DNA of 64,000 nt. Origin: Hippopus hippopus (lineage: Eukaryota; Mollusca; Bivalvia; Cardiida; Cardiidae). Under the pieces are notes generated by a model. That model had not been told where the DNA came from and searched no databases. It saw nothing but the letters and a program-made list of their open reading frames with translations. Within the stretch, counting starts at the first letter, position 1, and each line of letters begins with the position of its first letter. Below, piece by piece: positions 1 to 64,000 of the stretch. The stretch covers positions 39,078,357-39,142,356 of the forward strand of contig OX328108.1 in the NCBI GenBank assembly GCA_946811185.2. The letters run 5' to 3'. A program made the translations under genes and the position numbers.

Positions 1-220
1 TTTACCAGACAAAATTCTAGAGTGGTTCAAATTGAAAGCATTAGCAGGTAACGAAATAAATATTGCTCAAAACATAAAATTTTGTCTTTCATAGGATAGA
101 AAACATTGTGGAAAAAGGAGAAAATGCTGGTAACCAGCATTTTCTCCTTTTTCCACAATGTTTTCAATAGGCTTCTTTCTCAGGGTTGTTAAAACTTTGG
201 ATTGTGTGGTGAAGGGTTAA
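1..220 (-). mobile_element. MITE-A copy (left end cut by window edge)
   Basis: This copy has the family hallmarks: an end like TTTACCAGACAAAATT, a perfect palindrome of about 60 bp in the middle (arms AACATTGTGGAAAAAGGAG and its complement around GCTGGTAACCAGC), and the other end GTGGTGAAGGGTTAA. Full copies elsewhere in the window run about 225 bp between TTAACYCTTTACCA and TGGTAAAGRGTTAA, so the family looks like a non-autonomous DNA transposon inserting at TTAA or TA. No coding capacity. Confidence 0.75.
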
Positions 221-597
221 ATGATATATCCCGTTCCTTTTATCACTCAACAGTTTGGAAGGTTCTGTATACACTTAAAAAGATTAAAACAAATATGTCG
301 GGATACAGATGGCTTACAGGAAACTGAGAGTAGATTCTGTATCCCAGGTTACATGATAAACAAGTCAAGTGGTTCTTGATGTTGAAAAAAATAATAATAA
401 AAATAAGTAAAGTGGAAAATGTTGAAATAAATCCATGTATCTAAACTGGGATAAAAATAAATTCTGTCAGAGGGAGAGAGAATTGTTTTCAAGCAGTTTT
501 CTTTATCACAATGTTTTTTAAAGTCATCTGCTGATGGTGAAATTGCTTAAAAAGAATGAAAGGGTTAGATTTTTTTTTTCCCACACAGGTACCATGT

Positions 598-800
598 TTT
601 AACCTTTAGGCTGCCAAGTGTGACTCAAGGACCTTTTGCGGACAGTGTAGATCAAGATCAGACTGCACAGATCATGATGTCTGATCTTTGATCTACACTG
701 TCCAATAAGGAGATATTGTTTTCCGAAAAATATTCCCTTGAAATAGCAAAATTTGGGTTCATACAATGGGCTTGAAAGTTTCATTTCACTTATTTAGCAG
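598..800 (+). mobile_element. MITE-B copy
   Basis: Second palindromic family. It starts near TTAACCTTTAGGCTGCCAAG, contains GACAGTGTAGATCAAGATCA facing its own complement around 640-712, then a stretch like GAAATAGCAAAATTTGGGTT, and ends near CAGGCTAAGGGCTGA. The same arrangement recurs at about 12386, 42478, 55460, 56970 and 58035. Non-coding; the short open frames across it are chance. Confidence 0.65.
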
Positions 801-1494
801 GCTACAGGCTAAGGGCTGATGGAAATTTTTGCGATTTCGAGAATTTGAAAAATTTGCCAACTTTTCTGTTCGCATATTTTACTACAAGTATATCAACAAA
901 TAAAGAGTGTCGTGAATTCGCAAATATTTCCGTACGCAAAATGTCCGTAATTGGTAATTTGCAAATTCTTTATGACACGCATATCCATGTATATCCACAT
1001 TTAGTGATCGACCTAGTTTTTTGTCCAATCAGAGATCAGTATTTGGCGAAATTTTCTTCATCTAAAACCCCATAAAATTTCATTTGTCTGAAATAAAAAG
1101 AGCTGTTCCGCGTGAGTTGTATGAATTGTACCAACTCCGACGAAATTGTCATAAGGATATCCTGCTCGGCGGAATGCTCATGAATTTGTTCCCGTCTCGT
1201 GCATAAACATGCAAAAACTACGAAATTCTACTTGGGCCACCATTTTTTGGTGCAGATGTAACAGCTTGCTTTTGCCCACTTCTTGCAATTAGTATTGGAA
1301 AAAAAAAATAAAATAGGACTGGTGAAAATTGTGGATATGCTTATCTGAGGTCTTATTGACAGGGCCCACTTATGACAGTAATGCATAAGGGTTATTACTT
1401 ATGATTGATACCTTGTGGCACTTGTTCACACCTTGGCAAATAGATTCATGGTGGATAATCCTTTTGTTTTACTCATTTGCATTTTACTATTTTT
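801..1494. other. Intergenic, nothing recognised
   Basis: AT-rich host sequence with short chance open frames only (for example about 76 codons at 845-1075, without recognisable protein features). I see no repeat family, exon or RNA gene here. Confidence 0.5.
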
Positions 1495-1734
1495 AGCTCA
1501 CCTGAGCACGAAGTGCTCAAGGTGAGCTTTTGTGATCGCCCAATGTCCGTCGTCCACAATTTCTTTAAACATCTTCTCCTAAACCACTGGGCCAATCTTG
1601 ATGAAACTTGGCAGGGATGTTCCTTAGGTGAAGCTCTACCAAAGTTGTTCAAGAGATTAAATTCCACCAATAACTGTGTTTGCCATGGCAACCAAAGGGA
1701 AAAAAATAGCAAAATCTTTGAAAATCTTCTCTGA

Positions 1735-2620
1735 AACTTGAAGGTGTAGAGCTTTGATATTTGGTATGTAGTATCTCCTAGTGGACCTCTACCAAGTTTG
1801 TTCATATGATGCCCCTGGGTTCAAAACTGGCCCCGCCCCAGGGGTCACAAGTTCGAACATAGGAACAAAGACGGAAAACTTTAAAATTCTTCTTTTCTGA
1901 AACTGGAAGGCGTAGAGCTTTGATATTTGGTATGTAGCATCTCCTAGTGGATCTCTACCAAATTTGTTCATATGATGCCTCTTGGGTCAAAACTGGCCCC
2001 GCCCCGGGGGTCACAAGTTCGAACATAGGAACAAAGAAGGAAAACTTTAAAATTCTTCTTCTCTGAAACTGGAAGGCATAGAGCTTTGATATGTGGTATG
2101 TAGCATGTCCTAGTGGACCTCTACCAAGTTTGTTCAAATGATGCCTCTGGGGTCAAAACTGGCCCTGCCCCAGGGGTCACAAGTTTGAACATGGGAACAA
2201 AAAAGGAAAACTTCAAAATTCTTCTTCTCTGAAACTAGAAGGCGTAGAGCTTTGATATTTGATATGTAGCATCTCCTAGTGGACCTCTATCAAGTTTGTT
2301 CATATGATGCCCCTGGGGTCAAAACTGGCCCAGCCCTGGGGTTCACAAGTTCGAACAGAGAAACAAAGAAGGAAAACTTTAAAATTCTTCTTCTCTTAAA
2401 CGGGGAGGTGTAGAGCTTTGATATTTGGTATGTAGAATCTCCTAGTGGACTTCTACCAAGTTTGTTCAAATGATGCCGCAGGGGTCAAAACTGGCCCCAC
2501 CCGGGGGGGTCACAAGTTCGAACATAGGAACAAAGAAGGAAAACTTTAAAATTCTTCTTTTCTGAAACTGGAAGGCATAGAGCTTTGATATTTGGTATGT
2601 AGTGAACCTGTTCTAAGTTT
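1735..2620 (+). repeat. Tandem array, ~166-bp unit
   Basis: Five to six diverged copies of a ~166-bp unit containing GAGCTTTGATATTTGGTATG, CTCCTAGTGGACCTCTACCA and GGGGTCACAAGTTCGAACAT. The period can be read from successive units at about 1789, 1955 and so on. Because 166 is not divisible by three, each unit creates short antisense open frames that are not genes. Confidence 0.8.
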
Positions 2621-2649
2621 GTTAGCCCACCTGAGCACAACATGTTCAG

Positions 2650-4200
2650 TGAGTTCAAAATTGGGTCACCTGGGGTCAGAAACTAGGTCACTAGGTCAAA
2701 TTAAAGAAATACCTTGTGGGCACTCTAGAGGCCACATTTATTGCTCAAATGACCTGAAATTTGGTCAGAATGTTTGTCTTGATGAAATCTCAGATGGGTT
2801 TGGATTCGGGTCACCTGGGATCATAAACTAGGTCACTAGGTTAAATTAAAGAAATACTTTGTGGGCACTCTAGAGGCCATATTTTTTGCTCATTTGCTTT
2901 GAAAATTGGTCGGAATGTTTGTCTTGATAAAATCTCACATGAGTTTGAATTTGGGTTAACTGGGGTCATAAACTAGGTCACTAGGTCAAAGAAATACCTT
3001 TAGGGAACTTGAGAGGCCACATTTATTGTTCAATTGATTTGAAAATTGGTTAAAATGTTTCTCTTGATGAAATCTAAGATGAGTTCAAAATTGGGTCACC
3101 TGGGGTCATAATCTAGGTCACTAGGTCAAATTAAAGAAATACCTTTAGGGCACTCTAGAGGCCACATTTCTTGCTCAATTGACTTGAAAATTGGTCAGAA
3201 TGTTTGTCTTGCTTAAATATCGGATGAGTTTGAAATTTGGTCACCTGGGGTCGTAAACTAGGTCACTAGGTCAAATTAAAGAAATACCTTGTGGGCACTC
3301 TAGAGGCCACATTTATTGCTCAAATGACCTTAAATTTGGTCAGAATGTTTGTCTTGATGACATATCGTATGAGTTTGGATTTGGGTCACCTGGGATCATA
3401 AACTAGGTCACAAGGTCAATTTAAAGAAATACCTTGTGGGCACTCTAGAGACCACATTTTTGCTCAGTTGACTTGAAAATTGGTCAGAATGTTTTTTCTT
3501 GATAAAATCTCACATGAGTCTGAATTTGGGTTAACTGGGGTCATAAACTAGGTCACTAGGTCAAATTAAAGAAATATCTCTAGGGCACTCTCGAGGTCAC
3601 ATTTATTGTTCAATTGATTTGAAAATTGGTTAAAATGTTTCTCTTGATAAAATTTAAAATGAGTTCAAAATTGGGTCACCTGGAGTCATAATCTAGGTCA
3701 CTAGGTCAAATTAAAGAAATACCTTATGGGCACTATAGAGGCCACATTTATTGCTCAAATGACCTTAAATTTGGTCAGAATGTTTGTCTTGATGAAATCT
3801 AAGATGAGTTCAAAATTGGGTCAACTGGGGTTATAATCTAGGTCACTAGGTCAAATTAAAAAAATACCTATAGGGCACTCTAGAGGCCACATTTCTTGCT
3901 CAATTGACTTGAAAATTGGTCAGAATGTTTGTCTTGATGAAATATTGGATGAGTTTAAAATTGGGTCACTTGGGTTCATAAACTAGGTCACTAGGTCAAA
4001 TTAAAGAAATACCTTGTGGGCACTCCAGAGGCCACATTTATTGCTCAATTAACTTGAAAACTGTTCAGAATGTTTGTCTCCATAAATTTTTGATGAGTTC
4101 TAAATTGGGTCACCTATTGAGATAAAGTAGGTCACTAGGTCAATGTACGGAAATTCCTTGTGGATGCTCTAGAGGCCACATTTTAAGCTCAATTGACCTG
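2650..4200 (+). repeat. Tandem array, ~145-bp unit
   Basis: About ten copies of a ~145-bp unit containing GGTCACTAGGTCAAATTAAA, GGGCACTCTAGAGGCCACAT and GGTCAGAATGTTTGTCTTGA. The same unit family forms the cores at 7311-8018, 9656-10235, 14215-15740 and 35260-36070. Confidence 0.85.
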
Positions 4201-4290
4201 ACAATTGGTCAGAAATTGAATTACTGCATGTGGAGTGAAATTTCGCCTATTGATTCAGGTGAGCGATCCAGGACCATCATGGCCCTCTTG

Positions 4291-4472
4291 TTTTCATGTG
4301 TTGCCTTAAAAACCATAACTTTACAGTCTAAATATAATTTCGAACACATTATTTTTAGCTTCAACTGCTCCCTTTCTGAGGATGAGTTAGATAAATAACT
4401 TACATTGTTATTTTTAACAATATGCAAAATAATTATCATAGACAAAAAGGCAACTGCTGGTACGGTTACATT

Positions 4473-4504
<32 letters not shown>

Positions 4505-5004
4505 GTTCATATTGGACCACAAGTGAGTTTCAATATCCATATTCCAATACCTTTTCTGCCGTCCATCCTTTTTCAGGATCTTTCTTGTTTCTTATGTTTT
4601 CAACAATGAATGAATAGGAAAAGAAATTTGATATCTGGCAACTATATTTTTTCATTTACAACTAGGGGCAATGTCCTGCACCATTCAAATATAACGCAAT
4701 AGGATATCGATAAGTATCTGGTGGATGTTTCCATACATTTGTCTGTCCACCCAACCATTCCACAATATGTAGTTAGGCCTCCTTCGACATTACAGTATTT
4801 TCATTTGCCAAAGTCAACAGTTGAGTAAATTTGTCCGTCAGCTAAAGCTTGTGCAAAATATCAGGAATCAACAAGCATATGTAATGTAATTCTCCGCACT
4901 TCTTACACATGTAAGAAAATTTATCGGCATCCCGTGAATTTTCAATTCAATTACACAGACCTTTAGTTCAACTTTTGCGAAATGTAATGTCGACTCTCTT
5001 TTTT
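4291..5004. other. Intergenic with CT microsatellite
   Basis: Host sequence with a simple (CT)n run at about 4479-4504. No exon, RNA gene or transposon end recognised in the rest. Confidence 0.6.
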
Positions 5005-6681
5005 AGCTCACCTGAGCACAAAGTGCTCAGAGTGAGCTGTTGGGATCACTCACCGTCCATTGGCGTCCTTCGTCCGTTCACATTTCTTTGTTTAAACTCT
5101 AGCATCTACAAATATCAACCAATCACCACCAAACTTGGTCAAAATATATATGACCATAAGATCTCGGATGAGTTCGATTATGGGTCTAATTAGACCAGAA
5201 CATCTGGAGTTATTTACCCTTGAATTAGAAAAATTGCTGTATTTCACTTTGTTTACACTCTAGCATCTACAAATATCAACCAATCAGCACCAAACTTGAT
5301 CAAAAAGATCTCGGATGAGTTCGATTACGGGTCTAATCGGACCAGAACGACTGGAGTTATTTGCCCTTGAATTAGAAAAATTGCTATATTTGCATTTGTT
5401 TACACTCAAGCATCTACAGTTTTTAACCAATCGGCACTAAACTTTGCCAAAATATATATAACCATAAGATCTCGGATGAGTTCAATTATGGGTCTAATCG
5501 GATCAGAACATCTGGAGTAATTTGCCCTTGAATTAGAAAAATTGCAATTTTTGACTTTGTTTACACTCCAGCATCTACAATTATTAACCAATCAGCAACA
5601 AACTTGGTCAAAATATATATGGCCATAAGATCTCGAATGAGTTAGATTATGGGCGTAATCGGACCAGAACAACTGGAGTTATTTGCCCTTGAATTAGAAA
5701 AATTGCTATATTTGACTTTGTTTACACTCTAGCATCTACAAATATCAACCAATCAGTACCAAACTTGGTCAAAATATATATGACTGTAAGATATTGGATT
5801 TGTTTGATTATGGGTGTAATCGGATAAGAACAACTGGAGTTATTTGCCCTTGAATTAGAAAGTTCTTTAGAATACTTCTTAGTCCGGAGCATAACTTTGT
5901 AATCTCCAGTCCGATTGACTTGAAACTTGGCATTTGTGTTTGTTGCAATAATAGGGAGTGCAGTGTAAAAGAACCATAACTCTACCTCGTACTGTCTATG
6001 AGTTATTTCCCTTTTATCGTCATTTTTACAGCATTTTCTGCTTGTCTGGAATATAACTTTGTCATCTACAGCCTGAACATCTTCAAATTTGATATGCATG
6101 ATTGTTGAAAAATTATGGAGTGCAGTGCACAAGAACCATAACTCTTCCTAGCACAAATTTTGAGTTATTCCCCCTTTGACCTATATTTTTATAGCATTTC
6201 TTGCTTGTCCAGAGCAAAACTAAGTAGGAATGACTTGAAATATGGTATGCTTATTTGTTGCAATATTTGGAAGTGCAGTGCACAAAAATTGTAACTCTAC
6301 CTTGTGCTGTCGTTGAGTTATTTCCCTTTGAATGTCATTTTTACAGCATTTAGTGCCTGTCCGGAATATAATTTTGTCATCTCAAGTCAGAACGACTTCA
6401 TACTTGGTATGCATGTTTGTTGCAATATTACGGAGTACAGTGCACAAGAACAATAACTCTACCTAGCACGGATTTTGAGTAATTCCACTTTGATCTTCAT
6501 TTTTACAGTATTTCTTGCTTGTCCGGAACGGAACTTCAAAGTCTCAAGTCAAATTGCGACAATTTGCTGCTCGTTTCATTATCATTTGGCCTTGAACCTT
6601 GATATTTGGTTTTTCTCTTTATTTTAGACCTTTACTGCTTGGTACTCAGGTGAGCGATATAGGACCATCATGGTCCTCTTG
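5005..6681 (+). mobile_element. Helentron-like element, second sub-type
   Basis: Complete copy with head AGCTCACCTGAGCACAAAGT and tail CTCAGGTGAGCGATATAGGA plus hairpin GGACCATCATGGTCC then TCTTG. The core is a ~155-160-bp tandem unit (TTTACACTCTAGCATCTACA, ACCAATCAGCACCAAACTTG) followed by a non-repeated distal part (about 5850-6640) shared almost unchanged with 8720-9655. Non-coding. Confidence 0.6.
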
Positions 6682-6691
6682 TTTTTTCTTT

Positions 6692-9600
6692 AGCTCACCT
6701 GAGCACGAAGTGCTCAGGATGAGCTATTGTGATCACTCACCATACGTTGTTGTCCTTCCATCTATTCACATTTTTTTGTTTATACTCTAGCATCTACAAA
6801 TATAACCCAATCAGCACCAAACTTGGTCAAAATGTATATGACAATAAGATCTCAGATGAGTTCGATTATGGGTCTAATCGGACCAGAACGACTTGAGTTA
6901 CCTGCCCTTGAATTAGAAAAATTGCTATATTTGACTTTGTTTACACTCTAGCATCTATAAATATTAACCAATCAGCACTAAACTTGGTCAAAATATATAT
7001 TACCATAAGATTTCGTATGAGTTCAATTATGAGTCTAATCGGACCAGAACAACAACTGGAGTTATCTGCCCTTGAATTAGAAAAATTGCTATATTTGACT
7101 TTGTGTACACTCTAGCATCTACAAATATGAACCAATCAGCACCAAACTTGGTCAAAATGTATATGACAATAAGATTTCGGATGAGTTCTATTATGGGTCT
7201 AATCAGACCAGAACGACTAGAGTTATCTTCCCTTGAATTAGAAAAATTGCTATATTTGACTTTGTTTACACTCTAGCATCTACAAACATAAACCAATCAG
7301 CATCAAACATGAAACTTGGTCAGAATGTTCGTCTTGATAATATCTCGGTTGAGTTCGAAAATGGGTCATGTGGGGTCAAAAACTAGGTCACTAGGTCAAA
7401 TCTTAGAAAAACCTTGTGTACGCTCTACAGGCCACATTTTCAGTCCAAAACTCTTTAAAGTTAGTCAGAATGTTTGCCTTGATGATATCTTGGACGAGTT
7501 CGAAAATGGGTCATGTTGGGTTTAAAACTAAGTCACAAGGTCAAATCTTAGAAAAACCTTGTGTACGCTCTAGAGGCCACATTTTCAGTCCAAAAGTCTC
7601 AGACGAGTTCGAAAATGGGTCATGTGGGGTTTAAAACTAGGTCACAAGGTCAAATCTTAGAAAAACCTTGTGTACGCTCTAGAAGCCACACTTTAAGTCC
7701 AAGACTCCTGAAAGTTGGTCAGAATGTTTGTCTTAATAATATCTTGGACAAGTTTGGAAATTGGTCATGTTGGGTCAAAAACTAGGTCAGTAGGTCAAAT
7801 CTAAGAAAAACTTTGTGTACCCTCTAGAGGCCACATTTTCAGTCCAAAACTCTTGAAAGTTGGTCAGTGTTCGTTTTGATAATACCTTGGACGAGATTGA
7901 ATATAGGTCATGTCAGGTCAAAAACTAGGTCATTAGGTCAAATCTTAGAAAAACCTTGTGTACGCTCTAGAGGCCACATTTTCAGTCCAAAACTCTTGAA
8001 AGTTGGTCAGTGTTTGTTAGCTCACCTGAGCACAAAGTGCTCAGGATGAGCTATTGTGATCACTCACCTTCTGTCGGCGTCCGTCGTCCGTCCGTCCGTC
8101 TTCCGTCCGTTTACATTCTTTTGTTTACACTCTAGTATCTACAAATATGAACCAATCAGCACCAAACTTGGTCAAAATATATATGACCATAAGATCTCGG
8201 ATGAGTTCGATTATGGGTCTAATCAGACCAGAACAACAGGAGTTACTTGCCTAATTGCTATAATTGACTTTGTTTACACTCTAGCATCTACAAATATCAA
8301 CCAATCAGCACCAAACTTGGTCAAAATATATATGAACATAAGATCTCAGATGAGTTTGATTATGGGTGTAATCGGACCAGAACAACTGGAGTTATTTGCC
8401 CTTGAAATTGAAAAATTGCTGTATTTGACTTTGTTTACACTCTAGCATCTACAATTTTTCACCAATCAGCACCAAACTTGGTCAAAATATATATGACCAT
8501 AAGATCTCAGATGAATTTGATTATGGGTCTAATCGGACCAGAACAACTGGAGTTATTTGCCCTTAAATAAGAAAAATTGCTATATTTGACTTTGTTTACA
8601 CTCTAGCATCTACAATTTTTAACCAATCAGCATCAAACTTGGTCAAAATACTTATGACCATAAGATCTCGGATGAGTTTGATTATGGGTCTAATTGGACC
8701 AGAAAAACTGGAGTTATTTACCCTTGAATTAGTTCTATAGAATAGTTCTTTGTCCGGAGCATAACTTTGTCATCTCCAGTCCGATTGACTTGAAACTTGG
8801 CATTTGTGTTTGTTGCAATAATAGGGAGTGCAGTGTAAAAGAACCATAACTCTACCTCGTACTGTCTATGAGTTATTTCCCTTTGATCGTCGTTATTACA
8901 GCATTTTCTGCTTGTCCGGAATATAACTTTGTCATTTTTAGTCCGAACATCTTCAAATTTGGTATACATGATTGTTGAAAAAGTACGGAGTACAGTGCAC
9001 AAGAACCATAACTCTTCCTAGCACGAATTTTGAGTTATTCTCCCTTTGACCTTCATTTTTATAGCATTTCTTGCTTGTCTGGAGCAAAACTTTGTCATCT
9101 TAAGTAGGAATGACTTGAAATATGGTATGCTTATTTGTTGCAATATTTGGAAGTGTAGTGCACAAGAATTGTAACTCTACCTCATGCTGTCTGTGAGTTA
9201 TTTCCCTTTGATCGTCATTTTTACAGCATTTAGTGCTTGTCCGGAATATAACTTTGTCATCTCAAGTCAGAACGACTTCAAACTTGGTATGCATGTTTGT
9301 TGCAATATTACCGAGTACTGTGCGCAAGAACAATAACTCTACCTAGCACGGATTTTGAGGAATTCCACTTTGATCTTCATTTTTACAGTATTTCTTGCTT
9401 GTCCGGAATGGAACTTTGAAGTCTCAAGTCAAATTGACTTGAGACTTGGTAAACATGTTTGTTGCATTACCTGCCCTTTGCAATTATTATACCTCCTTGA
9501 GAACTGGCGGTGGGATGGGCATATCTTGCAACAATTTGCCGCTCTTGTTTCATTATCATTTGGCCTTGAACCTCAATATTTGGTATTTATCTTCATTGTA

Positions 9601-10235
9601 GACCTTTACTGCTTAGTACTCAGGTGAGCAATATAGGACCATCATGGTCCTCTTGTTTTGATAATACCTTGGACGAGATTGAATATAGGTCATGTCGGGT
9701 CAAAAACTAGGTCATTAGGTCAAATCTTAGAAAAACCTTGTGTACGCTCTTGAGGACACATTTTCAGTCCAAAACTCTTGAAAGTTGGTCAGAATGTTTA
9801 TCCTGATGATATCTCGCATGAGTTTGAAAATGGGCTATGTCGGGTCAAAAACTAGGTCACCCGGTCAAATCTTAGAAAAACCTTGTGTATCCTCTAGAGG
9901 CCACATTTTCAATGCAATAGTTTTGAAACTTTGTCAAAATGTTTGTCTTGATGGTTTCTTGGACGAGTTTGAAAATGGGTCACGTCAGGTCAAAAACTAG
10001 ATCACTAGGTCAAATCTAAGAAAAACCTTATGTACACTATAGAGGCCAAATTTTCAGTGCAATACTCATGAAACTTGGTCAGAATGTTTGTCTTGATAAT
10101 ATCTTGTATGAATTTGAAAATGGGTCACATTGGGTCAAAAACTAGGTCACTAGGTCAAATCTTTAAAATAGCTTGTATAGCTCTAGAGTCAATATTTTCT
10201 GTCCAATACTTATGAAAGTTAGTCATAATCTAACG
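6692..10235 (+). mobile_element. Helentron-like element interrupted by another
   Basis: It starts with the family head at 6692, carries the ~155-bp units to about 7300, then switches to 145-bp units (7311-8018). A complete element is nested inside it (8019-9655), after which the 145-bp units resume at 9656 exactly in register. The expected tail hairpin is not seen near 10235, so the outer element is 3'-truncated or decayed. Confidence 0.6.
8019..9655 (+). mobile_element. Nested complete Helentron-like element
   Basis: Head AGCTCACCTGAGCACAAAGT at 8019 and tail hairpin GGACCATCATGGTCC followed by TCTTG ending at 9655. It splits a 145-bp repeat unit of the outer element. A paralogous unit without the insertion at about 7863-7890 (GTTCGTTTTGATAATACC) serves as the empty site and shows that integration was inside a T-run with at most a 1-2 bp duplication. 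Confidence 0.75.
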
Positions 10236-10891
10236 TGTGATAAATAGGAGGTAGTAAACAAATAAGTTTTTCAGATGAATATTTAACTTACAGGAGACAA
10301 AACGGTCATTCCATTATTTAATAAGAGAATTAAGGGTATTTTGGAAATCAAATATTGAAACTGGTACCCGCTCCAAATAAAGACTGGTTTCAAGTCAGCC
10401 TAATGATATAACCCGGGACATTTTCATTACATACAGATGTTTTAATATGCCTCGGGTAGATCTAATTCAATACGAGTGACTTTGCTAATTTATTAAAACG
10501 ATCGATATTAACAATAACGCAAATACTTTCCCAAAACCAGGTCCAAAAACTGTGTTGTTTTGGCTTTATTAATTTCCTATAACTTGACCGGATAAATGAT
10601 ACCGGATATTCAAACCCGGTATTTAATGTTCGTTGCTACGGGAGACAATATAATTAGCGCATCCGTTTCGTCTGAAAAAAAAAGCTAGTCAAATATTAGA
10701 CAGGTTTTTCTCGTCGGATGAGTGAGGATCAAGGTAGGGCAAGTGTTTTTTCAAAGTCACTTGTCCTACAGGACGAGTGTCTTTTCCGGAAATTTTTGGA
10801 CCCTGGCAAGAATACATGGGAACATAAGCAAGACATGTAGCTTGCTTTTCATACAGGTCTTATGTCTAAAAATGACAAAAGATTATATCAT
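10236..10891. other. Intergenic, nothing recognised
   Basis: Host sequence without recognisable exons or repeat ends; a short degenerate inverted motif around AAGTCACTTGTCC at 10754 is the only structure noticed. Confidence 0.45.
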
Positions 10892-11120
10892 TTAACTCTA
10901 TACCAAACAATCCCGGGTTTTCATCACTCTGGGAAAGAAGCCATTAAAAACATTGTGGGGAAAAGGAAAAAATGCTGGTAACCAGCATTTTCTCCTTTTC
11001 CCACAACGTTTTCTACCCTTCCCAAAACAAATTTTAATTTTTGAGTCACTTTAATTTTGTCGTCTGCTAATGCTTTCAATTTGGACCAGTCTAAAATTTT
11101 GTCATCTGCTAAAGAGTTAA
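10892..11120 (+). mobile_element. MITE-A copy (full length)
   Basis: Runs from TTAACTCTATACCAAACAAT to CTGCTAAAGAGTTAA with the central palindrome AAAATGCTGGTAACCAGCAT at about 10968-10987. Ends are imperfect inverted repeats of each other. Confidence 0.8.
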
Positions 11121-11227
11121 AAAAGTGGACAGGTGTGATTTCCATGACTTTCCTTATCATAGCTTTCTAGACATAACTACAAAAAGTTTAGAATAAGAAC
11201 TGTATTAACTGTCTCAGTACCCAATAT

Positions 11228-11495
11228 AATTGATCCATGCTCTAGCAAAAGGGAGTTTAATGCATCTCTCTAATGCATCATACATAGTAAGTCATCAGGT
11301 AATAATGAATCCATAAAATCCATTTGTCTCACAACTCACTGAATCATGAAATAAAATGGTCCTTGGATATGCAGAAAATTTACCAAGAGCAAAAAGTTTT
11401 GACACACGTCAGTCTGCATGGACTGCCCATGTTGACTTTTGGGGATACTTTTTGCAGATGTGTTAAACCCCCTTATCACAGACAATGGCTCATTT
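11228..11495 (+). mobile_element. MITE-C copy
   Basis: Third dispersed family: starts GATCCATGCTCTAGCAAAAG, contains CCTTGGATATGCAGAAAATT and GTCAGTCTGCATGGACTGCC, ends ACAATGGCTCAT. Better copies at 38690-38945 and 51706-51951 show ends TGAGCCATGCTC and its near complement GCATGGCTCATA. Confidence 0.6.
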
Positions 11496-11695
11496 AAAAA
11501 CTCTACCCATTTCGAGGCTGAAAATTCAATCTACTGAAACTCTAAAAATTACATTATCTGACAAGCTTGATCACACAAAAGGATGGCATGGATCATATCA
11601 TGCTCATGTTTTGAAAAATGAACACAAATGATATCATAATGGGAGGATGGGTGATACGCAAATTTTTGGTCCATTACTCAAGGGTCAGTGTCATG

Positions 11696-11920
11696 TAACT
11701 CTTTACCAAACGACAAAATTTAAGACTGCTCCAAATTGACAGCATTTGCAGACGACAAAATTAACGTGACTCAAAAATTGAAATTTGTTCTGAAAGGGTA
11801 GAAAACATTGTGGCTAAAGGAGAAAATGCTGGTTACCAGCATTTTCTCCTTTTCCCACAATGTTTTCAAAAGGCCTCTATCAAAGAGTCATGAAAACCTG
11901 GGATTGTTTTTCGCACAATT
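11696..11920 (-). mobile_element. MITE-A copy
   Basis: Starts TAACTCTTTACCAAACGACA, has the palindrome AAAATGCTGGTTACCAGCAT, and decays after GGGATTGT at its far end. Confidence 0.75.
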
Positions 11921-12385
11921 ACAACCTTTTGAAACACAAAAGCTGGTAACTGGGCTACATTTAGTTTATCGCCTGCTAAAGCTTTCAAAATCAGTCTAAA
12001 TTTTTTGTCTTCTTGTAAATACTGTAAATATTGTCCCAGTGCACTGGGGCCTTGACATGCTATCTGCTGCAGAGATCACAATTAGTGAGAATAAGCAATT
12101 TTTCAGAAGATTATTTCTTCAACAGAAAACTTTGTTGTGGGTACTCTTTGATAGTTTCTTGATGAGACAACTATGATGATTATCCCCACAGCATGTTTTA
12201 GTGAAGATCAAAAGATCTAAAGAAATGTTACCCTTGGAACCCCAAACTTTAGCTCTTTTACTATGTGCAAAGTTTCAGAGTCAGAAAATGAGGCTTTTAA
12301 GCAGTAGATAAATGCAGATATTGCTTATGATATTATATTCTTCTTTGTTCACAATTTTTTCAAAAGTTATCTTTGTAAGGGTCAT

Positions 12386-12612
12386 TAACCCTTAGGCTGC
12401 TAAGCACAACTCACTGACCTTTTGCGGACAGTGTAGATCAAGATCAGACTGCACAGAAGGTGCAGTCGCATCTTGAATCCTCACTGTCTGATAAAGAGAT
12501 TTTTTCTCCTAAAGATAAATTTGAAATAGCATTATCGGGGTTTTTACTGTCAGTTTGAATGTTTCATTTAACTTAATTAGCATGATAAGCATTAAATTCT
12601 GGTAAAGGGTTA
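12386..12612 (+). mobile_element. MITE-B copy
   Basis: TTAACCCTTAGGCTGCTAAG start, GACAGTGTAGATCAAGATCA centre, and TGGTAAAGGGTTAA end. The flanking stretches 11921-12385 and 12613-13004 show nothing recognisable. Confidence 0.65.
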
Positions 12613-13004
12613 ATTGCCAAATGAATGAAATAGTATATAATATTTCACTGTCAGTATTATAACATCTGTCAGATTACCAATCTTATAGACAGAAAGGTCT
12701 ATCAGATGTGAAATGCAAATTAATGTACCAGTATACCAGGTTAAGAAACAGGACAGTCAAAAAATCCCTGACAATTTTAAATGAATGTAGCTGTTGTAAA
12801 GACCTTAAATGACCCTTATACTGAAGTTCCTAAATTCCCTAGCAAATGTGATATGATTTACATGGTAGCTGAGGTTTTATAGTGTAGTAAAGTCACTTCC
12901 CTTAACCTTGTACAAACCCTTATCTGTCCTGTATCTGCCACAAAATCTATCACAATTTATTTTATGGAATGAAAGAATCTAATTAGGGAGGTATAAATCA
13001 GCTT

Positions 13005-13233
13005 CAACCCTTTAACAAACAATCCTGAGTTTTAACTACCATCAGAAAGAAAGCTTTTTGAAAACATGTGGGAAAAGGAGAAAATGCTGGTAACCAGCAT
13101 TTTCTCCTTTGCCCACAATGTTTTCTACCCTTCCATAGAAAAAAATTTGATTTATGAGTCACATTTATTTCGTCAGCTGCCAATGTTTTCAATTTGGACA
13201 AGTCTAAAATTTTGTCATTTGGTAGAGAGTTGA
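13005..13233 (+). mobile_element. MITE-A copy
   Basis: CAACCCTTTAACAAACAATC start, central AAAATGCTGGTAACCAGCAT, end TTTGGTAGAGAGTTGA. Confidence 0.75.
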
Positions 13234-14132
13234 TTGAATTAGAAACATATCAGTGAATGACGGGATTGAAATCAAATAGCAGGGATCTCCTAGCATCCTA
13301 TTGTCCAAAGCATAGCATAGCATGATATTGTGACCAGTGTAGACCAAGATCAGACAACACAGAACATGTTTACAGATCCTATATCTACACTTCATTGTCT
13401 TTTGTGTGATTTTTTCAAATTCATGATTTGGAATATTTTGATCTTTCCTACCAATTATAAATCATTTTCTTGATTTACAGACAGGGTTTGTTACTCATTA
13501 AAAAGGACAGACCTAAATTGTTTATTTAGGTAAATATGACATGATCGGACTCAGTTTGGATATTTTTATATCATAAATGGAAATATTTAGTGACAAAGAA
13601 ATTTCAAGGCATTTTTTGTCTTCTTTTTCTGAATAAAATACAGTTCTTCTCAATGAAAGATACATAGTTCACATTTAGTGCATAGATAAAGAGTAAATTC
13701 CTTGATCTTTAAGATGATACAGGCCAATTTGGTGTATAGTTACAATGATTGTGTTTTCCAAGTTTTGTAAATATGTGATAATGTTTTCTGGATAAAAGTT
13801 GTTTGAAAGGTATTACAGCAGTTTTTTCTAGCATTTATACCATTGCTTTTTACAGGTTTCTCTGTTACTGTAATTAGCAGAACCCCAACTTGTGACCTAA
13901 GGTCAAGAGTTCGGGTTCCAGTTCAGTCAAGCTCTTCTGCAGGATTGATGATTGCCATTGCCACAGGATAAACTGTTGAACATCTGTAATCAATTATGAT
14001 ACATTGCTTACATTTGGAAAAGCAGCCAAGGAAATTATTGCTAACTGTAATAATGAGGGGGCAGGGCAAGTTAACTACTGTAATGGCCCATATTGACACT
14101 CTTCCTCAAATTAATGCCCCCCCTAGCTTTTT
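13234..14132. other. Intergenic with repeat fragments
   Basis: Contains a MITE-B fragment (about 13330-13400, AGTGTAGACCAAGATCAGAC) and at about 13890-13930 a degenerate tRNA-like stretch ending GAGTTCGGGTTCCAGTTCAG that may be an old SINE head. No exon recognised. Confidence 0.4.
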
Positions 14133-15785
14133 AGCTCACCTGAGCACGAAGTGCTCAAGGTGAGCTTTTGTGATCGTGCTGTGTCCGTCGTCCATCATGC
14201 GTCGTCAACTTTTACCTTGTGTACGCTCTAGAGGCCACATTTTCAGTCCGATACCCATGAAACTTGGTCAGAATGTTTGTCTTGATGATATCTCAGACGA
14301 GTTTAAAAATGGGTCATGCCGGGTCAAAAACTAGGTCACTAAGTCAAATCTTAGAAAAACCTTGTGTACGCTCTAGAAGCCACATTTTCAGTCCGATACT
14401 CATGAAACTTGGTCAGAATGTTTGTCTTGATGATATCTCTGACAAATTCGAAAATGGGTCATGACGGGTCTAAAACTAGGTCACTAGGTCAAATCTTAGA
14501 AAAACTTTGTGTGCGCTCTAGAGGCCATATTTTGGGTCCAAAACTCTTGAAAGTTGGTCAGAATGTTTGTCTTGATGATATCTCGACTGAGTTTGAAAAT
14601 GGGTCATGTTGGGTCAAAAACTAGGTCACTAGGTCAAATCTTTGAAAAACATTGTGTACGCTGCAGAGGCCATATTTTCAGTCCAAAACTCTTGAAAGTT
14701 GGTCAGAATGTTTGTCTTGATGATATCTCGGACAGGTCTGAAAATGGGTCATGTTGGATCAAAAACTAGGTCACTAGGGTAAATCTTTGAAAAGCCTTGT
14801 GTACGCTCTAGAGGCCACTTTTTTGGTCCAAAACTCTTGAAATTTGGTCAGAATGTTTGTCTTGATAATATCTTGGATGGGTTTGAAAATGATTCATGTC
14901 GGGTCAAAAACTAGGTCACTAGGTCATATCTTTGAAAAACCTTGTGCATGCTCTAGAGGCCACATTTTTGGTCCAAAACACTTGAAAGTTGGTCAGAATA
15001 TTTGTCTTGATGATATTTCATACAACTTCGAAAATGGGTCATGTTTGGTCAAAAACTAGGTCACTAGGTCAAATCTAAAAGAACCATGTGATTGCTCTAG
15101 AGGCCATATTTTCAGTTCATTACTCATGAAACTTGGTCAGAATGTGTGTCTTGATGATTTCTTGGATGAGTTTGCAAATGGGTCATGACGGGTCAAAAAC
15201 TAGGTCACTGTTCAAATCATACAAAAACCTTGTGTCAAATACTTATGAAAGTTGGTCAGAATGTTTTTCATAATGATATCTTGAATGAGTTTGAAAATGG
15301 GTCACATGGGGTCAAAAACTAGGTCACTAGGTCAAATATTTGAAATAGCTTTTGTAGCTTTAGAGTCATCATTTTCTGTCCAGTACTTATGAAAATCAGT
15401 CGGAATGTTTGTCTTGATGATCAATATGTCGAAATTGAAAATGGGTCGCATTGGGTAAAAAACTAGGTCCCCATGTCAAATCTTGGAAAAACCTTGTGTA
15501 CACTCTAGAGGCCATATTTTCTGTCCAATACTTATGAAAGGTGGTTAGAATCTTTGTTTTGATAATATCTACAATGGGAAAATGGGCTATGTTAGGCTAA
15601 AAAGTAGGTCACTGAGAGAAATTCTAGAAAAAGCTTGTGTACAAGCTAGAGTCCAAATTTTCAGTCCAATAATTATGAAAGCTTGATAAAATGTTTTGTC
15701 ATAATATCTAGAAAGAGATTGAAAATGGGTCATGTTCGGTCAAAAGACTCAGGTGAGTGACTTCAGGGCCATCATGGCCCTCTTG
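14133..15785 (+). mobile_element. Helentron-like element (complete)
   Basis: Head AGCTCACCTGAGCACGAAGT, about ten 145-bp units, then GACTCAGGTGAGTGACTTCA and the hairpin AGGGCCATCATGGCCCT followed by CTTG. The open frames that restart every 145 bp (for example at 14264, 14409 and 14554) are repeat artefacts. Confidence 0.65.
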
Positions 15786-16100
15786 TTTCAAACTAAAGAT
15801 TGGTTTACCAGACAGCCAATCCATTGACAAATCCATGGACAAAGTTGAAATAAATCAGCTTGAATGAATTAAAAGTATCAACATAATCCTAATTTCTTCA
15901 ATATTTGATGTCATTAACACCTATCTGAATATACATAGGTGATGAATTCTACTTAATGTCCAAATTTAATAGTCTGCATCAAATACAATGGGCTTCTCCC
16001 ATGGTGATGGCTTCGCTGTTTGCACTGGTTGAGATCTGGGTCCGTATTCACCAACCATTCTTAAGAACGTTCTTAGTCTTATTCTTCAAGATTTTCTGAC

Positions 16101-16172
16101 TGTGAAAGTAACAGAACCTCTGACTGGCTAAACCAAATGGTTTAGCCAATCAGAAGTTCTGTTACTTTCACA
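16101..16172. mobile_element. Palindromic MITE core
   Basis: A near-perfect hairpin with arms TGTGAAAGTAACAGAAC...GGCTAAACCA and the complement, separated by AA. Half of a related element lies at 54945-55036 (GAAAGTAACATAACTTCTGA). The element lies just outside the Polinton; 15786-16100 is otherwise featureless. Confidence 0.6.
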
Positions 16173-16291
16173 TTGACAAAATTCTGATGCATAAGTCTGT
16201 AAGTTTGGGCATCATTCTGATGCCATTTGCATATGAAGGCAGTTATAATTTCTATGTTAAGAATAAAACCGTTGTTGGTTTTGAAATTGTC

Positions 16292-16297
16292 GGTATA
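16292..16297. repeat. Target-site duplication, left
   Basis: GGTATA immediately outside the left TIR, repeated identically at 31787-31792 outside the right TIR. Six bases is the length typical of Polinton integrase. Confidence 0.93.
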
Positions 16298-17173
16298 AGT
16301 AGTATAATGGTTTCTTGGGCGTCACCAATTTTTCCTTCTTTCACACTGTGTTTGATAGCGTCAGTCATCTTTAAGTGCTTTTCAAATATTAGTCAGTGGT
16401 ACTAAATCCGCCTAACGATGTTTACAGGTACTTGAAGGCTGTTTGAAGAGTGATTTGAGTGAAGACAACGTATATACATAATTCAGAAACTTCAAGATCA
16501 AGATCAGACTGCGCAGAACACGCTAAGGAGGTATTTGTTAAGGACAGTGTAGATCAAGATCAGACTGCATAGAACACGCTAAGGAGATATTTTAATTCCC
16601 AAATCAAAACTTTGATGGAACAGCAATATTTCGGTTATTGATGTCGAATTGAAAATTAAAGAGTAGATCAAGATCATTTCGCAGGATGTGAACAGCACGT
16701 TTAATCTCGTTCAAACGTGTCCGGTCAAGTCTCTATTTGTTGTTTATTTGCGTTATATAAATATTGCTGCGATGTCTGTACACAATTACTGAGAGTATAA
16801 CCTTTCGACATGACCTTATACTGTTTTCTTATAGAATCACTCGACTTAAAGTATTTTTCAAATATTAGTGAGTGGGAATTAATCGTCTTTCAGATACTTA
16901 AAGGTACTTGAAGACTGATTGAAGATGATTCCAGGGGGGTCTAGTACTATAAAGTGAATGAACAAATTTGAAATCGTAAAGGTGGTTAGTTTAAACATAT
17001 TTATTTTACATCGATTGAGAAACAAGTTCTGACAACTTATACTAATGTCTCTCGATTCTGCTTCCTGGGAGGTTAGTACGGAAAATGTCAAAACCCGCGG
17101 CCTTTCATCTATTATTAACCCTTTGACTGGTAAGCGTAACTCACTGACCTTTGGGCTGACAGTGTAGATCAAG
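16298..17173 (+). repeat. Polinton left TIR (876 bp)
   Basis: Inverted copy of 30911-31786. I noticed only two mismatches (in the stretch near 17040-17050 that reads TCTCTCGATT in both). It contains MITE-B-like palindrome halves at about 16491-16590 and 17113-17173 and a stretch (about 16980-17063) homologous to the 3' part of the SINE at 56046-56260. It also carries a TATA box pointing inward at 16754. A 97-codon open frame across the inner part is present in both TIRs but is explained by these repeats. Confidence 0.95.
16754..16761 (+). promoter_or_regulatory. TATA box in left TIR
   Basis: TATATAAA on the + strand facing into the element. It is the TIR counterpart of the TATA box of the 109-aa gene at the other end. 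Inference: it could start a rightward transcript that leads, via the intron-like 17368-17713, to the polymerase gene. Confidence 0.5.
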
Positions 17174-17215
17174 CCGATTCGTTGCTCGTCACTATTTAGA
17201 CTTTACAATGACACG

Positions 17216-17245
17216 CCCCTCCCCCACCCCCTCCCCCCTCTCCCC
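17216..17245 (-). other. G-quadruplex-capable C-rich tract
   Basis: Runs of four to six C separated by single A or T bases (CCCCTCCCCCACCCCCTCCC and onward), giving G-runs on the minus strand. It lies just inside the left TIR and has no counterpart inside the right TIR. A quadruplex there could affect strand-displacement replication, but that is speculation. Confidence 0.55.
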
Positions 17246-17367
17246 GAATCGTTCGTTGCTCGTAATTTTAACCTCTATCATTCTTACATGAAGATACGCT
17301 TTAAAATCACTGCTCATTAATTATACAAAGTTCTGTGAAAATTGGATTGAAAGGATCTTTTGAGGTG

Positions 17368-17713
17368 GTAAGTTTTATTTTTATATTAATTCTTAATATA
17401 TTAGACAGTCAATAATTCGTTATACCGGTGTACAGAGATTTTTCTTTTTTCTTATTAACGATTATGCAAACAATTTAAAAATTGGATAGAAATTGATAAC
17501 ATAATGAGGAAAAAAAAAATACAGTGATATATTCGCAATGATAGGACCATGAAACTTGTTTATACATAGTGTATTTCATAATAGAAAATATGGTGGAAAA
17601 GTAATTTTTTTTTTTTCGATTTTTCTATTTCTTATCCCTCTCAAACTGTTTTCCTTATATTATCATATAGAATTATTTTCATTTATAAATGGTGTTGTTT
17701 TTTTTTCTTTCAG
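17368..17713 (+). other. Possible 5' UTR intron of polymerase gene
   Basis: A good donor (GTG|GTAAGT at 17368) and a strong acceptor (polypyrimidine run ending TTTCTTTCAG at 17713) bracket a 346-bp AT-rich stretch between the left TIR and the polymerase ATG. Inference only; transcripts would be needed to confirm it. Confidence 0.35.
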
Positions 17714-17774
17714 GCATAAAGCAGCTGATACATGTGCTATTTATTCCTAAAGTAAATAAATATGAGTAAAGGAT

Positions 17775-17965
17775 ACAAGAACGTGAGGAACTATTTATAG
17801 ACATTACGAATAGAGTACAAGTTCTAACCTGTTCATAGGAAACAAGAACGTGAGGAACTATTTATAGCCATTACGAATGGCGTACAAGTTTTATCTTGTT
17901 TGTAAGACACAAGAACGTGAGGAACTATTTATAACACAATAGCGTACTAGTTTTATCATAATCAT
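17775..17965 (+). repeat. Three 67-bp direct repeats upstream of PolB
   Basis: Units start at 17775, 17842 and 17909 with ACAAGAACGTGAGGAACTAT. Each contains CTATTTATAG (CTATTTATAA in the third), which reads both as a TATA-like element and as a perfect MEF2-type CTA(A/T)4TAG site. Their position, ending about 35 bp before the polymerase ATG, suggests a promoter or enhancer array. A 13-codon upstream frame starts at 17762 and stops inside the first unit. Confidence 0.7.
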
Positions 17966-17998
17966 TTACTTTGTATCAGTGAACCTCTTACTGTGAAA

Positions 17999-20900
17999 AT
18001 GGATTCCTTCGAGATGGCTTTAGAGACAATGGTCCAATCTTATACCGATGCTGAAGAGTTGATGAATTTTTCTGCGACCATGGGTATTCAGGATTCCCCT
18101 ATTGTAAGGTTCCGTTTATTCCAACTGCGAAATCCGGAGTACAGTGATCATTTTATAAATGAACAAATTGATTCGTTATTTCATAATTTAGGAGGTCCAG
18201 TGGCTATAACCAATGACAGTAGTGACTTAGATTTGGAATCGGTAAGAATAGAAAAAGAGATACAGGGGGCAATAAAAGCGCTTCTGTTTGACGACGAAAT
18301 GGAGGAAACTGCTCGAGTTTGTGTTGAAGATGGGGAATGGAATCCTGTACTCCCTCCAAATCAGCCTCAGCCAGGATCTTCGAACGATATTCGGTATAAT
18401 ATTCGAAAGAAGTCTGAGAGAACGTATGCCAAAAACAAGGCTGTGGACAGGACCTATGAGATAAAAATAGACGAAAGACATTACGGTCAAAGTATAAGTG
18501 GTATTCAAAGAGGACTTGAGCAATTATTCGAAAATGTATTAAATGAGACCGGAGGTAATGTATCTGGTAATGACTTGGGACGGGTAATTATTCAACACGA
18601 AGGACTTGATAACCCTATTATAGTTCCACTACAGAGATGGGATCAACTTAATGCGGCACAAGTTATAGAGGTCATTATGAAAGTGCTAAATAGCCATCAA
18701 GAACTGTTAATTGATCAGAGTTTTATTATTGTTATTGGTTTGATCATTTTGCCAAAAGGGTCATCAAAACGACAAATGACAAAAGTAAAGGGTAAGAACA
18801 ATTTGGTACATCTAAAAAGGTCCCTTGTAACTATTGAAAATAAAGACAATTTGTGTATGGCTAGGGCTATAGGGGTCAGTTGGGCAAAATTAAACAGATG
18901 CACTGTAGATGAATGGAAAGAAATAAGGAAAAACAGAGGGGAAAGAAGTAATATAGACTTGATTTTAGAACACAGAAAAGTACCCGAAAGTTATTATAAA
19001 AATTTACGCAATAAGAGTAGAAACGAACAAAAGAAATTCGCCCAAGCACTGTGCCATGCCGTCGGTGTGAGCACCGAGCAACCCGGTGTGAGCACCGAGC
19101 AACCCCTCAGTTTAAATGATGTTAGGATGTTTGAAGAATTCCTTGGTGTTCGTGTAATGGTGGTGAGTGCTCGCTTAGGAAACAAATTTATAACCGTGGC
19201 TAGCAATGACAAGTGTCCATGCATTTATATTTATTTGGTTGATGATGATCACTTTCACGCCATTACCAGCATCACGGGATTTTTCAGTTGCAGTTATTTC
19301 TGTACAAAATGTCTCAAACATTATAATGACAGAGAAGGACATCAATGTGAAATAAAATGTATTGTCTGTAAAAGTGACTCGTGCCTTAACGTAGAACCTG
19401 TGAAATGTAGCGACTGTAATATGTCCTGCAGATCGGCAGTTTGTTACGCTGAGCACAAAAAAGTTACAACATACAAATTTGGGCCTAAAAAAGGACAACC
19501 CAGTGGCCCTTCACCATGCGAAAAATGGTGGAAGTGTCCCACATGTTTCAAGGTGTTGAGAACAGACAAACGCAAAAAGGAGGAGCATCGATGTGGCGAA
19601 TACCAGTGCTCCTCCTGTCACAAATATGTCATGGATGATCATAAATGTTATTTAAGAGCCACACCGGCCAAAGAATATTACATTCCAAAATTTATATTTT
19701 TTGATTTTGAATGCAGTCAGGATGAGATGAGTTACTGCGTTGAAGGATACGTACCCGATTCAAAATTAAATTGTAAGGACTGTCAATTGCCAGAGATGTG
19801 TAAATCTTGCTCCAAATGTCAGAATTGCAAAACAGCATGGTGCGGTAAAGCGACCCACCGTCCAAACTTTGTTGTGGCTCATTCAGTATGCCCTAAATGC
19901 ATTGAAAAAGAACTGACTCCCGATTCCGTATGTAAGGGTTGTGGTACCCGTTGTAAGGAATGTGACAATTTTGATCTGCACGAGAATGAGGACCCAGGTC
20001 CTTGTCCCGGTAAATGCGGATTCAGAGAAGTCATATTCGAGGGCGCGGATACGGCCGAAAAGTTTGGACAGTGGCTCTTTACGGATCAACACGAATATTT
20101 CAAGGTTGTTGCCCACAACATGAAAGGGTATGATGGCTATTTTATTCTGGAATATTTGATCGATCAATCCATAAGACCTGCCAAAATTATTTACAACGGC
20201 TCAAAAATCATGTATATGACAGTGGAGAAAAATTTACATATAAAGGTGATTGACAGCCTCAGCTTTTTACCCATGAAGTTATCAGCACTCCCGAAAGCAT
20301 TTGACTTGCAAGAATTGAAAAAAGGGTGGTTCCCGCATTATTTTAATACTAGAGAGAATCAAAATTATGTTGGACCCTACCCTGATGCTAAAGATTATGG
20401 TTATGATTTTATGAGTGAGAAAGAAAGAAGCGAGTTAGTAGCGTGGCTGAGTGAGAGAGAGAATGAAATATTTGATTTTAGAAAAGAAATGTTACAATAT
20501 TGTAGAAGTGATGTAGATATTTTAAGACAAGCTTGTATGAAATTTAGACATTTATTAATGAGTGCTACGGGGGAAGAGAAAGTGGTTCTCAATAAAAAAG
20601 GGAAGGAAGAGAAACAATGGGTTGGAGCCGTGGATCCATTCGATTCAGTCACTATAGCTTCCGTTTGCATGAACGTTTTTAGAACCAAATTTTTGGAAGA
20701 AACATGGCGCGTAAAACTGAAAGGCAATGATCAATGGGTACCCGCAAAAGTCATCGACGAAAAATTGTACATACAAAAGGGAAACGAATGGGTCCACGAA
20801 TCCGAATTGAAAGGAGTGAAAGTGTGCAAGAAAGAATTTGTAAGTACCCCCATGGCGGAAATGGAAGAAATATGGCGCGTAAAACTGCACGGCAATGATC

Positions 20901-22807
20901 AATGGGTACCCGCAAAAGTCATCGACGAAAAATTGTATATACAAAACGGAAACGAGTGGGTCCAAGAATCCGAATTGAAAGGAGAGAAAGTGTGCAAGAA
21001 AGAATTTGTGAGTTCCCCCATAGCGAAAATTCCTCCCAGTGGTTACAATGATCAATACAGTAAAGCGTCAATTCAATGGTTAGAGTGGAGGGCGAAACTC
21101 GATAACGTTCATATCCAACATGCTTTGAATGAAGGGGAGAAAACGATCCCCGGCACTCGCTACAAATTGGACGGATATTGTAGAGAAACCAACACGGTCT
21201 ATGAATATCACGGATGTATATTTCATGGATGCCCCGTGTGTTTCTCTGACAATCGTGAAGAAACGTATCACCCACTCACACACCAGTCTTTGGACGAATT
21301 GTACGCGCTGACATTGAAAAAACAAACACGCCTCGAAAATTTAGGTATGAAATATATTTGTATTTGGGATCACGATTTCAAAAAACAACAAAACCAAAAC
21401 CCTGAACTTCGGCAATTTATTTCTCAGCTAGATGTCATGGATCGACTTGACCCGAGAGAAAGTTTCTTTGGGGGTCGCACCAATGCTAGCCGGCTTTATT
21501 ACAAAGTAAAAGAAAACGAGCGAGTGAAATATGTGGATTTTACGAGTCTTTATCCTTGGGTAAACAAGTATTGTCGTTATCCCTTAGGTCACCCCTCAGT
21601 CATTTTCAAAGATTTTGGGGACATCAAGGATTATTTTGGTATTGCCAAGGTGAAGATTATCCCGCCCAGGGGACTCTATCACCCAGTCCTTCCTTACAGG
21701 TCTAATGGCAAACTAAAATTTTCTTTATGTCGGACCTGCGCGGATACCGAAAGTCAAACCCCGTGCGAATGTACAAATGAACAAAGAGAGTTGACTGGTA
21801 CGTGGTGCACCCCCGAAATACAAACGGCTGTCAGATTAGGGTATAAAATCACAAAAATTTATGAAGTATACCACTGGGAAGAAAGCACTCAATATGACCC
21901 CAAAACCAATAAAGGAGGACTGTTTGCTCAATATATTAACACATTTTTGAAATTCAAACAAGAAGCAAGTGGTCCTCCCGTTTGGATTAAATGTTACGAT
22001 GATATGAATAAGTACATCGGGCAATATGTGGAAAAAGAAGGGGTCTCATTGGATCGAAAAAATATTCGACAGAACCCAGGACTTAGAGCTTTGGCAAAAC
22101 TGTGTCTCAATAGCTTTTGGGGGAAGTTTGGTCAGAGACTTAATATTCGACAAACGGAATTTTTTCACGAAAGTCAGGCCAACATGTTTTTTCAACTTTT
22201 TTCCGATCCATTGAAGCAACCCATCAATTTTCATATATTGTCTAATGATATGATACAAGTTGAATTGCAGTATAAGAACGATTGTCAACCCGAAGATAAC
22301 AAGACCAACATATATTTGGCAACATTTACAACGTGCTGGGCCAGACTTAAACTTTACAGTGTACTTGAGCAGCTGGGTAGAAGAGTCCTGTATTATGACA
22401 CAGATAGCATCATATACGTGAGTCGTCCAAATGAGTATGATCCACCTCTAGGTGATTATTTGGGTGAACTGACGAATGAGCTTCAGAATGGAGAGTACAT
22501 TGTGGAGTTTGTGTCTGGGGGGCCAAAAAATTATGCCTACAAAACGAATGAAAACAACGAAACTTGTAAAGTGAGGGGATTTACCCTAAATTATAAAAAC
22601 AGTCAACTCATTAATTTCCATACCGTGAAAGATATAGTCGCAGACCCTCAAAGTAGTTCAAATATCACTGTGACCAATCCTAGTAAAATTTGTAGGGACA
22701 AAAGGAAAAGAAAATTGTATAATAGAGAAGAACAAAAAAGTTATCAAATGGTTTATACAAAAAGACGAAAAGTAGACCACTTTGATACAGAGCCATACGG
22801 GTTTTGA
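17999..22807 (+). CDS. Protein-primed DNA polymerase B with OTU-like and Vsr-like domains
   Basis: Family-B polymerase expected to replicate the element from its termini by protein priming. The first ATG (17999, context AAAATGG) gives 1602 aa. Exonuclease motifs: ExoI DFE (D569, E571), ExoII N707/D712 in VAHNMKGYDG, ExoIII Y834/D838. Polymerase motifs: A DFTSLYP (D1180), B KLCLNSFWG (K1367, N1371), C YYDTDS (D1467, D1469). All catalytic residues are present. N-terminal to the exonuclease lie an OTU-like cysteine-protease motif DNLCMARA (C286) with a candidate histidine in DDDHFHAI (H418/H420), and a cysteine-rich zinc-finger region (about 426-650). Between ExoIII and motif A are a 56-aa tandem duplication (about 900-1011) and a Vsr-like endonuclease signature, DGYC...YEYHGCIFHGCP (D1058, E1069). 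It is clearly longer than common Polinton polymerases. A small tandem repeat GVSTEQPGVSTEQP follows the OTU-like part. Function certain; the roles of the N-terminal domains are inferred. Confidence 0.97.
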   Translation: MDSFEMALETMVQSYTDAEELMNFSATMGIQDSPIVRFRLFQLRNPEYSDHFINEQIDSLFHNLGGPVAITNDSSDLDLESVRIEKEIQGAIKALLFDDEMEETARVCVEDGEWNPVLPPNQPQPGSSNDIRYNIRKKSERTYAKNKAVDRTYEIKIDERHYGQSISGIQRGLEQLFENVLNETGGNVSGNDLGRVIIQHEGLDNPIIVPLQRWDQLNAAQVIEVIMKVLNSHQELLIDQSFIIVIGLIILPKGSSKRQMTKVKGKNNLVHLKRSLVTIENKDNLCMARAIGVSWAKLNRCTVDEWKEIRKNRGERSNIDLILEHRKVPESYYKNLRNKSRNEQKKFAQALCHAVGVSTEQPGVSTEQPLSLNDVRMFEEFLGVRVMVVSARLGNKFITVASNDKCPCIYIYLVDDDHFHAITSITGFFSCSYFCTKCLKHYNDREGHQCEIKCIVCKSDSCLNVEPVKCSDCNMSCRSAVCYAEHKKVTTYKFGPKKGQPSGPSPCEKWWKCPTCFKVLRTDKRKKEEHRCGEYQCSSCHKYVMDDHKCYLRATPAKEYYIPKFIFFDFECSQDEMSYCVEGYVPDSKLNCKDCQLPEMCKSCSKCQNCKTAWCGKATHRPNFVVAHSVCPKCIEKELTPDSVCKGCGTRCKECDNFDLHENEDPGPCPGKCGFREVIFEGADTAEKFGQWLFTDQHEYFKVVAHNMKGYDGYFILEYLIDQSIRPAKIIYNGSKIMYMTVEKNLHIKVIDSLSFLPMKLSALPKAFDLQELKKGWFPHYFNTRENQNYVGPYPDAKDYGYDFMSEKERSELVAWLSERENEIFDFRKEMLQYCRSDVDILRQACMKFRHLLMSATGEEKVVLNKKGKEEKQWVGAVDPFDSVTIASVCMNVFRTKFLEETWRVKLKGNDQWVPAKVIDEKLYIQKGNEWVHESELKGVKVCKKEFVSTPMAEMEEIWRVKLHGNDQWVPAKVIDEKLYIQNGNEWVQESELKGEKVCKKEFVSSPIAKIPPSGYNDQYSKASIQWLEWRAKLDNVHIQHALNEGEKTIPGTRYKLDGYCRETNTVYEYHGCIFHGCPVCFSDNREETYHPLTHQSLDELYALTLKKQTRLENLGMKYICIWDHDFKKQQNQNPELRQFISQLDVMDRLDPRESFFGGRTNASRLYYKVKENERVKYVDFTSLYPWVNKYCRYPLGHPSVIFKDFGDIKDYFGIAKVKIIPPRGLYHPVLPYRSNGKLKFSLCRTCADTESQTPCECTNEQRELTGTWCTPEIQTAVRLGYKITKIYEVYHWEESTQYDPKTNKGGLFAQYINTFLKFKQEASGPPVWIKCYDDMNKYIGQYVEKEGVSLDRKNIRQNPGLRALAKLCLNSFWGKFGQRLNIRQTEFFHESQANMFFQLFSDPLKQPINFHILSNDMIQVELQYKNDCQPEDNKTNIYLATFTTCWARLKLYSVLEQLGRRVLYYDTDSIIYVSRPNEYDPPLGDYLGELTNELQNGEYIVEFVSGGPKNYAYKTNENNETCKVRGFTLNYKNSQLINFHTVKDIVADPQSSSNITVTNPSKICRDKRKRKLYNREEQKSYQMVYTKRRKVDHFDTEPYGF
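20696..21031 (+). repeat. Tandem 168-bp duplication inside PolB
   Basis: Two in-frame copies (20696-20863 and 20864-21031), nearly identical in DNA, each encoding 56 aa with WRVKL, GNDQWVPAKVIDEKLYI and CKKEFVS. It lies between the exonuclease and polymerase motifs. The module is unrecognised; the high DNA identity implies recent duplication. Confidence 0.9.
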
Positions 22808-23553
22808 TAGTCGATCTCTGTCAAATTTGCTTTCAACGATATTACGACATTTATATGTAAACCTGTAAGATATTTCTTCATTGTCACTCAATTCTCAAAA
22901 AGATAAAAAAAAAAAAATGTCACTCAATTTTCAAAAAAATGTCACACAAATATTAAAAATTGTCAAACAAATATTAAAAAGTGTCACTCATTTTACGTTT
23001 TTGTACGTTTACACGTAAATTCTCAAAGGCTCAAATTAAAAAAAAGTACCACTTATTTTCCAAAAAGTGTCACTCATTTTTCAAAAAGTGTCACTCATTT
23101 TCTAGAAAGTTTTAGTCATTTTTTTTTTTTTTTTTCGTGCCAGTCACTTTACATCCCCCCACAATAGTATTTTTTTTCTTATTTCTGGCGCGAAATCTAA
23201 AAATACATTAAGAGGCTACGTAACCCTTTATGGGAGCACATTAAAAAAAACTTCAGGTGTGGGTGTGGGTGTGTGTGTAATTTTATGATTCTTAATCATT
23301 GATGATTTGTAATGTCTTTGTTTCATATAAATTTCAGTGATGTATATATTCTTTAATTTGATGAGAGAAAATCTAAATACCCACCTTTAAAGGTTTTACT
23401 CATATTTCCAAAGACTAACTGTTATTCATTTTATTCTATCATGGTCGTATTGCTTGTAAATGTTATTCATTTTATTCGATCGTATTGCTTGTAAATTAAA
23501 AGATAGTAAGAAAGAATTTCTCTTTGCGTCTTGAGTTAATCCAACGTAAGAAT
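22808..23553 (+). promoter_or_regulatory. Gap between PolB and late-type gene cluster
   Basis: Contains a degenerate array (about 22880-23150) of eight to ten short units like AAAAAGTGTCACTCATTTTT. An E2F-like site GGCGCGAAA lies at about 23186, a (GT)n-rich stretch at 23257-23278, a TATA-like TATAAAT at about 23326, and two ~40-bp repeats (GTTATTCATTTTATTC...GTATTGCTTGTAAAT) at about 23420-23495. It probably holds the 3' end of the PolB transcript and the promoter of the membrane protein/ATPase cluster. No protein-coding frame is credible. Confidence 0.5.
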
Positions 23554-23814
23554 ATGACAGAAACTCCGGAAAAAGAAACGTTTTTACGTTTCCCTAAACC
23601 TGACGAAGAAAGTCAGAGTGACAAGTGGCATTTACTTGGTACCCGGGTCCCACAAGCAGAGATTGTCTACTTTTGTCAGATGATCATAGTGTACATCATT
23701 ATTATTACAGCGATCGTCAATCTATCCATAAAAAACGGTTCTACCGAACTCTGGGTATCACTTTTGAGTAGCTGTATCGGATACGCTTTACCTAACCCAA
23801 AACTTAAGAAATAA
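23554..23814 (+). CDS. Small two-helix membrane protein of Polinton type
   Basis: 86 aa from the first ATG at 23554; a longer frame upstream would need a non-ATG start. The N-terminal third is charged and proline-bearing (FLRFPKPDEE). It is followed by a strong hydrophobic helix (VYFCQMIIVYIIIITAIVNL) and a second segment ending in LLSSCIGYALPNPKLKK. The gene sits directly before the packaging ATPase, with stop and start overlapping as TAATG. I believe this kind of short protein with a GYxLPNP tail recurs next to the ATPase in Polintons, but I cannot name a function. A virion-membrane or assembly role is possible. Confidence 0.7.
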   Translation: MTETPEKETFLRFPKPDEESQSDKWHLLGTRVPQAEIVYFCQMIIVYIIIITAIVNLSIKNGSTELWVSLLSSCIGYALPNPKLKK

Positions 23815-24467
23815 TGGCCGTCCCTCTTCCCTTCGAACCATGTTCTAGTATGTGTATTAGCGGACAAACTGGTAGTGGTAAAACCCAATGGGTGTATCGC
23901 TTTTTGAAACAAGTAAACCTCATGTACGGACGAGACCCCCCTTCCCATATTCTCTATTGCTACGGTATCCACCAAGACTTGTTTGATGCCATGGAGAGTT
24001 CCATTCCAAACTTTTACAGTAAGCAAGGATTGCCTACTGCGGAAGAATTGGATGACTTCACAAAAGACAAAAAACACAAGTTAATCATTTTAGACGACCT
24101 AATGCACGAGGTCATGCGGAGTAAAGAAATGGAGCTACTTTTCACACAAGGTTGCCATCACAGAAAAGTATCGGTGATTATGATCACGCAAAACTTATAT
24201 CCCGGGGGTAAACATGCCAGAACTATTGCACTGAATACCTGGTATCTGGTACTTATGAAAAATATTCGAGACATATCTCAGGTAGCGGTATTAGGACGAC
24301 AGCTTTATCCCCGTAAGTCCAGAGGGTTTATGCAAGCTTACGAAGATGCCCTTAATACGATACACGGTTATTTCATAGTGGACATGTCCCCTCACTCCGA
24401 TAACAAGTACCGTTTAAGGACACTTATTTTTCCCAACGAGGAGCCTATTGTGTACCGTTTGACGTAA
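23814..24467 (+). CDS. FtsK/HerA-superfamily genome-packaging ATPase
   Basis: 217 aa, the usual size for Polinton ATPases (related to poxvirus A32 packaging ATPases). Walker A is GQTGSGKT (17-24). Walker B is KLIILDDL (D94, D95). The following VSVIMITQNLYP (about 119-130) carries the polar sensor residue typical of the family. It would drive DNA translocation into capsids. The start codon overlaps the stop of the membrane-protein gene (TAATG), so both probably come from one transcript. Intact, no missing catalytic residue. Confidence 0.95.
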   Translation: MAVPLPFEPCSSMCISGQTGSGKTQWVYRFLKQVNLMYGRDPPSHILYCYGIHQDLFDAMESSIPNFYSKQGLPTAEELDDFTKDKKHKLIILDDLMHEVMRSKEMELLFTQGCHHRKVSVIMITQNLYPGGKHARTIALNTWYLVLMKNIRDISQVAVLGRQLYPRKSRGFMQAYEDALNTIHGYFIVDMSPHSDNKYRLRTLIFPNEEPIVYRLT

Positions 24468-24499
24468 GAATGGCGATAATGAGCTTATAAGAAGACAAT

Positions 24500-24823
24500 A
24501 TGGTTGAACTAATCAAACAACAACGACACTTCCTATATTTAGTGGCCAACACTACAGCCGCCCAAAGAAAGTCGCTTTTAAAAACAATTACCAGTCAGCA
24601 ATTAAGAGCACTTAGTCAAATTGCATACAATATTATCCGGTTTAAAGGCAGATTGTCCCTTACGGAAAAAAACAGCTTAAAACGGCAGAGACGCTTCATT
24701 TACTTGCTTGGAGATCGTAATATTGGGTTTGTTCATAAGAAGGAAGCCATTCAACATAAACAACGTATTATCCATAAATTGGTGAAGATCGCTTCCGCCT
24801 ACTTACAAACCGTATTACAGTAA
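24500..24823 (+). CDS. Small basic helical protein, copy 1
   Basis: 107 aa, strongly basic, predicted mostly helical, no membrane segment. It aligns along most of its length with the leftward protein at 27141-27488: QRKSLLKTITSQQLRAL here against ERKNLLQNLSNRRLKAI there, then a basic RQRRFIYLL/ERRRLLLRTL block. The pair are therefore paralogues on opposite arms. Basic charge and location beside packaging and capsid genes suggest a DNA-binding or core role, but no named function is assigned. Its stop overlaps the next start (TAATG at 24821). Confidence 0.75.
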   Translation: MVELIKQQRHFLYLVANTTAAQRKSLLKTITSQQLRALSQIAYNIIRFKGRLSLTEKNSLKRQRRFIYLLGDRNIGFVHKKEAIQHKQRIIHKLVKIASAYLQTVLQ

Positions 24824-25014
24824 TGGAGAAATACGTATTAGTGCCTTTCGAAAAGTTTGAGCGATTGAAAAAACTGTCTGGGAGACAAGATGATCGGCAG
24901 AGAGAGGGAAGGGAAGATCCCCCGAAAAAGAAGAAGAATAGAAAATTAACACTTTTTCCTCCGGGGCTTAGAGAGAAGAAAAGAAAGAAAGATATAGACT
25001 GGATTTCTTTTTAA
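24823..25014 (+). CDS. Small lysine-rich protein
   Basis: 63 aa, starting by overlap with the previous stop. The N-terminus is MEKYVLVPFEKFERLKKL, the middle is lysine/arginine-rich, then LFPPGLREKKRKKDIDWISF. The C-terminal KDxDW motif also ends the leftward protein at 26387-26731. The charge pattern resembles viral core or condensation peptides, which is an inference. It is the last gene of the rightward arm. Confidence 0.65.
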   Translation: MEKYVLVPFEKFERLKKLSGRQDDRQREGREDPPKKKKNRKLTLFPPGLREKKRKKDIDWISF

Positions 25015-25047
25015 ATAATAAGACAATTTTACATTTTTTTTTATATT

Positions 25048-25072
25048 TTTATTTACAAAATAATACAATAAA
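25048..25072. terminator. Back-to-back poly(A) signals between convergent arms
   Basis: AATAAA at 25067-25072 on the + strand and its complement TTTATT at 25048-25053 (AATAAA on the - strand) lie in the ~100-bp gap between the last rightward gene and the capsid gene, so the 3' ends of both arms probably overlap. Confidence 0.7.
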
Positions 25073-25115
25073 AGTATGAAAGAAGCCACGAGTCATTTTT
25101 GTTTTCCTCCATAAT

Positions 25116-26378
25116 CTATTGTATATACACATTTCTCGCTTTATCGATCGTAAGTATTTCTGGAAAGGTTGCGTACAGTAGCAATGTCACACTTTCTGGT
25201 AAAGGTTTAGCAAATTTGATTTCCAAACGGCAAAGACCTCTTCTTTTTGTGCTAAAAGAATAGTAGGGATCGATATCCAACACGTATAGGCAGTATCCTT
25301 GCTTGTACTCTGTGTACGTGATGTTGATATCATTTCTACAGGAAGTGAGGGTCTGATAACAGTCGGTGAAATGATTTCCTTCAAAATTAGGTTGCAATGG
25401 TTGCGATGGTACGGATTGTCCATCAACGAAGAAACCGAGGTAACTGCAGTCGTAATGTTTCAGGTTGAATGGGTTTGTTTTGTAGTCCCCGTTATACGAA
25501 ACGCTTGGAACCGCCCCTATGATGATTTTGTTTGGCACCCTACCTTGAAATATATCGTCTGCGTGAAAACTATATTGTCCCTGCGCTATCGAGGTTGTTT
25601 TTATCTCTGAGCGGAAATAAGGGTACATAGCCGGAGTGTCCTGAATCATTTTGTCATGGGCCAAAAGCAAATCGTTCTGTAACCGCTGAATACAGAGCTT
25701 GAAACGGGCGTCAACGATTTGCACCTTGTAATTCGGAGTTAACGCATCTGTAATGATTCGAAATGCATCGGATGCTTGCCAAAATTTAAGCGCCATTTGC
25801 ACTCCGTTTATAAGTAACTTTGGTTGTTGAAATAAGTCCACCGGGATACTCCCTTCTAGATCTATAATCTTACCACCCTTGGTCCTATCATATCTTTGAA
25901 ATAAACCGCCATTTGATCCAGTTTTTGGGTCGCTATCGTCCAGATTTGGGTCATCCTTGAAAAATAATTGGCTGGTCAGAAAAGCTTCCTGTATAGATCG
26001 ATTGGTATTTAGTATGGTGTCAATGTAGGCCTTATACGGATGAGTTGTTCCGCTATTCGGGAGTGGTTTTTGTTGTAAATGAATGTCCAGTTGTCTGAAA
26101 ATGGTGTGCAAGGGTAAATTGATTAGTCCTAGCGTGTCATCTGCGGTCACGGGGGTACCGTCTTGTAAAGCCAGTCTTAATTTCAGCCTCAATTTACATT
26201 CCTTCAAGTTGATATAGGCGCTGGCCTGTGGCGGTATATTAAATTCTAAGCTCGATGAAGAATCAGTTACGGGATTAATGGGTCGAAATTCGATCCAATC
26301 TTTCGATAACAAGGACGAATCTTTCGTGATCGTGTTAAATAACGATAATTCTTCTATGTGTTGCATTTTACTATTCAT
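25116..26378 (-). CDS. Double-jelly-roll major capsid protein (hexon-like, Polinton PY)
   Basis: 420 aa from the first ATG at 26378; a four-codon upstream extension would start at TTG and is rejected. The sequence matches the widespread invertebrate family that includes C. elegans F54H12.2, recognised as the Polinton major capsid protein. Marker stretches are SAYINL (53-58), LPLHTIFRQLDIHL (88-101), HPYKAYIDTIL (113-123) and TSQLFFKDDP (135-144), then RVPNKIIIGAV and the C-terminal GLCRLEIKFAKPL. It is full length and uninterrupted, and would form the icosahedral shell. It lies 8 bp downstream of the coiled-coil gene and is the last gene of the leftward arm. I saw no TATA box just upstream. 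Confidence 0.92.
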   Translation of the reverse strand: MNSKMQHIEELSLFNTITKDSSLLSKDWIEFRPINPVTDSSSSLEFNIPPQASAYINLKECKLRLKLRLALQDGTPVTADDTLGLINLPLHTIFRQLDIHLQQKPLPNSGTTHPYKAYIDTILNTNRSIQEAFLTSQLFFKDDPNLDDSDPKTGSNGGLFQRYDRTKGGKIIDLEGSIPVDLFQQPKLLINGVQMALKFWQASDAFRIITDALTPNYKVQIVDARFKLCIQRLQNDLLLAHDKMIQDTPAMYPYFRSEIKTTSIAQGQYSFHADDIFQGRVPNKIIIGAVPSVSYNGDYKTNPFNLKHYDCSYLGFFVDGQSVPSQPLQPNFEGNHFTDCYQTLTSCRNDINITYTEYKQGYCLYVLDIDPYYSFSTKRRGLCRLEIKFAKPLPESVTLLLYATFPEILTIDKARNVYIQ

Positions 26379-26386
26379 CGTAAATT

Positions 26387-26731
26387 TCAAAATACCCAGT
26401 CGGGATCTTTGCGATACGTTTTGCGAGTCTTCTTACGCTTGGTGTTCTTACGATCTTCGTCTTCACCATTCTTACGTTTAATCTGAGATTTTGCCCTATC
26501 AACGGCTTCGGTTAACGGGCTCACCATTTTTACCTGAGGCGTTTTGACTTTTTCAAGTTTTTCTTCCATATCCCGCAGCAGTTTATTCTTTTCTTCTAGT
26601 ATTTTCTCCAAATTCCTTATTTGATCTGGGATATGGTCTTTCGGTTTAAAATAGTTAATCCAATACTCCACATCTTCTTTGTACGGAACCCACTTCTGTT
26701 GTTCTGAATCAAAGACGTCTATGGAACCCAT
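26387..26731 (-). CDS. Coiled-coil basic protein of capsid cluster
   Basis: 114 aa. An N-terminal part with aromatic residues (FDSEQQKWVPYKEDVEYWI) leads into a clear coiled coil (about 37-62, IRNLEKILEEKNKLLRDMEE). The tail is rich in lysine and arginine with nuclear-localisation-like stretches and ends KDPDWVF. Its start overlaps the end of the penton-like gene by 13 bp. The tail motif KDxDW is shared with the 63-aa protein of the other arm. Probably a minor virion or core protein; not recognised by name. Confidence 0.7.
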   Translation of the reverse strand: MGSIDVFDSEQQKWVPYKEDVEYWINYFKPKDHIPDQIRNLEKILEEKNKLLRDMEEKLEKVKTPQVKMVSPLTEAVDRAKSQIKRKNGEDEDRKNTKRKKTRKTYRKDPDWVF

Positions 26732-27144
26732 GATTTCTTGAAATGAAGGACGCAGTGAAAATCGTTCGATTTCAAATCAATGGGTTTTAAATCTTCGCTT
26801 TTTAACGACAGTCTAATAGTGTTAAATCTTTTGACACTCACGGGTCTATAACGTCGATGAAGACATTCGGTAAATTTAAATTTCTTGTATCTTGTTTCGA
26901 TTTCTATGCTGGTGAGAACGGGTTGTAACTTGTTCCTGACAAACGCTTCCTCTATGATATCGCAATTCAAATACAATCGCTTACTTCGAGGTGTAAAGTC
27001 ACAGGTCAATGACGATTCTACGAGAGCACATAACCAACTTCCTTCTAAAATATAGTCTTTAGAAAACTGGAACAAGAAATCGGCGTTATTCTTACGTATA
27101 TCGATCGATTCTGCGCAATTCAAATATAGGTAAAACTCTGTCAT
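26719..27144 (-). CDS. Probable minor capsid (penton) protein
   Basis: 141 aa, beta-strand-rich, beginning MTEFYLYLNCAESIDIRKNN, with ILEGSWLCALVESS, LYLNCDIIEEAFVRNKLQPV and a C-terminal TIRLSLKSEDLKPIDL...CVLHFKK. Size, operon position upstream of the major capsid protein and the strand pattern fit the single-jelly-roll penton protein of Polintons (PX). Assignment rests on recalled family features and context; structure prediction would settle it. It overlaps the genes on both sides by a few bases. Confidence 0.6.
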   Translation of the reverse strand: MTEFYLYLNCAESIDIRKNNADFLFQFSKDYILEGSWLCALVESSLTCDFTPRSKRLYLNCDIIEEAFVRNKLQPVLTSIEIETRYKKFKFTECLHRRYRPVSVKRFNTIRLSLKSEDLKPIDLKSNDFHCVLHFKKSWVP

Positions 27145-27488
27145 TCTTCTCTCCTCGTTCTCAATTCGTCAAGTATGGTAGGAATGAGATAAACTGGGCG
27201 TAATAAAATGGGTATAAATGAATGAAATCGTTGAAGTAAAGTCTTCTTACGGCTAGATGAAACGTTATTTGAGCATAGTGTGCGTAACAATAGTCTCCTT
27301 CTTTCGAAATTTTGAACATCTCTTCTCATTGGATTAATGATTCCGTTAAGGATACGTTTTGCTACCTCGATGATAGCCTTTAGTCGACGATTCGATAAAT
27401 TCTGCAGTAAATTCTTCCTTTCCGCCGTGTCGGTCTCTTGTAGGTGTAGTAAATAAGAGAAATGTAAATAAACTGTAGAGTGTTCCAT
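27141..27488 (-). CDS. Small basic helical protein, copy 2
   Basis: 115 aa from the first ATG at 27488; a longer frame to 27542 would start at TTG. It is a paralogue of the rightward 107-aa protein: TAERKNLLQNLSNRRLKAII here against AAQRKSLLKTITSQQLRALS there. A basic block FERRRLLLRTLCSNN and a helical tail follow. It starts 20 bp after the TBP-like gene and overlaps the penton-like start by 4 bp, so it is probably co-transcribed with the TBP-like and capsid genes. Function unknown. Confidence 0.75.
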   Translation of the reverse strand: MEHSTVYLHFSYLLHLQETDTAERKNLLQNLSNRRLKAIIEVAKRILNGIINPMRRDVQNFERRRLLLRTLCSNNVSSSRKKTLLQRFHSFIPILLRPVYLIPTILDELRTRREE

Positions 27489-27507
27489 GGTTGAATTGTT
27501 GAAATAC

Positions 27508-28035
27508 TCATTCCTTCTTACGCGTATAGAGTTCGAGTTCAATTAGTGTGGGACAAACAACCTCGTCCTCTTGTTGTGGAGAGGTTACACCCGTTATAAC
27601 CACTTTCCCCGTATGAAAGCAACAAAAATGCACACCTTTCCGTTTAAAGTTAAGGGAAGGAAATAACTCTGGTTCGTATACGACATCTCTATCGAAAGAC
27701 AAACGCTTCAGATCCAAATTCGAACTGAGGGTATGGCTCATAGACATGGTTAAAAGTTTTGCGTCCGAAAAATTTACGGGATATCCGCAATTCTGAAGCA
27801 GTCTGGCATATTTTCGTATCCGTTTATACCCCTCTCTTTTACTCGAAGCTTTACCGTTACAGTTGATAATACCGTTAGAAAACACTAAACAATTTCCTCC
27901 AATTTTTCTGTGCTGCCATATCAACCCGAGAAATCGTGCTGGATCATACCGTACATTCGTTATTTTGTAGCAGAGTTGTCTTAAATCAATATGGCAGTTG
28001 AGTTGAGCGCTGTAGACCACGTTTGTGATGATCAT
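27508..28035 (-). CDS. TATA-binding protein (TBP) homologue
   Basis: 175 aa covering the whole two-repeat TBP core and nothing else. Repeat 1 has YDPARFLGLIW, LVFSNGIINCNGKAS and RKYARLLQNCGYPVNF; repeat 2 has VVYEPELFPSLNF and FHTGKVVITG. The four phenylalanines that kink TATA DNA are in place (F35, F52, F125, F140). The spacing F35 to F52 is 17, as in cellular TBP; F125 to F140 is 15, two shorter. The stirrup YEPELFP that contacts TFIIB and the basic helix KRIRKYAR that contacts TFIIA are retained. YEPELF points to a eukaryotic rather than archaeal ancestry. It is divergent overall, so it is not a recent host pseudogene. A consensus TATA box lies 52 bp upstream of its ATG. Expected role: recruiting RNA polymerase II machinery to element promoters, or competing with host TBP. 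TBP is not a standard Polinton gene as far as I know. Confidence 0.87.
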   Translation of the reverse strand: MIITNVVYSAQLNCHIDLRQLCYKITNVRYDPARFLGLIWQHRKIGGNCLVFSNGIINCNGKASSKREGYKRIRKYARLLQNCGYPVNFSDAKLLTMSMSHTLSSNLDLKRLSFDRDVVYEPELFPSLNFKRKGVHFCCFHTGKVVITGVTSPQQEDEVVCPTLIELELYTRKKE

Positions 28036-28086
28036 GATCGTTTGACTGTCTACACATAAATGATTGAATATTGCTAGTTTTCATTC

Positions 28087-28094
28087 CTTATATA
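28087..28094 (-). promoter_or_regulatory. TATA box of the TBP-like gene
   Basis: TATATAAG on the minus strand, 52 bp before the ATG of the TBP-like gene. A SINE starts immediately upstream of it (28096), so any distal promoter sequence has been displaced. Confidence 0.65.
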
Positions 28095-28095
28095 G

Positions 28096-28330
28096 CGAGC
28101 TCCGTTAGGTTAGTCGATAGAGTGCTGGACTTCAATGCACGAGGTCAAGCGTTCGATCCCTGACTACCACCCCCTGGCTCGATCTATTTTTTTTTCTTTA
28201 AATTGATGATAGTCACTGCGCCAGGATTCATTCCTCTCCCACCAATGACCATTGTTTTGACGTTAATCATGTGGGAAAACACCCAGTGGCTTGGAAAGAA
28301 AATTGCGCGAAGTACTTGCAAAAGAAACTC
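28096..28330 (+). mobile_element. tRNA-derived SINE inserted in the Polinton
   Basis: The head resembles a degenerate tRNA: A-box-like TTAGTCGATAGAGTGCTGG and B-box-like GCGTTCGATCCC. It is followed by a T-rich spacer and a tail with AGGATTCATTCCTCTCCCAC and ATCATGTGGGAAAACACC. A second copy lies inverted at 57261-57443 with the same order of parts, which proves it is a dispersed element. It sits between the TBP promoter and the integrase 3' end and does not interrupt a gene. The antisense open frame of 78 codons at 28184-28420 is an artefact of it. Confidence 0.8.
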
Positions 28331-28447
28331 GAGGAACGCGCGGATAGCTGTACTGTCCGCCGTGATATAATTAAGATAATGTTGAAAACGGCGTAAAACA
28401 CCACACAATCGAGCAATCAATTCAACCCTTTATATGTAATCAATTGT

Positions 28448-29560
28448 TTACGAGTATTGCGTAATATCAGTTTCCGGTATCCAGCTGTCATACTTTTTTG
28501 GCCAGTGTAACCATCGCACCAGGACTTCCCGCTTTTTATTGCGTGTCCTTCTTTTCAATATTTTTTCGATGCTAAATTCGGTACCTTCGTCAACATTTAT
28601 AGCTTGCAATTCTTGCTCGTAAAATGTACCGTCGATTTCGTCATTGTCCCAGTCTACTAAGGTGTAAACTGGAATTCCTCGTCTTTTAAAGCGTGATTTG
28701 ATTTTGAAGATCTCCCCTGTCCATTTTTGCGAGTATTCTCTGTCAAATACGGACCTGATGTGCGACAATCGTACAGTCTGACCGATTTTATATTTCATTT
28801 TTTTGATAACGGGCTGTTCCCGCTTACTTCCCTTGGTTCTAATGAGATACTGTTGAAGACGGCTTTCCCCCTCATTTTCCATGGAAATTGCTGCTGGATT
28901 TTCTCCGAGACTCCTATGAGAAGTATGATTGTAACTATGTACAACATCCTGTAAAATGTCAATGTACCGACGGGTTCTATTCTTGAGCAGGTATCAAAAA
29001 ATCTTGTGTTTTATGGTTTTAATGACTCTTTCGGCGTAATTCGCCTTTGTTTCCGTGTTATACGCGTACAGGTGATGTATGTTTTGACTTTTTAAATATG
29101 TATTTACTTCTTTGCTTCTAAATTCCATTCCTCGGTCCGTACGAATTGTTTTTGGTTTTTTGGGGCCTGTCAGTATACGTTTCAAGACCGTGACTAAATC
29201 AGCGCCTCGCTTACTCTTAACGGGTTGAGCATAAAGAAAACGAGAAAAGACATCGATAGCAATCAAAATATATTTCACACCTTCGTTATGCTTCTGTAAA
29301 TTGACCATATCCATAAGATCTATATCCCATTGACTATCAACCCCCTCAACGATCACTCTGGATCGTATAAATCGGCGTCTAGCCCCCCTCGTAAGCGAAT
29401 AGGACTCTTGATCCTGTAGCCATTTTCGTATTCGATGTCTACCAATGTTGTATTTACCCTGTGCTTTTACATACTGGTACAATTTCTCGGGGCCGCTAAA
29501 ACTAGCAGGATTATTGGAATCAAAATAAATAGAAGACAAGTATGTTTTCCAGTCATCCAT
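28448..29560 (-). pseudogene. Polinton integrase with one in-frame stop
   Basis: Retroviral-type DDE integrase that would insert the element and make its 6-bp duplication. The first part (28994-29560, 188 aa from an ATG) has a helical N-terminal domain and the catalytic core: D81 in WDIDLMDM, D142 in RTDRGMEF, E177 in NYAERVIKTIK, giving D,D(35)E spacing. A TGA at 28994-28996 interrupts it soon after the catalytic glutamate. The same frame then continues without another stop to 28448. That second part contains an SH3-like DNA-binding region (KIGQTVRLSH...PVYTLVDWDNDEIDGTFY) and a chromodomain (FSIEKILKRRT...LVRWLHWPKKYDSWIP). The frame is otherwise intact, so this is a recent single nonsense change, a sequencing error, or a readthrough codon. 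As it stands the element is probably not autonomous for integration. Confidence 0.93.
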
Positions 29561-29757
29561 GTTTTAATCAAATATACATAACTTACATTCTTACAAAATA
29601 TAGTATTACAACAAAACTGAATACAAAGGTCTAATTTGGTATGCATATAAAAAAGTGAGAAATCGTTCCATTTCGATTTCTATTTCTGTTTTTATATGTC
29701 TATAATGTATCCATTCACCAATCAATACAATCATCATATGCACAAGTCCAAACATGA

Positions 29758-30246
29758 TCACCAGTTATTTATAAACTCGTTCGGGTTACACTCTGTACAC
29801 TGAAGGGCTCCTAATTGGTTCATATGATCACTCTGCAGGTAACAGGGTATCACACCGTCCAATTCGGGTAAAGTTTTTCCAATGTTTGGCATAAGTTCTT
29901 TTAATCGTTCGTATTCTTTTGGTCTCAAGCAAATGCCTTTTTTGGTCGGCGCTACTTCTTCATTCGGTTTCCAATATTGTCTAATATCTACGCAAACGCT
30001 GCTTTCGCCAATACTGCAATGCACGTTGCCCCCGATGTGATATCCGTATGATACCTTATTTTCGAGGGCTTTGTCAACGTACTCTATTTGATTTACCAGG
30101 TTCTTCCAACGCATCAGAGTTAAGCTTATGCCTTTTTTGGTGGGTTTGTCATCTTTCCACTCCCTAATATCGACTCTCAATTCACCTCTCCATTCGTTCA
30201 CTTGTACGTAGCGTTCGTTACCGAGACTGAATTTTTCTCTTATCAT
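29758..30246 (-). CDS. Tandem PC4/p15-type transcription coactivator, ssDNA-binding
   Basis: 162 aa with two PC4 domains. Domain 1 (about 5-60): RYVQVNEWRGELRVDIREW then PTKKGISLTLMRW. Domain 2 (about 68-128): GGNVHCSIGESSVCVDIRQYW then PTKKGICLRPKEY. Cellular PC4 has one such domain and dimerises to bind single-stranded or melted DNA, assisting RNA polymerase II initiation. Here two are fused, so the protein may work as a built-in dimer. A short tail has C135, H141 and C150-x2-C153, possibly zinc-binding. Roles could be promoter melting, or ssDNA protection during strand-displacement replication. Same arm as the TBP-like gene and with its own TATA box 54 bp upstream. Confidence 0.85.
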   Translation of the reverse strand: MIREKFSLGNERYVQVNEWRGELRVDIREWKDDKPTKKGISLTLMRWKNLVNQIEYVDKALENKVSYGYHIGGNVHCSIGESSVCVDIRQYWKPNEEVAPTKKGICLRPKEYERLKELMPNIGKTLPELDGVIPCYLQSDHMNQLGALQCTECNPNEFINNW

Positions 30247-30299
30247 GTTGTTCGTTCGAGTGCCAAAACTCTAATGACTTCTACACACATACTACGGAG

Positions 30300-30306
30300 T
30301 TATATA
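30300..30306 (-). promoter_or_regulatory. TATA box of the PC4-like gene
   Basis: TATATAA on the minus strand, 54 bp upstream of the PC4-like ATG (30246) and just downstream of the stop of the 109-aa gene. Confidence 0.6.
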
Positions 30307-30329
30307 GTCATAAAGTTTCTTCTGATTGG

Positions 30330-30659
30330 TCAGTTTTTTCTTACATCTGACGTGTATAAACAAGTACCCTTTGCGACAGGGTAAGCTGTTACTACGAAGA
30401 TTCTGTATTTGGTCCTGGAATAAACTACTTTAACTGTACGACTCGGTTGCTTTTTGTGTCCCAATAAACCAATGTTGTACATAAATGTCTTTGTAGCTTC
30501 GAAACGTTTTCCAATTTTCGTACAGGCGTCGGGTTTTTCCAAACATCTTTCTACCGATTCGTACATGGTGCCTTTATCAAAAAACACAGAAGCCTGAGAA
30601 TGACTTGCATTCAAATGCTTGTCAACCGTATGGGTAGAAAGTTTGAAGTCGATTTTCAT
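30330..30659 (-). CDS. Unrecognised 109-aa protein next to right TIR
   Basis: First gene of the leftward arm. No signal peptide or membrane helix. It contains HTVDKHLNASHSQASVFF in the N-terminal third, then GKRFEATKTFMYNIGLLG, and ends with VKVVYSRTKYRIFVVTAYPV. The F..NIG plus late V(V)TAYP pattern loosely resembles small RNases of the barnase/EndoU/colicin-D type fold, but conserved catalytic residues cannot be proved by eye, so no function is assigned. Its ATG falls inside the 271-bp subterminal repeat, and a TATA box lies 49 bp upstream, so its promoter is TIR-derived. Confidence 0.65.
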   Translation of the reverse strand: MKIDFKLSTHTVDKHLNASHSQASVFFDKGTMYESVERCLEKPDACTKIGKRFEATKTFMYNIGLLGHKKQPSRTVKVVYSRTKYRIFVVTAYPVAKGTCLYTSDVRKN

Positions 30660-30926
30660 GTCGAAAGGTTATACTCTCAGTAATTGTGTACAGACATCGC
30701 AGCAATATTTATATAACGCAAATAAACAACAAATAGAGACTTGACCGGACACGTTTGAACGAGATTAAACGTGCTGTTCACATCCTGCGAAATGATCTTG
30801 ATCTACTCTTTAATTTTCAATTCGACATCAATAACCGAAATATTGCTGTTCCATCAAAGTTTTGATTTGGGAATTAAAATATCTCCTTAGCGTGTTCTAT
30901 GCAGTCTGATCTTGATCTACACTGTC
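30656..30926. repeat. Subterminal direct repeat, inner copy
   Basis: Appears identical to 31271-31541 (offset 615 bp), beginning TCATGTCGAAAGGTTATACT and ending at ACTGTC, overlapping the inner edge of the right TIR by 16 bp. It forms the promoter region and includes the start codon of the 109-aa gene at 30330-30659. The left end has only one copy of this block (about 16543-16813). Confidence 0.9.
30708..30715 (-). promoter_or_regulatory. TATA box of the 109-aa gene
   Basis: TATATAAA on the minus strand 49 bp upstream of the ATG at 30659, within the subterminal repeat. Identical copies occur in the outer repeat (about 31323-31330) and, facing inward, in the left TIR (16754). Confidence 0.6.
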
Positions 30927-31786
30927 AGCCCAAAGGTCAGTGAGTTACGCTTACCAGTCAAAGGGTTAATAATAGATGAAAGGCCGCGGGTTTTGACATT
31001 TTCCGTACTAACCTCCCAGGAAGCAGAATCGAGAGAGATTAGTATTAGTTGTCAGAACTTGTTTCTCAATCGATGTAAAATAAATATGTTTAAACTAACC
31101 ACCTTTACGATTTCAAATTTGTTCATTCACTTTATAGTACTAGACCCCCCTGGAATCATCTTCAATCAGTCTTCAAGTACCTTTAAGTATCTGAAAGACG
31201 ATTAATTCCCACTCACTAATATTTGAAAAATACTTTAAGTCGAGTGATTCTATAAGAAAACAGTATAAGGTCATGTCGAAAGGTTATACTCTCAGTAATT
31301 GTGTACAGACATCGCAGCAATATTTATATAACGCAAATAAACAACAAATAGAGACTTGACCGGACACGTTTGAACGAGATTAAACGTGCTGTTCACATCC
31401 TGCGAAATGATCTTGATCTACTCTTTAATTTTCAATTCGACATCAATAACCGAAATATTGCTGTTCCATCAAAGTTTTGATTTGGGAATTAAAATATCTC
31501 CTTAGCGTGTTCTATGCAGTCTGATCTTGATCTACACTGTCCTTAACAAATACCTCCTTAGCGTGTTCTGCGCAGTCTGATCTTGATCTTGAAGTTTCTG
31601 AATTATGTATATACGTTGTCTTCACTCAAATCACTCTTCAAACAGCCTTCAAGTACCTGTAAACATCGTTAGGCGGATTTAGTACCACTGACTAATATTT
31701 GAAAAGCACTTAAAGATGACTGACGCTATCAAACACAGTGTGAAAGAAGGAAAAATTGGTGACGCCCAAGAAACCATTATACTACT
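30911..31786 (-). repeat. Polinton right TIR (876 bp)
   Basis: Inverted copy of 16298-17173. Unlike the left end, the right end also has a 271-bp direct repeat of TIR material just inside it (30656-30926), so the termini are asymmetric. Confidence 0.95.
31271..31541. repeat. Subterminal direct repeat, outer copy
   Basis: Outer partner of 30656-30926, lying wholly within the right TIR. Identity over all 271 bp suggests very recent duplication or homogenisation of the ends. Confidence 0.9.
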
Positions 31787-31792
31787 GGTATA
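31787..31792. repeat. Target-site duplication, right
   Basis: GGTATA, identical to 16292-16297, immediately outside the right TIR. Confidence 0.93.
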
Positions 31793-33365
31793 TTTTGTGG
31801 ATTGTGCCATCTATGGATTTACAGCAGAATGTATTTTATGCCAGTTTCCCAGCATTTCCCTTCATTCTGCGGTAGAAGGCCGAATAAAGGCGAAGGCAGA
31901 CTATGCTCTATCTCTGTTTAGGCGTAAGCCACATTTAACCCAAACATGGTTGATTAGCATAGGGTATCAGTAGGGTAAATTTTTAACTATGGATAGTTTT
32001 TTTTTAATCTGACATGTGCATATATCACTTAAAAAATATAGTTGTCGAAACCAGTGCGGGCCAAAAAAATATTTGTTGAATGCCTGTAAAGAAAGGTAGA
32101 TTGACAAAAATCTGTCAAAAGCGAACAGCCTAAGGAAACCATGCAGTTTGATATTTATCTTTTTTTTTTGGCAGCAAATTTAACAACTACATAACTCTCC
32201 ATATCGAAAAATCAAAGCTACTGAGTTTTCTGAGATTAGAAATTTGATTTATGTGATGAAATGCAGTGGATGTGACGATGAATACATAGGTAAACTGGAA
32301 TCCTTCAAAGGAATAGAGTTACAGTTCATCGCCAGCAAATAAGAGATGCAAACCTATGATTTTTTTTTTCTTTTTTTAAAGTCAGCCAAAACGTAGCTTC
32401 TTGTCCATCAGTAGAACCTCGATTTTTAACATATTGTAATTATCAGTATATATTGACAAAAAAATAAATTAGGCAAATCTGAAGACGGATTATCCGTTTT
32501 CCCCCATGTACATATGACCCGTGCTCTGGCAAAAAAGCGTTGAATGCATCTCCATGCAAATCATCACATAAGTACGTAATTAGAGATCGATGAAATCCAT
32601 CTTGTGTACAACCGAATTAATCATGAAACCAACTAGTCCTTGGACATGCAGAAAATTAACTGATAGCAAAAACTTCGACCCAGGTTAGGCTGCGCGGACT
32701 TTGCAGGCTGATATGAGCCGATTCTTAGATTGTTATCTTCACAATATTTTCCATACTTTTAAATGCATGATTTAAATTTGAATGCATTTTAATACCTGCA
32801 CTTTTTGGATGCTATTCGGCCTTTTTGTTCTAGAAAAAGAATGTCTCCTATCATATCCTTTTGCTGTGATGTCAATAGAACCTCGGACAAAAGATCAGCA
32901 GTAATAACGATTGTAATTATTTTATTGCTTGCAAAAATATATCCGAAAATAGGCCTGCAGGGGCTTCCATATTGGTGAAATAAATATATCCTCAAAAGAG
33001 GGCGTCGAATAAACATGTTCACATTTTGAAGCAGTTTCAAATTACCATCTGATATTTATCAATTTGAATATATTCATTCAAAGAAGCAGGTCAAAAGCCG
33101 CCGAAAAAAAGCCTGTTAAACATTTTTTAACTGTTCTATGTACACTTATGCGCAATTCGTCCATAAAACATTTGTAAAATCCGTTGGATGAGTCGTCGTT
33201 TGAGGTCTTAGCGGTGGATACATATCGATGATTCGACATAAATTCAACGGCAATTTACCATTCAGAGAATGTACAACAGACTCCAAGTTTCAAGCAAAGT
33301 AATCTTGTGCATTCCAAGCAGGATAACCTGGGTCGATCCTTGCGGATGCTTCAAGGCACAGATCA
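31793..33365. other. Host flank, mostly unrecognised
   Basis: Contains a diverged MITE-C copy at about 32510-32730 (GTGCTCTGGCAAAAAAGCG ... AGGTTAGGCTGCGCGGACTT). The rest (several chance frames of 80-85 codons) shows no family features. Confidence 0.45.
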
Positions 33366-33567
33366 TTAACTCTTTACCGAACAAAACCGAGTTTTAACGA
33401 CTCTGAAAGAGAAGGCCTTTGAAACAACATGGAAAATGTGAAAAATAGAGAAATGCTAGTAACCAGCATTCTTTACTTGTCCCAGAATGTTTAAGCTACA
33501 TTTAATCAGTCGTCTGCAATTTATTTTAATTTGGTCAAGTCAAAAACTTTTGAAGTTTGATAGATTT
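33366..33567 (+). mobile_element. MITE-A copy, degenerate
   Basis: TTAACTCTTTACCGAACAAA start, GAAATGCTAGTAACCAGCAT centre, TCGTCTGCAATTTATTTTAA near the end; the palindrome is partly decayed. Confidence 0.6.
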
Positions 33568-35175
33568 AATTGTAAAAACTATACAGGTGCAATAGAAGAA
33601 CGATAGACAGATCGGGCAATTAGCGGATTACATTTATCGATAATCCTGTAGCCTTTGAGACAACCCCGGGTCTAAAATACCGTATTCCGTGCTCATATTC
33701 CGTATTCAGTTACCGCTTGTACATCTCTATTAAGACTAGAAAAGACAGAATCTATATATTGAAAGCATTTCTTGATGACTAATTAAATGGAGATGAAATG
33801 ATGGAACTGATTTTTGAAAAGGTACAATTATTGGGGAAAAATGAGAAAATACAGTTTTCAAAAGCCAACGTCTACAGGGTTGTGGAACCTTTGGACCATT
33901 TCGTAATACAGGCTTTCCAGCATTCTGATATTACCCTTTACCAAACAGTCCCGTGTTTTAAAGACTATTAGGAATTAAAAAAATGACAGTCGATAGATCG
34001 CTCCTCCCACGGATGTCACGTGGTCCGCGAATCAAGATTTCAGGACAAACAACCTAGACACCTAGGACTTAGCTAGGAGATATATGAAACTTACCGGGAG
34101 ATCTTTCTACCATAAAATAATTATTCTAGATAACATAAGCATGAGACCAATTTAAGAAAAGGTACTTACATCTTTTGCATTAGGTTTATCGAAGCTATAG
34201 TGTGAAAATTGAAATAGAGGCTGGTTTATCTAGAAGTCAGTTGAAAAACGCAGTCTTACAACTCTTACATTTGATAATGTAATACATTAAACTCGTACTC
34301 CCTAAACATGTCCTAAAATCATTGATCTGCTAATACAATTCATCTGTTACCTGGACAGATATAAGTGGTTTTTTTTTCAAAGTTCAACCCTCCCTTACAC
34401 AGATATTTTCAGTATTTAGTCTGCAATATGTTCCTCATTAATTTAACCAGAATCGCAAGCTTGAAAATTACCAAGCGATATATACATGTATTTAGCAGAG
34501 TAAAATGATTTCCCGATGTTTGACTTGACATTGGAAGATCTATACAAAAACAAATAATAGGTAACCATTTTTTTTTTTCAGTTCGAGAGAAAAACCCGAG
34601 GAGAAGAATAAAACGAATACAAACATGAGCATACTTCCATGCATTCGTCTCTGTATACTATTCTGTAAGAGTAATAGAAAAAGATATTAAGTTGACTTAC
34701 ACATTGAACATGTATAATCCATTTTCCAATCACTAATAAAGACGGTCACGAGAGTCAGACTAATTATATGACACGTTCTTGTAACTTTACAAGTAGGACA
34801 GTACCGGACGCCTGTGGCGTGGCATACCGATATCAAAGAAATACGGCATAAACCCTTGCTCCACTTTTTGCATAGAAGGCAACATGTGCAACAGATCTTG
34901 TCCTAAAAGGAAAACAGCTTGATTGGTTTCCCTTTCATTTTCGATAAATAAATAATAGTTTAAGGGAGATTAAATAAGTGATTGTCAACAGAGGGGGAGA
35001 GATGGTATTACGCAGGGTGGCATATCGTCTTACACGGGCTTTAAGTTTACATTGATAGAAAGAATAAAATACAGAGACCAATGAGAACAACGTTTTTAAT
35101 GTTTTACTAATGCAGGAAGATAACATTTGTCTTTAATTTAAACAAACTTCTAAAATGTGCCTACATAGCATTTTT
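33568..35175. other. Intergenic, nothing recognised
   Basis: AT-rich host sequence. Poly-T runs before CAG at about 34566-34581 look like a splice acceptor, but no open exon with a donor follows convincingly. Confidence 0.4.
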
Positions 35176-36114
35176 AGCTCACCTGAGCACGAAGTGCTCA
35201 AGGTGAGCTTTTGTGATCGTGCTGTGTCCGTCGTCCGTCGTGCGTCATCAACTTTTACCTTGTGTATGCTCTAGAAGCCACATTTTCAGTCTGATACTCG
35301 TGAAACTTGGTCAGAATGTTTGTCTTGATGATATCTTAGACGACTTTGAAAATGGATTATGTCAGGTCAAAAAGTAGGTCACTAGGTCAAATCTTAGAAA
35401 AACCTTGTGTACGCTCTAGAGGCCACATTTTCAGTCCAAAACTCCTGAAAGTTGGTCAGAATGTTTGTCTTAATGATATCTCAGATGAGTTTGAAAGTGG
35501 GTCATGTCCGGTCAATAACTAGGTCACTAGGTCAAATCTTAGAAAAACCTTGCGTACGCTCTAGAGGCCACATTTTCTGTCCAAAATTCTTGAAAGTTAG
35601 TCAGAGTGTTTGCCTTGATGATATCTCAGACGGATTCAAAAATGGGTCATGTTAGGTTGAAAACTAGGTCACTAGGTTATATCTTAGAAAAAACCTTGTG
35701 TAGGCTGTAGAGGCCACATTTTCAGTCTAAAATTCTTGAAAGTTGGTCAGAATATTTGTCTTGATTATATCTTGCATTAGTTAGAAAATGGGTTATGTTG
35801 GGTCAAAATCTAGGTCACTAGGTCAAATCTTAGAAAAACCTTGTATACGCTCTGTAGGCCACATTTTCAATCCTGTACTCATGAAACTTGGTCAGAATGT
35901 TTGTCTTGATGATTATTTGGACCAGTCTGCAAGTGGATCATTTCGGGTCAATAACTAGGTCACTGAGTCAAATCTTCAAAAAACCTTTTTCAGTCAAATA
36001 CTCAGGAAAATCTTGGTAGAATGTTTGTCATAATATCTCAAAAGAGATTGAAAACGGGTCATGTTTGGTCAAAAGACTCAGGTGAGTGACTTCAGGGCCA
36101 TCATGGCCCTCTTG
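35176..36114 (+). mobile_element. Helentron-like element, short complete copy
   Basis: Head AGCTCACCTGAGCACGAAGT, five to six 145-bp units, then GACTCAGGTGAGTGACTTCA and hairpin AGGGCCATCATGGCCCT followed by CTTG. The right flank continues TATGTT, showing that the element ends at CTTG or CTTGT. Closely related to 14133-15785. Confidence 0.65.
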
Positions 36115-36826
36115 TATGTTAAAAGCAGGGGGGCTGTTTAGTTTTTACTTTTCAAGACGATTATAGGAATAGGGACATTATTTTCGAGAAAATTAATTAT
36201 ATTGACGTAAATTTTTTTTTTTCAATTAACATTTCTTTGAAGGACTATCTGGGTGAAAAATCCACAAAACAGATATAAAGAGCATTCTACATAGCAAATT
36301 AACTTGATTTGGGAAGAAATTGAATTAAAAAGTATATAGAGTCTGCTCAAAAAAATAAGATAAAGGAAAAAAATAAATGAACTGGATAAAATCCAATCAG
36401 TAGTCTAAAATATGATCTACGCATATAGATCTATTTCTTTCAGTAAAGAAACGGGTATTTATAGCTAAGATTGTCATTCTGGAAAATTTATGACGATATA
36501 TAAGCATATTTACAAACATTATTCTTTAATTGTTTGTTTGGTTTTTTTTTTTCAGTTTATTGTCATCTGCGTCAATAGTTTTACCTGGTATAACTCTGTG
36601 TCTTGAAATCATGGATCTAAGGATTAATGATGGATATCAATTTCAATGTAATTAATCAGATTTTTTAAATCATATCTACTATATATTTATATATACTTCC
36701 AACTCCTAATGATGCAGAATATCTAGTTTTGATAACGGCGAGACGGCTTCCACTCTGAATGGGAAAAATGCTGACCGCTGATTGGCTTATTGGTTTTTGA
36801 TTGACAGCTCTGTCGTTTGGTCAATT
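36115..36826. other. Intergenic, nothing recognised
   Basis: AT-rich host sequence with poly-A/T runs; no repeat end or exon recognised. Confidence 0.4.
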
Positions 36827-37309
36827 AGGCTTTTGAAAACATTGAGGAAAAAGAGAAAATGTTGGTAACCAGCATTTTTTCCTTTTCCTACAATGTTGTC
36901 CACCAATGATAGAAAACTTCCATAGTTTGAGTTACATTTAATTTGTCATCTGCAAATGCTCTCAATTTGGACAAGGTCAAAATTTTGTAATCTGGTAGAG
37001 TTATGCAAAGATGGGCACATCATAAAGGATATTATCAGAAAGGAAACATTGTTTGTTTCTAGTGCTTATTCCTATTTAGGCTTTACCAAAGGACAAGATT
37101 TTAGACTAGTCCAAATTGAAAGCATTAGCATACAGCAAAATAAAATATTAATGCAACTTTAACATTGGAATTTATTTGATTGGGGTAGAAAACCTTGTGA
37201 GAAAAAGAGAAAATGCTGGTTACCAGCATTTTCTCCTTTTCTCACAGTGTTTTCTAAAGCTGCCTTTGGCAGGTTCATTAAAAGTTAGGATTGTGTGTAA
37301 AAGGGTTAA
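36827..37309. mobile_element. Two MITE-A copies
   Basis: A 5'-truncated + copy (36827-37000, palindrome around TTGGTAACCAGCATT) followed by a full-length - copy (37080-37309, from CTTTACCAAAGGACAAGATT to GTAAAAGGGTTAA). 37310-37783 shows nothing else recognisable. Confidence 0.65.
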
Positions 37310-37783
37310 GAATTTAATCAATGTTTGTTACTGTTTGTAATGAAAATGGTTTTTACCATTCAGAGGAATCTTTATTTAAGATTCATCTATACTCGTTTTC
37401 GGTCGGTTTTTAACCCATTTCATCTTTAGTTCATTAAAGTATAATCTTTCTTGTATCTTCATGCCAAATGTTGCCCTTAACAGTTGCAAGGTTGCACAGA
37501 TGACAATGGATAGAAACTACATTTCATTTTTTTGAGGCCTTCAAAGAAATCACTGTCATTTCCGGTTTTAAATCAAAGACAAATCCCTCCAGTTATTTAT
37601 ACCTTACACCATATATATCAATTATTTATGTGTGTTTGCACAGCTGACTAAATTCTGAACCATTCTACTAGTTCTATCCAGTTTTAACAGTCTATTTTTG
37701 TCTCTGGCTGTAAAGATGTATCTTTAGGATTACATGCATGCAATAATCATTTACCAATTCAGTTTTCCGTTTTTCTTTTTCAG

Positions 37784-37960
37784 AAAAGCTGTTCTCCCTA
37801 TTCATTGAGTCCCCGTGTTATGTCCCCAACCATAGTTAGTCAGAATATATATTCACCCCATCAAGTGACATTACAGAGACAGTGGCAGACGGCAGCTATG
37901 TATCAGTCCAATCAGGCAGATCCTGTAGCTTACGGAAGTTATACCACCCAACCAACTGGG
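37784..37960 (+). CDS. Host protein-coding exon (internal)
   Basis: A polypyrimidine tract ending TTTTTCAG (37783) and a consensus donor GTAAGT (37961) bracket exactly 177 bp = 59 codons, open in the frame that starts at the first base. It encodes a Ser/Tyr/Gln-rich low-complexity segment with SPRVMSPTIVSQNIYSPHQV and RQWQTAAMYQSNQ. Such segments are common in the C-terminal parts of RNA-binding or transcription-regulatory proteins, but I do not recognise the gene. No partner exon was identified with confidence in the window. Confidence 0.55.
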
Positions 37961-38109
37961 GTAAGTTGTAAAATTCTGTAGATTTTTCCCTCATGCTTAC
38001 ATTTCCTGTTCAGCCCTGTAATTTAAACATCTTTTTCCAGTTATTGAATAATTCCCTGTTTTAAACCTTCTGGAAGATATTTCTATTTTCTATTTGGAAA
38101 TATCTTTGA

Positions 38110-38324
38110 ACTGCAAATGAGTCACACTCTGTGAAAGACCTGGGTTTTAATAAATCTGCAAAAAGTGTTGACCCATGTCAGGCGGTGCGGAGTGCACATG
38201 GTGAAACGAGTTGAAACTTTTTGCTATATGTGTAAATTTTATGCATGTCCAAAGACCATTCTACCTCCAGATTAAGTCAGTTGTTTAGATTAAATAGATT
38301 TCATTGATCCCTAACTATGTGATG

Positions 38325-38330
<6 letters not shown>
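38110..38330 (-). mobile_element. MITE-C copy
   Basis: Inverted relative to 38690-38945: TGGGTTTTAATAAATCTGCA, then TTGCTATATGTGTAAATTTT and CATGTCCAAAGACCATTCTA. It abuts the GA microsatellite at 38329-38364. Confidence 0.5.

Positions 38331-38364
<34 letters not shown>
38329..38364. repeat. (GA)n microsatellite
   Basis: About 18 uninterrupted GA units. Confidence 0.95.
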
Positions 38365-38368
<4 letters not shown>

Positions 38369-38689
38369 TCAAGGAGATGCAGTAAACCCCTCTTGCCTCC
38401 TTGCATTTGAAGACAACATACCAAAAACAAGAAATAAGAATGGCTCTTTCTTCCTACATTTCACAAAAGCAAATGTTCAATACAAGCATGCAGGTGCTGA
38501 GTGTTTTATTTGGAAGATTGACTATAAAGAAACTTACAGCTCCACAGCTTCAGATGACTGTTAAATCTGCACATCCTAAATTGCTGATCAAACAAGCTCC
38601 AAAATACTTTGTTCCTGCCATTTCAAATTTTTTCTTGTTCAAATCACATGACAAAAACTCTGATTGTGGCCTGAGTATATAGCATAATT

Positions 38690-38945
38690 GTGAGCCATGC
38701 TCGAGCAAAAGGGGGCTTCATGTTTCTCAGTGATCCATGGTACCAAGCAAACCATCACATACTTATGAATCCATAACAGCCACTTCTTTGTAAAAACTGA
38801 GTTTATGATGTGGTAGACTGGTCCTTAGACATACAGAAAAATGACCAATAGAGAAAGTTTCAGCCTAGATGGTGCAGGATGACCTGGGTCGATACTTGTA
38901 ACAAATGCATCAATCTCCCTTTTCACAGTGCATGGCTCATACGTT
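38690..38945 (+). mobile_element. MITE-C copy
   Basis: Starts TGAGCCATGCTCGAGCAAAA and ends CAGTGCATGGCTCATA; the two ends are inverted repeats. Contains CATACAGAAAAATGACCAAT and a GACCTGGGTCGATACTTG tail like the 51706 copy. Confidence 0.65.
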
Positions 38946-39308
38946 ATGTGAGAACCAATCTTTGCAAGGTTTCTATGCTTTGTAAAACCTTGCATGGTGC
39001 AACTTATCTGAAACCTTGTATTGTAGCCTTTTACAAAAAAAGTCATTCAGATAAGAGAACTTATTAAAACACTGAATTATTTGTTGAAGCTATATCATTG
39101 TTAATTTGAAATGTATTAGGAAAGTTGCATTTGCTATATTTCTGAATGATTTTGTGGAGTGTGTACCTGTCATAGGAAGGTAAACTACTCTGTTGATGTA
39201 CCTTTCTGATATTTTGTGTGAGAGTAGTTTCCCTTGTATTTGATACAGTACAAACTGTTGGTGTTTATTTGCACAGGGCAAAAATAGCCAGTTAGTGATT
39301 TGCTTTAA

Positions 39309-39756
39309 GTGTTTACCAAACAACAAAATTTTGGACTTGTCCAACTTGAAAGCAATTGCAGATGACAAAGGTGGCAAAAATGATACAATTTTTCCTTGAT
39401 AGAGCAGAAAACATTGTGGGAAAAGGAGAAAATGCTGGTTACAAGCATTTTCTCCTTTTCCCACAATGTTTTCAAAAAGCTTCTTCCCTAGGGTCATTAA
39501 AAGTCAGGACTGTTTGGTAAAGAGTTAAGTCTTTACCAAATGACAAAATTTTAGCTTTGTGCAAATTGAAAGCATTAATTTTGCAGACTACAAATCAATT
39601 ATAATTCAAAACATGAAATTTTGCGTTCATTTAGTAGAAAACATTGTGGGAAAAAGAGAAAATTCTGGTAACCAGCACTTTCTCCTATTCCATCAGTGTT
39701 TTCGAAAGCCATCTCCCAAGGGTCCTTAAGAGTCGGGATTGTAAAGCAAAGGGTTT
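39309..39756 (-). mobile_element. Two adjacent MITE-A copies
   Basis: Head-to-tail copies 39309-39528 and 39529-39756. The first has GGAAAAGGAGAAAATGCTGG facing its complement. The second is decayed at the 3' end (GTAAAGCAAAGGGTTT). Confidence 0.7.
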
Positions 39757-39894
39757 AAAAACATTTCAGATCCGAAACGTGTGATTTGTCCCCCTCAGAA
39801 GATTTCCACCCTTTTAAGGCAAAACTGAACATCAAAACTGTCCCAGCTCATTACGATCTGCTAAGAAGTTGTATTTCATCAATCAAAACTCAGT

Positions 39895-40534
39895 TTAACT
39901 CTTTATCACACAACCCCGAGTTTTAACGACTTCAGTAAAAAAGCTTTTGAAAACATTGTGGGAAAAGGAGAAAATGCTGGTAACCAGCATTTTTTCCTGT
40001 TCCCACAATGTTTTTTATACTTTCACAGACAAATCCTATAAATTCTACCACATCTTTTATGTCATTGCCAATGCGTTTAATTTGGACCAGTCTGAAATTT
40101 GGTCGTGTGGTAAAGACTTAAGGTCTACGGCCCCTAACTCATCTAATAACATCGACGTTTTCGTAAAGGCTATTTGGCCAATCTCGGCACCTTCGGTCCT
40201 TTAATATGAGCGTAGACTCACTCACTCATCAGTAAATATCGGGTAACATCGACGTTTTCGTAAAGGTTGTTCGGCCAATCTCGGCAGCTACCGTCTTTTA
40301 ATATGAGAGTTAGCGGCCGTAGACCTTGAGTCTATCAGACGACACAATTTTAGACTTTCTCAAATAGAAGGCATTTGCAGATGACAATTTGAATCTGGCT
40401 CGAATGTTGCATTTTGTCTTAGACAGGATAGAAAACATTCAGAGAAAAGAAGAAAAATGCTGGTTTCTCCTTTTCTTAATATGATTTTGGAAGTCTTCCT
40501 CGTCAGGGACACGGAACATGTGGTAAGGGGTTAA
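39895..40534. mobile_element. MITE-A pair separated by a small TIR element
   Basis: A + MITE-A (39895-40122) and a - MITE-A (40331-40534) flank a ~208-bp element (40120-40327) with inverted ends AAGGTCTACGGCC / GGCCGTAGACCTT. That element contains two direct copies of ACATCGACGTTTTCGTAAAG at about 40149 and 40246, about 97 bp apart. Confidence 0.65.
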
Positions 40535-40706
40535 GTTGTTCTCTGCAAAGTGTTTGCAATTTGGGTAAGTTAGAAATTTTGCCATGTGGTAAAGAGTCAG
40601 AGGTGTATAGGAGCAGACAGTAAGAAGTATTTGATCTATTTGAGCAGGGTAAAAGTTTGGTGGTTGAATAGTGTATATTGATACTTTCAAACTTTTTCTG
40701 TTGTAT

Positions 40707-42232
40707 GCTAGGTTCCCGCTGTCGCGAGATCAGTTACGAGAGCCACGATTCGCAATCCACAGCTAATCGTGAAACTTTGAGGAATTTTTTGGTTTGGATA
40801 CGAGATGATACGAGTGGATACGTGAGGAGACGATGAGTTACGCTAAGATGCGGTATAATTGCGATTGGTCAATTTCAGTTCACTCGACCTATTACGATCT
40901 GGTCTTACATTTGCATACGATTCATTCGATAAGATTGTCCCGTTCAAGTCTGCGATTGAATCCTGTTCGATACAAATAATACGAACGGGGGTCATGAGTT
41001 ATGGCGATTTAATACACGCAGATACGTATGCATAAGTCCAGATACGTTTATTGCGAGCCGATGCGCTCTGTTTTGCTATGATACAATTGTTGTCGAGACG
41101 TATTTCAGGATAGGATCTGCGGGAGAGTTGCGATTGGACCCCTATGAGCATATATGGGCCACGACTGTCCATAGACTTTATTGTTTTTCTTAAAGACTGA
41201 TTTTTGAGGAGAGTGATAATGTGACATTTGCAGTATGCAGACATCATCACCAGAGAAGAAGAAGACTAGCAGCTACCTGACCAGCAACAACCACACCCGC
41301 AAAGGTCAGGAGAGTGGTAGTCAGACAGTTTGGGGAGCGATAATAGCTCACAGAAGAAAGAAGCCGAAAATTTGGTTAGTTTTCTAGCCTCCTATACACA
41401 GCATACTAAAAGATTAAAGTTGCCTTGATGATAAAAATATCATATAGACCTAAATATGTTGTTTAGTTGAGCTAAGGATATTAACAGTACCACAATTTCA
41501 TTTTAGACTTGGATTAAATTTATGTTTTCTAAAATGAAAAACACTCTTTTTTACCTTTCCTATATAGAAATGTTCCATCCCGTAGAAAAAAATAAGTATA
41601 TTCAACCATTTTTTGCAGCATATCTTTAGGATAATTTTTTTAGGGGGAAATTGTGGTAGTAACTCGTTTCTCTGGAATTCTCCATTTTTGACCTCCCCTT
41701 TTGGCCAGACCGATCCAGGCTTGCAGGCTTTCGGGAAAGCTGCTGGATATGTTTTCAGAATTGTTGGTGTTGGAAAGTTGCTACAAGTATGCTTGATGAT
41801 GAAGGGAGTATGTTCGTTTTCAACAGCTCCGTGTACTGCTGATGCAAAGGACGACGCATTTCTTACTTCGATTGTCCCGATGTGATGGATCAAAAAGGAG
41901 AACTTATCCCATCCTGTTATCCGGCAAAGTGAATAGAGCCTGGCCTTCTCCTTGTGAAAGATTGGTCCCGATCAACACGATTTAGAAGCACGATTTGATG
42001 CGATCTGCTGCGTTTTGTTACGATTCAGTACTATTGGATGCAATGACTACGATTGAAAACCAATCGTGTTGATCGTAGAAAATGTTTTGACAGCCAAAAA
42101 ATTTCATACAATTAACACGATTGCCACGAGTAACATCAAGTTCTGATACAATCTGATAGGATCATTACGATTTGCTCACAATTAAGACCACGATTTCAAT
42201 CGTGGCGCGAATCGTGATAGTGGGAACCTAGC
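40707..42232. mobile_element. 1.5-kb TIR element of unknown family
   Basis: Ends GCTAGGTTCCCGCTGTCGCG and its near complement CGTGATAGTGGGAACCTAGC, with further subterminal ACGATTCG-type motifs repeated near both ends (about 40755-41060 and 41965-42215). The interior holds an exon-like stretch near 41230-41310 and an antisense frame (41498-41893) without recognisable domains. Target duplication is not clear. Likely a non-autonomous DNA transposon, perhaps with captured host sequence. Confidence 0.6.
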
Positions 42233-42477
42233 ATTATCAGGGCCACAGCTCATTTATGTATGCATTTCCATGGTTTCACAGGAATGAGGCTTGGGTTCTG
42301 AAGTGGCTTGCTCAAGGACACACCTATGTGACTTGCACCACTGGGGCAAGGGGGTAACTGATTTACAGATTACAAATTTAATGTTTCACCACATTTGAGC
42401 CACATAGGATTCCTAGTGGGATGGTAAATAAGTAACTCTAACAGAAAATTTAAGTTGGTGTTTATTTCTGCAGGAAC

Positions 42478-42695
42478 AAACATTAACCCTTATCCTATTA
42501 AATAAATGAAACTTTCAAGCCAATAGTGAAAACCCTATTGATGATATTTCAATTTTGTTTTGTTTTTTTAAATATCTTCTTATCATGCAGTGTAGATCCA
42601 AGATCAGACTGCACAGAATATGCACATTCTGTGCAGTCTGATCTTGATCTAGACTGTCCAAAGAAGGTCAGTGAGTTTGATCACATTGCATGTAT
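42478..42695 (-). mobile_element. MITE-B copy
   Basis: ATTAACCCTTATCCTATTAA start and AAACTTTCAAGCCAATAGTG, then a hairpin of AGATCAGACTGCACAGAATA with GTGCAGTCTGATCTTGATCT. The flanks 42233-42477 and 42696-43208 are otherwise unrecognised. Confidence 0.6.
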
Positions 42696-43208
42696 TTAAT
42701 GCAGTCAAATGCAATACAATGATCAGAGTAGCTTATGGCATTTTGTTACGCTGAAAATATAGCTTTACTCTTAGATCAGAGTCTAATCATAATTATGGAG
42801 AGGAATCACCCTTTTTTGGCTTCACAACAACAGTTGCCTTTGTTTATGTTTCAAAAGCATTATCAAGATATCTTTAAGTTGTTGATTTGACAGACAAGTG
42901 TTTGTTCAAAAACAGCTGGTTTCCGATTGCATACCACAATATATTTGACAACTTATACTTATGATGACTGTTTCCTATTATGTCATATGATATCCTTGCT
43001 ATAACCCTTTATACTTAAACATCAAAAATCATTCATACACAAACATTCCAAACCAACAACACAGATCGGGTATGATTAATTTCAGAATTATTGTAAATAT
43101 ACTGTTGGAAACCTAGTTTATTGTTTATATGATTTATTTCAGTTTTATCTTGCATATTTCTATCGAAAAACTGTTTGGTTTAGACCTAACCGAGTGACAG
43201 AATATCAT

Positions 43209-45042
43209 CGTTAAACTACACGATCCCATGTTTTAATGACCCTAAGAAAGAAGAGTTTTGAAAACAATATGCTAAAAATGAAAAAAATACTAAAAAATTA
43301 AAAAAAAAAACTAGTATGATCTCCTTGAATATAACTCAGTGAAAAGATATTTTTTTTGTTTTGAAAGGCTAGAAAACATTTTGGATGCAGAAAAATACTG
43401 GCTTCAGTGTTTTCACGGCCCTTTCCATCAGGGTTGTTTAAACATTTTGATCTTAGGGTTAATTCTACCACACGACAAAATTTTAGACTCTACCAAAATT
43501 AAAGCATCTGCAGTTGACAAAATATACCTCTGATGGGGTAGAAAACATTGTGGGAAAAGGAGAAAATGCTGGTAACCAGCATTTTCTCCTATTTCCACAA
43601 TATTTTCATAAGCCTTCTTCAGGGCCATTAAAACTGGTGTTTGTGTCTTAAAGGGTTAAACAAAGTGCTTGTGACTCTGTGACAGTTCTAGTTTTCTCTG
43701 TATAGAAATCATTTTAACTTGACTTTAAAAAGTCCACTAACAACTGATTTACCTGCTAAAAACAGACTCAATATTGAAGTTTTGTGGGTGCAGTTTTGAA
43801 CATTATTACTGGACCAAAAAAAAGATGGACTTAGTAAATCAAAGATCAAACTAATACATGTCCTACATAATTATGCTTTTAACGTGCTCTGCATTGTCCA
43901 TAAAAGCAGGTTCAACTTCATGCATAATTTTTTAATGAACCCTACTAAACAACATAACTTAAGACTGGTCAATATTGAAAGCATTTGCAGATGACAAATT
44001 TGGGACAATTGATGACATTTGTATCAGAAAGGGTAAAAATATTGTAGAAAAAGGAGAAAATGCTGGTTACCAGCATTTTCTACAACGTTTTCAAAAGCTT
44101 TCTTTCTCAATTTTGTATTGCATACCTTTCCCCGTGTATATACTAATTTGCTAGGATACAGGTTTAGAAAATATATCTAATTCAGTATTCAAATATTTTT
44201 CGGATTTCATTTTAGTAATCTTTTATTCATGGTATGTGAGAATTAGGTGGGCTAAGTAACCGTGAAAAAAGACCTTTTTCTGCCGTTTGTAATAAAACCT
44301 ACATAGGATATTGCTTAACCCTTTCCCAAATAATCCATGGTTTTCACGACCCTCAGAAAGAAGCCTTCTGAAAACATTGTGGGAAAAGGAGAAAATGCTG
44401 GTAACCAGCATTTTCTCCTTTTCCCACAACGTTTTCTTCCCTTCCCAACACAAATTTCAATTTTTGAGTCACATTAATTTTGTCATCTGCGAATGCTTCC
44501 AATTTGGACTAGTCTAAAATTATGTTGTTTGGTAAAGAGTTAACTCTGACAGATGACAAAATTTTGGACATGTTCAAATTCAAAGCATTTGTAGATTACT
44601 TTTTAAATGGGGTCTAAATTATTGGATTTGCCTTTGGAAGGGTAGAAAACATTGTGGGGAAAAAAGAAGAAAATGCTGGTTACCTTTTCCCACTCTGTTT
44701 TCAGAAGCTGTATTCTTCAGGGTTGTTAAAACTTTAGATTTGTGAGGTAGCAGGTGAACTAACAGATGACAAAATTTAAGACTTGTTAAAATAAAATGCA
44801 TTGCAGCTAACAAATTCAATGTGACTTTACCCTTTTCCCATACAGTCCCAAGTTTTAACGACCATGAAAAAGAAGCCTTATGAAAACATTCTGGGAAAAG
44901 GAGAAAATGCTGGTAACCAGCATTTTCTCCTTTTCCCAGAATGTTTTCTGCCCTATCATAGACAAGTTCCATCATTTGAGCCCCATTGAAATTGTCATCT
45001 GCAATGCTTTCAATTCGGACAAGTCTACAATTTTGTCATGTG
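43209..45042. mobile_element. MITE-A cluster (six copies)
   Basis: Copies at about 43209-43440 (+, decayed), 43459-43659 (-), 43936-44108 (-, truncated), 44315-44542 (+), 44539-44759 (-, sharing the TTAACTC junction with the previous copy) and 44826-45042 (+). The palindrome core AAAATGCTGGTAACCAGCAT is intact in 43459, 44315 and 44826. Open frames across them are artefacts of the repeated sequence. Confidence 0.7.
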
Positions 45043-48000
45043 TCTTTGAAAGGTAAGAGAACAATTTGGGAAAAAGAGAAGATGCTTGCAATATTCTTTT
45101 CCTAGAGTGTTTTAAAAAATCTGTCTCCTGAGAATTGTTAAAACAGGGATCTGTTTGGTGAATGTTAACCCTTGTACGTGTTGAGACAATTTTCATTCTT
45201 TGCTAGACAGTGAAATACTGGATCAATCTTCACAGAATATCTAATCTGATCTTTGATTGGCACAGTCCAATACTTTTCAGAGATTTTATAGAAAGACTTA
45301 GATTTCAAATTGCTACAAAGATTTTAGACTCTTAAGCTTATTGTCCAACATGAGTAATTGCCTGTTATTGTCCTCTTGTGACCATGGTCTCTATACTAAC
45401 TAATAAGCATCTGAAAGACGGGACAAATCATTTGCAGAAGGCAACAGGTGAAGAGGCCATTTTAGGCCTAGCAAATTGGAAGTTCGTTTTACACGGCAGT
45501 ATACCCTAATAACACCCCTACACAATCAGGTTTTTCTCCATTTTCCACAATGTTTTCTACCCATTTTAGTACAGATTACATCATTTCAGCCACATTTAAT
45601 CTGTTGTCTGCAAGTGCTTTTGATTTTGACCAGTCAAAAATTTTGTTGTTTGATAAGAAATGAGCAATCATGCACACATAGATTACTCTCTACCAGGTGG
45701 TAACTACCCAACAAAGAATTTTAAACTGGTCCAAATTGAGAGTATTTGTAGAAGACAAATGAGATTTGTCTCAAATGGTGAGATTTGTCTGTGAAATGTA
45801 CATTACCAGCATTCCCTACTTTTCCCACACAGTTTTCAAAGCCTTTTCATTGAAGGAAGCTCAAATACTGTCATGGTTGATAAAGGCATAAACTCACTCA
45901 GAAATAATTATGAACTAAAAAAACTGGCTGAAAACTAGGTTATCTTTAAGCATAGCCTTTTTCGAAGTTTTCTTGAGTTTTTTTAAATATGAAGTATGAT
46001 AATAACAAGAAAAGATGATTCTGGTAGATAGTGAAGATTCTCTCCCATCCATTATGATTTGTCAAGCGGAAAATGTGGGCTAAAGTTAGGAATATGATGC
46101 GTAGTTAATGGTCTGTCATCACCAATTTTTCACCTAGATTGTGGGCTCAAAAGCAATTACCAGGTCTAGAGCCCAATTTTTCTTTTCCATTACTATGTCT
46201 CTGTCTAGTGCAATCATATACATTACAAGAGTTGACATATGTTATCAAGTTGAAATAGAACTGTTCATAACATTTATGTAACTTGAGCAGGGAGCCGATA
46301 GAGAACTTAAAAAAGAATACCTTTAAACTTCTCAATTAATGAAAATTGTTTGGCTTTTTATGGATATTCTGAGGCCTTTTCATACTGAGTATACCTAAAT
46401 CGACACTTTCAGTCTAGAGATAAGACCTGAAGAATTGCAATATCAAGGCTACACTTGTCAAGCATGACCTAGCAAAGCTAACTCTGTCAATAAAAGATCA
46501 GACTGCATGTTCTTTGCAGCCTGATCTTTGACCTACACTGGCTGCAAAGGCAACAATAGTTATGAGAAGCAGTATAAGGATTAGGACATAGTGTGAATCC
46601 CAATAATTCAAATTTCAAGGCCAGAATATAATTATCATGAAGTCTCACTCCTGGCTATAAAGAGCTAAGAGCAGACTTTATACTCTCTACAATCTGATCT
46701 TGATCCATGCTGTCTGTAGACTGGTTCAAAGATTTTTTAATACCATATTTCACCTAATGAACGTGCCGGGGCGCCATACAAAACACCAACAAGGCGCTCT
46801 TATTTCATAGCCTGCAATTTCCCAAAAGTAAGTTGACAAATTTTGTGTTGCCAGAAGTTTATAATGGTATGACCGGGAGAAGGTAATATTGTGGGGGGCA
46901 CTACTATTAGGGAGGGAGCGTTAATTAGGTGAAAAATGGTACAACTTTTTGGTTAAAGGAATGATTGCAAGAGTAACTTTTTTTTTTTAAAGATAAAGAG
47001 TCCAACCCTTCTTTAAAAATTTCATGTATTAACCCTTAAAATGCCTTTCACAAAAACACTTGCTTTTGCTACCAGGGTATATCAAGATCGGACTGCACAA
47101 AAGCAACATTGAAAATGCAATTATTTAGTTCTTACTTCTAGATTGAAAATAATTATGTGCTTGGTTTATTTAGTGCTTTAATGGTTAAGTACATTATCCA
47201 GGGTTTTCCATGACGCACAAATCCTGCGTCATTGCCGCGATTTTAATCCAAATGACCCCCCAAAATAAATGGCAGTGCATCATCAGTGACGCAACTTTCC
47301 AAAATCTAAATCATCTAGGAAATTGAATAAAGCGTCATAAATCCAAGTCTGTTAGAACTTGCTTCAATATCAGACAAACTCTTTTCTTTTTTTAACTACA
47401 GGGTTTATTTGAGATAAAAGTGGTTTTCCGGTAATTTATTTATAGAATAAGACTGGTTTACACATTATTGCCGTAAAGAACACCAGACGTGTCGTAAATA
47501 CGGGCCCAGTCAAAGTCTTGGTTGGGTTCTCTGTATTTCTTTGCTTATTTTACACAACTTCCGGTAGATAAAAGGTCACATTACCATTCTATTCTGTTCG
47601 CGGAAAATAATGTCACGACAAAGTAAACTGAAGCATTGTTTTTTTTTGATCGTCTGCTACCTACAGCTGCCAATCAAGCCACATCAAGCAGTGATTCGGA
47701 CGAGAATGTTTTGTCTGTCAAAAATTGACTGTCAGAAATGACTTACAGACTTTACTTTCTTGGAGTTTAATGGTGAAATGCAGTGTAATCTGTGCTTGAC
47801 GAGGAAAAGACCCATTTATTTTGACCCCCTAAGTTAATGAAATGACCCTCAACTAATGAGGCAAGGGATCACAAATAACCCCCAATTTTTAAAGCTGAGG
47901 GAAAACCCTGATTACCTCTGGGAAAGGATACTGTATCTGTAATACTGAAGCTTCAGTTGGTGGAGATTGTCTTTTAGTTTTGACTTTTTTATTTTGTAAA

Positions 48001-48728
48001 ATACTAGTACATAAATTTTGATTTCATGTTCCAAATCCTAATTTTAGCTTGGCTCTTTAAGGAGAAAATGATGAGTAATTTGCATAGCCCTGGCATTGTC
48101 ATCAGTGTCATCGGCATTGTCTGCGTCGTCGTCGTGTAAAAACTTCGACATTTCGCAATATCACTTTTATCACTGAAGATGTTTACTTCAAACTTGGACA
48201 AGTTCTTAAATAACAAAAGGAGAACCTATACAAGAAGGGCAAGTAACTGTTAAAGTATTTTTGACACAGTTATGCCCCTTTTTTGACTTAGAATTTTCAC
48301 TGAAACTGAAGCACTTGCAGCTGAGAGTTGGCACCCACATACGGTGCTCTTGTTACAAGCAGCAACAGTCAGGGCTGGTAAAGATTGTTATGTGTTTTAT
48401 GCTACTTTCACCACTTTTATTAGTCATATCTGAGTGACAGGTCAAGTATTCATGTGTTCTGAATTTCACCACTGCTTGGCTGGGGCTTTAAAATTCAAAG
48501 CATGTGCTCATGTGTTATACACTCACATTGTCATATAGAGAATTAGGTATCCAAAGAAAAAAAGGTGAAATATTGTCTTACACTGTATTTGCAGCGTTGT
48601 CGGTTTTTAAAAGCATATTGAATTGGCTAGTGCATAAAGGTATGTATTATCTTGCTGTAATAAATATGCAAAAGGAGGAAGCTGTGTCAAAAGGTAATAT
48701 ATCAGTATTTCACAGTATTAAACTCATT
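45043..48728. other. Host intergenic with repeat fragments
   Basis: Contains decayed MITE-A pieces (about 45530-45680 and 45690-45850) and MITE-B pieces (about 45170-45320, 46380-46600, 46640-46740, 47035-47190). From about 47200 to 48720 there is nothing I can name; a GTC/GTCGTCGTCGT run lies near 48120. No exon supported. Confidence 0.4.
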
Positions 48729-50445
48729 ACAGGCTGTCAACTGATTCCTATATTCCTATATAATCCTATATTTTGGTTCAAAATCCTGTATTTTGAAAGA
48801 CCTATATTTCCTATATTTTCCTATTTTTTAAAAGATATTCCTATATTTTTTAGGAAGTTTGTTGCCGATAAATGTAGAGATTGTAAATATTTCTTTGATA
48901 CTGCTTTTGGCTTCTTCATTTTACAGGTTAAAGAATTCTTATGTCTTTCACAGCATCACCAGCCATCAGAAAATGCTTCAGTGCATCTCTTTATCACCTG
49001 TATGGGCACCTTGCAAGGCAGTACAAAAGGATATTGGCCTTTTAGGTAAATCAAAGTCTTGCTGTATTCAGATTTTCTTTCAGGTACTCCCCAGTGATGA
49101 AATACAGGGCAAGTCTCTGAAATGACATCAGCATAACTTTTAAAAGCAGTACTAAAGCTGACAGACTGGTACATAAGTACCATGTCTGATTTAAATTATT
49201 TATTAATGTTCATTTTAGTTTTACCAAAATTCAAAATCTTCAATAAATAAATTCAATTGTCATCAGGAATTTTCAGAGATTTTCTTATGTACTGAGGGGA
49301 CCATATGTGCTCTTCCAAACTGGAATTGAAGCACATTAAAAGACTGTGACCCTCAGGAGCCAGCCATGAAAAAAATGAGGTCAGAAGAAAAGACTAAACC
49401 TTTATCCAGTACCAAGCATAAACACAAAGTTCTACTCACTAAAACAGTGGGGTCAGGTGCATCAGTATTGCTGTAAAATGTGCATTGTGACAGAACTGTA
49501 CTAGGACTATGTTACTTCATGTTTCCAGAAGAAATTGCTAAAGACTGTGATGTTTAAAAGCCATATGTGAAGTGTTACACATATTGTGATTGAATTTTTG
49601 TGACCTCTAATTTTATGTCATAAGCCATACAGGAAGTGTGACTTATATTCTATAGATTTTACAATTTTCAGAATGCTATGTTTTTGTCATGTATCATCTA
49701 GTCAGTTTCTTTATTGATATTGTTACCTTTTCAATTTTTCAAGTAACTGATTTTGTTGTGTTAAGAATCACTGCAGTCTAAGTCATCTTAACCAACACAT
49801 GAAATTGTTGCTGAGTTTCTTTGTACTTACTATATACATGTATAATAAGTTTCATACATAGTAGTTTTCATTGGATTCTTGCTTTATAATTTTGTTCTGA
49901 ATCATCCTACTTCTTTTCAACGCTAATGGATGATGATTAAACAGAAGTAGTATGGTCATTATTAACTAGAAGGGAGAGATGCTGTGGACTAAATGGGTGA
50001 ATAATGCTAGCTCTTAAGTTTCATAGAAGATTTATCTAAAGTAAAGAGACCATTTCTTATTAATTTCATATTGTATTCTTGTTAACATTCATTTGTTATG
50101 CATTAATCCATTGTTATTATTTTTGTTATGTGAACCTCATTCAAAATAAAAAATACATTCCAGTTGCCCATTCAGATGATGATGATGTGCTATGCAGCAG
50201 CTCTATGCCTGGATGGTGATGCTGTTGAAGTGAATGGTTACTTTAAGGTAGATTTTAATCATAGATTAATGTAGAAACAGTAAGTGAAGGTAAGAATTGT
50301 TAGTATAAATGCCTTTGAATGAAATGATTTTCGTTCGGAAAACTCCTATATTTTGCCTCAAAACTAGCAAAAAGCTCCTATATTTGTTGAAAAAATATTC
50401 CTATATTCCTCCTATATTTTGAAGAAGACTTGGTTGACAGCCTGT
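48729..50445. mobile_element. 1.7-kb TIR element with CATT target duplication
   Basis: Ends ACAGGCTGTCAAC and GTTGACAGCCTGT are perfect inverted repeats, flanked by CATT at 48725-48728 and 50446-50449. Both subterminal regions are full of CCTATATT motifs on the + strand (about 48745-48850 and 50345-50420). The interior has exon-like pieces (about 48927-49047, 49084-49125, 50164-50247 with CAG/GT borders) and an AATAAA near 50146, but no transposase domain could be recognised. Confidence 0.6.
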
Positions 50446-51450
50446 CATTACCAAAACATCCGGTGTTTTCGTGAAGAAGGCTTATGAAAACATTGTAGGA
50501 AAAGAAGAAAATGCAGGTAACCAGCATTTTTGTGGTATTTGTTGAAGACAATACCACTATGAGTTCAATATTGAATTTTGAAGACCATGTATCGTATTTT
50601 GTGCAAAGCCGAAGGAAATAAACCCAATTAAACTCAATTTTTCTCAGACAAATGAGTTTTTCGGTAGCACTCATTATGTAAATGAAAATGGCATGTTAAA
50701 ATACACTGGGTGAGGCCATCGATCATGGAAATACTAATTTTTGATTGAAAATAGCTTCACTCCTCATAGCCTTCTATTGGCACAATGATATATACAAAAT
50801 TTGTCTACTGATTGCTTGGTCCTGGGATTTTACGTTCCAAAACCAGTTTGTCCCATGGCCTGTTCGTCCCATGATTGCGCGCTACTCCATTTGATTGGGC
50901 ATGTATACATGTATTTATAGATCAAAATAATTGATTGTAATGTTGGAAATAAAATGTTAACGGCCAAAGATATTTCAAAATCATAGTTTTCAGGTACAAA
51001 CTTAATTTTATTCGATATATTCACATGGTTTCTCTCTCTATCCATCATGCATCCTACTATCAAGGGATATTACTCCAGACTCCTAATGATCAAAGGGAGA
51101 CCACCAATACACAAATAATCCTAACTTTGTCATGAGTACTCTCCCTTCAACCAAAAAGGTATTAATTTGCTTAGTAGGTTGACTTTCAAGCCAATATTTG
51201 AATAATATTTCTCTTTTTCTTTCCAAATATTAATTCCACACAATGGCTTCCTTGATAAATACCACTTCAGCATTCTCAACGCTTTGATTTCTTTTTCCCA
51301 ACATGTTTTCTATCCTATCAGAGATAAGTCCTTTCATTGTATTTGTTTTCTGTGAATTAGTGTCTTCAGTTAGGATAAGTCTGAAATTTTGATGTCTGAT
51401 AAAGAGTTAATTACAGTTATGTCTACAGAAATAATGGCAGAAATTAGTCA
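50446..51450. other. Host intergenic
   Basis: A truncated MITE-A piece at about 50455-50530 (ATGCAGGTAACCAGCATTTT) and a decayed one near 51290-51410; otherwise nothing recognised. Confidence 0.4.
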
Positions 51451-51451
51451 T

Positions 51452-51679
51452 CAACCCTTTACTACACAATCCCGAGTTTTAACGACCCTGTAAGAGAAGG
51501 CTTTTGAAAACATTGTGGGAAAAGGAGAAAATGCTGGTAACCAGCATTTTCTCCTTTTCACACAATGTTTTCTATCCCATCCAAAACAAAAATCATCATT
51601 TCAGTTACATTTAATTTGTTGTCTGCAAATCCTTTGAATTTGGACGAGTCTAAATTTTTGTCGTTTGGTAAAGAGTTAA
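51452..51679 (+). mobile_element. MITE-A copy (best-preserved type)
   Basis: CAACCCTTTACTACACAATC start, GAGTTTTAACGACCCTGTAA, an intact palindrome AAAATGCTGGTAACCAGCAT, and end TTTGGTAAAGAGTTAA. A good reference copy for the family. Confidence 0.8.
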
Positions 51680-51705
51680 GGTTGCGAAAAACTATATGGA
51701 CAACA

Positions 51706-51951
51706 GTATGAGCCATGCTCTGGTAAAAGGGGGTTCAATGTATCTCAGTGGTGCATTATACCAACCAAGTCATCATATGATTATGGATCCATAAAATCCA
51801 TTTTGTGTGAAAACAGACTTAATCATTAGGTACAGTGGTCCGATGACATGCAGAAGACTGACCAATAGCAAAAAGTTTCAACCCAAGTCAGTCTGCGTTA
51901 ACTGCGCAGGCTGACCTGGGTTGATGGTTTTCACAGAGCATAGCTCATAAG
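51706..51951 (+). mobile_element. MITE-C copy (best preserved)
   Basis: TGAGCCATGCTCTGGTAAAA start to AGAGCATAGCTCATA end, imperfect inverted ends, with GTCAGTCTGCGTTAACTGCG near the 3' end. Confidence 0.65.
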
Positions 51952-52257
51952 TTTACTGGAAAGGGTTGGTTTTTTTTGGTGTTAATTTTATGTTTATTAA
52001 ATTCATGAATGTGCATGGGAGGATCAATTTACCTTTATATAACTGACTGAGATTCAACCAGGTACAGAACAGACCAATTTCAGCCTTACCCCTTAATGGT
52101 ACAAGTGGCACAGTGAGAAATGAAAATCTAGTCTCTCGATGACGTAGAAAAACATATAAAACATAGTTGGAAAAGGAGCAGTTGCTATTTTACAATTGAG
52201 TGTTTTTTTTTTTTCAAAAGTTGTCTACATCAGGGGCATAAAAATGAATGCTATGGA

Positions 52258-52804
52258 TTTACTCTTAACCAGATGACAAAATTTTAGACTCCTCCACATA
52301 AAAAGAATTTGCAGATGACAGATTAAATGTGGCTCAAACAATGAAGTTTGTCTTTGAAAAGGTGGGAAAACATTGTATGAAAAGGAAGAGGTACTGATCA
52401 CTAGCATTTTACTTTTTTCAAAGCCATCTTCCTCAGGGGTTTGGGACAGGGGATTGGTAAAGGGTTAAAAGACGTAGGCTCACTTTGATGATCATTTTTT
52501 GGCAAGGCTAAGTCATTTGCTAGACCAATTAATCAAAGTTGAATTAAAATTCAATGCACAAACTCATTGATAAACTTCAAAAGCTCATATTACATTTAAC
52601 CGTTTAACAAACAGTGCCATGTTTTGAGTATTCTTGAGAAGAAGCCTTTTGAAAATATTGTGTTAAAATAAGAAAATGCTGGTAATAAACATGACTGTGG
52701 GAATAGGAAAAATGGTGGTTACCAGCATTTTCTCCTTTTCCCACAATGCTTTCAAAAGCTCTCCCAGGTTCATTAAGAGTAAGGATTGTGTAGAAAAAGG
52801 TTAA
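52258..52804. mobile_element. MITE-A copies
   Basis: A - copy at 52258-52468 and a composite at 52596-52804 whose left half (+) and right half (-) meet at a partly deleted centre. 51952-52257 holds nothing else of note. Confidence 0.6.
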
Positions 52805-52874
52805 AAGGATGATGCATAAACATCTTGCATTCTAAAACATATCTAACAATACCTCTGCAAAATGATTATGAAGT

Positions 52875-53235
52875 AGTCATGCACAATTCATGAACAACAA
52901 TTCATGAGTTCTATGTGAACAATAAATGGCCATTCATGACCACTTGTTCATGAACCGTTCCATGAACATGGTCATAAAGAACTTCATTACCTGTTAACGA
53001 CAAATGGCCATTCATGGCCACTTGTTCACGAACCATTTCATGAACACATCCATGAACAACTTCATGCAAAATTCATGAACATAATTCATAGAGTATGAAC
53101 GACGAATTGTGATACATGAATATTTGTTGTTCATGATTCATTTCATGAACATGAGCATGAACAACTCCATAAAGTTGTTCATCATCTAGAATTCATGGAA
53201 TTTATTTAACTGTCCATCATGAGTTATTCATGAAA
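52875..53235. repeat. TTCATGAA-rich palindromic repeat region
   Basis: About 360 bp dominated by short self-complementary words (TTCATGAAC, GTTCATGAA) in both orientations, with one longer near-repeat (AATGGCCATTCATG(A/G)CCACT at about 52926 and 52986). It could fold into many small hairpins. Non-coding and of unknown origin. Confidence 0.7.
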
Positions 53236-53478
53236 GTTCAAAATTGTTTAATAGGGATTAAAGGTTTAAATGTACAAGAACAGCCCATGAATACTCATAA
53301 ATAATTCTTTGTCAATAGTCCAACTTGCAGGGCAGAACTACAGCTTTTTCTATACAAATGGAGCCTCAATTACAATAACATACATACAGTAGCTCAGTTT
53401 AATACTTTAAACAGTAAGATATAAACAGTCTCTAAAGTTTCAAAAAAAATCAGGCCAAAAAAGGGTGGATTTTGTATT

Positions 53479-54358
53479 TTAACCCTTTACCACAAAATCC
53501 CGACTTTTAACGACCCTGAGAAAAAGGACTTTTGAAAATACTGTGGGAAAAGGAGAAAATGGTGGTAACCAGCATTTTCTCCATTTCCCACAATGTTTTC
53601 CACCCTTCCCAAAACAGATTTAATTTTTTTAATCATGTTTATTTTGTCGTCTGCAAATGCTTTCAATTTGGACAAGTCTAAAATTTTGTCGTTTGGTAAT
53701 GGTTTAAATAAAGAAAGTCAAGTACAGCTCCCCCTCCTTTATATTGGCTTTTGGAATACGATGTGGCTAGTTGTTTGTGACAATATTTGCTCCTTTTGTC
53801 AAGATGTTTTCAACCTTATCAGGAAATTTACTTAAAGTTGTCCAAGTACAATTTTTCTCCTAGTTGCTATCAACTGCAGTGATTTACTGGTACTCTCTGA
53901 ATAATACAGAAACTTAAACTGTGACCACAGAACAACTATTCAAAGCAGCCTTAACCCTTTACTGCACAGGCTTACCTTTTAACATGTCTACTGTCAATGT
54001 AGAAAAAGAAATTATTCATTACAAGCAATTTATCTTTTATCCACAATGTTTTCTCTCCAATAACAACAATATCTGCCTTTAACAACAATAACAGCAATAT
54101 CTTTTTCTAAACAGAAATGGGAAGATGGGAACAGTAACCCTTTACCAAACCACAAAAATTTGTACCCTTCCGAATTGAAAGTATTTGCAGACAACAAATT
54201 GAATGTAGCTTAAATGATTTCTGGCTTTGATGGGTAGAAAAAATTGTTGAAAAGGGAGACAGTGTAGGTTACCAGTATTCTCTCCTTTTCTCACAATGTT
54301 TTCAAAAGCTGTCTTCCTGAGGGTTGTTAAAACTCTGCATTGTGTGTTAAAGGGTTAA
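53479..54358. mobile_element. MITE-A copies with short spacer
   Basis: A + copy at 53479-53705 and a - copy at 54135-54358. The spacer 53706-54134 contains a decayed MITE fragment (about 53950-54060) but no gene. Confidence 0.65.
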
Positions 54359-56045
54359 ACATATACAGCACCTAATGCTATTACAGAACAGAGTGAACCT
54401 ACCAGTAATTTATAGTCCAGAAATAAGACCTAGAAAATTACAATTTTGATTTTGTTCGAAACATCTCAGTAAGGCAGACATGGTGATTCAAAGATTAAAC
54501 TGCATTTTGTGAAGTCTGATCATGATCTTCACTTGCCACAAAGGCATCAGGAAACTATGATGGTGTTGCAGTCTTAGATACTTTACTTCTTCAAACATCC
54601 CAAATTTTTAACTGAAAAATGGCCATGCACAATGCTTATGAAGCTACAGGCTGCTTTCCATGGTGAAAAACGAAATCACAAAGAGCAAATTTCAGCTGAA
54701 TGAGAGGACTAAGTCCTGTTACGGTTTCTATCTTAAGTTGTGAGTGCTAATTAATTCCTAAGTGGTTCCTAACAAAACTTGTTAAGAGCTTTAACTTTGA
54801 CCAGAGATAAACTTATTTACTTTGCTGAGCCACAAGAAGCAATATTTTCACTCAAATATGATTTAAAGGCTTGACCTTGCGATTGTTGTGGTAAACTTCA
54901 ACAAGATAAAACTGCCCATTCTTAATTTCATTGTTAGTCTAATTCTAGCTTTAGAAAGTAACATAACTTCTGATTGGCTAAACCATATTACTTTACAAAT
55001 GAAGAAAAATCTTGAGAATAAGAATAGGAATGTTCAGAACACTTTACCAAACAACAAGCATTAATTTTGTAGATGGCAAATTAATGTGGCTCAAACATTG
55101 GAATTTGTCATTGAAAGGGTAGAAAACATGTTGGGAAAAGGAGAAAATGCTGGTTACCACAAAATGTTTTCAAACACTTTCTTCCACTGGGTCATTAAAA
55201 CTCGGGATTGTATGGTACCAGGTTAAGGATGGTTGGTGAACACCAATTCAGATACTGAAACCAACAACCACAACTTTCTTTCCAAGTCACTTTTCTCACA
55301 TCATCAAAGATGAGAGGCAAAAAATCACCTGAAAGTAGACCATCAAGAGGCAAGCCAAAACATTTTGAAATAAAGATTTTGGCCAAAGATGTATAAAATT
55401 TAATACATCTGGTTAATGTCCTACTTGTTTTAACACATAACCTGCTAAAATAAGTGAAATGAAAATTTTCAAGCTGGTACTAAAGACCAAAATTTTGCTA
55501 ATTCAAGGGTATTTTTTGGGGAAAAAAGTGTAGATTCAAGATCAGAGTGTACATTCTTTGCAGTCTGATCTTAATCTACACTGTCTGCGAAAGGTCATTA
55601 AATCAAGCTTAGGAGCCTAAGGGTTACAAAATCCTGTATCTTACTTGGACTATTCTATCTGAAAATTTTACACCCCACTGCTAGCCCAGACATCATAATA
55701 AATTGAATATTTCAGATGTGATATTACCCATATTGCCTGGCTACAAGAAATAATGGGGGGTGAATAAGCACAAGGATACCTTTATTTGTAAACCTTTACC
55801 CTCTTGCATTAACCCTTAAAGCACCCAATAAACCCAACAGGCATAAAATTGTTCAGCCTCATAAATGAAAATGTCTCAGCAAAAGGGACTGTTGATCAGT
55901 AATTGAACAGTTAACAGTTATGGATTTACTACTGAATTATACAGTGCTACACAGATTGAAGGAATACTAGATCCAAAGATCAGACTGCATCTTTGGTGTA
56001 ATCTGATCTTGATGTACACTGGCCATGAAGACAACTGACAACTTG
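54359..56045. other. Host repeats: MITE-B, hairpin MITE half, MITE-A
   Basis: MITE-B copies or fragments at about 54380-54600, 55460-55625 and 55815-56035; half of the palindromic MITE of 16101-16172 at 54945-55036; and a MITE-A copy at 55039-55226 (-). The rest is unremarkable. Confidence 0.55.
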
Positions 56046-56260
56046 TGTGGTGTCAGTGGTAGTGAAGTAGAGCGTAAGCCATGTAACCATAAGGCCCTGA
56101 GTTCGATACCTGGGAGCGGGTGTCACCTTTGGGATTGTTCATTGGCCCGCACATTTGGCGCGAGTACTGGTGTAGTTCCGAGAATTGAGAGAGATTGGTA
56201 TAAGTTGTAAGAAATTATTTCTCAATCAATGTAAAATATAATACATTTAAACTTAGACAA
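56046..56260 (+). mobile_element. tRNA-derived SINE, second type
   Basis: tRNA-like head with a B-box-like GAGTTCGATACC, then GGCGCGAGTACTGGTGTAGT and a 3' part GAGAGAGATTGGTATAAGTT ... TTTCTCAATCAATGTAAAAT. This 3' part is homologous to a stretch in both Polinton TIRs (about 16980-17063 and 31023-31105). Confidence 0.65.
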
Positions 56261-56280
56261 CTGAAGCTCTGAAAGATATT

Positions 56281-56507
56281 TTAACCCTTTACCACTTCAT
56301 TCCATGCTTTAAACGACCCTGAAAGAGAAGGCTTTTGAAAACATGGTGGGAAAAGGAGATGTTGGTTACCAGCATTTTCGCCTTTTCCACAATGTTTTCT
56401 ATCTTATCAAAGACAAAAATCCTCATTTGAGCTACATTTTAATTTGTCATTTGCAAATGTTTTCAATTTGATTCAGTCCAAAATTTTGTTGTTTGGTAAA
56501 GAGGTAA
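56281..56507 (+). mobile_element. MITE-A copy
   Basis: TTAACCCTTTACCACTTCAT start, partly deleted palindrome (GATGTTGGTTACCAGCATTT), TTTGGTAAAGAGGTAA end. Confidence 0.7.
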
Positions 56508-56969
56508 GGTTAATAAAATGCATATTTTCATCAGAAAAAAAAGCCCATATGTAAATTTATGACTGTCTTGTCAGACCATGTTATAAAATATTTGGTGGGT
56601 AGATCCAAGATTAGTCTCCATATTCTGTGCTGAGTCTGATCTTGATGTACATTATCCGCAATGCCCAGAAGATTGTTTTCTCACTGCACAGTATGAGTTA
56701 AAAAGAGTTTAAAAAAATCTACCTTGTTACTCAATACTTTTTTGTTAAATTTCACCTAAGACTTGAGTATTTTGGTTGCTGAATAGCAGCAGTGTGTGAA
56801 AAGAAAAAAATGTTTTTTCACTTGATCCCTTATTGTAAATATATTCAGGTGATTTGAAAAGGACAAGATAGATAAATTATTCATAGGGTTTAGAAATGGC
56901 TGAAACGTGATCTATTTTCTACCTCATAACTATCCATTTCACTTTTTATCATTCAAAAATTTGGTCATG

Positions 56970-57185
56970 TTAAGTGTAAAGCTGCACCTTTCACAACTAC
57001 ACTTGCTTTTTGCGGCCGGTGTAGATCAAGATCAGACTGCACAAAATGTGCAGTCTGATCCTTGATCTACACTGTCTGTGTAGCTTAAACCCTATAGACA
57101 AAAGCAACCATCAAATTGCAATTATTTGGGTCGTATTTCTAGATCAAATATGTCTTTTAGGATTATTCAACACTTTAAGGATTAA
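56970..57185 (+). mobile_element. MITE-B copy
   Basis: A strong hairpin GTGTAGATCAAGATCAGACT / GTCTGATCCTTGATCTACAC at about 57020-57073. 56508-56969 contains another MITE-B remnant (about 56600-56660). Confidence 0.65.
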
Positions 57186-57260
57186 CCCTTTACTAATCTA
57201 ATACTTTAACAACCTTCAGTAAAGGTTTCTTTCAGCCTTAAATATGCACAATTTTCTGTC

Positions 57261-57443
57261 CAAGCCACTAGCTGCTTTCCCACATAACCATGTCAGTGCA
57301 ATGGTCAGCGGTGAGAGAGGGATGAATCCTGTTGCTATGACTATCATTAATCCTCAGAAAAAAAATTGGCTGAGCTGGGGATCCAACCAGCGACCCCCAG
57401 TTCTCAAGTCCTGTACGCTACTGACTGAGCTACAGGGACGCCG
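57261..57443 (-). mobile_element. tRNA-derived SINE, same type as in the Polinton
   Basis: Read on the minus strand it begins with a tRNA-like head (CCCTGTAGCTCAGTCAGTAG; B-box-like GGTTGGATCCCC), a T-rich spacer, AGGATTCATCCCTCTCTCAC and ATGGTTATGTGGGAAAGCAG. The same order of parts occurs at 28096-28330. It interrupts a MITE-A copy (halves at about 57183-57255 and 57444-57600). Confidence 0.75.
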
Positions 57444-57847
57444 TGCAAGTTAAGAGCTTTGCAGATGACAGATTAAATGTTGCTTTGATGTTAGCATTTA
57501 TCTTTAGTAGGTTAGAAAAAAATTGTTGGAGAAGGAGAAAACCCTGGTTACCATGAAATGATGTGCGCTCAATATGACCACCGTTGTCGATGGGCTGTAA
57601 AACTCCATTCATTCATTCATTATACCATGAAATGAATGCTGGATTGGGAGGAAAATAATGCAAGTACTGGTAAGAGGAAAATCAAGGAAAGCATGGATAG
57701 GTGCTCTGGCTGCCACAATAAAAAACTGAAATAATCTTGAAACAGACATTAAAAACCATACAAACAAAATACAAAAAAAAAACAAACACCAATATTTCTG
57801 CCAGATTTGAACATATTTTAGAGATAGTTTTCATTGTTAATAGATCA

Positions 57848-58255
57848 TTAACTCTTTACCACACAATACAGAGCTCTAATGACCGCGAGAAAGAAAGCTT
57901 TTGAAAACATTGTGGAAAAAAGAGAAAACGCTGGTAACCAAGAACACTTTTAAATTTTCGAGTCACATTAATTTGTCGTCTGCAAATGCTTTCAATTTGG
58001 ACAGGTCTGAAATTTTGTCGTGTGGTAAAGAGTTAACCCATAAAGAGCTGAATAAACCCAATGGACATTTTCAGTCTAGAACAAGACCCAGAAAATTGCA
58101 ATTTTTTGGTTGCTTTTTGTCTGCAGTGTTCTAGCAAAATGGACAGTGTAGATCAAAGATCAGACTGCACAGACTTTTGTGCAATCTGATCTTGGTCTAC
58201 ACTGGTTGCAAAGGCAACCGTAGTGGTGAAAGGCGCTTTAAGGGTTAAAATGACA
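57848..58255. mobile_element. MITE-A followed by MITE-B
   Basis: MITE-A 57848-58036 (+, half of the palindrome deleted) shares its TTAACCC end with a MITE-B at about 58033-58255 (GACAGTGTAGATCAAAGATC hairpin at 58141-58204). Confidence 0.6.
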
Positions 58256-58610
58256 TAGCTGCTCATAAATTTGATAAAATACAATAAAAATATTTTATGG
58301 TTAAATATTATCTGAACCGGCAAGTTCAGGACATAAAATCAATTTTTAACCCTTTGTGGAAAAATATGGTTTAGTTCTAAAAATTTATATTGGAATGATT
58401 TAACTCTGTGAGTGTGCCAGCATAAGAAAATTGCGAATTTAGATCATCAAGGTTTCGTGGGTTAGAGTTCCACCATTGGCACTTTTTTCCAGCAGAGTGT
58501 TTTCCTTTTTCCCATCTGAGGATTAACAGTCTGGCCCTTGTGATTTTTTCCTATTAAAGTATCAACTTTCTACCCTACACCCCCAAAATGATCAAAATCT
58601 GGTTTGATGC

Positions 58611-58843
58611 CCCTTTAATCCGAAACCACACAATTCTGGGTTGTTATTACCCTTCTGAAAATGGCTTTTGAAAACATTGTGGGAAAAAGGAGAAAATGCT
58701 GGTAACCAGCATTTTCTCCTTTTCTTACGATGTTTTTTAACCTTTCAACCAAAAATTGCATCATTGCATCACATTTAATTTGTTGTCTGCAAATGCTTTC
58801 AAGTTGGACAGGTCTAAAATTCTGCTGTGTGGTAAAGAGTTAA
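58611..58843 (+). mobile_element. MITE-A copy
   Basis: Starts TTTAATCCGAAACCACACAA, palindrome AAAATGCTGGTAACCAGCAT intact, ends GTGGTAAAGAGTTAA. 58256-58610 and 58844-59689 are otherwise featureless apart from a MITE-A end fragment at about 59025-59110. Confidence 0.7.
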
Positions 58844-59689
58844 CTGTTGTTGTTTCATGAGGTAAATTTAAGTCTCTGAAATCAGCTGTGGCAATATTTT
58901 TGTTTTCCTTGAAAGTCCTGTGATATTTTATTCAATTCAAGGCTGAAGATGTCATTTTTATTATTTTTTGTTACGTCATTACGTCGTTATTGTCAGCGAG
59001 AATCTCAGTAATTTACTCTTCATCAAATGCCAACATTTTTGGACTAGGCCAGATTTAAAGCATTTGTAGACGACATATTAAATGTAGCTAAAAGTTGGAA
59101 TCTGACCTTCACATACAAGGTACAATATTTTTAGACAAAATAATGAAAAAACTTCACTTCCCTCTTGGCTGTCAATATCTGTCACATGACAGAACCTGCT
59201 TCTAGTGGTTTCCCTGAATCAGGATTTTCCCTGGACATTTTCAGAGGGGAGTAATTTGATCCCTCACAAAAGAATTAAAGAAAGCAAACATTCAAACTTT
59301 GGGGGACATTCAGAAAATTTGGGGATCCAAATTCAAAGAAACAGGGGATTAGGGAAAAACCCTGCCTGACTGAGTAGATTAGGCCAGACTGTTATTCTAG
59401 TAGTTTTTCCTTACAAAAAAAGGCTTTGAAACATTTAACACTTGGGCTTTTTCCTCTTAAAACAGCACCATGATCCCAGCCAGCAATTTAGTCAGACTAT
59501 TTAGGCCTCAGACTATTTAGGCCAATTGAGGTAACAGGATTGTCTCCCTTACCACAGCAAAATTTGAACAGCCTAGATTTTTTTTTTGCAATTTGATTTA
59601 TGAAGCAGTTAATTTCTTCATTATATAATTGTTGAAGTAATGTACTAGTTACATTTTTTGTCTGTTTTTGTTGGAAACATTTATTTCTT

Positions 59690-61365
59690 TCACCTAAAAA
59701 TCCAGAATTTTCAAGGCCTGGAGAAAAAAAAGCCTTTAAAACACTGTGGGAAAAGAATCTGCTTGTAACCAGCATTTTCTCCTTTTTCCACAATGTTCCA
59801 CTCTTTCTAAACAATATTCTTCTGTTTGCACCAGATTTACTTTGTTGTCCACAAATACCATCAATTTGATAACACCAAAATTTTGTGGTGATAAAAAAGT
59901 AAAGGAATTCATGAGCAGATGTTAAATTGTTGCTAAATTGGTATAGAATTAGATTTGAAGAATTTAGTTTTTTCTTAGACAATTTATTAGCTTACCTGTG
60001 TAAGCATGCTGAGGCTAGTGATAATTCACAGAATAAACCCAATCTACAGCTTTAGGCTAGAAATAATACCCAATATACCCTAAGTGTGCAGAATAAACCT
60101 ATCAGACATTTTCATCCTAGAAATATAACTCAAATAAAAGCAATTCCATAGTGTTTCAGAAAAGTGGACAGTAGAGATCAAAGATCAGGCTGCATGTTTT
60201 GTGCTGCCTGATCTTGATCTACACTGGTCACAAAGGCAACTATAGTCATAAAAGGTGCTTTAAGGGTCACTTGCAATTTCCAGGTTACTTTTTCCAAGAA
60301 TATCAAAGGAAAGGGGACAGTGTAGATCAAGATCGGACTGTACACTGATTCTGATCTATACAGGCCACAAAGGTAACTTGTGTTGTTAACCATATACCAC
60401 ACAATCCCCACTTTTAAGGACTCTGGAAAAGAAAGCTTTTGAAAACATTGTGGGAAAAGGAGAAAATGCTGATAACCAGCATTTCTTCTTTTCCCACAGT
60501 GTTTTTTTACCCTTCCCAAATATTTTAAATTTTGAGTCACATTTATATTGTTGTCTGTAAATGCTGTCAATTTGGACAAGTCTAAAATTTTGTTGTTTGG
60601 TTAAGTGTTAAAGGCTTTTTTAACTCTTCACCAAACAACAAGATTTTAGACTTGTCCAAACTGAAAGCAATTGCAGAGGACAAATTACATGTGGCTCAAA
60701 TGATGGAATCATTGTGATTACCAGCATTTTCTCCTTTACTTCAAAAAGTTTTTCAGAGCCATTCTTTCCAGAAAGTTAACATACAAGAAAGTTTTTGACT
60801 TGTCAAAATCCAAAATATTTGCAGACAACAAACATGGATGGGAAAAGGAGAAAATGCTAGTTACTGGCATTTTCTCCTTTTCCGCCTATGCTTTCAAAAG
60901 CCGATATTTTCTTAGGGTAAGTAAAACTTGGGATTGTGTGGTAAAGGGTTAAAGGCCCTTTTGCCAGGGTAATTTGATTTGATTGGGTAGAGAAGTGACA
61001 TGTATATTGTCCTTTACCAGATGACACGACTTGCCTATTTTGAAAAATATTTGCAGATGAGAAAATAAATGTGCCTCAAATGATGGGGGTTTGTCTATGA
61101 AAGGTGGAAAACCTTTTGGCTACTGTAAATTGTTTATGAAGGAGTGGGTTAAAATCAATCTGTTGAGGAGAGCAAGTTTTAACGACCCTGGGAAAGAAAT
61201 TTACTGACAACATTGTGGGAAAAGGAGAAAATGGTAGTAACCATTGTTTTCTCCTTTCCCATAATGTTTTCTATCATACAAAAAATAAATGTCCTCATTT
61301 TTTACCTGCTCATGCTTCTGATTTTGACCAATCAAAAATTTGTCATTTGATAAAAAGTTAAGTGA
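59690..61365. mobile_element. MITE-A and MITE-B cluster
   Basis: MITE-A copies at about 59690-59905 (+), 60386-60611 (+), 60620-60952 (-, composite of two copies), 61010-61110 (fragment) and 61150-61365 (+). MITE-B pieces at about 60030-60270 and 60290-60390. No gene is supported. Confidence 0.6.
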
Positions 61366-61722
61366 GAATAAATGAACAAGTACCACAATTTAAAGATGTT
61401 TTTTTGTCAAAACATTTAAAGAAATACCTGTGTTGTTCCTTAATCCAGGGATCTTATATACATGTGTATATACGATCCCTGCTTAATCAGACAATGTTTT
61501 GTGCAGTCTTTTCTTATTTTACACTTACCAAAAAGACACCAACAGTTGCAAAAAAGGGTTCATCCCTCCTAAGCCTTTGCATATCCAGTTTAATTGGCTA
61601 AACTGTAATAAATCTAGATTAGTTCGGATTAGCAAATGCATAATCTGGTAACAGATTGAGAGTTCAATCTGTGGAACAGTATGATGATTGATGAATCAAG
61701 ATGCAGACCACTTGTTGCCTTT

Positions 61723-61754
61723 CCCCCCCCCCCCCCCCCCGGGGGGGGGGGGGG
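61723..61754. repeat. C18-G14 homopolymer palindrome
   Basis: Eighteen C followed directly by fourteen G. Either a real hairpin/quadruplex-prone tract or an assembly/consensus artefact at a homopolymer. Confidence 0.8.
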
Positions 61755-62029
61755 TTTGCTTTGTGTTTGAGGTTCTTTACCGTAAGAGCATTAAGCACAA
61801 CTTAGCTGTTTTTAAGCAGCATAGATCAAGATCAGGCTGCGTGTTAGGGACAAAATAGACCAAGGTCACTGTTGTAGAACATGTCTGTTGAAACGACATT
61901 GTTCACTATCGTGTGATCTTTTCTTGCAAACACTCCTTAAATTTGTAGTGAACAGTATCCATATTTGACATTGATATCCTAGATTTTGTATGCAAGTCAA
62001 AATGGGTAAGAAAAGTCATGTACTCTTCA

Positions 62030-63830
62030 TGACCTCGACTAATCCTTATAGCCCCTAGTACAACTTTTGTGGCTAATGTAGATCTAGATTAGACTGCACA
62101 ATATGTGCAGTCTGATCTTGGATCTACATTGTCAGGTTTGCTGAGACAACCAGGACGAAAGCCTTGAAATCAAAATAAGTAAGGTGTATTTCCTGACATA
62201 TAGGCCCAAAAATTTTGATCTATTAGGCCCTCTTTTCTCCCTTTCCCATAATGTTACTTCTGCAGTTCTTTTGAACAAGGATACTTCTTTTAAAAGTTCT
62301 AATATCATTATATCATTTGTACAAGTGATCTCCTATCCGACTGTATATGTGCTATATTGCACTTTGCTCAAATCCAATTTGTGAACAAAATATCCCAGGG
62401 AGCAATGAAGCTGCTGTGACATTATGGAGACGAATTCGTAGAAAGCAAAGATATTACAACAATGTCAAGTTTTTTAAAGCTCACAATTCTTTACTGAAAT
62501 ATCTCGCATTTTTAAGACCCTGAGGGAAAAGGCTGTAATGCTGGTATCAAGCGCTTTCTCCTCTTCCTACAATGTCTTCTAAACTTTCTGAGACAAACCC
62601 CTTCATCAGAGCCAAATTTAAATTGTTTTCTTTTTTACTTTCAATAGAAGTCAAAGATTTTGTTTTCTGGTAAGGTAAAAGGGTTAAAGTGGTTCAATAG
62701 GGACATCTTGTCCACCAAAAAATACCTTTGAAATAGCAAAATTTGGGTTTCTACTATCGGCTTTGAAAATTCATTCCACTTATTTAGCAGGATAAGGGTT
62801 AAATCTTTATAAGCCGACAAAATATCAAACTTGTCCAAACTGAAATCATTTGCAGACGACCAATTAATTGTTGCACACATTATGCAATTTGTTTTTGAAA
62901 GAGTAGGAAACATTGTGGGAAAAAGTGACCAGCATTTTCTCCTTTTCCTACAATGTTTACAAAAGTCCTTTTCTTTCAGGTAGTTAAAACTCAAGATCAC
63001 TGTGGTAATGAGTTAGGCTGCTTGAATCAAGGTGCTTTTGCAGAACTGCACACAATGTGCTCTCTGATCGTAAACCAACACACTCAGAAAAGATAAGATT
63101 TTTCTGTCAAAAAGAACTTAAAAATGGCAATATTTGAATTTTGACTGTGAGGGGGAATTTTCTCTTTGTTTGATGATAAGATATTAACAGACTTATTCAG
63201 GTTCAAGGCATAGATGATAGATTAACTACACAATGCAGACTTAAAACGATTCTGGAAAGAAGCCTTTTTAAAACATTGTGCGAAAAGAGGAAAGTGCTGG
63301 TAACCAGCATTTTCTCCTTTTCCCACAATGTTTACTACCCTATCAAAGAACAATTGTACCATTTGCGCCACATTGAAATAGTCATCTGCAAATACTTCTA
63401 ATTTGGACAAGGCTAAAATTTTGTTGTCTGGTAAAGAGTTAACTGTAGCACAAAATTAACGATCATGTTATTCTGTGATAGGTTAGAAAACATTGTGGGA
63501 AAATGAGAAAATGCTGGTTACCAGTGGTTTCAAATGGATTCTTTTTCAAGCTTCTTGATACAAAGAATCATTTTCAAAAGACTTGATGTTGAATAAATTA
63601 ATACACATAAAAACACAGTAGCAAAAGGAGCTACATGTATTTCTTTTGCTAGTTACAAGTAATCTTACAAAAGGAGACTGATGCAGGACAGAAAAAGCTG
63701 ACTGTTTTCCATGGAACAATTTCTTGAAAATCTTCCGCTTAATCTTTACTACACAATCCCGAGTTTTTATAACCCGAAGGAAGAAAGTTTTTGAGAACAT
63801 TGTAGGAAAAGGAGAAAATGATTTTCTCTT
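62030..63830. mobile_element. MITE-B and MITE-A copies
   Basis: MITE-B pieces at about 62030-62150 and 62690-62810. MITE-A copies at about 62480-62685 (+), 62810-63015 (-), 63215-63441 (+), 63455-63540 (-, truncated) and 63740-63830 (+, truncated). 61366-62029 has nothing else of note. Confidence 0.55.
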
Positions 63831-63832
63831 TT

Positions 63833-64000
63833 TATACCCCCGCAAAATGACTGTTTTCGGGGGTATACTGGAATCAGCCTGTCTGTCCTTGTGTCCGTCC
63901 GTGTGTCTGTCTGTGTACAAAATACTAGTAATTTTGTGTTGCAAACTCCTCCTACAGTTTTCCTTCAATTGTATTGAAACTTTGCACATATATTGATTAT
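63833..64000 (+). mobile_element. Start of another dispersed element (cut by window edge)
   Basis: Begins with a hairpin ATACCCCCGCAAAATG...CGGGGGTAT at about 63836-63876 followed by a CTGTCTGTCCTTGTGTCCGT run and ATTGTATTGAAACTTTGCAC. The architecture (hairpin head, GTCCGTCC stretch, AAACTT) parallels the Helentron-like elements here, but the rest is outside the window. Confidence 0.4.

What the first reader, a model, noticed from the sequence alone, without database searches (positions are those of the whole stretch)
27508..28035. A Polinton that encodes its own TATA-binding protein
Seen: a 175-aa intact frame inside the element covering both repeats of the TBP saddle, with the four DNA-intercalating phenylalanines at F35, F52, F125 and F140, the TFIIB stirrup YEPELFP and the basic KRIRKYAR helix. 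Known: TBP nucleates RNA polymerase II, I and III initiation; TBP-like genes are known from some giant DNA viruses but are not part of the standard Polinton gene set as I know it. Inferred: the element redirects host initiation machinery to its own TATA promoters, or competes with host TBP.
Basis: partly seen in the sequence, partly recalled or inferred. Interest (0 to 1): 0.95.

Follow-up and report, generated by a model that had tools for sequence, protein, structure and literature searches.

The report
Virus-like jumping element with TATA-binding protein
A virus-like mobile element (a Polinton), whose gene is present in very many near-identical copies in its host genome (probably a bivalve's), carries its own intact version of the protein that starts gene transcription (TBP) plus a second transcription helper (PC4), which suggests that it brings its own promoter-recognition kit.

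The parts
16298..31786 (.). whole element (Polinton), 15,489 bp
   Evidence: 876-nt perfect inverted repeats at both ends; 6-bp duplication GGTATA outside
16298..17173 (.). left terminal inverted repeat
   Evidence: 100% complementary to 30911-31786
30911..31786 (.). right terminal inverted repeat
16292..16297 (.). target-site duplication GGTATA (left)
   Evidence: same six bases at 31787-31792
31787..31792 (.). target-site duplication GGTATA (right)
27508..28035 (-). TBP gene, 175 aa, both repeats
28088..28094 (-). TATATAA box of the TBP gene, 59 nt before ATG; initiator-like TCATTT at -28
   Evidence: subfamily B copies printed have AATATAAAAAG at about the equivalent place
27141..27488 (-). 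ORF of the capsid cluster following TBP (first ATG at 27488); unknown function
   Evidence: dS to subfamily B 0.17
26719..27144 (-). ORF141 of the capsid cluster, conserved Polinton protein (minor capsid protein possible, not shown)
   Evidence: homologue in the Solemya-associated piece, 29% identity, E 2e-15
26387..26731 (-). ORF114 of the capsid cluster, charged, unknown
   Evidence: 91% identical in subfamily B
25116..26390 (-). major capsid protein, double jelly-roll by fold, 424 aa from a TTG start ('F54H12.2-like')
   Evidence: AlphaFold pLDDT 84.5; Foldseek best Sputnik 3j26 8e-16, then mavirus, iridovirus, PBCV-1; 190 homologues of 3043 candidates
29758..30246 (-). tandem PC4 transcriptional coactivator gene, 162 aa
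   Evidence: Pfam PF02229 1.2e-25, two stretches; solved human PC4 7.9e-08
30300..30306 (-). TATATAA box of the PC4 gene, 60 nt before ATG; TCATTA at -31
30330..30659 (-). ORF109, unknown, with TATATAA 56 nt before ATG
28994..29560 (-). integrase (rve) piece; in this copy the frame ends before the chromodomain part
   Evidence: Pfam rve 2e-13
28448..28882 (-). integrase chromodomain piece
   Evidence: Pfam Chromo 9.2e-10
17993..22807 (+). DNA polymerase B of the organellar/viral type, 1604 aa from a GTG start
   Evidence: Pfam DNA_pol_B_2 4.5e-46
23814..24467 (+). A32-type packaging ATPase, 217 aa
   Evidence: Pfam Pox_A32 8.1e-07
28084..28427 (.). insert with a tRNA-like part (by eye) between integrase and TBP, in subfamily A; SINE-like
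   Evidence: no tRNA called by ARAGORN

Best explanation
This is a true TBP-family protein that belongs to a lineage of animal Polintons and is carried as the head gene of their capsid module. SHOWN BY COMPUTATION: the TBP family and predicted fold, retention of the TFIIB-contact glutamates, purifying selection between subfamilies, shared history with the capsid genes, a TATA/initiator-like sequence in front of it, and a PC4 coactivator gene in the same element. INFERRED: the protein binds promoter DNA of the element, bends it, recruits host TFIIB and RNA polymerase II (no TFIIB gene was found among the 13 ORFs scanned), and with PC4 gives the element its own promoter-recognition step, most likely for the capsid (late) genes. 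Changed presumed DNA-facing residues make it likely that its preferred sequence differs from that of host TBP, so early genes (TBP, PC4, ORF109) with ordinary TATA boxes would be started by host TBP and a second class by the element's TBP.
Against: No expression, binding or transcription data. TATA-like words are not enriched in the element overall (14 and 22 per strand; about 17 expected), and no TATA box in that window precedes polymerase, the ORF before the ATPase, or integrase. A residue equivalent to human E191 (a TFIIA contact, recalled) is R in 163 of 175, so canonical TFIIA binding may be lost. A Polinton piece at the end of a Solemya symbiont scaffold has integrase, ORF141 homologue and capsid genes but no TBP in the 13.5 kb held, so TBP is not essential to all Polintons. 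Within-subfamily dN/dS, on very few changes, is higher (0.20-1.68). 33 of the 42 TBP contigs had no capsid partner in the capped list. 'Late' is by analogy only.
Confidence: 0.6

Rival explanations
1. Decoy or inhibitor: the element's TBP occupies TFIIB, TAFs or host TATA boxes and so lowers host transcription, without starting transcription of the element itself.
For: TFIIB contact residues are kept while the presumed DNA face and the E191-equivalent are changed; at least 149 open gene copies could give a high dose.
Against: Most intercalating phenylalanines and the whole predicted saddle are conserved, which a decoy would not need; PC4 in the same element points to a transcription role; TBP shares the history of the capsid genes.
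Confidence: 0.2
2. Ordinary TBP: it recognises the same TATA boxes as host TBP and merely raises TBP supply for the element's TATA promoters.
For: TATATAA boxes with an initiator-like TCATTW about 30 nt downstream at TBP and PC4; a TATA box is seen at the TBP gene in the 5 subfamily B copies printed although the flanking DNA differs (the 2 older copies L012 and L018 lack it).
Against: Residues differ from human and Arabidopsis TBP in most of the family: N to T96 in 176 of 181, V to S98 in 174, V to N58 in 150, T to N60 in 145. That these face DNA is recalled from TBP-TATA structures. The subfamily B PC4 gene has TATATTA instead.
Confidence: 0.2
3. Non-transcriptional DNA-bending role, for instance in terminal-repeat recognition, replication or packaging.
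For: TBP lobes are general nucleic-acid modules (PMC7221094, section 7 and passages); the gene heads the capsid cluster.
Against: TFIIB-contact glutamates would not be needed, yet are conserved.
Confidence: 0.08
4. A recently captured host TBP exon or a chance insertion, decaying.
For: None of weight; of the 22 distinct copies read, three carry a stop in TBP (L013, L018, L019), L012 is in two frames and L009 and L010 match only from residue 4.
Against: 33% identity to the host TBP exon while that exon is 95% identical to human over 57 residues; separate from the cellular rows at 100/100; purifying selection; relatives in several bivalves.
Confidence: 0.01

Closest known systems
Cellular TBP (PF00352; human, yeast, Arabidopsis)
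   Same: Two-repeat saddle, four intercalating phenylalanines in this copy, TFIIB stirrup E-P-E-L, basic helix
   Different: 32-33% identity; no N-terminal extension; N58, N60, T96, S98 and R29; encoded by a mobile element
Viral TBP-like proteins of Nucleocytoviricota and mirusviruses
   Same: TBP fold encoded by a double-stranded DNA virus; BFVD hits such as Heterosigma akashiwo virus TBP 8.3e-11; mirusviruses carry TBP in 59% of genomes (PMC10132985 passages)
   Different: 15-kb Polinton; TFIIB glutamates kept; no TFIIB gene found; PMC7221094 reports a different pattern for most viral TBPs
Beta/gamma-herpesvirus TBP mimic (ORF24/BcRF1)
   Same: Virus-encoded TBP-like factor that works with host Pol II at a distinct (TATT) class of late promoters (PMC7498053 passages)
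   Different: The herpesvirus protein has a Pol II-binding N-terminal domain and is one of six viral proteins needed; here only a 175-aa core is present
Animal Polintons / Mavericks (adintovirus-like)
   Same: Long inverted repeats, 6-bp duplication, DNA polymerase B, rve and chromo integrase, A32-type ATPase, double jelly-roll capsid
   Different: TBP and PC4 genes, not in the gene set that I recall, nor seen in the listings and passages; no protease found among the ORFs scanned

Membership tests
TBP family (PF00352) | two tandem TBP repeats above curated cut-off | tested here: met
   96.4 bits, cut-off 22.9, two stretches
TBP family (PF00352) | saddle fold | tested here: met
TBP family (PF00352) | four intercalating phenylalanines | tested here: met
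   F35, F52, F125, F140 in this copy; in the family F140 only 105 of 181
TBP family (PF00352) | TFIIB-contact glutamates | tested here: met
   E121, E123 in this copy; 148 and 171 of 181 in the family
TBP family (PF00352) | binds and bends TATA DNA | not testable with these tools
   needs EMSA, SELEX or structure; presumed DNA-facing residues changed
Polinton/Maverick | long terminal inverted repeats and 6-bp target duplication | tested here: met
Polinton/Maverick | family B DNA polymerase | tested here: met
   4.5e-46
Polinton/Maverick | rve integrase with chromodomain | tested here: met
   rve 2e-13 and Chromo 9.2e-10 in two frames of this copy; one shared open frame in 3 of the 4 copies displayed on the plus strand
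Polinton/Maverick | A32/FtsK-type ATPase | tested here: met
   8.1e-07
Polinton/Maverick | double jelly-roll major capsid protein | tested here: met
   by predicted fold
Polinton/Maverick | adenovirus-type protease | tested here: inconclusive
   no protease among the 13 ORFs scanned with Pfam; one search lists no ORF of 100 aa or more between the capsid gene end (25116) and the plus-strand ORF ending at 24823; antisense and shorter ORFs were not scanned. In L030 the ORF after the capsid gene gives only a weak C5 hit, 0.069
Orthologue of host TBP (recent capture) | groups with cellular TBP, high identity | tested here: not met
   33% identity; 40 element rows form one side of a 100/100 branch with stem 1.72
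TRF2 / TBPL1 | groups with TBPL1 | tested here: inconclusive
   TBPL1 falls with the cellular rows, but its sequence was recalled and the tool warned of long branches meeting
Orthogonal viral TBP-TFIIB pair | TFIIB-like gene in the same element | tested here: inconclusive
   13 of the element's ORFs scanned with Pfam, no TFIIB; other ORFs not scanned
PC4 family (PF02229) | PC4 domain above cut-off | tested here: met
   89.2 bits, cut-off 25; human PC4 7.9e-08

The most novel reading that the evidence does not exclude
These Polintons define a second core-promoter system inside an animal nucleus: an element-encoded TBP with an altered DNA-reading face, aided by an element-encoded PC4, uses host TFIIB and Pol II at element-specific (capsid/late) promoters that host TBP reads poorly. 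The TBP gene is inherited and swapped as part of the capsid module, which would make it a late-gene switch comparable to the herpesvirus TATT system but with a bona fide TBP.
Probability: 0.3. Interest if true: 0.92.

Novelty: new variant of a known kind. Interest (0 to 1): 0.82.

Why it matters
TBP is the near-universal starter of nuclear transcription. A 15-kb mobile element that keeps its own TBP and PC4 under purifying selection, with at least 149 open TBP frames in one genome, is a natural experiment on how far TBP specificity can be moved while TFIIB binding is kept. It gives a testable route to how Polintons time capsid expression, an open question because, as far as I recall, no Polinton has been seen to make particles in such hosts. 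It also warns annotators: genes of this family are filed as 'TBP' (Mytilus edulis), 'TATA-box-binding protein-like 1' (Mercenaria) or 'TATA-box-binding protein 2-like' (Crassostrea virginica).

Tried and rejected
Recent host capture: rejected by identity, tree and dN/dS. Decayed fragment: rejected. Looking for contexts in IMG/VR with the TBP (single and profile), the capsid protein (single and profile) and PC4: nothing in 5 scans. GTDB contigs with the TBP profile: nothing; with the capsid profile: one locus, L030. PHROGs: only marginal hits. ARAGORN found no tRNA at the tRNA-like insert. The E191 argument for TFIIA rests on recall; a paper search for E191R with TFIIA returned none. Enrichment of TATA words over the whole element: none. 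The PC4-like ORF in L030 is under the Pfam cut-off (E 0.051) and is not claimed. Of the 9 shared contig lengths one (2986) comes from different sources and is probably chance, and 3585465 is a long scaffold and weak; that call's jitter control had mean 0.655 and maximum 7, so one search was limited to 4-100 kb. The PC4 family was asked of the own genome but did not complete, so its copy number is unknown. The tree tool warned that long branches meet (TBPL1, Pyrococcus), so only the separation of element and cellular rows is used.

Full report

THE ELEMENT. Perfect 876-nt inverted repeats (16298-17173 and 30911-31786) are flanked by GGTATA on both sides. Between them lie DNA polymerase B, an A32-type ATPase, integrase and chromodomain pieces and a 424-aa protein whose model (pLDDT 84.5) matches Sputnik, mavirus, iridovirus and PBCV-1 capsid proteins (8e-16 and weaker). 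This is a Polinton. In this copy the integrase and chromodomain lie in two frames; in 3 of the 4 copies displayed they share one frame. On the minus strand TBP is followed by ORF133 (first ATG 19 nt below the TBP stop), ORF141, ORF114 and the capsid gene, with overlaps of 4, 13 and 4 nt as listed (the last counted from a TTG start).

IT IS A CONSERVED GENE. The protein search gave 143 hits among 172 candidates, the best 89% identical. A profile of 14 divergent members gave 403 hits among the 7998 candidates scored. Each call lists 120; together 186 different TBP rows were seen, and unlisted hits may include cellular TBPs. Named animals among the listed rows are all bivalves: Mercenaria, Pinctada, Mytilus edulis and galloprovincialis, Crassostrea virginica, Tegillarca; two further rows belong to MAGs labelled Sedimenticola and Thiodiazotropha, probably host DNA (inference). 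Most rows have no name. Because the database gives no context I used contig lengths as fingerprints: 9 exact lengths between 4 and 100 kb, each with the same source on both sides, are shared by the 42 TBP contigs and 28 capsid contigs in that range, against mean 0.16 and maximum 3 in 20,000 jittered controls. The other 33 TBP contigs have no partner in the capped capsid list. Two genes of one MAG carry the tags ABW072_02025 (TBP) and ABW072_02035 (capsid) on contigs of equal length. A Tegillarca gene model (283 aa) contains TBP and, behind it, an integrase part (rve 0.0028, below the Pfam cut-off; 2.7e-16 against the integrase of L030).

COPIES IN THE HOST GENOME. The window's own assembly (1.07 Gb, unnamed) was searched with PF00352: 150 matches scored of 409 candidates, and with the human TBP core: 150 scored of 208 candidates. 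In the latter one is a host exon (92% identical to human); the other 149 span both repeats (query 3-152 or slightly more) without a stop, at 32-36% identity to human. Only the best candidates are scored, so these are lower bounds and favour intact frames. I read 22 distinct copies. They fall into subfamily A (with the window) and B (89-91% identical proteins), plus older ones (L012, L018). Three of them (L013, L018, L019) have a stop in TBP, L012 is in two frames, and L009 and L010 match from residue 4. The 8 other A copies compared differ from the window by 3-8 nt of 525, so the burst looks recent.

SELECTION AND MODULES. Between A and B, dN is 0.040-0.058 and dS 0.21-0.26, ratio 0.16-0.28 (NG86, 14 sequences). 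Within subfamilies, on very few changes, ratios run from 0.20 to 1.68 or are undefined. Between A and B dS is similar for the whole capsid cluster (0.17-0.31) and chromodomain (0.34-0.35), but 0.65-1.28 for the integrase piece, 1.8-1.9 for PC4, and 3.1 in one polymerase stretch and not computable in two others. The polymerase pieces (L025, L028) are taken to belong to the same copies by distance only. So the two lineages appear to have exchanged a block that runs from the integrase end through TBP to the capsid gene; TBP shares the history of the capsid genes. The A-B alignment is interrupted at 28083 by a 344-bp insert of subfamily A with a tRNA-like part. In the copies printed (5 of A with the window, 5 of B) a TATA box stands at nearly the same distance from ATG; the two older copies lack it.

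ORIGIN. The window protein is 33% identical to the host TBP exon over 57 aa, whereas that exon is 95% identical to human. In a tree of 40 element rows (39 of 186 database rows plus the window) and 5 cellular rows, the element rows form one side of a 100/100 branch with a stem of 1.72 changes per site. The cellular set is small, one member is recalled (TBPL1), the tool warned that long branches meet, and giant-virus TBPs are missing, so the donor is unknown. Only a recent capture is excluded.

HOW IT MAY WORK. Alignment of 181 element rows with human and Arabidopsis TBP (further columns) shows what is kept: F35 175 of 180, F52 181 of 181, F125 167 of 181; F140 is F in 105 and H in 67 of 181. 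The TFIIB glutamates E121 and E123 are kept in 148 (D in 14) and 171 of 181. The basic helix R74, R78 and K/R82 is kept in 168, 176 and 140 of 181 (the window itself has N82). PMC7221094 (sections 7, 11 and 12 read; other passages) reports that other viral TBPs vary at the TFIIB positions, do not keep the N-lobe signature, and mostly come with a viral TFIIB. Here no TFIIB appears among the 13 ORFs scanned. What changed: N to T96 (176 of 181), V to S98 (174), V to N58 (150), T to N60 (145), and E to R29 (163 of 175). By recalled TBP-TATA structures the first four face the minor groove, and the last is a TFIIA contact. Prediction: host TFIIB is used, the DNA motif is shifted, TFIIA may be dispensable.

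A SECOND INITIATION FACTOR. ORF162 (29758-30246) is a PC4 coactivator with two PC4 stretches (1.2e-25; human PC4 7.9e-08), kept in subfamily B (76-77% identical, dN/dS about 0.09 with dS near saturation). TBP, PC4 and ORF109 have TATATAA 59, 60 and 56 nt before ATG; TBP and PC4 also have TCATTW about 30 nt further down. Three of six gene starts have such a box in a window that random positions hit at 1.9% (post hoc P 1.2e-4). In subfamily B the PC4 box reads TATATTA. Polymerase, the ORF before the ATPase and integrase have none there.

AGAINST. No expression data; TATA words are not enriched overall; the Solemya-associated piece L030 has no TBP in the held 13.5 kb and a different ORF between integrase and ORF141. 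TBP is thus a lineage trait, not a Polinton constant.

KNOWN OR NEW. Searches of the held library for Polinton with 'TATA-binding protein' (3 papers), 'TBP' (2), 'TFIID' (1), 'PC4' (0), Maverick with 'TATA-binding protein' (2) and a mixed search (78 papers, 20 listed) showed no title or abstract start that reports a TBP or PC4 in Polintons. I saw passages of PMC10675990 (the TBPs there belong to mirusvirus-like elements), PMC11071296, PMC11071308 and PMC10120064 (no 'TATA' or 'TBP' in the main text), PMC10132985, PMC7498053 and PMC8905726, and only the listings for the rest. Supplements and papers outside this library were not seen. Viral TBPs as such are known, so I file this as a new variant of a known kind.

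Noticed in passing
29758-30246 (minus): Tandem PC4 transcriptional coactivator gene inside the element, with its own TATA box; the search for Polinton with PC4 returned no paper.
   Followed up: partly
L026 785-1171 (minus), subfamily B copy: Extra ORF with a BIR (inhibitor-of-apoptosis) domain, 9.8e-25, between PC4 and integrase; not among the ORFs of 100 aa or more listed at that place in the window.
   Followed up: partly
18810-28083 against L011, L022, L025-L029: Strong mosaic: capsid-TBP block about 92% identical between subfamilies, polymerase stretches 67-75%; suggests recombination between Polinton lineages.
   Followed up: yes
L030 1-3989: End of a Solemya velum gill symbiont scaffold (NZ_JRAA01000003.1) carries a Polinton piece (integrase, ORF141 homologue, capsid, protease-like): probably host DNA joined to the symbiont assembly, or an unusual transfer.
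   Followed up: partly
28084-28427: SINE-like insert with a tRNA-like part between integrase and TBP in subfamily A; TATA-like words lie on both sides of it, perhaps a duplicated target.
   Followed up: partly
24500-24823 (+) and 27141-27488 (-): Two small ORFs look alike by eye and may be paralogues on opposite strands.
   Followed up: no
20694-21029: 168-bp tandem duplication (93% identical) inside the polymerase gene, in frame.
   Followed up: no
17793-17995: Repeated GGAACTATTTATA-type sequence just upstream of the polymerase gene, with TCATTT at -37: a TATT-like box and a possible second promoter class.
   Followed up: no
14128-15696 and 35171-36115: 145-bp satellite-like arrays on both sides of the element, outside its inverted repeats.
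   Followed up: no
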